Shown here piece after piece: positions 1 to 64,000 of a stretch of DNA of 64,000 nt. The DNA lies in assembly GCF_035046485.1 (NCBI RefSeq), contig NC_085136.1, positions 327,200,227 to 327,264,226 on the forward strand, given 5' to 3'. This DNA is from Aedes albopictus. Its lineage: Eukaryota > Arthropoda > Insecta > Diptera > Culicidae. Every line of letters begins with the position of its first letter. Position 1 is the stretch's first letter. The notes beneath the pieces are model-generated. The model was given only the letters and a program-made list of their open reading frames with translations. It was not told the origin of the DNA and ran no database searches. A program made the translations under genes and the position numbers.

Positions 1-1090
1 TCACAACCGCTCGGGCCCCGGGCCCCCACAATCCTTAATCCGGGCCTGGCTGTATGCATGCGCTCAAAACTTTCGACGGTTATTACCAGTACCACGCGTC
101 GAAGTCAAACGCCGCGGCTCAACATCGAGCAGCTGCGTAACGTAGAAGGGGCTCAAGACTACGCGCAACAGTTAGCAGTGGCCCTACCAGTACCAACGGA
201 AGAGCAGCTTGGCGCAGCTACACTTGAAGATGGCTGAAGGGACATCCAATCTGCCATAGGTAGTACCTCGACTACAGCACTAGGCTTCGCAACTCCGAAT
301 CACAGAAACGACTGGTACTGCGGCGAATGTGAACAGTTGAAAAACGAGAAGAATGCAACATGGGCGAGAAGGCTGCAACACCGTACGAGAGCGAATGAGG
401 CACGTTACAGACAGGCTCGGAACAGACAGAACTCAGTCTTCCGGATGAAGAAGCGCGAGCAGGAAGAACGAGATTGCGAAGCGATGGAAGAGCTGTAAGG
501 ACACACGAAAGTTCTACGAGAAGCTGAACCGCTCGCGCAGAGGCTTCGTGCCACAAGCCGACATGTGCGAATATTCTCTCGAGCGAGCGTAAGGTGGTCG
601 AGAGGTGGCGGCAGCATTACGATGAGCACCTCAATGGCGACGTTGCAAGTACCGAAGGTGACGTGGTAACAGATCTAGGAGTATGTGCACATGATGAAAG
701 ACTTCCGACCCCTGACCTCCAAGAGATTGAGGAGGAGGTTGTTAGGTTGAAAAACAACAAAGCCGCTGGAGCAGATCACCTACCAAGCGAGCTTCTAAAA
801 TACGATGGAGAAGCACTGGTGAGAGCACTACACTGGGTCATTACCAAGATTTGGGAGGAGGAAGTATTACCGGAGGAATGGATGGAAGGTATCGTGTGTC
901 CCATCTACAAAAAGGACGACTGGAAGTATCGCGCGATCGCACTACTGAGCGCTGCCTACTAGATGCTCTCTCAAATTTTATGCCGCCGTCTATCGCCGAT
1001 TGCAAGAGAGTTCGTGGGGCAATATCAGGCTGGATTCATGGGTGAACGCGCTACAACCAGACCTGCACAAAATCAGTCTTGTCAATTGAC
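1..1090 (+). pseudogene. Broken RTE/JAM-like LINE: linker and N-terminal reverse transcriptase
   Basis: This is a fragment of the second ORF of an RTE-clade non-LTR retrotransposon, the protein that nicks target DNA and reverse-transcribes the element RNA. The piece up to about 490 encodes the charged linker between endonuclease and RT (motif NIEQLRNVEGAQDYAQQ from 121). The piece from 594 carries the RT start, with LKNNKAAGADHLPSELLKY and then an IYKKDD/YRAIALLSAAY block, and ends near YQAGFMGERATT. The reading frame changes between these parts, with a TAA at 496-498. An in-frame TAG at 960-962 replaces the residue usually found after AAY. The catalytic YADD region is missing because coding similarity stops near 1090, and the 5' side runs off the window. 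It is a dead copy. The clade call rests on motif recognition. Confidence 0.82.
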
Positions 1091-1740
1091 TACTGACATT
1101 GCACCACCGTCACTATCATTGCAGGCCGATCTATATCAGGACGACAATGGCAGGCAACGGCACGCTATTGACCGACACTCTAGATCCCTATCATTGTAAA
1201 TTGACTGATATTTTTGTTATTTTAGCCATAACAATATTAGTTATGTTGAACTACATTTTGAAGTTTCATTCTGGTTATCCGTTATTTGGATTTTTAAGCG
1301 AATTTAAAGATGACCTATCACTGATATCCACACACCGTCACCGTCAGTTCTGTTCTGATGGGAAATGAAAAGTAACAGTGACGCCACAGAGCGCACGCTG
1401 ACTTCTGTCTGACTTCTATCAAAAAATCAACTTTTTAAGGTTTTCTGATTACAAATGTGATAATTACACATTTTTCCTTCAATTTTATTGGCATACGTTG
1501 TTTGGAGAACTTGTAGCAAACAAGTATAGCTTTCAATTTCTGCCAAAAGAATTTTGACAAGTTTTAGTGTAGTTATGATTTTTTAAAGTCCAAAAATAGT
1601 CGAAAAACGTAAAATTGATTTGATGCACCTCTTAATATCAATGGATTTGGCTGAAATTTTGACCAGTTACTTATTTTAGGAAGCCAATCAAAATATGGGG
1701 GTGGACTTGAGAATCAGAGAACATTTTTGAAAAGGTGAAC
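1091..1740. other. Unassigned AT-rich spacer
   Basis: No coding similarity, inverted repeat or clear tandem structure is visible. The first 270 bases repeat short phrases of the type 'CTATCATTG' and 'ACACCGTCACCGTCA' and may be a decayed repeat. The rest is ordinary AT-rich DNA. Confidence 0.4.
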
Positions 1741-2545
1741 AGGCCTAATAAGGATACTCCAGAGAGCCTTGATAGCACTTCAAGGGCTCTCAAGGGGTTT
1801 CAAGGGATCTTAGAGGCGTTCCAGAAGTCACAAAGATGTTCCAGGGGATTTCAGGGGCGTTTTGGGGGTTCTTAAACTTCCTAATGCTTCACGTTGAGAA
1901 CAACTCGCTGACGTAGCTGAGGTTTAGGTTAAAAATGACCTCAAACGCACAAGATGGATTGAGGTGTTTCAGGGATACCAGGAAGTCTCGGTAGCATTTC
2001 AGGGGGTTCCGCGGGGTCTCTGGAGCGTATTAGAGGATTTCAGGGTCGTTTCAGGGGGTCCAAGGGAGTTTTCAAGGGGTACCTGGAAGTCTTAGGAACG
2101 TTTCAGGGAGTCTCAGAGGACGTTTTAAAGGGTCTCGGAGGCGTTTTAGGGAATTCACACAGGTACATGGAGGTCTCAGGGGTGTATCTGTGAGCCTTAG
2201 GGTCTCTGGGTTTCTTCAGGGGGTTTCAGAGGCGTTACAGGGGATCTCAGGGATGTTCCAGGGGCCAAGGGGGTTTCAGAGGGGTACCTGGGAGCCTCAA
2301 GGACGTTTCAGCGAATTTCAGAGAGCACCAGGAAATCTCATGAGTGCTTCATGGGGTTTTTGGGGCTTTTCAAGGGGTTCCAGGAGGCTTCAGGAAGTTC
2401 CAGAGGCGTTTCAGAGGGGTAACTGGAGGTCTTAGTAATGTTACAGGGGTTCTCTTAGGAGGCGCCCAGAGGTTCCGTGGGGTTTCAGGGTTTTATTGGG
2501 GTTTCAGGGGGCTCCGGTGGTCTCTGGTGCACTTTATACTACTGA
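1741..2545 (+). repeat. Degenerate G-rich 'TTTCAGGGG' repeat block
   Basis: Loosely periodic phrases such as TTTCAGGGGGTTCC, GGCGTTTCAG and GGTCTCGGAGGCGTT recur every 20-40 bases. The copies are too diverged for one clean unit. Open frames here are by-products of the repeat. The same family recurs at 3065-3830, 10491-11135, 13660-13890 and 21830-22375. Confidence 0.8.
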
Positions 2546-2860
2546 AACGTTTCTGAAATTCCCGTAATCCCTTTGAAATACTTCTGAACGCCCTTTAACT
2601 CATGAGACCCTTTCAGTAAATCTTTTGAAACCTTTTCAAACGCCCCTGAAAAGCTATGAAACGCCCTAGAAATCCCCGTATTTTATGTGAAATGGCCCTG
2701 TAACACCTCTGAAATGGTCCTGAAAACCTCTTGAAGTGCTCCTGATATACCTCGAAACGCTCCAGAAACATTAATAATACCATTGAAAGGCCCCTGGGAT
2801 CCCCTGTATCACTCTTAAACCCCGTTGAAACACCATTCAAACCCCCACAAGTCCAATAAC
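2546..2860 (-). repeat. C-rich counterpart of the 'TTTCAGGGG' repeat (inverted)
   Basis: This is the reverse-complement version of the preceding block (CCCTGAAA, CTCTGAAACG, CCTTTGAAA phrases). Strand composition flips at about 2545, so the two blocks form a long imperfect inverted repeat. Confidence 0.75.
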
Positions 2861-3064
2861 ATGCGGTATACGGTTTTGTTAGAGCATGTGCTCGGAGGCT
2901 GTCAGTGTCAATCAACGATTTATGTATGTCGTTTAACATAAAAAATATTTTTTTTTTGTGCGGCTGGGAATTGAACCCTGCATACAAAACGAACTTTCTG
3001 GTTTCACTTAATTATGTATGTGCTATAATCAGGACTATAACAAAAAAAAAAACGCTGAAATATT

Positions 3065-3830
3065 ATCCATTGTGATAAGCTAAGGGGTTTTGGGGGCGTT
3101 TCAAGGATTGCAGGGATGTTTTAAAGTGGGTTCAAGGACGTTTTTGAAAGATTTCCTCAGAATTTCAGAAGGATTTCAGGGGTTTTATAATGATATCAGC
3201 AGCGGTTGTAATGTTTAGAGGGTTTAAAAGGTTTCAAGTGGACTTCCAGAGGCGCCAGTAAGCTTTCAGTGGAATTCCAGGAGGTTTCAGAAGGCTGTCA
3301 GAAGGTTTGAAGTAGATTTTCATGGGCCGCCCAGAGACCCTCATGAAACACCTTGGAAACCATCACCTCACATTCTCTATTACCTCCTTGAACACTCTTG
3401 AAAGGGTCGTCAAGCTCCTTGAAGCCCTCCCTGGAACGTCCATGAAACGCCTCCAAACTACCAGACACCATCTGAATTTCTTCAGAGTTTTCAAGCCCTG
3501 AAAGCCCTTTGATGCTCCATGAAAAGCCCCTGAAACTTACCAAAACCTCCCCCTTAAAATCCCCAGAAACCCCCTGGAACTCCCTGGAACCCATACGAAA
3601 TCTTCTAAAGCTTTCTGTGACGCCCTGGAACTCCCTGAAACGCACCTGGAACCCTATGAAATCATCTAAATCCCCTGAACGCCCCGAAATTCCTCCAAAT
3701 CTCGGATGCCTTCTGAAACGCCTTAGGGAAACCTCTTTGAGAAACCCCTCTGAAGCCCCTTGATACTCCCCTGAAACCCTTTCAAAGTCAACAAGACCTA
3801 TTTTGCCCAAACCTTCACACATCCCTGATA
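3065..3830. repeat. Second G-rich to C-rich repeat pair
   Basis: Positions 3065-3300 are G-rich (TTTCAGGGG, TTTCAGAAGG) and 3301-3830 are C-rich (CCCTGAAACC, CCCTGGAACTCC). The layout repeats that of 1741-2860. An open frame of about 180 codons on the minus strand is explained by the stop-poor repeat and resembles no known protein. Confidence 0.75.
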
Positions 3831-3852
3831 AACAACCCAACTAACAATGATA

Positions 3853-3874
3853 GCTGAATAATAGCTTATTCAGC
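3853..3874. repeat. Perfect short hairpin
   Basis: GCTGAATAA and its exact reverse complement TTATTCAGC are separated by TAGC, giving a 9-bp stem with a 4-base loop. It sits just after the C-rich repeat. Related GCTGAATAA-type phrases occur near 61,205, so it may be the edge of a decayed MITE. Confidence 0.5.
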
Positions 3875-4972
3875 CAAATTTTTAAGAAATTAAGCTGAGG
3901 AGCGGCTTATTAGTCTATTGTACAGCAGCAATGTTTGCTGGGAACTCTCTGAGATCTTCCACCAGATTGGAAAAATATTAGTAAAATTCATTAAGGCATT
4001 TCTAAAGAAATATTTTTATGTATTACAGTAGGAATTAATGGGCAAATCTCTACAAAAGTGGAGGTGACATATGTGTATTGTCAGGACAATATTAACGCTG
4101 TATGACTTGAAGCAATACCTTATGCGAATCGCGGTATGCATAGTTGCTATGTAACGTGGCATCTTATGTGACTTAAGGAACATTTACAATCAATATTGTA
4201 ATTGGATGCATTTTTCTCATTTTTTTGGTTTTATATTTTTTATTAATTAACGGAGCTATATTTTTAAGATCGGTTTCCATGCACATGTAGAAGAATGTTT
4301 AATCGAGGTATTTTCTTTTTTTCTGGTGGTAAATGTTTTTCAGTTTAGAGAAACCAGTTTCACACGAAATTTCGAAAACAAAATATGTTTTGGAAAACTC
4401 AGCTGATACCTTGATCCTTCCTCTAAATCGGCACCAAAATTTCAAAAGGGCGTAGTTGCTTTTTGAGACAGCCCTTTTGTCCAAAGCTGTGTGCAATTGA
4501 AATGCAAATACTGAATGAGGGAACACCTAATGCCGTAAGATATTCTAACAAGTAACCCGGTGTCAACGGTAGCTTTTGGGTCCTAGATGGGCGGTGGTTG
4601 TTAAGTTACCTTCGGTAACACTGTATTGCCGCTTATAAAGCGCACTCAGGTCATGTTTGCATCTTGAACGCAGCAATACTATCAGCAGTTACGTCTTTTT
4701 GAAATGTTGGCGCCGTAATGTGCATGAAAACCTTTTTTTTTTTGGAAATGTTGCTCCGTTTTTAAATAAAAATTCAAAAACCAAAAGATGAGGAAATGCA
4801 TCCAGCATCACCTTAAGGGTGAAATCATCATTTTCAACTCCAGTTTTCTTGATTATCATTACTATTACGGTCGCCATATGCTATGAAGTCGAATTCTATT
4901 GAGCAATCGAAATGTTTGTGAAATGATTTTACAATACAAAATGTGATTCTAATTTGCCTTCAAAATCGCCCG
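3875..4972. other. Unassigned AT-rich DNA
   Basis: I see no gene, clear repeat or RNA gene in this stretch. Short open frames on the minus strand near 4300-4880 have low-complexity composition and no recognisable motif. Confidence 0.4.
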
Positions 4973-4995
4973 NNNNNNNNNNNNNNNNNNNNNNN
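4973..4995. other. Gap of 23 N
   Basis: Exactly 23 undetermined bases. The other two gaps in the window (35,241 and 56,883) have the same length. Confidence 0.98.
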
Positions 4996-5339
4996 GAGGC
5001 TCAAAAGCGTATGTGCAGGAAGATCTTGCTTTCAAGGATATAAATTGATAAAATCTGAAAAAGTTGGCGGTTTCAAATAAATTTCGTTGACCTAATCTGT
5101 GTTGGGGAAAAAGCTCGTAAAATATCGGAGAACTCAACAAAAATCATTTGTTTAAATAAAATTGGCATTGTTCAGGAAGAAATTTTTCAGCAACCCACTG
5201 TAGAATTTCCAAGGTGGTAACGTTGCCTGTAAGAAGCAAAATGCGAGGAAATCAAACCCTTAAGCAGTCTTTTGGATCCATGAAAATTTGTCGAATAACC
5301 CTTTCTTTTCGTAAAATTTGGTAACAAGAAATTCAGGCA

Positions 5340-5450
5340 TATTGGCTCGAACACGAGGGGGAAATACCCGTGTTCAATCCCAGGACACAAAAAATCAAAG
5401 GAGTGTCATAAACTCTCTAAGCTACGTCACTCCCATCGATTTGTAAAAAA
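5340..5450 (-). mobile_element. Possible tRNA-derived SINE head
   Basis: Read on the minus strand, a phrase GACGTAGCTTAGAGAG resembles a pol III A box. About 45 bases later GGGATTGAACACGGG resembles a B box. Spacing and order fit a tRNA-related SINE. No clean cloverleaf, poly-A tail or target duplication was identified. Confidence 0.45.
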
Positions 5451-5769
5451 AAACTGAGCGGTTGGTACGAGATGTCTCCGTTCAATGGCTTCAATGTGGA
5501 TCCAAATTTGATATCCATAATAATTTCCATTACGCTGCAGAGTAGCTCTGGCCGCTATACTGCTTGTGATGCATTTCTGATGTATTGCAAGTATTAATAT
5601 TTACAAGAAAAATGATAGATGTAGTCGATAATTTTTATGATTTTTTTTTCGTTTAGACTAGGCTAAACTAGACTAGAAATTTCTCCTTGTTTTTTTCAAG
5701 TAATGCTTTTGGGAAGTTTCGTGGAAACCTTCATAAATATTATTTTTAGATATAGGTTTGAAAACAAAA

Positions 5770-6060
5770 ATATTTTACTCCAAGATATAAAATTATTGAG
5801 AAATACTAGAGAAACTTCAGGAGAAAATTCCCAGAAACATTGTTGGAGGTTTTTGTAATAGCATCTTTGGAAGTATTCTTAACGAACTTACTGAAAGAAT
5901 CTGCAGAGTAATTTCCAAAGAAACATCGGAAGAATTTGAGAAGTAGTCTTGAGGAATTCTAGATCTTGGAGAAATTTCTGGAGAAACGTTTCGTAAAGAA
6001 TTGTTAAAGGAATTCCTAAAGAAACTTACGAGCTCCACCTTAAGAGTCTTAGACTAATAT
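5770..6060. repeat. Degenerate A-rich 'GAGAAATTTCTGGAG' repeats
   Basis: Phrases such as TTCTGGAGAAA, GGAAGAATTTGAG and AAAGGAATTCCT recur with a loose spacing of about 30 bases. This is the same family as 7140-8345, with the opposite strand bias to 17,700-20,125. Confidence 0.65.
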
Positions 6061-6320
6061 CTGAAAAATATGTTAGGAAATTATTTTTGGAAATTGTGAA
6101 TGTTGCCTTCCCACAAAAATCTTTTCCCAGCCATCTCAGAATCATTTGGCATTATATGGAACCTTTAGATCAAGGTTACTCACTTTTCCATAGCTCCACT
6201 TCTCAATGAGGCAGCATCACACTAGCAAACTCGTCGTGGTGCTTGCTAGGGGAAGATCAGACAAGGGGTATGACACTATTGTTTGTTCAAATCCCACAGA
6301 AATATCTTTTTTTTTTTTTA

Positions 6321-6970
6321 TTTGAACAAATTTTGAGCGATTGGTTAATCTTTCGCGAAGCTAGAACCGTTGTCGTAAAACACTATATTTTAGACAACCA
6401 ATTTTTGAACTGTCATATCTCCGAAACCAGTGAACCGAATCAAATGAAATTTTGAACATTTATCAACAATATATTTATACTTGATGCAACATTATAAAAT
6501 GTAATATTTTCTTACGACGAATAAAATTATACCGGTTTAACATTTTCACCCATATAGAGGAAAATAAGTCAAATTTACATTACCATACAAAAATTATTAA
6601 ATTACCTTCCTTCAATCCAAATAGGCTCTAATATATCGAAATAGAGATATCTTGAGAACAGAAGTAAAATATCTTTGAATAACAAAACTAAAATTTATTG
6701 ACATTGATATTAAAAAAGTTATACTTTTTCAAAAAAGATTCAAAAAGTGACAAACTATGATAACTTTTTTAAATGTTTAAAAAATACATACGCTCTTATA
6801 ACTTTTGAAGCTATAATATATTGTCGATAAACGTTCAAACTTTCATTTGATTCGGATCACTGGTTTCGGAGATATGAAAGTTCAAAAATAAGCTGTCTGA
6901 AAAATAGTGTTTTACGTAAACGGTTACAGCTTTACGAAATATTAACCAATCGAGCTCAAATTTGTACCAA
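6321..6970. mobile_element. MITE-like element with about 150-bp inverted ends
   Basis: The left arm (about 6321-6475) contains GAGCGATTGGTTAATCTTTC, then AAAACACTATATTTTAGA and ATATCTCCGAAACCAGTGA. The right arm (about 6825-6970) holds the same phrases in reverse complement order (TCACTGGTTTCGGAGATAT, AATATTAACCAATCGAGCTC). The arms differ by scattered substitutions, so this is an old copy. The interior is AT-rich and non-coding. No target duplication could be fixed. Confidence 0.7.
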
Positions 6971-7139
6971 TAATGCACATATAATAGGTTGACAATCAGT
7001 CAAAATTTGAGAATTTTTCATGCACTCTATCATGTTAAACATGTCATGTTTTCATGCACTCTAACATGTTAAACTTTTTTGTGTGAAAAAAAAGTTGCCT
7101 TTCCCACCCCTGGCCACCCCCTGTATTTATTAACGAGAG

Positions 7140-8345
7140 GAAAATACAAAAAATCATGGATAAATTATTTGGAAACTTGATGAATTTCCTGGAGGAATTA
7201 CTCTAGGCACTTATGAAGGATTTTTCAGGAATCTACAAGATTTGACAGAGTCATTGGAGAAATTTCAGCTATAATTTTTCGTAGTATTTCAGAAGGATGC
7301 CTCGGAATAATTTCTAAAGTAGCCTTCGGAGGAACTTCAGGCGGATTCCTTGAAGAATTTAAGGAGGAATTTCTATAGAAGACGTTTTAAGAGGAACCCT
7401 CAGTAGATTTAAAAGAATTTTTGGAGAACTCTGCGGTGGCCTGCCTGGAGTAATACTTCAAAGAGCTCTCGGAATAGTTCTTCTTAAATAGAAATTTTGA
7501 GAAATCTTTGGATTAAAGATTTCTGAAGGGTGAATTTCTGAAGAAATTCCTAAAAAAATTGGAGGAATTCTGGGAGGAGTTTCAAGAAGGATCCTTAGAA
7601 GCATCCTGAGACAAGTATAGAAAGGAGCCTTTGAAGGACTCTTTGCAAAAACTATTTAAAGAATCTTCAGAATAATTTCAAAAATAATTTTCATACGATC
7701 TTTTCGTTGTGAAATTTTTAGAGAAATCCACGGATCAAAAGTCTGAAATCTGAGCAATTTCTCGAAAAACATGAATGATAAATCTCGGAAGGAATACTCG
7801 TGGAAAATTTTTTAGATGAATCCATGGACGAAAATTCGGTCAACTATCCCGAATACTTTGGAAGAAAGTTCGGTGGAATGTCTAAAAAACCCTGCGAAGA
7901 ATCTTTGATTGAATTTCTGTAGTATGCATTGGGAGAATGTTTGAATAAATACCTTTTGTTGTCAAGGAATTTCGGGGGCAACTTTTAAAACAATATCTTG
8001 GATAAATCCCTGAAGCCTTTTTCTGAGTAGTTCTTTTTACAATCCTTAGAGACATTTATGAAGATGTGCTTTTGAAATTTTCAAGATACATCTTTGGAGA
8101 AACATCTGGTTTTTTATAATTTTAGAATTTTTTTTTATAGAATTCTCAAAGGCAATGAATTGCTCGAGTAACCTTTGGAATAATTTCTGAAATTGTTCTC
8201 GGAGAAATTCCTGGATTATTTTGCAGAAATTTCAGAAGAAAACTATGACGGAATTATAGGAAATTTCTGGAAGAAATTTCTTAAGTAGATGCTGAAAGAA
8301 ATTGTGAAGATGTCGTGGTAGGATTTATCGACAAAAGAATTCATT
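7140..8345. repeat. Degenerate A-rich 'GGAAGAATTTCTGGAGGAAT' repeats
   Basis: About 1.2 kb of diverged phrases such as TTTCTGGAAGAAATTTC, GGAGGAATTC and CCTTGGAG. Stops occur in all frames, so it is non-coding. Copies are too diverged to define one unit without alignment. Confidence 0.65.
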
Positions 8346-8435
8346 CCAACGAGGATGAATTCTTCTTCTATATCTGGTGCAACCTTAGTTGCGATTCGAA
8401 AAATATTTTTATGGAATGACTAAATTTTTAGAACA

Positions 8436-10135
8436 GGGTATTTTTTTTATTATCGTGCAAATTGGGTGGCAGGGTCTCAGATTTTCAAGAATTTTTTTTC
8501 CACAGGCTGGGCTCATGAATATATGAACATGTAGACAATTTAAAAAATTCAGGGTCGCCTATTTTTCCGGAAAACTCAGGTGGAAATTATTTGTTTTCCC
8601 CTGACACTACTTAATTTGAAAAATCATAATTCAAGAACGAAGCATCATCCAAACAAAGTTTATTTTAGAAAATGAAAGCAAATTTTCCCAGAAATTAAAA
8701 AAATATGAACTGGAAAAAGTTTTTCACAAAATTTTCCACAGTTTCCACAGTGAAAAGAAAATCCGTAATAACAACTCGTGGAAAATTTTCAAACAAATAT
8801 TTTGAAACGGTTATTTCATAAGGTTTAATCGCTGAAATTTATTGAATGCACTTTTATTTCGTTTTTGAGTTTCGACCAATTTTATTGAAAGATATCCACA
8901 TGTATTATATAAGCCTTTTCTTTGAAAAATTATTACTCAAGATCGAAGCATCGTAGAAACAAACCTTTTTTAGAAAATGAAAGCAAACTTTCTCAAAAAT
9001 AAAAAAAAATGAAGTTTTCTTCAAAATTTTCCATTGTTGAGAAAAATCAAGAAGAATTGCCGGAAAAACTATTCCGGAACTCGCGGAAAAATTTCAAAAA
9101 AAAAACTTATTTTTGAGAAGGTATTTTCATAAGCTTTGATCGCTGAAATTTTTGGAATGGACTTTTTTTCTTTCTTGAGTTATGGTCAATTTTGTGAAAA
9201 ATAATCATGTACGCATATGTTATATGGACATTTTTCACATAATTGGCCATAACTCAAGAACGAAAAACAAGTGCATTCCAAAAATTTCAGCCATCAAAGC
9301 TTCTCAAAATTTTTTTTGAAAATTTCCCGCGAGTTCGGGCATAGTTTTTCCGACTTTTCTTTATGAATTTCCTCAACGGGGGACAATTTTGTGGAAAACT
9401 TTTTCCTGTCTATATTTTTTTTTTGATTCCTGAGAAAATTTGCTTCCATTTTAAAAAAAAACTTTGCATCGTAGAGCTTCGTTCTTGAGTAATGATTTTT
9501 CAAAAAGACCTCATTTGGACATTTTTAAACAAAATTGGCCATAACTCAAAAACGAAAAAAAGTGCATTCCAAAAAATTTCAGCGATTAACGCTTAGGGGC
9601 TGTCCATAAGCCACGTGGTCATTTTTTGGGACTTCTCAACCCCCCTCGCGTGGTCATTTGTCCATACAAATTTTTTTATTCGTCCATACAAAATGCTCAT
9701 AGGCCGAACCCCTCCTCATGACCACGTGGTTTATGGACAGCCCCTTATGGAGTATCCTTCACAAAAATATTTTTTGATATTTTTTTACGAGTTCGGGCAT
9801 TGATTTTCCGGCTTTTGTTTGCAAATTTTCTCAACTGTAAAAATTTTGCGGAAAACTTTTTCCCGTTATTTTTTTTGGATTACTGAAAAAAAATTGCTTT
9901 CATTTTCTAAAAAAACTTTTTTTCTATGATGCTTCGTTCTTGAGTTATGATTTTTAAAAGTAAGTAGTGTCAGAAAAAAACAAGGAATTTCCACCTGAGT
10001 TTTCCGGGAAAATAGGCGGTCCTGAATTTTTCTCAATTTTTTTTGTTCATATATCCATGAGCCCTGCCTGTGCAGAAAGTTTCATGAAAATCTGGGACCC
10101 TTCGGCCGAATCCTGTACGATAATAAAAAAAGCCC
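8436..10135. mobile_element. 1.7-kb foldback element with internal repeated modules
   Basis: The ends are inverted copies: GGGTATTTTTTTTATTATCG at the left matches, with few changes, the reverse complement of CGATAATAAAAAAAGCCC at the right. Further matches follow inwards (TCTCAGATTTTCA, AAAACTCAGGTGGAAATT, GACACTACTTA). AACA lies just outside both ends (8432-8435 and 10136-10139), a possible 4-bp target duplication. Inside, a module with AAGAACGAAGCATC appears twice forward (near 8635 and 8940) and twice reversed (near 9470 and 9935). No transposase is encoded. A separate MITE is inserted at 9596-9744. Confidence 0.75.
9596..9744. mobile_element. 149-bp MITE with TTA target duplication
   Basis: The terminal inverted repeats read GGGGCTGTCCATAAGCCACG at the left and CGTGGTTTATGGACAGCCCC at the right. 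TTA flanks both sides (9593-9595 and 9745-9747). It sits near the middle of the larger foldback element at 8436-10135 and is therefore younger than it. It is non-coding and must have been mobilised in trans. Confidence 0.88.
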
Positions 10136-10139
10136 AACA

Positions 10140-10490
10140 CTTACACAGAAAAACTTTCATTTTTCAAGTTCTCTAGACAAAAAAGTTTATTTTAAATATC
10201 TTTCATTAGTATTAATTTTCGAATTTCTAAATTAAATTCAAAACTCAAAACCTTGAAAAAAAGATAAAGAAAAAAATGCTGATTGATATAAAATAAATCA
10301 AAAATTTTAGAATCATTTAAGATTATTCCAAGATAAATTGCCAGCAAAACCCTTTCAAAATTTTCAAAATTTTGTAAAAATTCGTTCTAAAATCAAATTA
10401 AAACTTCAGCATACTTTACCCGGAAACCTTAATATACGTTGGAACCTCTTTTTATGCACATGGCTTGGGGTGTATATATTAAAAAAATAT
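10140..10490. other. Unassigned AT-rich spacer
   Basis: A and T runs without coding similarity or visible repeat structure. Confidence 0.4.
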
Positions 10491-11135
10491 GCAGCTTTAA
10501 GAACGCTTCAGAGGTTCTCAGGTGCCTTTGAAGCGCGTTACAAGGGGTTTCATTCGATCATTTCAGAGTTTTAGGGCGTTTACAGGTTTTGAGGGCATTT
10601 CAGGGGCGTTTCAAAGAGTTTTCAAGTGCGTTTCAGGGGGTTTCTGAAGCCTATTGAAGGTGTCTAAAGGGGTTTTAGATGCATTTCAAATTGTTTATGA
10701 TGATTTTAAGGGCGTTTCAATGGGATTCTGGAGATTTCAGGGGCGTTTCCAGACATTTCAGGTCCGGGACCTATCAGGGGGTTTCAAGAACAGTTTCAAA
10801 AACCCCTTTAAAATACTGTGATGGGGTTGGAACCGGCAGCGCACTTGAGCCCTTTCGAAACCCTCGAAAACGCCTCCGTAACGTCTGCAATGCTTTCGAA
10901 AACCCCATCAGACCCCTGAGATCCCCTGGTACTCCGCTGAAACCTTTTGAGACTTCCTGAAACGCCCCAGGGTCTTCCCTTAGCTTTGATTTTTGCAGGC
11001 ACTTCACACAAAATTCAGAGGATCTTCAGTGGGTTTCGGGGGCAATACAGGAGCGTTTTTGGGGGGTTTGGAGGTTCTCAGGTGTGTTACAGTTGGTCTG
11101 TGAAAAGGAAGTTTCAGAGGACTTTCGGAGGCATT
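10491..11135. repeat. G-rich/C-rich 'TTTCAGGGG' repeats with two strand flips
   Basis: 10,491-10,800 is G-rich (TTTCAGGGGCGTTTC). 10,840-10,980 is C-rich (CCTGAAACGCCCC). After about 11,020 the strand is G-rich again. Same family as 1741-3830. Confidence 0.7.
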
Positions 11136-11439
11136 TAACGCTTTCGAGCCGTAGGGGTCATATATAACCCCAACATAGAAACGGCTGTATACATTCACCC
11201 ATTCGATAAACAGAATTCTGACTTCAACAAAGTTGTTGCAAATTGAGTCCTCTATTAGAGAAAAATGAGAATATTTGTATTTGGCACTTCATTGATAACC
11301 TAGAACATCCTGAACATCATGAAATTTAGAAAACGAAAAAAATGACTTACCAGTTGGTCTAAAAGTTGAACTTGGATGTGGGTTACGTTTATATGTATTC
11401 ATTTAGCCGTTATCAAGAATATCAAAAGGTGTTTATATT

Positions 11440-13120
11440 CTGGGATGTTCGAATCTACAAAAATAATTGATTTTCGCCACAAATAATTGCATAACATACT
11501 AGGATCCGTGAACTATAGGGATTTTCCAGATCAGCCTTCAGGTCTAGACTCGTAACAGGAGCCATATCTGTTATACTGAGTAACGTTGCATAATCAACCG
11601 CAGTTACTGGAGTAATCTGAAGTCTACTAGCTTATTATGAACCTTTGGGAGATTCAGGGTCTATTCTATAATGAAGTCCTTCTAATCTACAAGAATAACT
11701 TTATGTGTTTTCACCATAAATAATAGCATTGTATAATCTGCTTGGATGCGCGAAGCTCTTGAAATCTCAAATGTCATTTACAGACACTACAAGGATATTC
11801 CAGGACAGCCAAAATTCCTTGGAGTTCAGGACTTTGGGTCTACACTCGTAACGACAGCCACATCTGCTATACTGAGTAACGTCACATATTTATCCGTGGT
11901 TACTGGACCAATCTGAAGTCTTTTTTTTATTATAAACTTTTGCCACTATGGGGAAAGTGGTGGCCAAAAATCGAAAAATGTACTTGCTTTGAATGACGTG
12001 TCTTACACACCATTTGATAGCCAGATAGTTCAAACATTGATTCCCTAAATTTTAGACCTCTGTGATTGAAAATCATTGCGTCACAGATAACAGACTTAGA
12101 AAAATAATGAAAATTGTAGAAAAAATGCATTTTAAACAAATGCAGTTTTCTCAGTGAAAAAACGGTTTAATTTTGGAAGTCAATCCACCGTTGGAAATGT
12201 TATAGTCTGAACTTTAATTAATTTAATTTTTAATTTAAAACACTTAATTATTTTTATGTTAAAAAATGGGTAAAAACTGGCCGAAAATTTTCGTTCCGTA
12301 CAGAAACTGTATCAACCCATCTGGACTTAAACTCTAGCAACATGAATATCGCACATAGTTAATTAAACGAAAACAAACCTGCAAATAATTGTTTGTGGTA
12401 ATATGAGACATAGGAGCATCGTGTTACCACAGACAAACAGATGTATCACTTGGAACAACATGCGATAAAAATCTGACCCAATGCTAATTACGCTGTGGTT
12501 TGCAAACCCACTGATTTGATGGCGGTTGTGAGCAAACGTCAAACAGGAGCTATAACGATGCAAGTGCCGTGAGCAAGCGATTTGCGAACTACGAAATATT
12601 TTAATAATCCGTTAAAAAGGGAAACAATGGGAACTGAGTAGAGTGAGACGTCTGTTTGTATGTGGTGTTGCTTTAGATCTAAAAAAATCTCAAATAGTCT
12701 TATTGCATAAATTTGACTAATATTATGCTAATCTTACCAGAATACTATCAAAAAATGCGGAAAACCCAAAAAAATATTTTCAGCCACCACTTTGTATGGA
12801 GCCGCCCCATAGTGCTTTGGGACATTTAGGGTCGTCCAAATTGTTCTATAATTGACATTGACATTGAGGGTCATCCAAACTATCCTGAAGTTTAGCTTTT
12901 GACAGTAACAGTAGTTATTCTCACAATGAACTTTAAACTGTAAATTTATAATCCCTCTGAGACATTTCAAGATAGTTTTGAGATATTCCAGATAAACAAG
13001 ACTACTCCGGAGATCATAGCTTCATGCCCACACTTGTGATAATAGTTTTTGCCATTACGTTAAGTAGTGTTACATAATCCACTGTACTAACCAATGCAGT
13101 TAGTGGGACAATAAGCGTTG
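11440..13120 (+). repeat. Three diverged copies of a roughly 200-270-bp unit
   Basis: Copies at about 11,450-11,640, 11,675-11,930 and 12,950-13,120 share the order 'ACAAG/CTACAA...ATAATTGCAT', 'ACTCGTAAC', 'TATACTGAGTAACGT' and 'ATCTGAAGTCT'. The third copy is most diverged and separated from the others. Between copies 2 and 3 lie AT-rich DNA and a MITE (12,426-12,666). No coding potential is seen. Confidence 0.6.
12426..12666. mobile_element. MITE copy 1 of a family with CAGACAAACAGA ends
   Basis: The left end ACCACAGACAAACAGATG is matched in reverse complement by CTGTTTGTATGTGGT at the right. The interior contains TGCTAATTACGCTGTGG, GCAAACCCACTGA and GATTTGCGAACT, the same order as the copy at 20,221-20,469. 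The two copies are clearly homologous along their whole length but diverged. No clean target duplication is seen here. Confidence 0.78.
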
Positions 13121-13189
13121 TTGGTGGGATATTATGGGCTTCCTTACTCTTATGAAGCTTAGTTGATGAAAACAATCACTGTAACTTTT

Positions 13190-13560
13190 AGAAGACTTAC
13201 TGGACATGATAGATTACAAATTGTAGCTTTTGATGACCTAGGATATCCCCACTGATCTGATATTGTTTATTAACCTTTCAGAAGGCTTACTGGACATGAT
13301 AAATTACAAATCGTAGATTTGTATAGTGAAAGAAGTTACACCCGTAGACTTAAGGATCTTAACTCAAGAACAGTTTGGATGACCTAGGATATCCCGACTG
13401 ATCTGATACTGTCTATTGAACTTTCAGAAAGACTTACTGGACATGATAGATTACAAATTGTAGCTTTGTATAATGAAAGAAGTTACCGTTACACCCATAG
13501 ACTTAAAGATCTAAACTCAAGAATAGTTTGGATGACCTAGGATGTCCAGAAAAAAATATT
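13190..13560 (+). repeat. Tandem repeat of about 147 bp, three copies
   Basis: Copies begin at about 13,193 (shortened, 92 bp), 13,284 and 13,431. Each starts with CTTACTGGACATGATA, then TTACAAATTGTAG, and ends with GATGACCTAGGAT. The full copies also share GAAAGAAGTTAC and ACTCAAGAA. The first copy lacks the middle of the unit. Confidence 0.8.
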
Positions 13561-13659
13561 CTTCATATTTTTTTTACCGTTTTTATGCTATTGACCACCA
13601 AAACTACAGACAAACGTAGAAAAAAAACTATAATAACGCTTGGAAAAATTCCGGTTCCA

Positions 13660-13890
13660 AAGGGTTAAGGAAGTTTCTGGGGATTTTCAGCGGATTTTGG
13701 AGGCATTATAGAGGCGTTTTAAAAGTTCGAAGTGTCTCAGGTGCGTTACAGGGGTTCCGAGGAGACTTCAAGAGGTTTATGGAGACATTCCAGGAAGTTT
13801 CAGATGGTTTTCAGAGGTGTTTTGAATGATTTCAATGGATTTCATGAGCGTTACTGGGAGTTTTAAGGGGCTTCATGGGGCCCACAGTTT
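13660..13890 (+). repeat. G-rich 'TTTCAGGGG'-type repeats
   Basis: Phrases GGCATTATAGAGGCG, CAGGTGCGTTACAGGGG and CAGGAAGTTTCAGA place it in the same family as 1741-2545. Confidence 0.65.
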
Positions 13891-13899
13891 TTGACAATA

Positions 13900-15915
13900 C
13901 ATTTTTGATACATTTTGATCATCAGCTCTTAGCTTTATAGGCGTTTTAAAGCATTTCAGTCAGTTTCAGAAGTGATACAAGACGTTCCAGACCGACCAGA
14001 TGCTTGTAGATGCGGTGGGTTCTTGTAGACAAACATTGAACTAAGCAGTTTACAGCACGTATGTGCATGTATGTATGTATAAGCATCATTAATCCCTGAA
14101 CACGCCCTAAACTCACATCTCCCATCTCTAATCATGAGCACTTCTTCTGTTTTGAACACAATCAGATTCCATTAAAGTAACCTTACTTAAATGGCGGTCC
14201 CTTACTAGATTTTACCTTATTGGATTTTACCTAAATGGAGGTTCCAGTGGACAGTAAAGTGAGAAATAAATACAACGTTACAACTGCAAAAAAAAAAATA
14301 ATAATAAAGAAGTAGCATTAAAACCTTCTGTAGATTCATTTAATTTACAGTTGATCGTGTGGATAGTGTTTCTTAAGAAATTTCCAAAATTCAAAACAAA
14401 TGTTTTTATCTCTAAAATGCCAACTTTTCAAAGTCCATAAAACAAATAACTATTGCACACCCTCAACACGGAGCCACCTTCCGATTTCCTCCCAGAGCAT
14501 CCCACTCCCTGTAAAATCCAACCAACCACTCTGTTGTTAACACATTCATATTAATTTTTGAAATAAATATGAACCAACAGAGCAATTTTCGTGCGTAACG
14601 AGCTGTTAACATCCGAATGGAGTGTTGTAAAAGTGGCTACATTGTGTTTTGGTTGTTGGGTTGTTGGCTGGATGGTGTCGTCTGCTGTTGAATAAATGTG
14701 ACTGGTGGACTGGACTGTCGGAGCCCAATGGCGTGCAAATGTTAACAGCCGATTATCCCGATGACCGACGACCGTCCGAGCGAGCTCACCACCTCACCTC
14801 TCCGGAGCAGCAGAGTGCAACTCTGCTGTTTTTCGGAAAATGTGTTGACATCAAATTCGAGTAGCGGGGAATTGGGCTAAAATATATTCCAGTTTATGTA
14901 ACTAAGTATGAAAATTATTATGAATCTTTACCCAGTAAAGTTGACCTGGTGTGATAGTTGAAGCGCATGCTTTACAAACCGAAACCCTGGGAGCGAATTC
15001 CACTTTCCCGACAAACTCTTTTGGAAAGATAAAAATACAGACGAAAAAATAAAAAAAAAAACCTGTGGTTGACTTTTAAGAAAAATCGACTAAATTTTGA
15101 GAAAACTTCTCAGTGCAGCATTCCACACCACCATCCCCAAATTTTTCCACCACAATTTGTCATCTGCTCTGAACAGGATTCAATCCGACTCCTCGTTGGC
15201 AGGCAGACAGGCAACTGCTGCGTTAATGGAACGTTGGGACTCAATTGGAAAACCACGCATTACCTCATATTTTTGTGTGCAAAATAATTCAATTCATTAG
15301 CGTGGAGCACTTTCCGTGTGCCTCCTCTCACAGGAAAAACCCTAGAATCGCAGGCAGTCATCCGACTCCATTGGGGGATTATATTGTCGAGGCTTCGCCC
15401 CGCTCGCTCGCTCGCGTGTCGGTGTTTTTGGCACACCTCATGAATTTGACAAATTAAATTTTCATTATGTTCGTTGAGGTGTTCCACCTCTCATATAATG
15501 CGATCAAGTGGTGATGGGGGAAGGGGAAGAACGAGAGGCCAGAGTCATAGACGCCAAGGGAAATACGCGATGTCATACGATACTCACAGGTGGCAAAGTC
15601 GCGTCGTTGGAATTGGTGCATGAATGGCTCCAGGGCGGGATCGAATCAGGTTTCTGGGTTTGGTGTTGGTGTCTCAATTTTCTGCCATTTGCTGGAAATT
15701 ATTATTTGGCGGGTGGCTAAGTACATCTCACTTCTACATAGAGCACGGTGGCGATGGGGTGGCCTACGTCATTGCTCTGGGATCAAGTTGTGTGATGCGG
15801 GTTTTGGGAATTTCCTGCGCTGTTTATATGGGACTTAATGGATTCGTGGAGAAGTATGGTTTCATTGGTGCATTAATTGTGGGCGAGCAACAACCAGATC
15901 AATTGAAAATTTCTA
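13900..15915. other. Low-copy-looking non-coding DNA
   Basis: This stretch has more even composition than its surroundings, with GC-richer patches at about 14,700-14,850 and 15,340-15,420, and shows no internal repeat. Several short open frames exist (for example 14,649-14,864 and 15,624-15,947), but none has a recognisable domain or splice context that I can support. It could be intergenic, or intronic within a large gene. Confidence 0.4.
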
Positions 15916-15918
15916 CTA

Positions 15919-17346
15919 GGGTAATTCGCCAATTGTTGAACGGTTAGTACTAGCATTTTTGTTTTCGTTTGTTTTTCCGTGCATAATTCCACTTTAGTTG
16001 AAAAATATCCAGTGATCGTCTAGATCTACTTATCCCTTATACTGCCCATTGAATTTGTATTCCCTTAAATTCCATTTTCTAAGAGAAAATAGAACATTTG
16101 TATGGGAAGTCTGTAACCCAAATGTTGAACGCTTCCTTAAGCTAGCTCATCTTAATGTTGGACGGTTCTCGCCAATTGTTGAACGGTTGAAGCTTTGTTC
16201 GTAATTGATGACGTATAACCCGACATCAACCTATCATTCACCTGTTTTTATTTTGGGCACCAAACCCAACATGGACTCAACAGTTATCCGATGTGGGTCC
16301 AACAGTGGTCCAACATTTGATAAAATTTGATCCGACATTGACCCGACATCCAATATTTTTTCACTCTGGCGGAATTTTTTCCCGGTTTTTCGTGTTTTGC
16401 GCCCAGTTAGTCATTTGAGTGACAACTCATTCAAATGAGGGAGCGTTCATAAAATACGTCACGCAATAATTGTCCATTTTAACCCTCTCCCCCTCCTCCT
16501 ATGTCATACTTTTTGTATGGGACCTCTAAGTTTTTGTACGGGTTGTCACACTTTGCTGAACTCCTCTCACCTCCCCCCCCCCCCCCTCAAAGCGTGACGT
16601 AATTTATGGACGTTCCTAAGGAATCGCTTCCCATTTGAAGAGAGCTCTAGTGGACTGAAAATCGTTTTTAACAGAATTAAATGCAAAAATTGGCTGAAAA
16701 GATTTGACTAGAAGCGAAAATGACAGAAGAAAATAACGCCTTCGAAAGCCCCTGAAATACCCCTGGAAACCCATGGGACCCTGTCAACTCCCTAGAATAC
16801 CCCTGGAACGACCCTGTAATACTTTGAAAACCTGTGGACCTCGCTCCTGAAAAAGGTGAAGTGAAAAAAAAATCTGGCAGTCATGCTAACATCGTAGGTT
16901 ATGCTAGTGTTCAACAATTGGATCTTAGCTGCATAATGACAGTGTGATAAGAAAAATATTTTTTTCAAATGAAATTACAATGAAAATGTAATTTTAAACA
17001 ATGTTAAACTGTTAAGGACATCCTTCCAGCTATTGTAACTATGGTGTGACTTTGATATTTGTGGTCGATTTGCCAGCAAAGCTTATTTCGTAACAGCAAT
17101 TTCTTAAAATTAATCTTAAGAATTGTGCAGTTTTCGTGTCATCAGCGGTACAAAATTTCCAATCGATATTTTTAACATAAAATATGCATAATTTTGTAAC
17201 TTTATTGGAGCAATACCATGACACACATGTATACGCATCTACATCATACGTTTACGTTGATGGAAAACTACTTAAGTTAAATTTAAAATAACATTTTCAA
17301 AAACTGTTCAACATTTGGGTAGTGTTCAACAATTGGCGAATTACCC
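15919..17346. mobile_element. 1.43-kb TA-flanked TIR element, non-autonomous
   Basis: The left end GGGTAATTCGCCAATTGTTG and the right end CAACAATTGGCGAATTACCC are perfect inverted repeats. TA flanks each side (15,917-15,918 and 17,347-17,348), as expected for Tc1/mariner-type integration. The terminal phrase AATTGTTGAACGGTT or shorter GTTGAAC variants recur inside (near 16,120, 16,150, 16,175 and 16,910), so the ends have been copied inwards. No transposase is present. A second MITE lies inside at 16,439-16,616. Confidence 0.85.
16439..16616. mobile_element. 178-bp MITE with GTTCATAAAATACGTCA ends
   Basis: Left GGGAGCGTTCATAAAATACG pairs with right ACGTAATTTATGGACGTTCC. The interior is strongly C-rich, with a run of about 14 C. 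It resembles the MITEs at 9596-9744 and 42,543-42,697 in the 'TCCATAAAT-ACGT' part of the ends. No clear target duplication was found. It is nested in the element at 15,919-17,346. Confidence 0.75.
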
Positions 17347-17348
17347 TA

Positions 17349-17699
17349 GTTATAACATTCTCAGAAATTCAAGAAAAAAACATTATACACTATGATAGAC
17401 ATTCGTTTTCCCAAAGCTCAAACAAACTTTGTTCTGGGTTGATCAAAATTATTTTTTCCCATACACCGGTGACCAATACCATAACATTTTCATTAAAATA
17501 GATTAAGTATTGGCGCAGATATGGTCGATATCATAAAATGAAATTTTAGAAAATCTTAGAAAATTTTAGAAAATCATTAAATAAAAAGTGTTTAGGCTAT
17601 AACTTCATTGTTACCTCGTAAAAACCATTAAAAATTTCACTCGATATTCTTAACACAGTAACAATTAAGAGGTAAAAATTTGATCAAAATCAGTTCAGT
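17349..17699. other. Unassigned AT-rich spacer
   Basis: No gene is visible. One short local repeat of TTTTAGAAAATC occurs near 17,545-17,575. Confidence 0.4.
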
Positions 17700-20125
17700 A
17701 CTTTTTCTAGTAAATATTGAAATTCAGATTCCTTTAGAAAATGTACCAAGAATTTCTTCAGAAATTGTTTTTAAAAATCTTAAAAAAAATGTTTAGAAAA
17801 TTTGTCCGAGTATTCGGCCAAAAATTGCCTCACGATTTTTTTCAAAAAATCTTCCATGTATTCATTCGGAAATTTTCTTCAGAAATTTGTTTAGAAATTT
17901 CTTCTATTCTACAAATTCCACCTATCAAAGCATCTAGCATGATTTACTTCTGAAATTTCTATTTTTTTTCTAAAAAAATATTCATGAATTTGAGCGAAAA
18001 TTTCTCCAGAGATTCTTTCAAAATTTCTTTCGGAGATTCCTTCAGAAATTTCTTTAGACATTCAATCAGAAATTTTCCCAGAAATTTATTTGATAGAACT
18101 TTCAGCGGTGCCTACAGAGTTTCTCAGAAAAAGTTTCAAAAGTTCCTTCAAAAATTTGTACTAGGGTTACTTTGGTAGTTCTTCCAAGGATTTCATCAGA
18201 AATTTCAACAGCACTTCCAAATTTTCTGGAAATTCCACTAGGAATTCGTCCAGAAGATTCTCTAAGTGTTGTGTAAGAAAGTTGCATATGAGTTTCTGCA
18301 GAAATTCTTCTTCAGAAAATCTTTCAGAGATTTACCATATTTTTTGGGACTTTTCCACATTTTTTTTCGAAAAAATCTTCGGAAATTCTTTTTAGGATTC
18401 TCTCAAACGATCTTCCAAGGATTTATTCCAAAACTTTCTCTGAGGTTTGCTTTGGAAAATTCTCCTGGTTTTTTTAGGTAATCTGAATTTCTGTTAGAAA
18501 ATCTTCCTGGATTTTTTTAGAAATGCTTCCAGAGACTCTTTGAAAAAGAAAATGCGTGATCCATTTGAGAATTTCTGCAAGAATTCCTATAGAAACTCCC
18601 CCCGGGGTTCTCTTGCAAAATTTTCGAGGGATTCTTTCAGAGAATCTCCCATGGCTCTTTTTATAAATTCAACTAATAGTTTCTTCAGAAATTTCTGGGA
18701 TTTGCTGCCTTTTCAGTCTGTAAAATCAGCGATAATTATTTTGCCTCTACATCCGACGGTTTCGGTTGTATTATTCAACACTACTACTGTGCTGTATTGT
18801 TTACATTTGCATAGTTTTCGTTTTCTGTTTTTGATTAGTTTTTCTTGCATATTTCGTATAGTATATTGCATGTAAGCTGTCTGTATCGGTTCTTCTGATT
18901 GTGCTCCCAAAAATTACTGAAGGCTGCAGTCACAAAGATCTTTCTTGTTTCTTCAGCAATATCTACAGATTTTCTTCCAGACATTCTTCCTAGGATTACT
19001 TAAAAAAAAAACTTCCACAGATTTTTCGATATTTCTTTTATTGATCCTTGCAGAAATCCATCCTAGAATTTATTTAAAAATCCAAGAAATCCTAAAGAAA
19101 TTCAGTCAGAAATTCTTTCACAAAATCTTTTTGGGACTCCTTTAAAAAGTCTTGCACGGATAGCTTCCAAATCTACGAATTTATTCAGATTACTTTCATA
19201 GAGATACCTCCAGAATTTTTTTTCAAAGCATTCATCTAGAAAACCTTCCATGAACTTTCTCAAAAATACAGTTTGGATTTTTTTAGAATATGATTCACGG
19301 ATACGTTAGGAATCAGAAATTCAGAACAGCCTCAAATTTTCAGAAGTTTGTCAAAGAATTTTCCTCCAAGGATTACTTTAGAAATTCTACCAAGAGATTC
19401 TTTAAGAAATTTTCAAGGTTTTTTTTACATTCCTTTAGATATTCTTCAAGACATTTCTCATGCAGAAATTGCGCCATGTATTTCCAATAAAGTCCTAGAA
19501 AATCCTCCAAGGATTGTTCCAGAAATTTTCCTGCAGATTCTTCCAGAGATTCTTATAAGGATTCTTACGGAAATGCTGCTGACATTTTTTCAGAGATTCC
19601 TGCAGAAATTCATAGAGAGATTTCATCAGAAATTCCGACGGAAATTCTTCTATGTATTTTCTCAGAATTTCCTCCAGGATTTCCTCCAAGCGTACCTCTA
19701 GGTTCTAGGAATTTCACAATGGAATTCTTCGGGAACTCATAAAACAAGATTATCTCAATAGATTTCCACCAGGGGTTTCCAGGTATTGTTTCAGGTATTG
19801 TTTCAGGTATACTTTCTGAAATTTCTTCAGAAAATCCATCTATGAACTCTCAAAATATTCCTGTTCTAACAGAAATTCGTTCAGGAATTCATTTAGAATT
19901 GCCATCAGACTTTTTATAAATTAATTCTGAAATTTCTTCAGCGATATTCCGGAAATATTTTCACAGACTTCATCAATATTCCTAGAATTCCTTCTGATAT
20001 TTCAGCAGAGATTTCTTCAAAAGTTGTTCCATTGCTTCTTTCAGAAGAAATTCCAGCAGTTCCTTCAAGAATTGCTCAAGCTGTTCCTTCAGAGATTCCT
20101 CTAGGAATTCATCCATGGCAATGAC
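17700..20125. repeat. 2.4 kb of degenerate T-rich 'TTCTTCAGAAATTTC' repeats
   Basis: Phrases such as CTTCAGAAATTTCTT, CCAGAGATTCTTTC and TTCCTCCAAGGATT recur throughout with loose spacing of about 30 bases. It is the reverse-strand counterpart of the A-rich repeats at 5770-6060 and 7140-8345. About 190 bases at 18,715-18,905 do not fit the pattern and look like a separate insertion. Open frames of up to 117 codons are repeat-driven and not genes. Confidence 0.75.
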
Positions 20126-20220
20126 TCGGTGAAGGGGTGCTAGCATTGAGGAACCTTGACTAACTAGCACTGGAAATAATTTATCACACGTTTTGTCAGT
20201 CATTTTTGGAGTGAACATAG

Positions 20221-20469
20221 TTACAGACAAACAGACGCATCACTTGGAACAAAGTGCGAATAAAATCATCGTCACAAAAGTATAATCGCCCAATGCTAAT
20301 TGCGCTGTGTTTCGCAAACCCACTGAGAAGATGGCGGTAGTAAGCAAACGCCAATCAGGAGCAAAAACGATGCCAGCGCCATAAGCGAGAGATTTGCGAA
20401 CTGCAGAATATTTGAATAGTTCGTTAAAAAGGGAAACGATGGCAAGTGAGATGTCTGTTTGTCTGTGAT
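20221..20469. mobile_element. MITE copy 2 of the CAGACAAACAGA family
   Basis: The left end TTACAGACAAACAGACGC and the right end GTCTGTTTGTCTGTGAT are inverted. The flanks read ATAG on both sides (20,217-20,220 and 20,470-20,473), a possible 4-bp duplication. It aligns along its length with the copy at 12,426-12,666 (shared TGCTAATT, GCGCTGTG, GCAAACCCACTGA, GATTTGCGAACT). It is non-coding. Confidence 0.78.
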
Positions 20470-20479
20470 ATAGTCTTTC

Positions 20480-20710
20480 CAGTACACTTAGAGGGCGAGA
20501 AAGGCAAGAAGACTCTACACCGTCCTTACGATCCTTACGATGGGTATGACATGTTTTTGTCCGCATGAGATTCAGATGGCAGCGTGGAAGATGGGCGGAC
20601 CAGGTGCAGAACAATCTATGACAAATGTGGGACGCTGCCAAGGAGGAAGGTCTGCAGCAGTTACGAAGCGAGTGCTATTGCGAAAAAAATTTCGTTTTTT
20701 TTAAGTTTTT
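20480..20710 (+). pseudogene. Possible LINE C-terminal scrap
   Basis: One frame near 20,578-20,670 reads as a basic/aromatic stretch with a stop (RGRWADQVQNN, then QMWDAAKEEGLQQL), similar in style to the tail of RTE/Jockey LINE proteins. The match is short and could be chance. Confidence 0.25.
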
Positions 20711-20725
20711 TATGTAATTCCACAC

Positions 20726-21769
20726 ATCATGTACTGATTTATCGACCGTATTCTATAATTAACTTGATGATTTTGTGGCTATATCGGTCTCTTTCTACTC
20801 ATAAGTATAAGGGAGTAGAGATCAAAGTGGATAATGAAATGATAGATATGATAGAATTCGCTAGGTAGCGAACAAGTGTGAAAATTTTTTATAGAAGGTG
20901 AAATTAGGCAAGTAGGCCATGTATTGAACGAATACATCGAATGCGTGAAACTTCTGCCGTGCGACCTGTGCTTTTAAACAGATCGGCTTGGTTGGTAGTT
21001 CATACCACCTTACCAAGACTGGCAAAAGTTTCAGGCACCCGACTGCCTAATGTATTGTTCTGTTTTCATCACAAATTCTATCGATCGGTAGCTTTTTCGG
21101 AATTCGCACTCCGTTCATAGAGGTATGTCTATATCGCGGCGTGTTCTTCCTATTAATTCTATCATATCTATCATTTCATTATCCACTTTGATCTCTACTC
21201 CCTTATACTTATGAGTAGAAAGAGACCGATATAGCCACAAAATCATCAAGTTAATTATAGAATACGGTCGATAAATCAGTACATGATATGAAAAGTTTGG
21301 CTCAAAAAGAAAAGTGTTCTATCCTATAAGATCGAAAAAGCTAATAGGAAGAACACGCCGCGATATAGACATACCTCTATGAACGGAGTGCGAATTCCGA
21401 AAAAGCTACCGATCGATAGAATTTGTGATGAAAACAGAACAATACATTAGGCAGTCGGGTGCCTGAAACTTTTGCCAGTCTTGGTAAGGTGGTATGAACT
21501 ACCAACCAAGCCGATCTGTTTAAAAGCACAGGTCGCACGGCAGAAGTTTCACGCATTCGATGTATTCGTTCAATACATGGCCTACTTGCCTAATTTCACC
21601 TTCTATAAAATTTTCACACTTGTTCGCTACCTAGCGAATTCTATCATATCTATCATTTCATTATCCACTTTGATCTCTACTCCCTTATACTTATGAGTAG
21701 AAAGAGACCGATATAGCCACAAAATCATCAAGTTAATTATAGAATACGGTCGATAAATCAGTACATGAT
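20726..21769. mobile_element. 1.04-kb foldback element with 14-bp flanking direct repeats
   Basis: The left arm 20,726-21,155 and right arm 21,342-21,769 are near-exact reverse complements (430 and 428 bp), beginning ATCATGTACTGA and ending TCAGTACATGAT. The centre (21,156-21,341) holds a third copy, in right-arm orientation, of the outer 130 bp of the arm (to about 21,287) plus a spacer of about 54 bp. ATGTAATTCCACAC flanks both sides (20,712-20,725 and 21,770-21,783) as a perfect 14-bp direct repeat. No transposase frame exists. The long duplication is unusual for a DNA transposon. Confidence 0.88.
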
Positions 21770-21829
21770 ATGTAATTCCACACTTAAAAAAATGTCGTTA
21801 AAACACCGCGTAAAAACGTCAAGTCACGG

Positions 21830-22375
21830 TAGATGTTTCAGGGGGTTCTAGGGCGTCTCGGGCTTCAAGGGGCGTTACAAGGAGCTACTGGGTGTTTCAG
21901 GAGGTCTCAAAGGCATTCTAGGGGGTTTCAGGGGGTTCCAGGATGTGTCAGGTGCGTTACATGGGATGCCAAGGGATTTTGGGGGGATTTCGGAGACATT
22001 TCAGGAAGTTTCAGAAGATTTTTGGCGGGTGCCAGAGACGTAACAGAGGCGTTACATAGGCGTTTTCGGAGATTTCGGAAGGTTATAAGTGCGTTACATG
22101 CGATTCGATGGGGTTTTGTAGGCAATTCAAGAAGCTTCTGAGGATTTTCGATGGGTTTCCTAGACGTAACAGAGTCTTTACGCAGGTGTTTTCGGGGTGT
22201 TTTGGAAGGTTTTAAGTGTGGTACCTGGGGTCCGGAGGGGTAAGGGGGAAACGCCTATGAGGCGTCTCTGTAACGTCTTGGAAACCCATCGAAAATCTTC
22301 CGAAGCTTCCTGAAATGCCTCTAGAATCTCCCTAAAACCTCCCTGGAACACATGTAACGCACTTAACCCTAGTAG
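21830..22375. repeat. G-rich then C-rich 'TTTCAGGGG' repeats
   Basis: About 21,830-22,225 is G-rich and 22,250-22,375 is C-rich (CCTGAAATGCC, CCCTAAAACC). It adjoins the BEL/Pao remnant. Confidence 0.7.
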
Positions 22376-22485
22376 GATGATGGTGTCAATATGACCCAGA
22401 TAGGCACGCTGAACGTGCACTATGTTTTCGTGGTGCGATAAACCTAACATCTTAGGAGAGTTAAATGTAGTTGTAGTTGTGCTAC

Positions 22486-22952
22486 ATGTAGTTATGCTTT
22501 ATGCTAACGGTCGCTCGGTCAAAACCTTCGCATTCTACGACAGTGGATCTGAACCTGAAGAGCTGAGGGCCAGATATCCATATTTGATGCTTCAGGGATG
22601 GAAAACCAGGAATCCCAATTGTTTTTTTCCTATGGAAAGTGTGGTAGTTTCGTAAGACCAAGTCTAGAGAAGTCAATCGAAGATCACCGGGCGAGAGGTA
22701 TCCTTCAGTCAACCACAAGAAGGACCGAAAATGGAAGGTTCGAGACTGGTCTTCTGTGGAAGTTCAACAGCGTAGAGTTTCCGAACAGCAAACCTATGAC
22801 TGAGTGGGGGGCATCCGTTGGGTATTGTCGTGAACCCGAAGAAGCCCGATAAGGTAAGAGTTATGTGGGATGCAGATGCACCTGTACAAGGAGTGTCATT
22901 GACTTCTGTCCTCCTAAAAAGGTCAGACCTGATGACGTCCTTACAGGGCTTT
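22486..22952 (+). pseudogene. BEL/Pao retrotransposon pol remnant (protease and RT pieces)
   Basis: Three collinear scraps of a BEL/Pao-type pol are visible. NGRSVKTFAFYDSGS (from about 22,508) resembles the aspartic protease, although the usual D-E/S-G-S core is altered. RFETGLLWKFNSVEFPNSKP lies at the start of RT. LGIVVNPKKPDKVRVMWDA followed by VQGVSLTSVLL continues RT. Stops and frame changes separate them, and pieces between protease and RT are missing, so it is internally deleted and inactive. RT breaks off abruptly at about 22,952, where the 16-bp satellite starts. A piece from the later RNase H region appears at 25,655 in the same orientation. Confidence 0.82.
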
Positions 22953-23320
22953 GGGACAGAAGGTCGAAGGACAAATGGTCGAAGGACAAAAGGTCGAAGG
23001 ACAAAAGGTCGAATGGACAAAAGGTCGAATGGACAAAAGGTCGAATGGACAAAAGGTCGAATGGACAAAAGGTCGAATGGACAAAAGGTCGAATGGACAA
23101 AAGGTCGAATGGACAAAAGGTCGAATGGACAAAAGGTCGAATGGACAAAAGGTCGAATGGACAAAAGGTCGAATGGACAAAAGGTCGAATGGACAAAGGT
23201 CGAATGGACATAAGGTCGAAGGGACAAAAGGTCAATGGGACAAAAGGTCGAATGGGACAAAAGGTCGGATGGGACAAAAGATCGGATGGGACAAAAGGTC
23301 GAATGGGACAAAAGGGCGAA
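22953..23320 (+). repeat. 16-bp satellite array, left copy
   Basis: Tandem units of GGACAAAAGGTCGAAT. The first few units are 15 bp (without the final T), about twelve central units are 16 bp, and the last units are 17 bp (GGGACAAAAGGTCGAAT) and more diverged. Stop-free frames on both strands come from the repeat. Confidence 0.95.
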
Positions 23321-23394
23321 TTTTAGTAGACCAATTTGTTGCCGCTCATTGAAAGAAACATTGTAGTGCTGTTATAGAAATCATATGCATTTCA

Positions 23395-23985
23395 GTCACT
23401 AACATTTCCATAGGAAATTTTTCCTTCTTTTGTTTGTAGGCTGTTCTTTCAAGTTCTGTTAATGTAGCATTTATTTAATGGCAATTTAGTTTGATTTTTT
23501 GTTCTGGAATTTTTCCTTCTTAAATTTATAGGCTGTTCTTTTAACTTTTGTTAGTGAAATAATTATTGACTCCTTAGGGACTCTTTCTAACTGTACTGCA
23601 GAAACATTCATTAACTACTTGTGCTTAGTGATCATCCCCTCTTAGATTGATAGGTAGATCCTAATAATTATACTGTATAATTAAACAATTTCATTTTGTA
23701 TGCTCATACAGGCGTTACGCCAAAAAATGAGAATTTTCGATCCCCTTCTCCCTGTCCTATACAAACTATATTGCTTGTTACACTTTTGAAAACCACCCTC
23801 CCCCTATAATCGTTACGTACTTCATGGATCACCCCTATAATATCCAGAGATTTGTCCTTTTCTAATTTATAGACTGTTTGGCTTTATTTAATCGCTTTAA
23901 TGATTGGAATTTCAAATGAGAATATTCCGATCTATGATTCATCCTTCTTCAACCCATAGGCTTTTCTTTCAAGGAATCAGAGATG
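23395..23985 (+). repeat. Dispersed 'CCTTCTT...ATAGGCTGTTCTTTC' repeat, about five copies
   Basis: Diverged copies start near 23,420, 23,512, 23,637, 23,857 and 23,942. Each has a pyrimidine-rich CCTTCTT, then an ATAGGCTGTTCTTTCAA-like phrase, and (in some) TTTTGTTAGTG. The better-preserved copies are spaced about 90-120 bases. Confidence 0.6.
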
Positions 23986-24187
23986 GCATGCTCCTCAGTC
24001 CTCAGTGCAAAACGTGAGAAGAGAAAACATACACTCTACACACGACTTTTAATGAGAGCGAGGGTGAACTACGCAACTTTTTTCACACACAAACCACCCG
24101 CTCACTCTCTGGCATCCATCGTGGCACCCTCAAAATGAAATCTCAAACAAATGTTAGAACAAACATGTTTTTTTTTTCAGTTTCTGC

Positions 24188-24218
24188 GTGCACATTTTGT
24201 GCGCCGGAAAATGTGCAC
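24188..24218. repeat. Perfect hairpin, 11-bp stem
   Basis: GTGCACATTTT and AAAATGTGCAC are exact reverse complements separated by nine bases. It lies in a low-copy stretch (24,000-24,296) between the repeat block and the foldback MITEs. Its role is unknown. Confidence 0.6.
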
Positions 24219-24296
24219 ACAAAAATTCGTGTTGAGAGCGCACTCAGTCGTGCTTCCAGTGCAATACTGTGAGTACCACAGGAGTATGAAAGTACT

Positions 24297-24865
24297 TGCT
24301 TGTCCAAGATATCACATAAATCACAGACAAATAGATGTGACACTAACAAAATTTCAATCTCATATATCTCATGATTCTGATTACTTAGAAAGTTGGTGTC
24401 TTCGGCAAAGTTGTTTGACTGGTCAAGGACTAACCGATAATAAGATTAAAGATTCAAAATTCCACCGCTAGGCGGTGCTAGTGAGCAAACAAATTATGTT
24501 TTTCATAAATATCAGGAAAATTTGCAAAAAAATGCAACTAGCGCCGCCTAGCTGCAGAAACTTGAACCAAACAGTAATTATTCTGAAAGCCCTTGATCTA
24601 CCAAACAATATTGCCGAAGACACCATCTTTCTACAAAATGAGGATGCTGAGATATGAGTAATTTAAAATTTGTTTGCTCTCTAGCGTCGCCTAGCGGTAG
24701 AATTTTGAGTCGTAAGTCTTATAATCGGTTAGTCCTTGATAAGCCAAACAACTTTGCCGAAGACATCAACTCTCTAAGTAATCAGGATCATGAGATATAT
24801 GAGATTGAAATTTCGCTAGTGTCACATCTACTTGTCTGTGATTTATGCGATATCTTAGACAAGCA
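24297..24865. mobile_element. Foldback MITE A with roughly 200-bp inverted arms
   Basis: The left arm begins TGCTTGTCCAAGATATCACA and the right arm is its near-exact reverse complement ending at 24,865. Both arms contain TCACAGACAAATAGATGTGA-type, CTTCGGCAAAGTTGTTTG and CCGCTAGGCGG-type phrases in mirrored order. The interior carries further inverted copies of the CGCCGCCTAGCTGCAG phrase. No coding capacity is present. Confidence 0.82.
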
Positions 24866-25309
24866 GACGCAACACTGACAAAATTTCTATCCCATATATC
24901 TCAGGAACCTGATTACTTAGAGAGTTGGTTTCTTCGGCAAAGTTGTTCAGCTGGTCAAGGGCTTTCAGAATATGGGCCGAGTGATTCGTGATTTCACCGC
25001 TAGGCGGCGCTAAATAGCGTACAAATTTTACATTTCACATATCTCAGCATTCTTATTCTTTAGAAAGATGGTGTCTTCGGCAAACTTATTTGGAAGATCA
25101 AGGGCTTTCAGAATAATTATCGTTTGATTCGAGTTTCTGCAACTAGGTGGCGCTAGTTGCAATTTTTTTGCAAATTTTCCTGATACATATGAAAAACAAA
25201 ATTTGTTAGCTCACTAGCACCGCTTCTTGGTGGAATTTGGAACCAAAATATTAATCAACTGTAAGTCCTTGACCAGCTTAAGACATCTGCTTGTCTCTGA
25301 TATCACAGG
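24847..25309. mobile_element. Foldback MITE B, related to A and sharing its boundary
   Basis: It starts in the end of element A (GATATCTTAGACAAGCAGAC) and ends with CATCTGCTTGTCTCTGATATC near 25,309. The interior repeats TCTTCGGCAAAGTTGTT and GCTAGGCGGCGCTA in both orientations. A and B are related but not identical, and their ends overlap by about 19 bases. Confidence 0.75.
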
Positions 25310-25361
25310 ATTTGATACCCCTTAGCGGGTTTTGGACTCACTGGCATGCTCTTTACCCTTT

Positions 25362-25648
25362 TAGACCTTTTGTCCATACGACCTTTTGTCCATTCGACCT
25401 TTTGTCCATTCGACCTTTTGTCCATTCGACCTTTTGTCCATTCGACCTTTTGTCCATTCGACCTTTTGTCCATTCGACCTTTTGTCCATTCGACCTTTTG
25501 TCCATTCGACCTTTTGTCCATTCGACCTTTTGTCCATTCGACCTTTTGTCCCTTCGACCTTTTGTCCATTCGACCTTTTGTCCATTCGACCTTTTGTCCT
25601 TCGACCTTTTGTCCTTCGACCTTATGTCTTTCGACCTTTTGTCATAGA
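25362..25648 (-). repeat. 16-bp satellite array, right copy, inverted
   Basis: About 17 units of GACCTTTTGTCCATTC, the reverse complement of the array at 22,953-23,320. The 16-bp units face inwards, and 15-bp units (GACCTTTTGTCCTTC) lie at the outer right edge, mirroring the left array. It ends directly before the second BEL/Pao piece. Confidence 0.95.
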
Positions 25649-25654
25649 TTCTCA

Positions 25655-25735
25655 TCCCATCCGATGAAGCTGCTGTCATTCCCAAGAATAGAACTCCAGG
25701 CGGCAGTGATAAGAACACGGCTCATCATGAAAATA
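25655..25735 (+). pseudogene. BEL/Pao pol remnant, start of RNase H region
   Basis: The frame from about 25,667 reads LSFPRIELQAAVIRTRL, matching the conserved IPRLELQAAVLGTRL-type motif found after RT in BEL/Pao and related pol proteins. It has the same orientation as the fragments at 22,486-22,952. The roughly 350 residues normally between are absent, replaced by the satellite and MITE block. Similarity ends within about 25 codons. Confidence 0.75.
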
Positions 25736-27045
25736 AAACAGAAATTTCTGCTACAGTTCTGCAAAAACTTGTCGAAGATTTCTTAAAAAACTTCGCCAGA
25801 GTTCCTTACGATAGATTATTTTAGAAACCCTATCAAAAAGTTTGTATTTTTTCCCTCAGATATGCAATAAGAAGTTCCCTTGTCTCCATTAACACGTTTA
25901 CAGTATACTTGCCCCATGTTTTGACAGGAACTAGTCGTAAAAGCAGAAAAAAATGAAACAAATAATTTAAGCATAAACCGGTGCCGTTAGCTGTCTCATA
26001 TATTTCGCCTCAATCACTCTCTGCTTCTGTTGCTTCTGTTTTTCTTTTTTTTTCATTACCAAACCACCCAATCTAGGTGCTGGCCAGTTTCGGTGGGTGT
26101 GTGCAATGCCCAGTTGATCAAATTATCAATTGGTATTGCTGCTAGTCACGCCATGCGACCGACCGGACTTTCCCCCAGTTTAGCTTTTAGGGTAGGAAAA
26201 AATTACCACCGCATCGTTTGGAGTTCTTTTTGGGGCGGAGAAATTATCGACTGCCTTGTTTCATGGTTTCCTAAGGTTAATTTGTTTATTTGATTTTTAT
26301 GTCGGTTTTTGGTCGATGCAATCAAGTGGGCCTTGATAATTGAAGGGGAATCCAGCGTATCGAGTGTGGCCTTCTTCGATTCGGTTTTACGCGTTTACAT
26401 CTGGAGTCGATAAAATTCATCGGATTTAAAAAGCGGAGGTTACCTTTGCTGGAGAAGGGCGGAAAGTTCATTGAGACCAGCTGTCGCAGTCTCCGGGTTC
26501 ATACATTTTTATGGAGCTTTCGCCGACGGAAAATGAAGAGGGTTGGTTGGTCGCATCACAAAAGGGCTCTCATGCGTCGCTGCCGTCAGTTGCGGATGAG
26601 AACGACGCTTTGCCATGGTTGAAAGAATTTTTCTCAGAAAACTTTTCACATCCGCATCGTCGAGTGGCGGCCGATGATGGTCATGGGAATGTGGAGGGAG
26701 TAGTTGTAAAAATGAGCCATCACTGGCCTGACGATTGAGCGACTACGAAGCACAGTAGTCACATTTCATGCAAAACATAAAAAAACTACAGTTGAATCAA
26801 TTTTGATATACGCTTTTTCTAGAAGCCTTAGATCCTTTACATACGCTCTCACATACGCTAGTGTAAGTAAGCTTTGAAGATGTTTTACTTTTTGGTTGGT
26901 TTCAGTATGTTTGGTTTTTACTCTCTATGTTTTTTTTTTAATTTTTGTTTTGTATTTTTTGTTCTTCAAATCCGTTTTTTGAAAATTCAGTCTTCTGGTA
27001 TTCTTATTTTGTGTCAACTATACGGGATCTTCTGGGCTTTCTTCA
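25736..27045. other. Low-copy-looking non-coding DNA
   Basis: Apart from short degenerate repeats up to about 25,870, I see no repeats or homologies. Open frames at 26,030-26,293 and 26,511-26,738 have no recognised motif. 26,880-27,045 is T-rich. Confidence 0.4.
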
Positions 27046-27049
27046 GTTT

Positions 27050-27650
27050 CTTGTCATAACGTCCCCACTGGGGCAAATCCTACTACTCAGTGTTCTATGA
27101 GCAGCTTCCAACTGAGAGTTTCTTCTGACCATTTTACATGTATGCCTTTCGTGAACTTTTGAATATGTTGCCGGTGAGATTTACCATAACAAGGTAAACA
27201 AAAAGTGGACAAAAACTGTTAAACACGAAAAAGTTTTATCTGTCGCATATTGTTTATTTTCGATTTATCTAGGTAGTCAAAGCTAGAAATCGAATAATAA
27301 AGAGGAGTTCTTTCAAATGAGAAATAGTAATTGTTATTTTGTTGGAAAGTCTAATAGTTTAGAAGAGCCATAGTTAAGCAATTTGTATGAAGATTTTACT
27401 TTTTTGCGTTCCGTCACGAAAGGGATATCTCATGTGGCAGGCACCAATATACTCAATGCCCAATGAATTCAAGGGAATTTCCTTCACAAAAAGTTCCTGG
27501 ATCGACCGGGAATCGATCTTGTCACCCTTGGCATGGTCATGTTGAATACCCACGGCTTTACAGCTATGGTTGTAGGGACATGATGGACTTTATGTGATGC
27601 AAATCTTGGCAGTACAGTACTCCGGGCAACAATTCTGAATTAAGGTAAAC
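27050..27650 (-). mobile_element. tRNA-derived SINE, split by a MITE
   Basis: On the minus strand, an A-box-like TAGCTGTAAAG lies near 27,566-27,554 and a good B box GATCGATTCCC at 27,518-27,508. The body includes AAGGAAATTCCCTTGAATTC and GGCATTGAGTATATTGGTGC. The distal part (27,146 to 27,050) carries CTCATAGAACACTGAG and CCCCAGTGGGGACGTTA, phrases I associate with a common mosquito SINE. It is interrupted at 27,147-27,423. A second, shorter copy of the family is at 57,545. Confidence 0.75.
27147..27423. mobile_element. 277-bp MITE inside the SINE
   Basis: CCTTTCGTGAAC at the left and GTTCCGTCACGAAAGG at the right form imperfect inverted ends. The SINE sequence resumes on each side. The interior is AT-rich and non-coding. 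Its target duplication is uncertain because the end sequence resembles the host phrase. Confidence 0.6.
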
Positions 27651-27659
27651 CACTGTGTG

Positions 27660-28388
27660 AATTTCCCAATATTCACACCACTTCAGTTTTGGGTTAAATC
27701 TCGCCATCCTACATCCTGCGGAACCATTTTAAAACATTTTTCGTCATACTTTTAACACACTCGTTGGCAGCTCGTTTTATGTGTTGTTACCAACCGACTG
27801 TCCTCCTTGTAACATCCGTAAATCGGGGTTATTTTCACACTTGTTTAAAAACTAATTAACAATTTGGTTCCGGGGCCATCGGAGGATGTAGACGCGAGTG
27901 TGTGTGTGCTCGCGCTCCAATCGGGTGTGAAACATTATGTAAAACATTATGAATGACAAAAACGAGCGCACAACTTGCTGTCAGTAATGCCAGCCGTCTC
28001 ACCCACATATATTGATCACCGGTCACATTTTTTCCCCGTTGATTCAATTTGGTGGCCACGGCACGGGGCTGTCAGCTGGTGTGTCGCGTCTGATTGGAAG
28101 CCGGCTGGCCGACCTGCCGCCCCTCTTCAAAGCCCAGTCAGTCGCAGTTTGCAGTCCATGATTTTAATATTGTGCCACAGTAGCCGCAGGCTGGTGGAAA
28201 CTCTCTCTATATATTTGTTGTGCATGCATCCGGACTCGGAATTGTGGCCAGCTGCTGTTGTGTGAATAATTTTATTTGAGAGGTGTCGTTACTCATGCAA
28301 CAAAACTGCAGCAATTGCAGTTGGGTTGGGTGTGCGATAGCGAATCTTTGAAGTATTGAATTTTGACTGCAATTAAATTTATACTCCA
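27660..28388. other. Low-copy-looking, moderately GC-rich DNA
   Basis: No repeats are visible and composition is balanced (27,870-28,260), with CpG-containing stretches. Open frames of 67 and 96 codons overlap on opposite strands without a recognised motif. It could be regulatory or intronic, but no site can be assigned. Confidence 0.4.
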
Positions 28389-28642
28389 GTTAAGGACAAA
28401 CGTCTTGAAAACCCGCTTCAACAGTACATCAGAACTTCAAACGCACAAATCTCAAGAAGCAAGCTTCAAACAACAGTGCATTTTATTATTCTGTTCTTGC
28501 TCACTTGTAATAAGCTTAAAATAAGAAGACCAGGTGCGCTGGTTTTGTTTACGAAGCGATTTGTGCGCTTGAAATCGTGAGTAGGTGCCAAAGTCGCCCA
28601 TTGTGGCGGCCATGTTGGGACTGTAACAAGTCTGTCCTTAAC
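28389..28642. mobile_element. 254-bp MITE with GTTAAGGACA ends
   Basis: The left end GTTAAGGACAAACGTCTTG pairs with the right end CAAGTCTGTCCTTAAC. The right half contains GCCCATTGTGGCGGCCATGTTGGGA in two parts (GCCCATTGTGGCGG, CCATGTTGGGA), typical in my memory of an abundant Aedes MITE. TTAA occurs at both ends and could be a target duplication or part of the repeat. Confidence 0.72.
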
Positions 28643-29280
28643 AGATTTCTGAGATCTGCTAAACTAGGATTGTTGTTGATAAGTGTTGATACCGGGTGCG
28701 GACAAAACTTTCGGACTTCTTTTGGTCAAAACTGTACCTATTTTTCTGGGCTAGTTTAAGCTGAAATAGTTTTAATATTTTAATTTTTGCATGTGTTTTG
28801 CAGATTGAGGTTATCTGCTTACATTTGATAGTCCTGCATGTTCAATTCAACACCTTGAATAACAAATTTATTTAGGAAACCATACAGAATACAATTTACG
28901 GGACTTACAAAAATTCACTTTATTTCACATTTATTCTAACTACAATTACTCCGTGATTTAGCATGTTTAGTGTTTGCATATGTGGACAACTAAGAATAAG
29001 TTTCTTCCTATCATCGCTTCCTGTCGTGTCCGGAAGGACACCGTGGCAATCCGGTCTAATCAATTTCGCAGAACACAACTCTGCACAAACGAGCAAAATA
29101 GCGAATGATGCTACCTACTCGTGCCAAATACTTAACGAGATTGAAGTTTCATTTCATCTTGATCGTTTGTTTCGTTTGATTCGTTTTTCCGGTAGTACGT
29201 CACTGTTGCTACCCCTTTTTTCCTCGATATCCCTCTCAATTCCTACATTCTCACTCTGTCCTACTCTCTCATTATTTTGA
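28643..29280. other. Unassigned DNA
   Basis: No gene or repeat is recognised. An open frame at 28,963-29,280 has low-complexity serine/leucine-rich composition and runs into the TCTCATC repeats. Confidence 0.4.
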
Positions 29281-29930
29281 AAGTTTAAATTTTCCCATCA
29301 ACTCACTCCGTTTACATTTTATTTTATCACCTCCTCTCTCATCTTTCATCTCTCATTTTTCATCTGTCATCTCCTATCATCACCATCTCTCATCTCCTAT
29401 CTCTCATCTCTCATCTACCATCGCCATCTCCCATCCTTCATGTCTTATCACTCATATCTCCTCTCTTATCTCGCATCTCTCTTTTATCTTTCATCCTTTC
29501 ATCTCTTATCACTCATATGAATTTCTCATCGCTTATCTGTAATATCTTACTTCTCACCTCTTATCTAATATTTCAACTCTTATATCTAATTTTTTTTATC
29601 ACTCATCTCTCATTATCAGCATATTCTCTCGTCTTTCATCACCATCTCTCCTCTGGTAATGCTTATGAGATCTTCATCATTAATATTGCTTATCATCAGT
29701 AACTCTCATCTCTCATCTCTCATCATCATCATCATCATCATCATCATCGTCATCTCTTAACGCTTACCTCGCCTTTCTTATCACTAATCATCATTATCGT
29801 CATCACCATACCTCATCATCTCTAATCTCTCACCTTTTATTTCTTTTTTCTTATCTTTTATATCTCATTTATCATCTCTCACCTCCCACTTCTAATCTCT
29901 CATCTCTCATCATCATCTACCCTCTTAGGG
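29281..29930 (+). repeat. Degenerate TCTCATC microsatellite
   Basis: Imperfect TCTCATC and TCATCA units over about 650 bases, including a clean (ATC) run near 29,725-29,750. It is the same sequence type as the 7-bp arrays of the palindrome, but older and much more degenerate. Confidence 0.85.
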
Positions 29931-30430
29931 AAACGCACCGCTTGCTCGGGGGGATTCGCTTTTTAATATGTGTTATTACCACTGGGCAGACAAATCTACA
30001 CCCCTGCGAATGACGTTCGCAAAGAGATGACATCTGCCAAGTCAACGAAGGAGGAATAAGAAGACGAAAACAAAAACGAGCTACACTGAATTGTGCTAAT
30101 GCTACAAGTTTATTTGCTGAACTAAAAATTAAAGTTTTGTTATAATTGCTAAATTTGTTCTGATAAAAATTAAAAGGAGAATCGGTAAGAAGAGTGATAT
30201 TTGCATAAAATTGTGTAAACGAGTTGAAATAATATTGAATTTATTATGTAGCATAGAACCAGAGGCAGTATATACGGGTCGAAGATTTGCACGTTTCAGA
30301 AGCGGGCTAAAAAAACTAAAATTGTATGACAATCACTAACATAACTATATAAATAACAGATTAAAATATACGATATTTTTCAGTTTGAGCTGTACATCCC
30401 GAGCTGCTACAAAAATTACGTTTTTTGCTG
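29931..30430. other. Unassigned AT-rich DNA
   Basis: No gene, repeat or RNA gene is seen. Confidence 0.4.
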
Positions 30431-30439
30431 AATTTCCGA

Positions 30440-30600
30440 ACAATATGGCTTACCTACTCAAGGGAAGTTACCATTGGCTTACCCTCTCGATGCATTTCCC
30501 CGTTAACTTACCCTCTCGGAGGAATTTGCTTCTCATTATGGCTTACCGTCTCATATGGAATCTCCATTGGCTTGCCATCTCGGAGAAAAAGTGCCAATAG
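30440..30600 (+). repeat. Degenerate tandem repeat of about 30 bp
   Basis: Five diverged units around GGCTTACCCTCTC occur at about 30,444, 30,475, 30,502, 30,538 and 30,568, alternating with TTTCC or GGAATTT-type phrases. Confidence 0.6.
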
Positions 30601-30924
30601 GATTCCGAACAGCTCCTGCACGGTAAAAATTCTGCACGCTCGATGTAAGGGAAAAATACCTTAACTATTCAATGTCCTAATCAACATGATCAGAAATGCT
30701 TTTCCTTTGAGATCGCAATGCTGTTAGTGTTGATTTGAGGACCAAAACAAACCAACCGGAGAAATCAATTGAAAATCCCACTACTTTGCACATTTGCACT
30801 ACTGTGAAAAGCAATACGACCCAAAGTGAAAAGCTGTTGATTTGGTGATGACTGTTTTGGGCATGCAAGTAAATATAGATGACAGGTGGTAGAAAGTGCT
30901 TCGCGTCGATTCACACCTCTCCAA

Positions 30925-30995
30925 CAGATGTGAAGTAGTGTAGTGGTAAAACAGTTGATCGTAACTCTGAAAGACCTGGTATCGAACCTGGCTGA
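30925..30995 (+). mobile_element. tRNA-like SINE head
   Basis: TAGTGTAGTGGTAAAAC (A-box-like) is followed after about 30 bases by GGTATCGAACC (B-box-like). A T run follows. The fold is not a good full tRNA cloverleaf, so a tRNA-derived SINE or tRNA pseudogene is preferred. Confidence 0.5.
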
Positions 30996-31425
30996 ACACT
31001 TTTTTTAATTCTAGTTTTGAAATAAAAACATTGTCAACAACGAATTGATGTGAAGTTCTATTAAATTTGAAGAGGCATTAGATGTTCTTTGCCAAATGAT
31101 ATGTAATTAATTGATAACAAACTGATTGAACAGTAGTGCGAATTCAAGTGTCAATCAGTTCATATCACAGTGCAGATTTTTTTACCGTGTGGATGAATTT
31201 TACATAGGTCACAAAAAAGGTCTATTCAAAAACATTTTGTTAGGTCTTAAAAAGGCTTACCGGAAGCTCCAGAAAGAGCATCCCAGGAGCTTATGAAAAA
31301 GCCGCTGAATGAGCTTCCCAAATGCTGTTAAGAGTTTTACAGATGCTTTGGAAAAATCTTCTTAGAAACTACCAAAAGAACTTTTAAGAAATTCTCTGGT
31401 TCTGAACGACTGTAGGCGTACTTTC

Positions 31426-31609
31426 AGGTTATGTTTAGTTGGCGATTCAGTCATCAAATTGATTGAAAACGATGATTAAAGTTTCATCCAACGTTTCGCT
31501 CCGTATGGAAGTCCCTGAAGAAGCTTCCATATGAAGCGAAATGTTGGATGAACATTTAATCATCGTTTTCAATCAATTTGATGACTGAATCGCCAACTAA
31601 ACATAACCT
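31426..31609. mobile_element. 184-bp near-perfect hairpin MITE
   Basis: The left arm begins AGGTTATGTTTAGTTGGCGA and the right arm ends TCGCCAACTAAACATAACCT. Pairing continues for about 80 bases with few mismatches to a small central loop at CCCTGAAGAAG. No target duplication is certain. It interrupts the AGCTTC repeat. Confidence 0.85.
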
Positions 31610-32344
31610 TTTAAGAAATTTTAAGAGTTTCTAATATTCTCCTGGAAGAGCTTCGAAGAAGCTACAGAAAGAGCTTTCCCAAAACGTTTGGAAAAATACT
31701 GCAGAAAGAGCTTGCAAGACAGCTTTCAACAAATTGTTTTCCGAAGCTCAAGGAAAAGCTATGCAGAGGCTTCAGATACAGCCAGAGATGCCATATTTGT
31801 CAGTATCATACATTTTTTCAACCTTCTAAAAAAGCCTCCAAGAACGGTTATCTTCGACCATTCGGAACGAATTTTCACAAAATAAGTCTTAGGAAGTGCT
31901 TTTCATAGAATATTTTAGCAGCTCCTGAACGTTCTTTTGAAATGCTTCTGGTAGAGCAAGCAAGTAACAATGAATGCTGAACAGTGAGAGTAATAGCTGA
32001 ACATTGGCTAATTAATGTTGTCAGTGGCCGAACACAATGACAGCTGCATGGAACACAATGACAGCTGAATTCAACCTCTTTAATTAATAATACATAGATA
32101 GCTGGGTATCAAGTTAAATAGAATATTATTCATCGGTGTAACCAGTTTCAATACGTACATCAACATGTACAGTAAAGTAATCATCTTTTGTTCACCCTTC
32201 AATCAAATAATTTTTGATAGCTGAACCAAACAAGTTTTTGTAAAGCCCACAACTATTGAGGCTAAAGATCAATACTGGCTAAGTTCAACTTATGCTCTCG
32301 ATAATTCAGACACAAAAAATAATGTCTTCGTTTTCGGGGATACG

Positions 32345-32425
32345 TATTCATTTGTGTGTGGTGTAGCTGCTAAGGTGAGTGACTATAAATCAGGAAGTCC
32401 GGGTTCAATTTCCAGTTTTCCCATT
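32345..32425 (+). mobile_element. tRNA-like SINE head
   Basis: GGTGTAGCTGCTAAGGTGAG (A-box region) and GTCCGGGTTCAATTTCC (B-box region) are spaced as in tRNA-derived SINEs. The intervening anticodon-arm region does not fold well, so a functional tRNA is unlikely. Confidence 0.5.
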
Positions 32426-32800
32426 GATTTATTTTTTACATTCCTTTCAGAAGAGATGTTTTCTGAAAATAGAAAGCCGCAAATAGTAAATATAAGCTCA
32501 CAAACGTATAATATTTTTGTTTTTACACAATAAATAAATTAATTGATTAAGCGCATAATGAGCCATAAATCAGCCTTTCAATGAAACTCAAATCAGGTAA
32601 AGGTTGAACAATTTTGTTCCACGGAGTCATGTGAAGTCGATCCTGAGCGACCATTTAAAAAATATTTGAAACTTTGCACAGTTTTTCAATTTCAACTTAA
32701 TCGCCATTTTTAGATATCAAATCTTCATATTTAGTCACGACTAACTTTTCAAAAGGGTGTATGCAAAAATGGTTCAACAATATTCTAAAAGCTGAACATT

Positions 32801-32954
32801 CGAATAGTTTTTGGCGTTCAGTCTTTTCGAGGTCAAAAACAACTAAATGTTTTCTTCTTCCAACGTTTAGACCCAATAAGGATCGAAACGATGGAAGAAG
32901 AAAACATTTAGTTGTTTTTGACCCCGAAAGGACTGAAACACCAAAAACTATTCG
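32801..32954. mobile_element. 154-bp near-perfect hairpin
   Basis: CGAATAGTTTTTGG at the left pairs with CCAAAAACTATTCG at the right. Inside, GTCAAAAACAACTAAATG pairs exactly with CATTTAGTTGTTTTTGAC. The central loop is about 20 bases around 32,869-32,888. Opposing open frames here are mirror images produced by the palindrome. Confidence 0.85.
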
Positions 32955-33984
32955 AAAGTCTTCAAAGCAGTCGTCGTAAATATAGTAAAAGCTGTACAGC
33001 AAAACTGATTGTTCGATTGTTATGAATTTTTCAGCAAACTTAGATAGCTAAATGGTGATTCCTAAGAAAATATACACTGTGAAAAATTTATTTTTTTACA
33101 TTAAAAAAATATGATTTTTGTTACAAAAACTTAAATGTCTCAAATTCCTATCTTTTTACCAACATAATTTTTTTAGGGGGAACGGTACATATAATATACA
33201 TAATTCATAATAAAAAACAACTTGTTAAACTCACGCAAGGCCATCAACAATAATCTGTGAGACCTTCCCGTTAGCTTTCGAAACAGCTCATCAGAAGCTT
33301 ATGAAAGAGCCCCGAAAAAGCTTCTGAATGATTTCCCAAGGTGATTCACAAAACAAAGTCAGGGAACAAGGTTTTCAGAAATCTTAAGCAATGTCTCAAA
33401 AATCTTAAAAATTATGTCTTACAAGATTACAAAAAAGTTCCTCAGCAGTGATATCCACTCAAAGCATTGGTTTTTTTTCAGGGAGAGTTACATATAGGCT
33501 TTATAAAGAGCCTCTATGAAACCTATGAAACAGCTTACAGCTAATATTCAAATGATAAATTTTATAGACAAACCTTTCGGACGCTTCAGATATTAGCATT
33601 TCGGCAACATTTGAAAGGCCTTGCCAACTGCTTCCAGTATGGCTTGCTGCTACAGCAAAGGCATCTAAAAAGTGTTTACGCTCTTTTTTTGAAAGAGTTG
33701 GTTGAATGTTTATGGGAGAGCTTCACAGAAGTTGACAAGAAACTCCTCAAACATTTTTCCCATTCACCCCAGAAAGAGCTCTTTCACGAGATTTCAATAT
33801 AGAGAGCTCTTGATGAGATGCTTATCAGTTTCTGAAAGTACTTCCTAAATGCTAACAGTTTTTGAAAGAAAGAAAGCCTGTAAGAAGCTCTTGAAGTTTC
33901 AGATTTTTTATTTCGGATGATTCTAGAAGACCTCTCCGAGCTTCCGAAGAAGCTCAAAACAATTATATGAACTAAGTAAAAAGA

Positions 33985-34150
33985 AAATCGCGTTAAGTAC
34001 TGTTCCTTTGAATTCCATTAAGAATTTGCATCCTTTGACAGATACGCATTTCGACCTCAACTGTAAGGTCGTCTTCAGTGTCTTGTACTTGACTCGACTA
34101 GCTATTCATTTGACTTACAGATATTCCCCTAACAAGCCCAGGTTAATCAT
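33985..34150. repeat. Dispersed-repeat-like segment with small hairpin
   Basis: CGACCT and AGGTCG (34,052-34,071) form a short stem within the phrase TTTCGACCTCAACTGTAAGG, which I recall as recurrent in Aedes. A duplication of ATTATATGAACTA flanks it (33,963-33,975 and 34,152-34,164), so this may be an insertion with a 13-bp or similar target duplication. Confidence 0.5.
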
Positions 34151-35007
34151 CATTATATGAACTAGTTGATCAAAAGCATCTGACTAAAGCCTTCTAGAAG
34201 CTTCTGATATGATTTTCGTACACAAATAAGCTTAACAAGAAGCTTCCATGAAACAACTGAGAGAGCTTCCTGCAGCTGCAGGGGCTTCTGTAAAAGTATT
34301 TTAGAAGCTTCCCAGAATTATTTTCCGAGATCTTTAAATAAGTGTATAGGAGGGCTCCCTAGATATCTCTGAAAAAGCTTCCTCAGTCTTCTGAGCAAAG
34401 GTTTCCAGAAGATTACATAAAAGCTTTACAGATGCTTCTGAAACAGATTTCACAAAATGCCTCTAGAAGGGCACCCAAGAAGCATTTGAAAAAACAAAAA
34501 CTCAACGGACATGAAGTTTCATGAAAAAATAAAACTTCACAAAAGTATCTGGAAGAGTTTCAGAGTATTTGATTTCAAGAAACCAGAACATCGGATAAAA
34601 TAAAGTAATACTGTCCAAGAAATTATATGACTGAGACAGACGGTTTAGAAAGTTGGGTGGCAGTCGCAATTCCCTTTTAAACTTTCAAGAAGCTTTTGTA
34701 TAGTCTTACAACAGCCCCTACAATGCAGGAATTAAGAATGTTTTAAAAGAGTTTTCTGGAAAGTTGCAAAAATTTCTAAAGCCTAAAAATTGTTCCAAAA
34801 AGCTTCAGAAAAGGTTACTCAGAAGCTCATAAAACAGTTTTTTTTATAAATTTCTGAGAATATTTAATAAAGGATTTTAAATGAGCTTTTAAAAAGCATT
34901 CTATAGAGCTTATCGTTAGCCTTTGGAGGCGCAACTTCACAGAAATATCTGTAATAGCTTATACGAAATCCAAAAGCCTTGGGGTTTTTCAGAAACATTT
35001 TCAGTGG

Positions 35008-35180
35008 AGTCTTCTGGCCGTGCGGTAAGAGACACCAAGCACCACGACGGGGTGAGGGGTTCGATTCCCGCTCCGGGCGAGGAAACTTTTTACGAAAAAT
35101 GTTTCTTCCTCGTATCCACTGGTGCTTGATCTGCATAGCTTAAGGTCAAGTTTCACTCACTTGACAATGTTTCACTCCTG
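35008..35180 (+). mobile_element. tRNA-derived SINE
   Basis: A box TGGCCGTGCGG (35,015-35,025) and a perfect B box GGTTCGATTCC (35,058-35,068) are followed by CGCTCCGGGCGAGGAAAC. An imperfect hairpin (GGAAACTTTTTACG ... ATGTTTCTTCC) then leads to a body ending near TTTCACTCACTTGAC. This matches the layout of an abundant mosquito tRNA-related SINE. No protein is encoded; mobilisation would depend on a LINE. Confidence 0.82.
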
Positions 35181-35240
35181 GCATATGTAGGCATATATGG
35201 ATAGCTTAACCCTCGAACGAAAATAAACTAAAACTTCTCT

Positions 35241-35263
35241 NNNNNNNNNNNNNNNNNNNNNNN
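35241..35263. other. Gap of 23 N
   Basis: Exactly 23 undetermined bases between the SINE and the 23-bp array. Confidence 0.98.
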
Positions 35264-35375
35264 ACGTCCCAACAGCTCTTTAGACATCCTCGTTAAAGCT
35301 TTTCTATCCAAAAAACCATCTAGGAGTTTTCGTTTCATTTTCTTTTTAAAAAGTCTCCGAAATGCACTTGCACTT

Positions 35376-36663
35376 CCGGGGAGAATCTCCATGAGATTCT
35401 AAGAGGAATCTCCTCGAAATTACAGGGAGAATCTCCACGAGATTCCGGAGGGAATCTCCACTAGGTTCCGGAGGGAATCTCCACGAGATTCCGGAGGGAA
35501 TCTCCACGAGATTCCGGAGGGAATCTCCACGAGATTCCGGGGGGAATCTCCACAATCTTCCGGAGGGAATCTCCACAGGATTCCGTAGGGAATCTCCACA
35601 AGATTCCGGAGGGAATCTCCACAAGATTCCGGATGGAATCTCCACAAGATTCCGGAGGGAATCTCCACAAGATTCCGGAGGGAATCTCCACAAGATTCCG
35701 GAGGGAATCTCCACAAGATTCCGGAGGGAATCTCCACAAGATTCCGGAGGGAATCTCCACAAGATTCCGGAGGGAATCTCCACAAGATTCCGGAGGGAAT
35801 CTCCACAAGATTCCGGAGGGAATCTCCACAAGATTCCGGAGGGAATCTCCACAAGATTCCGGAGGGAATCTCCACAAAATTCCGGAGGGAATCTCCACAA
35901 GATTCCGGAGGGAATCTCCACGAGATTCCGGAGGGAATCTCCACGAGATTCCGGAGGGAATCTCCACGAGATTCCGGAGGGAATCTCCACGAGATTCCGG
36001 AGGGAATCTCCACGAGATTCCGGAGGGAATCTCCACGCGATTCCGGAGGGAATCTCCACGAGATTCCGGAGGGAATCTCCACGAGATTCCGGAGGGAATC
36101 TCCACGAGATTCCGGAGGGAATCTCCACGAGATTCCGGAGGGAATCTCCACGAGATTCCGGAGGGAATCTCCACGAGATTCCGGAGGGAATCTCCACGCG
36201 ATTCCGGAGGGAATCTCCACGCGATTCCGGAGGGAATCTCCACGAGATTCCGGAGGGAATCTCCACGAGATTCCGGAGGGAATCTCCACGAGATTCCGGA
36301 GGGAATCTCCACGAGATTCCGGAGGGAATCTCCACGAGATTCCGGAGGGAATCTCCACGAGATTCCGGAGGGAATCTCCACGAGATTCCGGAGGGAATCT
36401 CCACGAGATTCCGGAGGGAATCTCCACGAGATTCCGGAGGGAATCTCCACGAGATTCCGGAGGGAATCTCCACGAGATTCCGGAGGGAATCTCCACGAGA
36501 TTCCGGAGGGAATCTCCACGAGATTCCGGAGGGAATCTCCACGAGATTCCGGAGGGAATCTCCACGATATTCCGGAGGGAATCTCCACAAGATTCCGGAG
36601 GGAAACTTTACACGGTTTGCGGAGGAAATCTCCACGAAATTTCGGCGGGAATCTCCACAAGAT
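35376..36663. repeat. 23-bp tandem array, about 56 units, each unit a hairpin
   Basis: The unit is GAGATTCC-GGAG-GGAATCTC followed by CAC: an exact 8-bp inverted repeat with a 4-base loop and a 3-base spacer. Units from about 35,576 to 35,915 mostly carry CACAAG (first stem base changed), and units from about 35,917 to 36,560 carry CACGAG. A few CACGCG units occur (36,037 and 36,199-36,222). Units decay at both edges. Because 23 is not a multiple of three and the unit has no stop, very long open frames appear in several frames on both strands. They are not genes. Confidence 0.97.
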
Positions 36664-36734
36664 AAAAACCTCCCAATAATTCTGATCACCATATATGGAT
36701 TCAGAACGTCTTTTCCATACCAACTATATGAGTA

Positions 36735-36860
36735 CACTAAAACCCCAATTTACGCTCACTTCTTTTGCGCCAAACTCAATTTGCGCCCCCCGATTTACGC
36801 ACTAATTCCCAAATAGCGCTCCCCCAATTTACGCTCCTTAGGCGTAAATTGGGGTTTTAG
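36735..36860. repeat. Subterminal hairpin of the giant element (outer end)
   Basis: The terminal CACTAAAACCCCAATTTACG is repeated inverted only 105 bases inside (GCGTAAATTGGGGTTTTAG, 36,842-36,860). The outer end can therefore fold on itself. Between them lies one copy of the subterminal unit with CCAAATAGCGCTCCCCC. The mirror copy is at 56,067-56,192. Confidence 0.85.
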
Positions 36861-36884
36861 GTATTCGGGAACAAGTAACATGTG

Positions 36885-37500
36885 ATACATATGATACATT
36901 GAGGGTTAGGGTAAAGGGTAATGTTAGATGGTAGGGTAGAGGGTTAGGGTAGAGGGTAGGGTAGAGGCTATAATAGAGGGTTAGGGTAGAGGGTAGGGTA
37001 GATGGTTAGGGTAGAGGGTAATGTAAGATGGTAGGGTAGAAGGTAGGGTAGAGGGTAGGGTAAGAGGTAGAGTAGAGGGTAGGGTAGAGGGTTAGGGTAG
37101 AAGGTAGGATAGAGGGTTGGCTAGAGGGTTCGGGTAGAGAGTAGGGTAGAAGGTAGGGTTGAATGTAAGGTAAAGGGTTAGGGTAGAGGGTATAGAGTAG
37201 GGTAGAGACTATGCTAGAGGGTTAGGGTAGAGGGTAGGGTAGATGGTAAGAGTAGAGGGTAATGTTAGATGGTATCATAGAAGGTAGGGTAAAAGGTAGG
37301 AAAGAGGATCGGGCATAGGGTTGAAGGTAGGATAGAGGGTTGGGTAGAGGGTTAAGGTAGAGGGTGGGGTAGAGGGTTCGGGTAGAGGTTAGGGTAGAAG
37401 GTAGGGTAAGTAGAAGGTTGGGTTGAGGGTAGGGTAGATGGTTAGAGTAGAGGGTAGGGTAGAAGGTAGGGTAGAGGGGAGTGTAGAGGATAGGATGGAG
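36885..37500 (+). repeat. Telomere-like minisatellite, left arm
   Basis: Variable units built from AGGGTTAGGGTAGAGGGTA. TTAGGG occurs often but never as a clean run. The mirror copy on the minus strand is at about 55,428-56,040. Confidence 0.9.
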
Positions 37501-37504
37501 GGTT

Positions 37505-39490
37505 AGGGAAGGATGACATGAGATGATATGAAAGATGAGATGATAGATGAGATGAGAGATGAGATGAGAGATGAGATGAGAGATGAGATGTGAGATGAGA
37601 TGAGAGATGAGAGAGGAGAGAGGAGAGATGAGAGATGAGAGATGAGAGATGAGAGATGAGAGATGAGAGATGAGAGATGAGAGATGAGAGATGAGAGATG
37701 AGAGATGAGAGATGAGAGATGAGAGATGAGAGATGAGAGATGAGAGATGAGAGATGAGAGATGAGAGATGAGAGATGAGAGATGAGAGATGAGAGATGAG
37801 AGATGAGAGATGAGAGATGAGAGATGAGAGATGAGAGATGAGAGATGAGAGATGAGAGATGAGAGATGAGAGATGAGAGATGAGAGATGAGAGATGAGAG
37901 ATGAGAGATGAGAGATGAGAGATGAGAGATGAGAGATGAGAGATGAGAGATGAGAGATGAGAGATGAGAGATGAGAGATGAGAGATGAGAGATGAGAGAT
38001 GAGAGATGAGAGATGAGAGATGAGAGATGAGAGATGAGAGATGAGAGATGAGAGATGAGAGATGAGAGATGAGAGATGAGAGATGAGAGATGAGAGATGA
38101 GAGATGAGAGATGAGAGATGAGAGATGAGAGATGAGAGATGAGAGATGAGAGATGAGAGATGAGAGATGAGAGATGAGAGATGAGAGATGAGAGATGAGA
38201 GATGAGAGATGAGAGATGAGAGATGAGAGATGAGAGATGAGAGATGAGAGATGAGAGATGAGAGATGAGAGATGAGAGATGAGAGATGAGAGATGAGAGA
38301 TGAGAGATGAGAGATGAGAGATGAGAGATGAGAGATGAGAGATGAGAGATGAGAGATGAGAGATGAGAGATGAGAGATGAGAGATGAGAGATGAGAGATG
38401 AGAGATGAGAGATGAGAGATGAGAGATGAGAGATGAGAGATGAGAGATGAGAGATGAGAGATGAGAGATGAGAGATGAGAGATGAGAGATGAGAGATGAG
38501 AGATGAGAGATGAGAGATGAGAGATGAGAGATGAGAGATGAGAGATGAGAGATGAGAGATGAGAGATGGGAGATGAGAGATGAGAGATGAGAGATGAGAG
38601 ATGAGAGATGAGAGATGAGAGATGAGAGATGAGAGATAAGAGATGAGAGATGAGAGATGAGAGATGAGAGATGAGAGATGAGAGATGAGAGATGAGAGAT
38701 GAGAGATGAGAGATGAGAGTTGAGATGAGAGATGAGATGAGAGATGAGATGAGAGATGAGATGAGAGATGAGATGAAAGATGAGATGAGAGATGAGATGA
38801 GAGATGAGATGAGAGATGAGATGAGAGATGAGAAGAGAGATGAGATGAGAGATGAGATGAGAGATGAGATGAGAGATGAGATGAGAGATGAGATGAGAGA
38901 TGAGATGAGAGATGAGATGAGAGATGAGATGAGAGATGAGATGAGAGATGAGATGAGAGATGAGATGAGAGATGAGATGAGAGATGAGATGAGATATGAG
39001 AGATGAGAGATGAGAGATGAGAGATGAGAGATGAGAGATGAGAGATGAGAGATGAGAGATGAGAGATGAGAGATGAGAGATGAGAGATGAGAGATGAGAG
39101 ATGAGAGATGAGAGATGAGAGATGAGAGATGAGAGATGAGAGATGAGAGATAAGAGATGAGATGAGAGATGAGATGAGAGATGAGATGAAAGATGAGATG
39201 AGAGATGAGATGAGAGATGAGATGAAAGATGAGATGAGAGGAGAGATGAGATGAGAGATGAGATGAGATGAGAGATGAGATGAGAGATGAGATGAGAGAT
39301 GAGATGAGAGATGAGATGAAAGATGAGAGATGAGAGATGAGATGAGAGATGAGATGAGATGTGAGATGAGAGAAGAGATGAGAGATGAGATGAGAGATGA
39401 GATGAGATGAGAGATGAGATGAGAGATGAGAGATGAGAGATGAGATGAGAGATGAGATGAGAGATGAGGTGAGAGATTAGACGAGAGATG
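37505..39490 (+). repeat. 7-bp (GATGAGA) array with 12-bp sub-array, left arm
   Basis: Nearly pure GATGAGA units at about 37,620-38,720 and 39,000-39,150. A block of 12-bp units (GATGAGATGAGA, i.e. 5+7) lies at about 38,725-38,995, and mixed 5/7-bp units at both outer sides. Rare single-base variants (GATGGGA near 38,568; GATAAGA near 38,635) serve as landmarks and recur in the mirror arm. The 733-codon open frame on the minus strand is an artefact of the repeat. Confidence 0.97.
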
Positions 39491-39495
39491 AGAAA

Positions 39496-39680
39496 CAGTG
39501 GTTCTCAAGCTGGGGTTACGGGCCATGCTGTATTCGCAAGAACCTAAAGAGCGAGGAGAAAGAGTGAATATTTTTTGGATTATGCATATCAAGGGGTATG
39601 CATTACAATGCTCTGGGGTTTTCAAACTGGAGTTACGGGCCATGCGAATTCCTCAAGAATCCTAAAGGCTAGAGCTTGAG
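39496..39680 (+). repeat. hAT-like terminus, diverged relative of the 132-bp unit
   Basis: CAGTGGTTCTCAAGCTGGGG begins here, followed by TTACGGGCCATGC and CAAGAACC. This is the 132-bp satellite unit in reverse orientation and in its most hAT-terminus-like form. A second, shorter copy follows near 39,618. The mirror copy lies at about 53,171-53,355. Confidence 0.65.
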
Positions 39681-40009
39681 CTTGATTGACCGCCCGCAGT
39701 TGCTACTCCAGTATCGCCAGATCAGCTACACTCACACAAGGAACCAATGAGATAGCTGCTTGGGACTAACAGGCATCTTCAGTGTGTAAGCGTTGGTGGT
39801 CTTGTATTTTTAGGCGACAATGGCGCCTGCTGCGTCAGGCTGCAGGTTAATGAGGAAGGGGAGGGAAGTGATGATTGCAATCGCTTGCCCACATCAGGCC
39901 GTTGAATCCTCTGCGCCTTCACAAGGTCATGCGGATGTTGGTGTGTTGGTGGGAAATGTTTATTTTTGGCACATGGATCATGCATTGGTGCAAGGGTGCC
40001 AGGCTAATT
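39681..40009. other. Short non-repetitive spacer in the giant element
   Basis: A 123-codon open frame starts at 39,820 and continues into the 132-bp units. It has no recognisable domain and is exactly duplicated at 52,660-53,031 in the right arm. I do not consider it a gene. Confidence 0.4.
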
Positions 40010-40281
40010 TTCAACATATCAATATTAGAGATACTGATCCTTACGATGACCAATCCGTAAAACATTTGCTCTTCTGCCTAGCACTTTCGGATCTTGAGAT
40101 TTTCACGTGGCCCGTGATCATAGATTGGAAACCACTAATTTTCAACATATCAATATTAGAGATACTGATCCTTAAGATGATCAATCCGTAAAACATTGGT
40201 TTTTCTTCCTAGCACTTTCGGATCTTGAGATACTCACGCGGCCCGTGATCATAGATTGGAAACCACTGATTTTTCAACATA
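40010..40281 (+). repeat. Two 132-bp satellite units, cut by a TA element
   Basis: The units share CAACATATCAATATTAGAGA and GCACTTTCGGATCTTGAGA. The second is interrupted at TA (40,280-40,281) by the 3.3-kb element and resumes at 43,615. The mirror is at 52,570-52,841. Confidence 0.85.
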
Positions 40282-41875
40282 CAGGTATGTTCCGTTTTTG
40301 TCACTATCCGTTTTTATCACTATCCGTTTTTGTCACTATCCGATTTCGTCAACATTTCATTCCGTTTTTGTCAACACTATTTTTTTGTCAAATTTGTTCC
40401 CTTGAACACGAGTTATGTAAAGCTTAACATTAATCTTCAGGCAATGCATCCATGGATGAATTTGAAACTACTACCAATTATGACATAGAAGACGTATACG
40501 CCACAGTAGCTTTCAACACATTTCAAGTTCAGCTATAAATAATGTTCATTCATGCTTTCTTTCAAGCATAATTGTATTTCTTATTTGAAAATGAGAAAAC
40601 TAAACCAATAGTCCAATAGAAAAATCAAACCCAGCTAAGTTAATTAATAAAAATCTGACAGGAGGTGGCAGGAGGTAACACGTGAATATCAATATCATCA
40701 TCAACATTTTATAAAATCATCAAAGGACGGATTCGACTATCCGGCAATAGGAAAAACCACCATGGAGAATCGAACATTTTTTTATTTCATTAGCCTATTG
40801 TGTTAGGGCACAATTGATGCCCTTTCCAGGGATTGCTCCAGGATGTCCATCTGAGTATTCCCCCAAGAACTTCCTTCTGAAGATCCTTCTTCTCCTTTCT
40901 TCTTCTTTTTTTATTATTATTATTCTTCTTTTTGGCTCTACGTACCAACTGGAACTTGGCCTGTCACTTCAAGTGTTCTTCGAGAACTTAAACAGTTTAG
41001 GGCTTTCTTTGCCTGTCCTTGCCTGAATTTTTACACTACAATCTTTTTTACAATACTTTTTTAAGTGAAATAAATTTCACGTGATTTTGAAATTATGCGA
41101 TGTGCTGAATTCTTCTCTCCTGGTCGCTAGTTCTTTCCGACGGGGCTCAAACTTCTACCAGAGATCTCTCTTGTCATCCTTGATACCCTGTCCAAATTTT
41201 CCAGACCGAAACAGCTATATTCACTAGCCTAACAGGAGTTTCCTATAGAATTTTATCCGAGATTTCATCTTTCGTTTGCTCCAAAAATGCAATCTTGATT
41301 TTCTTCAGTAATTCCTACTAGCGATTATTGTATTCCTCCAGATCTTAATGGATTTCTTCTGAGAAATCGTCAGGAAATAATTCAGAAGTTCCTTTAGATG
41401 AATTAGGAGTTAAATCTATCAGAAATAAGTTTCTCAAAGAAGGAGGAGTCTAGGGTCTTTTTTTTGTTCTTATTAACATGTATTTTAACATTGAGCTAAT
41501 TCTACACTTCATCTAGGATCTTAGAAAACGATCTGAGGATTTCTCCTGCAACTCCTCAAGGGTTCCAAGAAAAAACAAAAGATTCCCAAAAATCCTACAG
41601 AAATCCCATTAATTTTGAAAGTACCCCTCGAGGAACAATTAAATGGTTTCATGAAAGAACTTTTACAGGATTCCTAGAAGGAATTTTTCAAGGATTCCCA
41701 CAAGGAACTTCTGGACGATCCTCACGAATAACTCCCCAGAGATTTCTATACAGAACATCATCCCTGAAGAATCTTCTGGAGGACTGTAGGAAAGAATTCC
41801 TGGAAGATTACTAGACTAAACTTCTGAGAGATTCCCAGGAAGCGCAATAAGAAATCGGGGATAATTATTATTGTA

Positions 41876-41935
41876 ATATTATCTTTATTTACGAGATGTT
41901 CAGCCCAAGGCTGGTTGATCTAGTAATAATGAGGA
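41876..41935 (-). mobile_element. SINE 3' tail, Feilai-like, left arm
   Basis: On the minus strand GATCAACCAGCCTTGGGCTG is followed by AACATCTCGTAAATAAAGAT, close to the remembered 3' end of Feilai-type SINEs. No head was recognised. The mirror is at 50,916-50,975. Confidence 0.5.
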
Positions 41936-42542
41936 TATAACAAAGATAAAAAATAGAACCGTATTGGAAAATCTCTGAAAGTTCCAGTAGGTGTAGATGT
42001 GTCTACTCGCATAAATACCAAAACAAAGTAAAAAAAAGATCATAAGAAAATCTTTAACGAATCCATGAAAGAACTTCTGATGTAATTACAGAAAAACTAT
42101 TGAAGGAATCCCAGAAAGAACCCCTGGAGAAATATCAGAAAAAAAACCTGGGGGGATTTCAGAAAGCAGTCTTGGAAGAATTCCCGTGGGAAATTTTGAA
42201 GAAACGAAGAAACTCCTATATTTCAAAAGTAAAATCTTGTGAATCTCCAAAGCAACTCTTGGATGAATTGATGAACAAGGACCTAGGTTAAATCCCAGAA
42301 TGATTTTCTTAGCCCACCTTGTGCATTAGGGCCATTCCAGACCCAAACCGTACACAACGTCAGCGAGCTGTTCCCAACATAATGCATAAGTATGGTTAAT
42401 AAATTCCAATTCCTGGTGGAGTATTTGAAGGGATTTACAAAGAAACTCCTGGAAAATTTTTAAAAGAGACATCTAGGTTGATCCGAGAAGAAATTTCTGA
42501 ACAAATCATAAGGGGCAGAACCTCTTTTCTCTAAAAATTCTT

Positions 42543-42697
42543 GGTGGCCGTCCATATATGACGTTGCATTTTAAGAGAGAGGGGGGAGTCTCTGATAATG
42601 CTACGAGCCATGTTCTAGGTATGGGAAAATAGGCTACGAGGGAGGAGGTGGTGTCAAAAATCGTCTAAAAATGCTACGTTATTTATGGACGAGCCCC
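42543..42697. mobile_element. 155-bp MITE with GTCCATAAATAACGT ends, left arm
   Basis: GGTGGCCGTCCATATATGAC at the left pairs imperfectly with GTTATTTATGGACGAGCCCC at the right. The end sequence is related to those at 9596-9744 and 16,439-16,616. The mirror is at 50,153-50,307. Confidence 0.75.
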
Positions 42698-42835
42698 TAT
42701 CGCATTTCAAAAGATAAAAAGCGGCATGGTATAAGGTAACTTACAAGAATTCTGGAGAAACTTCTTGGCGAATCCAATATTCTGGAGAGAATACAAGTGA
42801 TTGCTTAGAAAAATTCCTGAAGGTTTTTTAAAAGT

Positions 42836-43110
42836 ATGCTAGTGAAGCGAATAAAACACGGCCGGCTGCGGTGGGCTGGACACGTAGCTCGTATGCCGGA
42901 GGAACGACAAGCTAAAACCATATTCAGCAGAGAAGCAGGTAGGGGCCGTCAGCTTCGTGGTAGGCCTCGCACACGGTGGCTTTTTGCAGGACCTAAGGGC
43001 TCTAAACGTTGAGGGTGACTGGAAGCGATTGGCCCAGGACCGAGACAAGTGGAGGCGAATGCTTCATTCGGCGTAGGCTCACCGCTACGAGTTGTAGCCC
43101 ATCAAGTATC
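42836..43110 (+). pseudogene. LINE C-terminal tail, left arm
   Basis: The frame from 42,836 encodes MLVKRIKHGRLRWAGHVARM, then PEERQAKTIFSREAGRGRQL, the conserved tail after RT in RTE/Jockey-like LINEs (the RWAGHVARM motif). A frameshift near 42,978 moves the remainder (LRALNVEGDWKRLAQDRDKW) to another frame. The 3' end has ATCAAGTATCAAGT, perhaps the terminal tail repeat. It is a 5'-truncated dead insertion inside the 3.3-kb element. The mirror on the minus strand is at 49,740-50,014. Confidence 0.8.
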
Positions 43111-43614
43111 AAGTGGTATCCTAGTTTAAACTTTCATAGGAATCTGTTAAGATGATAATCGTGGAGAAATGCATTCCGGAAGGAAGTAAACATATCCTCT
43201 TTTGTTAGGATCCCAAAATTACGTTCCTGGAGATTAATCATTCCTGGAAGTCTGTCATATTTTAAAACGTCGATCCGGATACTGGAACTGTAATATGTGC
43301 CATTCTTGCGTTCACTGAAAATACATTTCCAAAACTGGGGTCACAAATGTGGTGAAAACCTTTTGTCGACGTCGTAGTCAGAAAACTATAATTTGAACTG
43401 TGCAACCAAGATGTGCTAAAATACATCAAAAACAATTGAATTTCATAATAAAGTGCATATTTTTACTTCTGGAATGTGTTCTACAGTAAATCTTCCAGTT
43501 TATATACAAATGTTGCAAAATATTCTGTCAAAGAAAATTATTCCGTTTTTATCACTATTCCGTTTTTATCAACTGAAAATCACGGACCGTGTTGATAAAA
43601 ACGGAACATACCTG

Positions 43615-45590
43615 TATCTGTATCAGAGATACTGATCCTTGAGATGATCAATCCGAAAAACATTTGGTCTTCTTCCTAGCACTTTCGGTTCTTGAGATAT
43701 TCACGTGGCCCGTGAGCATAGATTGGAAACCACTGATTTTTCAACATATCTATATCAGAGTACTGATCCTTGAGATGATCAATCCGAAAAACATTTGCTC
43801 TTCTTCCTAGCACTTTCGGTTCTTGAGATATTCACGTGGCCCGTGAGCTTGGATTGGAAACCACTGATTTTTCAGCATATCTGTATCAGAGATACTGATC
43901 CTTGAGATGATCAATCCGAAAAACATTTGCTCTTCTTCCTAGCACTTTCGGTTCTTGAGATATTCACGTGGCCCGTGAGCATAGATTGGAAACCACTGAT
44001 TTTTCAACATATCTGTATCAGAGATACAGAGCCTTGAGATGATCAATCCGAAAAAAACATTTGCTCTTCTTCCTAGCACTTTCGGTTCTTGAGATATTCA
44101 CGTGGCCCGTGAGCTTGGATTGGAAACCACTGATTTTTCAGCATATCTGTATCAGAGATACTGATCCTTGAGATGATCAATCCGAAAAACATTTGCTCTT
44201 CTTCCTAGCACTTTCGGTTCTTGAGATATTCACGTGGCCCGTGAGCATAGATTGGAAACCACTGATTTTTCAACATATCTGTATCAGAGATACAGAGCCT
44301 TGAGATGATCAATCCGAAAAAACATTTGCTCTTCTTCCTAGCACTTTCGGTTCTTGAGATATTCACGTGGCCCGTGAGCTTGGATTGGAAACCACTGATT
44401 TTTCAGCAAAAATGTATCAGAGATACTGATCCTTGAGATGATCAATCCGAAAAACATTTGCTCTTCTTCCTAGCACTTTCGGTTCTTGAGATATTCACGT
44501 GGCCCGTGAGCATAGATTGGAAACCACTGATTTTTCAACATATCTGTATCAGAGATACTGATCCTTGAGATGATCAATCCGAAAAACATTTGGTCTTCTT
44601 CCTAGCACTTTCGGTTCTTGAGATATTCACGTGGCCCGTGAGCATAGATTGGAAACCACTGATTTTTCAACATATCTATATCAGAGATACTGATCCTTGA
44701 GATGATCAATCCGAATAACATTTGCTCTTCTTCCTAGCACTTTCGGTTCTTGAGATATTCACGTGGCCCGTGAGCTTGGATTGGAAACCACTGATTTTTC
44801 AGCATATCTGTATCAGAGATACTGATCCTTGAGATGATCAATCCGAAAAACATTTGCTCTTCTTCCTAGCACTTTCGGTTCTTGAGATATTCACGTGGCC
44901 CGTGAGCATAGATTGGAAACCACTGATTTTTCAACATATCTATATCGGAGATACTGATCCTTGAGATGACCAATCCGAAAAACATTTGGTCTTCTTCCTA
45001 GCACTTTCGGTTTTTGAGATATTCACGTGGCCCGTGAGCATAGATTGGAAACCACTGTTTTTTCAACATATCTATATCAGAGATACTGATCCTTGAGATG
45101 ATCAATCCGAAAAACATTTGGTCTTCTTCCTAGCACTTTCGGTTCTTGAGATATTCACGTGGCCCGTGAGCATAGATTGGAAACCACTGATTTTTCTACA
45201 TATCTGTATCAGAGATACTGATCCTTGAGATGATTATTCCGAAAAACATTTGCTCTTCTTCCTAGCACTTTCGGTTCTTGAGATATTCACGTGGCCCGTG
45301 AGCATAGATTGGAAACCACTGATTTTTCAACATATCTATATCAAAGATACTGATCCTTGAGATGATCAATCCGAAAAACATTTGCTCTTTTTCCTATCAC
45401 TTTCGGTTCTTGAGATATTCACGTGGCCCGTGACCATAGGTTGGAAACCACTGATTGATGCAATACAACTACATTGTGGTAAGTACATACTCCCTGAAGT
45501 GCAGAATTCGGAAAATCTTTTCACATTATCTTCACATCTCTGATTCTTGAGAAATTCGCTTGGCCCATGACCGTAGTTTGGGAACCACTG
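43615..45590 (+). repeat. 132-bp satellite array, about 14 units, left arm
   Basis: Each unit contains GATACTGATCCTTGAGATGA, AGCACTTTCGGTTCTTGAGA, TTCACGTGGCCCGTGAGC and GATTGGAAACCACTGATTTT. Two unit types (GAGCATAG...CAACATATC and GAGCTTGG...CAGCATATC) partly alternate, giving a 264-bp higher-order period. The last, most diverged unit ends GGCCCATGACCGTAGTTTGG then GAACCACTG at 45,590, resembling a hAT terminus. The mirror is at 47,260-49,235. Confidence 0.95.
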
Positions 45591-45710
45591 AACTTAGCAA
45601 AAATGCTAAATTATTAATTGTAATTGAATAACTTATAACCTTTCAATAGGTTAGGAACTTTGTGATTTCGATCTTCACAAACTAATTATAAAACTGAAAA
45701 AAAAACACTG

Positions 45711-45876
45711 CCCCGATTTACGCACTAATTCCCAAATAGCGCTCCCCCGATTTACGCACTAATTCCCAAATAGCGCTCCCCCGATTTACGCACTAATTCC
45801 CAAATAGCGCTCCCCCCAAGTTACGCTCCCCCAATTTACGCTCCCCCCGTTTTGAGCGTAAATTGGGGTTTTAGTG
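45711..45876. repeat. Subterminal 34-bp repeats of the giant element (inner end)
   Basis: Three tandem 34-bp units start at 45,711, 45,745 and 45,779 (CCCCGATTTACGCACTAATT, then CCCAAATAGCGCTC). Two short CAATTTACGCTCCCC-type units and the terminal repeat follow. The mirror is at 45,879-46,044. Repeated subterminal motifs of this kind are often transposase-binding sites; that role is inferred. Confidence 0.9.
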
Positions 45877-46126
45877 TACACTAAAACCCCAATTTACGCT
45901 CAAAACGGGGGGAGCGTAAATTGGGGGAGCGTAACTTGGGGGGAGCGCTATTTGGGAATTAGTGCGTAAATCGGGGGAGCGCTATTTGGGAATTAGTGCG
46001 TAAATCGGGGGAGCGCTATTTGGGAATTAGTGCGTAAATCGGGGCAGTGTTTTTTTTTCAGTTTTATAATTAGTTTGTGAAGATCGAAATCACAAAGTTC
46101 CTAACCTATTGAAAGGTTATAAGTTA

Positions 46127-47220
46127 GGCTAAAATATAAACGACTCATAAGAAAGTGATCATTCTTCATAAATAATTCCAAAAGTCCCAGTGAAGAAACA
46201 GGGGTGTAAGCAGTCATAAATAACAAAAGTTCCATAAACAAATAGAAAAATGCATAAATAAATCAAAAGTTTCCATAAATAAGTGATTTTTGAGCAATTA
46301 AAAACGTCAAAAATGCAATGAATAATTCAACTGTTGCAATAAAAAAAGTCAATTTTCCCACCAAAAAACTTCGAATTTTCCATAAATAAATTCGATTTTT
46401 CCATAATAAATTAAAAAATTCACAATAAAAAAATATCAAAAAAGCAATAAATAATTCAAAAAGTGCAATAACAAAAAAATAAATTATCAATAAATGTCAA
46501 AAAACGAGCAATAAACGTAAATGCATTTTGAGGCAAAAATTATATAGACCATGCGGCGAAGCCGCATAGAGGATTGAGGAACTGAGGCGGCAGAAGGCCG
46601 CCGAAGTTTCCGATATCCGATGCACAGCAACTGCATCGATTCGGTTCTAGGCAAACCACAGATTCAAGAATTTGCCCGGTATAATGCAAACATAGATGTT
46701 ATCCCTTTTTTAGGTCCGACGAGCGATAGCGAGTTCGGACAGCAAGCAATTGTTCGGTAAATTGCAATCATAGTTACGCAAGCTTTTCCGTTGTTTCAGT
46801 CATATAAGTGCGATTCAGCATTTCACTGTCTCATACTTTCCTGCATTTGTTTTTCATGGGTAATTTCGTCATTTTTTATTGCATTTTTTGAATTTTTTAT
46901 TGCTTTTTCGATATTTTTTTATTGTGAATTTTCTAATTTATTATGGAAAAATCGGATTTATTTATGGAAAATTTGAAGTTATTTGGTGGGAAAATTGGCT
47001 TTTTTTATTGCAACAGTTGATTTATTCATTGCATTTTTGACGTTTTTTATTGCTCAAAAATCAATTATTTATGGAAACTTTTGATTTATTTATGCATTTT
47101 TCTATTTGTTTATGGAACTTTTGTTATTTATTACTGCTTACACCCCTGTTTCTTCACTGGGACTTTTGGAATTATTTATGGGAAATTTTGTATTTATTAT
47201 GGAACGTTTAATTGTCTGCC
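46127..47220. mobile_element. 1,094-bp foldback element present only in the right arm
   Basis: The ends GGCTAAAATATAAACG and CGTTTAATTGTCTGCC are imperfect inverted repeats. Stronger pairing continues inwards for about 350 bases (ATAAATAATTCCAAAAGTCC, AGAAACAGGGGTGTAAGCAG and their complements). The left arm preserves the empty site (AAGTT-A-TTCAA), so only an A is duplicated. The centre (46,550-46,760) is GC-richer and holds compact hairpins: GCGGC-GAA-GCCGC, GGCGGC-AGAAG-GCCGCC and GTCCGA...TCGGAC. No transposase frame is present; frames of 60-75 codons encode only Phe/Ile-rich low complexity. Confidence 0.88.
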
Positions 47221-47259
47221 ATTCAATTACAATTAATAATTTAGCATTTTTGCTAAGTT

Positions 47260-49235
47260 CAGTGGTTCCCAAACTACGGTCATGGGCCAAGCGAATTTCT
47301 CAAGAATCAGAGATGTGAAGATAATGTGAAAAGATTTTCCGAATTCTGCACTTCAGGGAGTATGTACTTACCACAATGTAGTTGTATTGCATCAATCAGT
47401 GGTTTCCAACCTATGGTCACGGGCCACGTGAATATCTCAAGAACCGAAAGTGATAGGAAAAAGAGCAAATGTTTTTCGGATTGATCATCTCAAGGATCAG
47501 TATCTTTGATATAGATATGTTGAAAAATCAGTGGTTTCCAATCTATGCTCACGGGCCACGTGAATATCTCAAGAACCGAAAGTGCTAGGAAGAAGAGCAA
47601 ATGTTTTTCGGAATAATCATCTCAAGGATCAGTATCTCTGATACAGATATGTAGAAAAATCAGTGGTTTCCAATCTATGCTCACGGGCCACGTGAATATC
47701 TCAAGAACCGAAAGTGCTAGGAAGAAGACCAAATGTTTTTCGGATTGATCATCTCAAGGATCAGTATCTCTGATATAGATATGTTGAAAAAACAGTGGTT
47801 TCCAATCTATGCTCACGGGCCACGTGAATATCTCAAAAACCGAAAGTGCTAGGAAGAAGACCAAATGTTTTTCGGATTGGTCATCTCAAGGATCAGTATC
47901 TCCGATATAGATATGTTGAAAAATCAGTGGTTTCCAATCTATGCTCACGGGCCACGTGAATATCTCAAGAACCGAAAGTGCTAGGAAGAAGAGCAAATGT
48001 TTTTCGGATTGATCATCTCAAGGATCAGTATCTCTGATACAGATATGCTGAAAAATCAGTGGTTTCCAATCCAAGCTCACGGGCCACGTGAATATCTCAA
48101 GAACCGAAAGTGCTAGGAAGAAGAGCAAATGTTATTCGGATTGATCATCTCAAGGATCAGTATCTCTGATATAGATATGTTGAAAAATCAGTGGTTTCCA
48201 ATCTATGCTCACGGGCCACGTGAATATCTCAAGAACCGAAAGTGCTAGGAAGAAGACCAAATGTTTTTCGGATTGATCATCTCAAGGATCAGTATCTCTG
48301 ATACAGATATGTTGAAAAATCAGTGGTTTCCAATCTATGCTCACGGGCCACGTGAATATCTCAAGAACCGAAAGTGCTAGGAAGAAGAGCAAATGTTTTT
48401 CGGATTGATCATCTCAAGGATCAGTATCTCTGATACATTTTTGCTGAAAAATCAGTGGTTTCCAATCCAAGCTCACGGGCCACGTGAATATCTCAAGAAC
48501 CGAAAGTGCTAGGAAGAAGAGCAAATGTTTTTTCGGATTGATCATCTCAAGGCTCTGTATCTCTGATACAGATATGTTGAAAAATCAGTGGTTTCCAATC
48601 TATGCTCACGGGCCACGTGAATATCTCAAGAACCGAAAGTGCTAGGAAGAAGAGCAAATGTTTTTCGGATTGATCATCTCAAGGATCAGTATCTCTGATA
48701 CAGATATGCTGAAAAATCAGTGGTTTCCAATCCAAGCTCACGGGCCACGTGAATATCTCAAGAACCGAAAGTGCTAGGAAGAAGAGCAAATGTTTTTTTC
48801 GGATTGATCATCTCAAGGCTCTGTATCTCTGATACAGATATGTTGAAAAATCAGTGGTTTCCAATCTATGCTCACGGGCCACGTGAATATCTCAAGAACC
48901 GAAAGTGCTAGGAAGAAGAGCAAATGTTTTTCGGATTGATCATCTCAAGGATCAGTATCTCTGATACAGATATGCTGAAAAATCAGTGGTTTCCAATCCA
49001 AGCTCACGGGCCACGTGAATATCTCAAGAACCGAAAGTGCTAGGAAGAAGAGCAAATGTTTTTCGGATTGATCATCTCAAGGATCAGTACTCTGATATAG
49101 ATATGTTGAAAAATCAGTGGTTTCCAATCTATGCTCACGGGCCACGTGAATATCTCAAGAACCGAAAGTGCTAGGAAGAAGACCAAATGTTTTTCGGATT
49201 GATCATCTCAAGGATCAGTATCTCTGATACAGATA
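47260..49235 (-). repeat. 132-bp satellite array, right arm
   Basis: Mirror of 43,615-45,590 with the same unit order and the same rare variants (for example the extra A bases and the CTGTATCTC units). It starts CAGTGGTTCCCAAACTACGG, the hAT-like end. Confidence 0.95.
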
Positions 49236-52200
49236 CAGGTATGTTCCGTTTTTATCAACACGGTCCGTGATTTTCAGTTGATAAAAACGGAATAGTGATA
49301 AAAACGGAATAATTTTCTTTGACAGAATATTTTGCAACATTTGTATATAAACTGGAAGATTTACTGTAGAACACATTCCAGAAGTAAAAATATGCACTTT
49401 ATTATGAAATTCAATTGTTTTTGATGTATTTTAGCACATCTTGGTTGCACAGTTCAAATTATAGTTTTCTGACTACGACGTCGACAAAAGGTTTTCACCA
49501 CATTTGTGACCCCAGTTTTGGAAATGTATTTTCAGTGAACGCAAGAATGGCACATATTACAGTTCCAGTATCCGGATCGACGTTTTAAAATATGACAGAC
49601 TTCCAGGAATGATTAATCTCCAGGAACGTAATTTTGGGATCCTAACAAAAGAGGATATGTTTACTTCCTTCCGGAATGCATTTCTCCACGATTATCATCT
49701 TAACAGATTCCTATGAAAGTTTAAACTAGGATACCACTTGATACTTGATGGGCTACAACTCGTAGCGGTGAGCCTACGCCGAATGAAGCATTCGCCTCCA
49801 CTTGTCTCGGTCCTGGGCCAATCGCTTCCAGTCACCCTCAACGTTTAGAGCCCTTAGGTCCTGCAAAAAGCCACCGTGTGCGAGGCCTACCACGAAGCTG
49901 ACGGCCCCTACCTGCTTCTCTGCTGAATATGGTTTTAGCTTGTCGTTCCTCCGGCATACGAGCTACGTGTCCAGCCCACCGCAGCCGGCCGTGTTTTATT
50001 CGCTTCACTAGCATACTTTTAAAAAACCTTCAGGAATTTTTCTAAGCAATCACTTGTATTCTCTCCAGAATATTGGATTCGCCAAGAAGTTTCTCCAGAA
50101 TTCTTGTAAGTTACCTTATACCATGCCGCTTTTTATCTTTTGAAATGCGATAGGGGCTCGTCCATAAATAACGTAGCATTTTTAGACGATTTTTGACACC
50201 ACCTCCTCCCTCGTAGCCTATTTTCCCATACCTAGAACATGGCTCGTAGCATTATCAGAGACTCCCCCCTCTCTCTTAAAATGCAACGTCATATATGGAC
50301 GGCCACCAAGAATTTTTAGAGAAAAGAGGTTCTGCCCCTTATGATTTGTTCAGAAATTTCTTCTCGGATCAACCTAGATGTCTCTTTTAAAAATTTTCCA
50401 GGAGTTTCTTTGTAAATCCCTTCAAATACTCCACCAGGAATTGGAATTTATTAACCATACTTATGCATTATGTTGGGAACAGCTCGCTGACGTTGTGTAC
50501 GGTTTGGGTCTGGAATGGCCCTAATGCACAAGGTGGGCTAAGAAAATCATTCTGGGATTTAACCTAGGTCCTTGTTCATCAATTCATCCAAGAGTTGCTT
50601 TGGAGATTCACAAGATTTTACTTTTGAAATATAGGAGTTTCTTCGTTTCTTCAAAATTTCCCACGGGAATTCTTCCAAGACTGCTTTCTGAAATCCCCCC
50701 AGGTTTTTTTTCTGATATTTCTCCAGGGGTTCTTTCTGGGATTCCTTCAATAGTTTTTCTGTAATTACATCAGAAGTTCTTTCATGGATTCGTTAAAGAT
50801 TTTCTTATGATCTTTTTTTTACTTTGTTTTGGTATTTATGCGCAGTAGACACATCTACACCTACTGGAACTTTCAGAGATTTTCCAATACGGTTCTATTT
50901 TTTATCTTTGTTATATCCTCATTATTACTAGATCAACCAGCCTTGGGCTGAACATCTCGTAAATAAAGATAATATTACAATAATAATTATCCCCGATTTC
51001 TTATTGCGCTTCCTGGGAATCTCTCAGAAGTTTAGTCTAGTAATCTTCCAGGAATTCTTTCCTACAGTCCTCCAGAAGATTCTTCAGGGATGATGTTCTG
51101 TATAGAAATCTCTGGGGAGTTATTCGTGAGGATCGTCCAGAAGTTCCTTGTGGGAATCCTTGAAAAATTCCTTCTAGGAATCCTGTAAAAGTTCTTTCAT
51201 GAAACCATTTAATTGTTCCTCGAGGGGTACTTTCAAAATTAATGGGATTTCTGTAGGATTTTTGGGAATCTTTTGTTTTTTCTTGGAACCCTTGAGGAGT
51301 TGCAGGAGAAATCCTCAGATCGTTTTCTAAGATCCTAGATGAAGTGTAGAATTAGCTCAATGTTAAAATACATGTTAATAAGAACAAAAAAAAGACCCTA
51401 GACTCCTCCTTCTTTGAGAAACTTATTTCTGATAGATTTAACTCCTAATTCATCTAAAGGAACTTCTGAATTATTTCCTGACGATTTCTCAGAAGAAATC
51501 CATTAAGATCTGGAGGAATACAATAATCGCTAGTAGGAATTACTGAAGAAAATCAAGATTGCATTTTTGGAGCAAACGAAAGATGAAATCTCGGATAAAA
51601 TTCTATAGGAAACTCCTGTTAGGCTAGTGAATATAGCTGTTTCGGTCTGGAAAATTTGGACAGGGTATCAAGGATGACAAGAGAGATCTCTGGTAGAAGT
51701 TTGAGCCCCGTCGGAAAGAACTAGCGACCAGGAGAGAAGAATTCAGCACATCGCATAATTTCAAAATCACGTGAAATTTATTTCACTTAAAAAAGTATTG
51801 TAAAAAAGATTGTAGTGTAAAAATTCAGGCAAGGACAGGCAAAGAAAGCCCTAAACTGTTTAAGTTCTCGAAGAACACTTGAAGTGACAGGCCAAGTTCC
51901 AGTTGGTACGTAGAGCCAAAAAGAAGAATAATAATAATAAAAAAAGAAGAAGAAAGGAGAAGAAGGATCTTCAGAAGGAAGTTCTTGGGGGAATACTCAG
52001 ATGGACATCCTGGAGCAATCCCTGGAAAGGGCATCAATTGTGCCCTAACACAATAGGCTAATGAAATAAAAAAATGTTCGATTCTCCATGGTGGTTTTTC
52101 CTATTGCCGGATAGTCGAATCCGTCCTTTGATGATTTTATAAAATGTTGATGATGATATTGATATTCACGTGTTACCTCCTGCCACCTCCTGTCAGATTT

Positions 52201-52569
52201 TTATTAATTAACTTAGCTGGGTTTGATTTTTCTATTGGACTATTGGTTTAGTTTTCTCATTTTCAAATAAGAAATACAATTATGCTTGAAAGAAAGCATG
52301 AATGAACATTATTTATAGCTGAACTTGAAATGTGTTGAAAGCTACTGTGGCGTATACGTCTTCTATGTCATAATTGGTAGTAGTTTCAAATTCATCCATG
52401 GATGCATTGCCTGAAGATTAATGTTAAGCTTTACATAACTCGTGTTCAAGGGAACAAATTTGACAAAAAAATAGTGTTGACAAAAACGGAATGAAATGTT
52501 GACGAAATCGGATAGTGACAAAAACGGATAGTGATAAAAACGGATAGTGACAAAAACGGAACATACCTG
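49236..52569. mobile_element. 3.3-kb TA-flanked element, right arm
   Basis: Mirror of 40,282-43,614, with one extra base (GCGC instead of CGC near 50,842). It contains the mirrored LINE tail (49,740-50,014, minus strand), MITE (50,153-50,307) and SINE tail (50,916-50,975, plus strand). The TA duplications are at 49,234-49,235 and 52,570-52,571. Confidence 0.85.
49740..50014 (-). pseudogene. LINE C-terminal tail, right arm
   Basis: Reverse-complement duplicate of 42,836-43,110 with the same frameshift, so the decay precedes the duplication of the giant element. Confidence 0.8.
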
Positions 52570-53360
52570 TATGTTGAAAAATCAGTGGTTTCCAATCTAT
52601 GATCACGGGCCGCGTGAGTATCTCAAGATCCGAAAGTGCTAGGAAGAAAAACCAATGTTTTACGGATTGATCATCTTAAGGATCAGTATCTCTAATATTG
52701 ATATGTTGAAAATTAGTGGTTTCCAATCTATGATCACGGGCCACGTGAAAATCTCAAGATCCGAAAGTGCTAGGCAGAAGAGCAAATGTTTTACGGATTG
52801 GTCATCGTAAGGATCAGTATCTCTAATATTGATATGTTGAAAATTAGCCTGGCACCCTTGCACCAATGCATGATCCATGTGCCAAAAATAAACATTTCCC
52901 ACCAACACACCAACATCCGCATGACCTTGTGAAGGCGCAGAGGATTCAACGGCCTGATGTGGGCAAGCGATTGCAATCATCACTTCCCTCCCCTTCCTCA
53001 TTAACCTGCAGCCTGACGCAGCAGGCGCCATTGTCGCCTAAAAATACAAGACCACCAACGCTTACACACTGAAGATGCCTGTTAGTCCCAAGCAGCTATC
53101 TCATTGGTTCCTTGTGTGAGTGTAGCTGATCTGGCGATACTGGAGTAGCAACTGCGGGCGGTCAATCAAGCTCAAGCTCTAGCCTTTAGGATTCTTGAGG
53201 AATTCGCATGGCCCGTAACTCCAGTTTGAAAACCCCAGAGCATTGTAATGCATACCCCTTGATATGCATAATCCAAAAAATATTCACTCTTTCTCCTCGC
53301 TCTTTAGGTTCTTGCGAATACAGCATGGCCCGTAACCCCAGCTTGAGAACCACTGTTTCT
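52570..53360 (-). repeat. 132-bp pair, spacer and hAT-like terminus, right arm
   Basis: Mirror of 39,491-40,281: two satellite units (52,570-52,841), the spacer, and the diverged hAT-like unit ending at about 53,355. Confidence 0.85.
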
Positions 53361-55427
53361 CATCTCTCGTCTAATCTCTCACCTCATCTCTCATCTCATC
53401 TCTCATCTCATCTCTCATCTCTCATCTCTCATCTCATCTCTCATCTCATCTCATCTCTCATCTCATCTCTCATCTCTTCTCTCATCTCACATCTCATCTC
53501 ATCTCTCATCTCATCTCTCATCTCTCATCTTTCATCTCATCTCTCATCTCATCTCTCATCTCATCTCTCATCTCATCTCTCATCTCATCTCATCTCTCAT
53601 CTCATCTCTCCTCTCATCTCATCTTTCATCTCATCTCTCATCTCATCTCTCATCTCATCTTTCATCTCATCTCTCATCTCATCTCTCATCTCATCTCTTA
53701 TCTCTCATCTCTCATCTCTCATCTCTCATCTCTCATCTCTCATCTCTCATCTCTCATCTCTCATCTCTCATCTCTCATCTCTCATCTCTCATCTCTCATC
53801 TCTCATCTCTCATCTCTCATCTCTCATCTCTCATCTCTCATCTCTCATCTCTCATCTCTCATCTCTCATCTCTCATATCTCATCTCATCTCTCATCTCAT
53901 CTCTCATCTCATCTCTCATCTCATCTCTCATCTCATCTCTCATCTCATCTCTCATCTCATCTCTCATCTCATCTCTCATCTCATCTCTCATCTCATCTCT
54001 CATCTCATCTCTCATCTCATCTCTCATCTCATCTCTCATCTCATCTCTCTTCTCATCTCTCATCTCATCTCTCATCTCATCTCTCATCTCATCTCTCATC
54101 TCATCTTTCATCTCATCTCTCATCTCATCTCTCATCTCATCTCTCATCTCATCTCTCATCTCAACTCTCATCTCTCATCTCTCATCTCTCATCTCTCATC
54201 TCTCATCTCTCATCTCTCATCTCTCATCTCTCATCTCTTATCTCTCATCTCTCATCTCTCATCTCTCATCTCTCATCTCTCATCTCTCATCTCTCATCTC
54301 TCATCTCCCATCTCTCATCTCTCATCTCTCATCTCTCATCTCTCATCTCTCATCTCTCATCTCTCATCTCTCATCTCTCATCTCTCATCTCTCATCTCTC
54401 ATCTCTCATCTCTCATCTCTCATCTCTCATCTCTCATCTCTCATCTCTCATCTCTCATCTCTCATCTCTCATCTCTCATCTCTCATCTCTCATCTCTCAT
54501 CTCTCATCTCTCATCTCTCATCTCTCATCTCTCATCTCTCATCTCTCATCTCTCATCTCTCATCTCTCATCTCTCATCTCTCATCTCTCATCTCTCATCT
54601 CTCATCTCTCATCTCTCATCTCTCATCTCTCATCTCTCATCTCTCATCTCTCATCTCTCATCTCTCATCTCTCATCTCTCATCTCTCATCTCTCATCTCT
54701 CATCTCTCATCTCTCATCTCTCATCTCTCATCTCTCATCTCTCATCTCTCATCTCTCATCTCTCATCTCTCATCTCTCATCTCTCATCTCTCATCTCTCA
54801 TCTCTCATCTCTCATCTCTCATCTCTCATCTCTCATCTCTCATCTCTCATCTCTCATCTCTCATCTCTCATCTCTCATCTCTCATCTCTCATCTCTCATC
54901 TCTCATCTCTCATCTCTCATCTCTCATCTCTCATCTCTCATCTCTCATCTCTCATCTCTCATCTCTCATCTCTCATCTCTCATCTCTCATCTCTCATCTC
55001 TCATCTCTCATCTCTCATCTCTCATCTCTCATCTCTCATCTCTCATCTCTCATCTCTCATCTCTCATCTCTCATCTCTCATCTCTCATCTCTCATCTCTC
55101 ATCTCTCATCTCTCATCTCTCATCTCTCATCTCTCATCTCTCATCTCTCATCTCTCATCTCTCATCTCTCATCTCTCATCTCTCATCTCTCATCTCTCAT
55201 CTCTCATCTCTCATCTCTCATCTCTCATCTCTCATCTCTCATCTCTCATCTCTCATCTCTCATCTCTCATCTCTCATCTCTCATCTCTCATCTCTCATCT
55301 CTCCTCTCTCCTCTCTCATCTCTCATCTCATCTCACATCTCATCTCTCATCTCATCTCTCATCTCATCTCTCATCTCATCTATCATCTCATCTTTCATAT
55401 CATCTCATGTCATCCTTCCCTAACCCT
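53361..55427 (-). repeat. 7-bp (TCTCATC) array with 12-bp sub-array, right arm
   Basis: Mirror of 37,505-39,490. It is longer by 75 bases: the 12-bp block (53,880-54,165) has one unit more and the long 7-bp block about nine units more. The 758-codon plus-strand frame is repeat-driven. Confidence 0.97.
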
Positions 55428-56040
55428 CCATCCTATCCTCTACACTCCCCTCTACCCTACCTTCTACCCTACCCTCTACTCTAACCATCTACCCTACCCT
55501 CAACCCAACCTTCTACTTACCCTACCTTCTACCCTAACCTCTACCCGAACCCTCTACCCCACCCTCTACCTTAACCCTCTACCCAACCCTCTATCCTACC
55601 TTCAACCCTATGCCCGATCCTCTTTCCTACCTTTTACCCTACCTTCTATGATACCATCTAACATTACCCTCTACTCTTACCATCTACCCTACCCTCTACC
55701 CTAACCCTCTAGCATAGTCTCTACCCTACTCTATACCCTCTACCCTAACCCTTTACCTTACATTCAACCCTACCTTCTACCCTACTCTCTACCCGAACCC
55801 TCTAGCCAACCCTCTATCCTACCTTCTACCCTAACCCTCTACCCTACCCTCTACTCTACCTCTTACCCTACCCTCTACCCTACCTTCTACCCTACCATCT
55901 TACATTACCCTCTACCCTAACCATCTACCCTACCCTCTACCCTAACCCTCTATTATAGCCTCTACCCTACCCTCTACCCTAACCCTCTACCCTACCATCT
56001 AACATTACCCTTTACCCTAACCCTCAATGTATCATATGTA
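55428..56040 (-). repeat. Telomere-like minisatellite, right arm
   Basis: CCCTAACCCTCTACCCTACC-type units, mirroring 36,885-37,500 unit for unit as far as I can follow. Confidence 0.9.
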
Positions 56041-56194
56041 TCACATGTTACTTGTTCCCGAATACCTAAAACCCCAATTTACGCCTAAGGAGCGTAAATT
56101 GGGGGAGCGCTATTTGGGAATTAGTGCGTAAATCGGGGGGCGCAAATTGAGTTTGGCGCAAAAGAAGTGAGCGTAAATTGGGGTTTTAGTGTAT

Positions 56195-56882
56195 ATTGCA
56201 TGGTCTTACAACCTTGAACTTCTTGAAACGGCCACCATATTGTATTGTGGGCCGCCATCTTGAATTTAGGGTTAATATCGTCTCAGGGCTCAACTGATGA
56301 TTTGCGTATAACATTCGTCAACCATGCAGAAGGTTTAAAAAATCGGTGCAATTTTATATATGACCAGTTCTACCGGGGCTGGTCCGGATTACTAAAATAT
56401 GGTTCTAGCTTTGGAATGCCTTGACCGATCCGGACCATATTTAATAGCAAATAATGCAGTAAGTGAACTTTCTTGTGCACTGACACAGACATACACACAT
56501 ACATACACACATATGGACAATCTCAATTCGTCGAACTGAGTCGATTGGTATATGTGACTTGACCCTCGGAGCCTGTTATCCATCCGATCGTGGCCAAATT
56601 ATTCACAGATATTTGGGACCTCAAATGAGACCTAAATAGCTTGGATCTGAGCGAATGCGTTAAAATTTTCAATCTCGTATTTGAAAACTTGAGATTTGAG
56701 AGAACTCTTAGAGTTTTACACCTCGGCAATCTTAGAAACATGAAGGTTCGACTCGTGCTGAATAAAATCTTTAATTTGCAACTTATCGCATAAATAATTG
56801 TTATTCTAAGTCTGATTTCTAACCAATATCTTGGAAATCTGTTCCACTGTGCACCACCCAACCAAGAACAAGCCAACAACGA
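56195..56882. other. Probable dispersed repeat, unclassified
   Basis: GACACAGACATACACACATA, CAATTCGTCGAACTGAGTCG and ATTGGTATATGTGACTTGAC (56,485-56,565) are phrases I recall from a frequent Aedes repeat, but the element type is unclear. GGCCACCATATTGTATTGTGGG with GCCGCCATCTTG near 56,230 may be another MITE edge. No gene is seen. Confidence 0.35.
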
Positions 56883-56905
56883 NNNNNNNNNNNNNNNNNN
56901 NNNNN
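56883..56905. other. Gap of 23 N
   Basis: Exactly 23 undetermined bases, the third gap of this size. Confidence 0.98.
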
Positions 56906-57059
56906 AACAATCGGTACGTAAATCGTCTGTTTTTGGAATAGTCTGAAGAAGGGTACTCATACTCTTTATGGGTGAGTTCGTTTCACTACCAATAAGTAGT
57001 TTTTTTTTTTAATTTTTTTGATTCTACAATACAAGTTCTTGGGCGACAAAGGGTATTAT

Positions 57060-57213
57060 CGGCAGGTTTGTTCTCTTCGTCATGGGGGTTTTTGTAGGCC
57101 AAATTTCCTGAAATTCGGACATATAACTCAGCTTGGATTTAAAGGATTTGAGACCAACATTGAGATCAACAGGTTTCAAAAAAAAAACCGTGACGAAGAG
57201 AACAAAACTGCCG
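57060..57213. mobile_element. 154-bp MITE
   Basis: The left end CGGCAGGTTTGTTCTCTTCG pairs with the right end CGAAGAGAACAAAACTGCCG, with one mismatch and a 1-base shift. The pairing extends to TCATGGGGGTTTTT and AAAAAAACCGTGA. The interior is AT-rich and no target duplication was fixed. Confidence 0.8.
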
Positions 57214-57544
57214 AAAACACGTAAGATCCCCCATATTGAATGTAAATACATTTTTTTTAATTGTATTGTCCTGAAACATAAATTATTTGTTGGTTTATGC
57301 GGGAACGTCATAACTTCGTATAACCTGTGACTTGCTGTTTTTTGAATATCCCCAGAAGTTTCCACACGGCACTGTAAACTATTGTTACGGCTGATTTTTT
57401 CATGTGTCGATACGAAAATTTCCCGAGTTGACTTACTTGAGCCATGCTCTTGTTATCCAATTACTTAGGACTTTACCGCTGTTGGTAAACTTACCTGGAA
57501 AGAAGAAAAAAAGAAATCTTTAGAATCATCTTGTAACGAGTGAA

Positions 57545-57660
57545 AAGAATTCTGAGGGTGACAAACTCGATTCCCAGTCGATGCAGGAACATTTCGTAAT
57601 AGTAAATTCTCTTTGACTTCCTTGGACATAGAATATCTTGGTGCCTGACAACCATCTTAT
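57545..57660 (+). mobile_element. SINE fragment, same family as 27,050-27,650
   Basis: GGGTGACAAACTCGATTCCC (B box region) is followed by GCAGGAACATTTCGTAATAG, then CTTGGACATAGAATATCTTG and GTGCCTGAC, matching the minus-strand SINE in order. The copy is truncated and diverged. Confidence 0.65.
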
Positions 57661-57779
57661 CGCTCTTGGAACATAGTGAAACAGAAAGGAAAATCAAAAC
57701 AAAACAATATATAATTAAAGGACGTCAGAAACGCACTTCGTTCTCACTTGTAGGCTTACTAGAAGTTAAAATTAGAAAA

Positions 57780-58560
57780 TAGCTCCCCCCCCCCCTGATA
57801 TCAATGAGGGTAATGAAATCAAGAAAAGGGTTGCGTGGATTGGGGGAATTCCTCGAATAGCTCTGAAAACTATAGAAGAAATCCTTGGAAGAGGAGTTCC
57901 TAATAGAATCAGTGGAGAAATTACTGAATCTTGAATTGATTTCGAAATAACCCATGAGGATGTTTGGGAAGGAATTCCTTGGAGAAATTTCTAAAAGTAT
58001 CTCTGAAGTAACTCTTGGAGGCATTTCAGGAGAAATTTCTAGGGAAAAATCCTGAACACTTTTTTGGCTATTTCTGAAGAAATTATTGGAGCAATTCCTG
58101 GAAGAAAACTTGAAGGAATTCATTATGGAATCTTTGAGGATTTTTTAAGTATTCCTTCGTCTTCTTCTCTTGATTTTCAACTGTTCATGGCATGGCATGT
58201 TTCTAATGTAAGGGTAAGATGCACCGGACTATATGCTCTAAGTATTTTTAGAGAAATGACCTGCAGGAATATTTGTACGAATTTGTGAAGGAATTCTTAG
58301 ATGGCCCTGCTTAAGTTTTTGAGAGAGAACTTCGCAGAGTTTCTGACGGAATCTATGTAAAAATTCCGAACGAAATTCGTGGTAATCTCCAGAAAGACAT
58401 TTATTTTATGACTTTTGAAGAAATACCCTAATGTTTGCTTGGTGGATCATCGGTAAGAATTCAAGAACGATTCGTAGAGGAAACTTTCGGCTGGATTCTT
58501 TGAAAGAGCCTTAAGTGAAATTCTTGAAAGAACTATAAGAAAAATGTTTTGAAAATCCCA
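57780..58560. repeat. Degenerate A-rich 'GGAGAAATTTCTG' repeats
   Basis: Phrases like GAAGAAATCCTTGGAAGA, TCTGAAGAAATTATTGGAG and CCTGGAAGAAAA recur with loose spacing. Same family as 7140-8345. 58,561-58,910 contains no recognisable feature. Confidence 0.6.
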
Positions 58561-59084
58561 GAAGCAATTCCAGCAAGTATTTCACGGGCATACATAAGAA
58601 ATGGATTGCCCCCAATACTACACAAAATTCTGTATTTGAAGACAAGATACTCGGAGGATATAGCTCAAATTTTCTAGAGCAACATTTTATGGGACCGTTA
58701 AACGGATTTGGATGATAATGCATCCCGAAGATGACAATGACTGAAAAGACGTAAACGACTTCTGAATGGTTCTTCGGAACATATGAGATTTGTAGACACG
58801 ATAATGGCTGAGTAATAAACCTAAACGTCTGTTTTCCAGGAGGAGCGGCTCACAGTAGCGTATGTTCTTCATGTTAGGGGCGGCTGACCGATGTCCAACT
58901 GTCAGGGGAGGAATATAAGCTCAACTGTGCACTAATGAAGAACCTCGGGTTCGACATCGACGTAAGGACCTATCTTGGTGCTAACATCGACTCTGACCAC
59001 TACCTGATGATGATCAAACGGTGCCCAAAACTCTCCGTCATCATCAATGTACGGTACCGGCGACTGTCTCGGCACAACGTAGAG

Positions 59085-59474
59085 CAGGGCTGCCAAACCT
59101 TTTTCGCTTGTTTCATATATTTTTGGTCCGTGCGACCCTAAAAATTGTCAGATTTGAGATCTTTTAGCATCAAACTAAAGTCTGATGGTCAGGATAATGG
59201 ATACATGCATCGAAGATGAAATTTAACTTATCCGCTTAGCTACCGTGTGATTTTGGTTGAAAATTTGATTTGACCCGCGGGCAGGACTGTTTTTTGTGTT
59301 CAACTGTATGGGAAGCTCAAAACTACCAACACATTGAAACTTTTTCTCTTGAATGAGTTAGATGTAAAACACAGCTTTCATTTGTTTCCAAAGTATTCCT
59401 TGTAAGTATGACTATTTTTGAGAGCGCACCGATTGAAAATATCAGCAACATGCCAAAAATGTTGGGCAACCCTG
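59085..59474. mobile_element. 390-bp hAT-type MITE with 8-bp duplication
   Basis: CAGGGCTGCCAAACC at the left and GTTGGGCAACCCTG at the right are imperfect inverted ends of hAT style. The flanks are ACGTAGAG (59,077-59,084) and ACGTAGGG (59,475-59,482), an 8-bp duplication with one change. It lies inside the LINE fragment. Confidence 0.82.
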
Positions 59475-59595
59475 ACGTAGGGCATCTAAAGTACCTGGAT
59501 GTAGGCCTCAGCATTCGCGCAATATCTCGAGGAAACGAAACCAGACGAGGGCAAGCTCGATTACTTTTAAGGATTACTGGAGCACAGTACATGTA

Positions 59596-60896
59596 AAGCC
59601 TGCGCACTTTAGAATCGGTACGCTTTCTACCGGCTGCAGATTAAAAACGGGTTAACCTAGAAAAAAATTTGTAAGAAGCAAATGAAGCTTATTTATTGTG
59701 TTTTGTAGGAAAAATATGAAAAAAAAACATTTTTTATTTGTTCAAGATAAAATTTTGACCTGATTGTGAAATTCATGCCATTTTATTCTGCACAAACCAA
59801 TGATCGTCAATATTTTCAAATTTCACAGCTTGCGGGCTGATATTTCCACAAGAAACAAAATTATACTCATCAAACATATGCTCAAAACAAGTTACGACAT
59901 TAAACTCTTGACAAATATGGTTCACAAGACCATAATAAACTTATAGCCTTATTGGCCATTCACGCTATATTCAAAACATAATTTTACTCACACTAATTTT
60001 TTATGAAAAAATATTTCCTGAGATCGTTTTTTGGATTTTCAATTCCCCAATTCAAGTGACCCAACTTAATTCATATCGAAACCTGGATTATTTTTGGAAT
60101 TATCAGCAGTTTTCCCTAACAGTAGTCGGAAATTAACAGTCATAAGGCTAACTCCTCATAATAAACCTAAAATAAGATGGTTTTCATGGATAAAACACTG
60201 AAAACCATATAGATTATGGAACTATAGATGTGATTATATGATCACAAATAAAAAACTTCTGAGTAGATTCAGTTTTATTAAACAAAATCGTTAGATATTT
60301 CACGCCATCAAAACACATCCAATGAATTTCGTCAGCAATAGTCTATACAGCTTTCGAGCCACGATTATTTATATTGTTCTACATCAAATCATTGGTTTCT
60401 TGTATACCAATACTATTCGTATAGTATCCTTCCCGTATGCGTATTTGCCGAACTAAAGCTTATGCAAAAACAACTTTTTTGACCTTAAATATCTATGCAA
60501 GTCTTTGATTTTCCATAAAACCCTTCAAAGGCTTACCATAGCTATATTGGAAATTTTAAAACACTCATGGAATATTTTACCTCCCTTAATCAACAATCAT
60601 AATACCAAGAACTATTATATACTGCGTAATTGGTGGGTTTGATAATTATATATTCCTACACAAATCTTGAATCTGACAATGATTGGTTTTTGCTCAATGT
60701 GTGCAGAAAAAACTGGCACTATTTACGAATTCAGATCAATAGTTCATCTAAAAATATAAAAACAGCAAATTTTATACTTTTCCTACAATCTACAATAGAT
60801 AAGCTTCAATTACTTCTAACAACACTTTTTTCCAAGTGACACCGTTTTTGAGCGGCAGCCGGTTGAAAGTGTACCGATTCTAAAGTGCGCAGGCTT
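59596..60896. mobile_element. 1.3-kb TA-flanked TIR element
   Basis: The left end AAGCCTGCGCACTTTAGAAT and the right end ATTCTAAAGTGCGCAGGCTT are perfect inverted repeats. Pairing continues imperfectly through CGGTAC and ACCGGCTGC. TA flanks both sides (59,594-59,595 and 60,897-60,898). The interior is AT-rich, without a transposase frame. It interrupts the LINE fragment. Confidence 0.88.
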
Positions 60897-61205
60897 TAGC
60901 CTTCAACGACGCAGCCTAACGGAACGAATGGGTTCGACAAGAACTGCAAGGTGATTTTGGAAGAGAAGTATGCAACGCGGGCTTTGATGCTGCAGCATGG
61001 AACCCGGCAGAGTGCGCAGCGTTACTGACGGAGCAGGAACAGCGGATTGGTCTTTTCAGGAAAGACAGAAGTTCCACCAGAAGCTCAACGCAAACCCGCA
61101 ACGGTTACGCAGTGACGGATTTACGTGAGGTCATTGGAAAATGGAAGCAGTACTTCGATGATCACCGGAATGACGTGGACAGCTTCCCAAGAAACAGAGG
61201 TAGCT

Positions 61206-61770
61206 GAATAACAGTTTCTTTAGCTAAGGTTTGCTTAAGAGGTGTTTGTTCAGCTTTTGTAAAGTCAAAATTTTTGGTGGGTTGCATACTAGAGACCTAC
61301 GTTCATAATGAAAGAAAACGGCTATATCAGTGCAGCAGAGGACGGCAATGATTCATATGCAAATTGTCTGAGAGAGTGAGTGGAAACGTAAACTGACCGC
61401 AGCGTTGGTCCTCGTTGTATGATACTACCATAAACGTACACCCAAAACAGAGCCATAAGCGCGTTTTAGCTCACATCGTAAAGTGCACGGAATGCGCATG
61501 CTACAAGCGCAAAACGCTCATGCTCGCTGGCGCACAAACGCTCACGGACGGTATACTCAATACATGCGCCGTGAAAACTATGTAACGATACATCAACTGC
61601 TCGACGGTTGTACTCGAAGAAACTGCGATTGACAATGCACGCATACAAATACTGTATGGAAAATAAACAAATCACGGAATACAAGCACACACACAGTGTA
61701 CAGAAAGCAGTCGCATTTGCGCACGGTTCATGTGTGCGCATATGAGGTAGCTTTTTCAGTTTTTCGGTCA
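61206..61770. other. Unassigned, GC-richer than the surroundings
   Basis: 61,206-61,260 has AGCTGAATAACAG-type phrases also seen at 3853. 61,440-61,760 is richer in CpG and GCGCA words. A 101-codon minus-strand frame has no recognised domain. Confidence 0.4.
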
Positions 61771-61774
61771 TCTC

Positions 61775-62170
61775 TTGCCAGTCCGGTCGTCCTTCGTTGT
61801 CGCGCTGGTAATAAATTTTTGTTCGTCGTGCGTGTGTCCCCGTGAGGAAAATCCTCGAATCATAAAACTTGTCCGAAATTGTGCTTTCCTGATCCGCCTG
61901 CGTGTGGTTTACGTTCGTTTGATGGAAACGGTGGAAATGAATCCAGAAGCAAAACGCAAGTCAAAACTTGCAAAAAAAAGCAACTTGTTCTGCCTTTGGC
62001 GCTTTTTTATCCTGCCGATTACGGAAGTGTTAGCAGTCGTGGGTTTTTTATTCATGCAATACACCTTGGGAAAAATAATAAAAATGTTGGTGTCGATCGA
62101 TAGTGAAAATCAATACGAAGCAAAAATCCTTGGCCATAAAAAAAGTTCCGATGGGCTCCTCGTTTTTTGA
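61775..62170 (+). CDS. Hypothetical open frame, 131 codons, function unknown
   Basis: The frame starts at ATG 61,775; a later ATG near 61,922 is an alternative start. It ends at TGA 62,168-62,170. The middle is basic (MNPEAKRKSKLAKKS), followed by a hydrophobic stretch of about 25 residues (FILPITEVLAVVGFLFMQY) that could be a membrane segment, then a polar tail. Upstream, TCAGTTTTTCGGTCATCTCT and GTCCGGTCGTCCTTCGTTGT look like an insect initiator/downstream-element arrangement, as seen in LINE 5' ends. It may thus be the start of a truncated LINE ORF1 or a chance frame. I do not recognise the protein. Confidence 0.2.
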   Translation: MPVRSSFVVALVINFCSSCVCPREENPRIIKLVRNCAFLIRLRVVYVRLMETVEMNPEAKRKSKLAKKSNLFCLWRFFILPITEVLAVVGFLFMQYTLGKIIKMLVSIDSENQYEAKILGHKKSSDGLLVF

Positions 62171-63505
62171 TTCGGGAAGTAATACTGTGATTCAAGTGAA
62201 AAGCAAGTAGAAGCAATTAGTGAATATTTCCTCGGAGCATTGGAAACACAAATTAATTTGTGTTTCCCAGCACAGATCCTTGAGTATAAAAAAGTTCTGC
62301 TAAATGAATCACGGTGAAGCGTTACGTAGAAGAGGTGGGCGGAATAATAGCTCTGTGTAAAAAAGGTTTCAAAATTTCAATTTGACGGACCACCTTGGAA
62401 GGCATCAAAGCTTAAGCTACATGAAGAAAGGTAATTATTAACAATTGAAATTAAATCTGTATAATCAACAAGAAGAGACCATACACCATAAACATGCGGG
62501 TATTTAGCAAGAGCAAGCTGAGAGCGATGCGATCGATTCTCGGTTGGTCCAAAAACATTTAGTAGTGGAAATTTTCTCGACTTTAATTCTTTCATAAATT
62601 GCAAATAAAATATCTGTGTAAATTTATTCGGTACATGTTTAGTAACTTCTTTCGGCATAAATTTTTTTTGAATGCAATTCAGATTTTTTTGTTTGTGAAC
62701 TTTTTTTTATTTTTTTAATATTTGAGTACTTTTGGAAGCTTCAGAATATCCAATTAATTAGATTCTTTGGAATTGGAATATTCCTTAGCAAATCCTTTGA
62801 AAATTATATCGAAAATCCCTTTTGGAATATCCACCAGAATTTTCAAGAAAATTGCTAGTGCAATACATTTTTAAATGGTTTGAAAAACTTATTTGGTATT
62901 GCTTTGGATTATTCCATCTGAATTTCATTCTTTTTTAATGAATTGATCCTGTAATTCCTTTGAAGATTCCAATTAATTTTCTCGCCAAATTAATTTGATA
63001 TTTTGTGGAGGACTTGTGTGCATTATTTTTGGTAGTTCTGATGATAATTTCATTGGTAATTTATTCGTAAATTAAGTAAAAATTAACTACGGCAATTCCT
63101 AAGGAAACATCTTTAAACATTTCTTCTGCCTGCTGAATTGGAAACTCCACATAAATTTGGTTTAAATTAATTAATAAAATTTGGTTATTGAATTTAACAC
63201 CGACATTTTTTTTGGAAGTTCCTTCAAGATTTTGTTATGCAAATTACACTAGTTTACAGCATTTTTGAACTCGGTAAGCTGATGATCATTTTTAGTGTAA
63301 AATCATGTCCTGAGTTCGAAAACGTGAAGGAAAAAAAATCAGTAGAGCGGAAGTTTTTTCGACTTTCCATACAAGGCTGTCGATTTGAAATCGATTTTTG
63401 TTCTATTTTTAAGCAAAGTTGCTCACTTCAAACATCTCATTCTTCGTAATCATTGCTCCGATTGAACTAAATTTTTTACTGTATCTCGTCTACATATGAT
63501 ATGTC
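62171..63505. other. Unassigned AT-rich DNA with weak repeats
   Basis: 62,750-63,200 contains diverged TTTGGAATATTCC and AATTCCTTTGAAGATTCC phrases related to the degenerate repeats elsewhere. The remainder shows nothing identifiable. Confidence 0.4.
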
Positions 63506-63509
63506 AAAA

Positions 63510-64000
63510 AACAATGATTAATTTATTGAAATTGTTTTTGTGTTAAGAATTGTTGTCGTGAGATCACAGTTCTTATGGAACTCTTTGGAGGAACTCTGAT
63601 TAATTTATTAAATTTTTTTTGGAATTATTTTTGTGTTAAGAATTGTTGTCGTGAGATCACAGTTCTTATGGAACTCTCTGGAGGATTTGTGATTAATTTA
63701 TTGAAATTGTTTTTGTGTTAAGAATTGTTGTCGTGAGATAACAGTTCTTATAAAACTCTTTGGAGGAACTTTGATTATTTTTTTGAAATTGTTTTTGGAA
63801 TTTTGTTTGTGGAAAGAATTGTTGTAGCGAGATCACAGTTCGTATGGAACTCTATCGAGAAACTCCGATTAATTTATTGAAATTATTTTTGGAATTCTGT
63901 TTGTGTTAAGAATTGTTGTCGTGAGATCACAGTTCTTATGGAACTCTCTGGAGGATTTCTGATTATTTTATGGAAATTGTTTTTGTGTTAAGAATTGTTG
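63510..64000 (+). repeat. 82/94-bp tandem repeat running off the window
   Basis: AGAATTGTTGTCGTGAGATC recurs at 63,546, 63,639, 63,721, 63,815 (one variant), 63,909 and 63,991. Spacings are 93, 82, 94, 94 and 82. The longer unit has an extra TTTGGAATT-type block after TTGAAATTGTTT. The 3' limit is outside the window. Confidence 0.92.

Follow-up and report, generated by a model that had tools for sequence, protein, structure and literature searches.

The 19.5-kb palindrome in the 64,000-nucleotide stretch of Aedes albopictus DNA analysed here (the window) most probably consists of two opposite copies of one non-autonomous transposon with terminal inverted repeats (TIRs), which would have come to share a single TA through a recent local transposition, a reading to which a probability of roughly 80% is given. 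The palindrome is then explained as a transposition product, and the locus would show how a TIR transposon can create a long, almost perfect palindrome, its 498-bp core being exact, in an animal chromosome.

In the assembly sequence the centre of symmetry is the TA at 45877-45878, common to both copies, and the 498 bp at 45629-46126 are identical to their own reverse complement. A chance origin of the palindrome is excluded because the exact half-palindrome measures 249 bp. BLAST pairs positions 36733-45629 with 56193-47221 at 99.1% over 8,973 columns. The arms are unequal in length (left 9,142 bp, right 10,313 bp) because the right arm alone carries a 1,094-bp insertion (46127-47220, reverse strand), and once this is set aside 9,138 of the 9,142 columns of the arm-versus-arm alignment are identical. 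The 7-bp array holds all four substitutions as well as both larger indels (42 and 33 bp), and in the 7,160 columns outside it no substitution was found; the nested transposon contributes one 1-bp indel, and one further base was assigned to the insertion point. A large palindrome with near-identical arms on a TA, as reported in the preliminary description, is confirmed in the assembly with its arms and centre as claimed. The limits given there for the left arm (36735-45876) are correct, whereas the right arm ends at 56191 rather than at the stated 56192, where the outer right TA already begins with its T. The near-identity of the arms was likewise borne out by the alignment, with its 4 substitutions and 42-, 33- and 1-bp indels, to which the insertion confined to the right arm has to be added.

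Each arm is a complete non-coding TA-targeting TIR transposon. The sequence CACTAAAACCCCAATTTACGCTCA begins at 36735 and 45879 and its reverse form terminates at 45876 and 56191; a 24-bp TIR is present at both ends of each arm, with a 100% match in the left one, and TA stands at all three boundaries, namely the outer left and outer right target-site duplications (36733-36734 and 56192-56193) and the centre. Two complete copies were thus found with one TA between them and a TA outside on both sides. The left copy (36735-45876) contains, all on the forward strand, a GAGGGTAGGGTA-type minisatellite (36901-37508), an array of the 7-bp unit ATGAGAG (37512-39493), a first part of a 132-bp satellite (2.1 copies, 40004-40281), a nested TA-flanked transposon with ends CAGGTATGTTCCGTTTTT lying within that satellite (40282-43614), the second part of the satellite (13.9 copies, 43615-45456) and 3.1 copies of a 34-bp subterminal repeat (45711-45816). 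The right copy is inverted (45879-56191, reverse strand; its 10,313 bp include the insertion), and in it the 132-bp satellite (13.9 copies, 47394-49235), the nested transposon (49236-52569), the 7-bp array (53358-55398) and the GAGGGTAGGGTA-type minisatellite (55418-56025) were located on the reverse strand.

The two arms are sister copies. No difference separates the two arms in the three unique segments (5', 166 bp; spacer, 510 bp; 3', 420 bp), while all 9 other copies compared differ from the arms in, or lack, at least one of these segments. Taken singly, the closest segments in other copies are those of family member L037 (100% over 138 bp of the 5' segment), of C2_14 (99.4% over the whole 166-bp 5' segment) and of C1_205 (99.6% over the 510-bp spacer). 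The nested 3.3-kb transposon, with TA on both sides, is present at full length in both arms and in none of the 9 other copies, of which L036 has a 68-bp match at 76% and C1_205 a hit extending about 100 bp into the region of the nested transposon at 79%. Its own family is dispersed, with at least 174 matches, the best outside the locus being 89% over 2 kb and 92% over 1.65 kb (counts and identities from the best 40 of 8,716 candidates scored). The 1,094-bp insertion of the right copy belongs, at full length, to a repeat family whose inverted repeats measure 328 bp (94%); a segment within L037 matches it from end to end at 97.9%. The order of events is clear because the insertion is one-sided and the nested transposon is common to both arms: the nested transposon would have entered the satellite first, the inverted duplication would have followed, and the 1,094-bp insertion into the right copy would have come later together with the small changes in the 7-bp arrays.

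The family to which both arms belong was searched for in the whole genome (1,344,132,971 bases in 1,494 contigs). The 21-base TIR end CACTAAAACCCCAATTTACGC has 272 exact occurrences (142 + 130), of which 266 (139 + 127) are flanked by TA, and reversed-pattern controls gave a count of 0. In loci L003-L021, fetched independently of the TA, TA was present at 14 of 14 ends. The orientation of neighbouring ends was taken from the first 100 of the 266 sites with TA and TIR, among which 37 neighbouring pairs less than 35 kb apart are convergent (1.7-30.9 kb; two of them form this locus), 2 pairs are divergent (the centre of the palindrome and one pair 21.6 kb apart) and no neighbouring pair within 35 kb points in the same direction. 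Nine other copies, each delimited by a pair of exact 21-base ends, proved to be single elements 2.9-7.8 kb long. Five of them (5,572, 7,372, 4,769, 4,009 and 7,761 bp) and L036 have the minisatellite, the 7-bp array and the 132-bp satellite in the same order; L034, L035 and L037 have the minisatellite and the 7-bp array, and no 132-bp array was called in them. The four further lengths are 3,238, 3,288, 2,942 and 3,924 bp, and 7 of the 9 copies have a called 34-bp subterminal repeat at one end or at both. The best other match to the first kilobase of an arm is at 91% (best 40 of 2,179 candidates). Judged from these sequences, the family is one of non-autonomous elements carrying satellite arrays, and as a carrier it also disperses ready-made satellite arrays through the genome.

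The back-to-back junction was found once in 1.34 Gb, both at up to 1 and at up to 3 mismatches, and there is consequently no second case that would show a habit of the family. This bears on the possibility that the locus is a single giant foldback-type transposon, mobile as a 19.5-kb palindromic unit. The outer ends are indeed TIRs with TA on both sides, so that joint movement of the entire structure is conceivable in principle; however, the centre itself consists of two complete TIRs around a TA, single two-ended copies are dispersed in the genome, and an inverted-repeat unit mobile as such would be expected at several sites, while the centre occurs once even at 3 mismatches. Such a transposon is therefore considered very improbable. 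The single large palindromic unit implied by the preliminary description finds no support, both arms being self-contained TIR transposons of a dispersed family. A comparable case is Tetris of Drosophila virilis, presented as a non-autonomous foldback DNA transposon with tandem arrays for which no transposase copy was found (PMC4079207). The mosquito elements resemble Tetris in being non-autonomous, in their tandem arrays, in their inverted-repeat look and in that no transposase copy was found among the frames and intervals searched, and differ from it in that their long inverted repeats are formed by a pair of separate elements, each with its own TIR of 24 bp.

When the left flank, one TA and the right flank were joined, at least 43 matches to an old repeat were obtained (best 40 of 2,208 candidates). 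In 8 of 10 fetched relatives (L040-L043, L045-L047 and L049) the best alignment crosses the join; in L039 and L044 it begins past the join and further hits cross it. Identity across the join is about 63-74%. At the join L041, L043 and L046 read TATATTGC, which is what an unoccupied TA should give; most other relatives are at least 2 bases shorter there, so that the pre-insertion letters at this point are approximate. The outer flanks may thus be described as in phase with one old repeat, a wording chosen as the safe one because several loci have this repeat in tandem, and they would have been contiguous before the insertion. Beyond the outer TAs they are unrelated to each other.

The sequence could also be the result of assembly, either of one real element being mirrored or of its being joined by the assembler to a copy from another locus. 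Long palindromes are difficult to assemble, the palindrome lies inside a single N-free stretch (35264-56882, 21.6 kb) bounded by two runs of 23 N that stand 1.5 kb and 0.7 kb beyond the arms, and the junction is unique in the genome, all of which is compatible with an artefact. On the other hand, the contents of the arms differ, by the full-length 1,094-bp repeat-family insertion and by the 42- and 33-bp array indels, so that simple mirroring of one arm does not yield the other; the symmetry centre coincides exactly with a TA common to two TIRs; and the outer flanks differ from each other. A read mirrored upon itself was rejected, because mirroring does not extend to the flanks and the insertions of the two arms differ, and the phase of the joined flanks with one old repeat speaks against two loci having been joined. 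An artefact is accordingly regarded as unlikely, and the assembly is probably correct at this locus.

Recent local transposition, the favoured explanation, agrees with the age of the palindrome. With 0 substitutions in 7,160 columns, the 95% upper bound on the divergence of the arms outside the 7-bp array is 4.2e-4. The mutation rate of Drosophila is 2.8e-9 per site and generation, and if this rate applies and no gene conversion has taken place, the duplication is younger than about 75,000 generations. A recent origin of the palindrome is thus supported. The preliminary description had offered very recent origin or ongoing gene conversion as alternatives; the former agrees with these figures, and conversion is not needed for the identity. 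An inverted duplication through break-induced replication or template switching, with likeness maintained afterwards by gene conversion, would account for nearly identical arms, and arm-to-arm conversion is compatible with data from a single genome. It is nevertheless given very little credence, since both outer breakpoints and the centre fall exactly on TIR ends and TA, a mirrored flank would be expected whereas the flanks beyond the TAs are mutually unrelated, and recent origin is enough to explain the identity. Large palindromes of the X and Y chromosomes with gene conversion have arms more than 99% identical (PMC3723533, PMC8981503). The mosquito arms reach the same level of identity, but unlike those palindromes they are non-coding transposons, have TA as sole spacer and are sufficiently explained by recent origin (PMC3723533, PMC8981503).

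The favoured sequence of events would be as follows. One copy, the parent, which may be either arm, would first sit at this TA; a daughter copy derived from it would then enter, in inverted orientation, one of the TAs flanking the parent, with a transposase presumably supplied from elsewhere. For a TA-targeting element every TA is a possible target, also the pair next to a copy already in place, and the product would be TA-copy-TA-copy-TA between previously contiguous flanks. The same outcome could be reached if two different members of the family had inserted independently in one TA region, the family having TA as its target and 272 exact ends. However, a chance hit on the family's own flanking TAs is expected about 2e-4 times, as calculated from about 133 elements (half of the 266 ends) and about 8e7 TA sites (an extrapolation based on the window), a figure that serves only as a guide since a single event was picked post hoc among many families. 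Moreover, the two copies are sisters with a common nested transposon that is not full length in any of the 9 others. Independent insertions are therefore hardly credible, and the low chance expectation together with the sisterhood of the neighbours makes a local route, perhaps by way of the sister chromatid, or a preference for own ends the likelier course.

The distribution of the family on C1, the contig that holds the window at 327200227-327264226 (39 elements), points weakly in the same direction. Three neighbours lie within 100 kb of each other against a mean of 0.43 (P = 0.009), which becomes 2 against 0.43 (P = 0.07) without the palindrome pair; 4 were found within 500 kb against an expected mean of 2.05 (P = 0.14) and 8 within 1 Mb against 3.96 (P = 0.03).

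It may also be that the family targets its own ends or joins two excised copies by their ends, in which case a dimer with abutted TIRs and one TA would be a natural, perhaps highly active, transposition intermediate in an animal, and its outer ends could carry the 19.5 kb. This is considered very unlikely. Head-to-head dimers of insertion sequences occur in bacteria, and the logic would be comparable.

Double insertions in which DNA transposons lie back to back at one target are known from the two inverted P elements at Drosophila singed-weak and from MITE multimers. Like these, the present locus pairs two oppositely oriented non-autonomous copies around a single target duplication; unlike these, its copies are of 9-10 kb and loaded with satellites, and the target duplication is TA. 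The arrangement is hence of a known kind, a double insertion with one common target duplication, and its size and satellite cargo are unusual. Artificial P transposons are reported to insert into copies of themselves (PMC4744444). Insertion of an element into its own copy is the point of likeness; those P insertions fall inside the copy, whereas the mosquito element was hit exactly on the flanking target duplication (PMC4744444). At Drosophila inversion breakpoints, copies of Galileo are described as flanking the inverted segment, as chimeric and as having exchanged target duplications (PMC2775673). Two copies of one transposon in opposite orientation are common to those breakpoints and the present locus, the difference being that the mosquito copies are separated by TA only (PMC2775673). 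A literature search by titles and the openings of abstracts, with subscription journals and repeat databases outside its scope, found nothing on the family or on such a junction in Aedes, and a description may well exist outside that scope. Owing to the clear order of events, the locus could be used to time and track the stability of a long palindrome in mosquitoes.

Coding content was not recognised in the arms. The Pfam search of the non-array interior (six frames of 39494-43617) gave no match, and among the 9 frames of at least 150 aa in the window, tandem arrays account for the ones lying in the arms or in 35346-36737. In the nine other copies, whose frames were inspected by eye (the Pfam search covering the arm interior), none could be assigned outside the arrays. 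As candidates for an autonomous partner, four family members (three of about 3 kb, one of 3.9 kb) were examined, and all are array-bearing; frame lists were made for these four short candidates and for eight more loci. A search for DDE_3 yielded at least 150 matches among 645 candidates; with 100 of the 266 TA and TIR ends listed, none of 65 matches (C1, and C2 below 159 Mb) lies within 500 bp of the 37 listed element intervals. Elsewhere in the window, the frame at 528-959 has as its best match the Aedes albopictus protein LOC134288470 (88% over 82%), and one of the 9 hits of this frame carries PF00078, a reverse-transcriptase domain.

Judging from its sequence, the outer end of the left arm (36735-36859), one of the two inverted transposon copies, resembles a small element that has both of its own ends, because this stretch of about 125 bp is closed by GCGTAAATTGGGGTTTTAG, a near match to the terminal inverted repeat (TIR) of the transposon in reverse orientation. 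In most of the other family members fetched from the same genome, this near-TIR, with 2 mismatches, was also found approximately 107-141 bp inward.

Over about 2.6 kb of each arm, G is nearly confined to one strand, with 1,127 G against 11 C in the left arm (36901-39493) and 11 G against 1,159 C in the right arm (53358-56025). These stretches include runs such as GGGTAGGGTAGAGGGTAGGG, which match a G-quadruplex motif. The insertion specific to the right arm (46127-47220) belongs to a family with 328-bp inverted repeats and is accompanied by a duplication of one base at most where it is inserted.

Runs of exactly 23 N occur three times in the window (4973-4995, 35241-35263 and 56883-56905), and comparison of the two sides of each run displayed no similarity for any of the three. 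Among the 12 fetched loci L010-L021, 500 N were counted in L019 and none in the other 11.

Elsewhere in the window, two arrays of CTCATCT type (29331-29911) are about 70-77% related to the internal ATGAGAG array of the transposon, and no exact TIR was found near them within the window. A 16-bp minisatellite of unit GGACAAAAGGTCGAAT is present in 23 copies at 22954-23321 and, inverted, in 17.7 copies at 25364-25643; these oppositely oriented arrays, separated by about 2 kb, may be the arms of a further element. A small near-palindrome was also observed at 20696-21792, consisting of a 97% inverted repeat with arms at 20696-21155 and 21342-21792.
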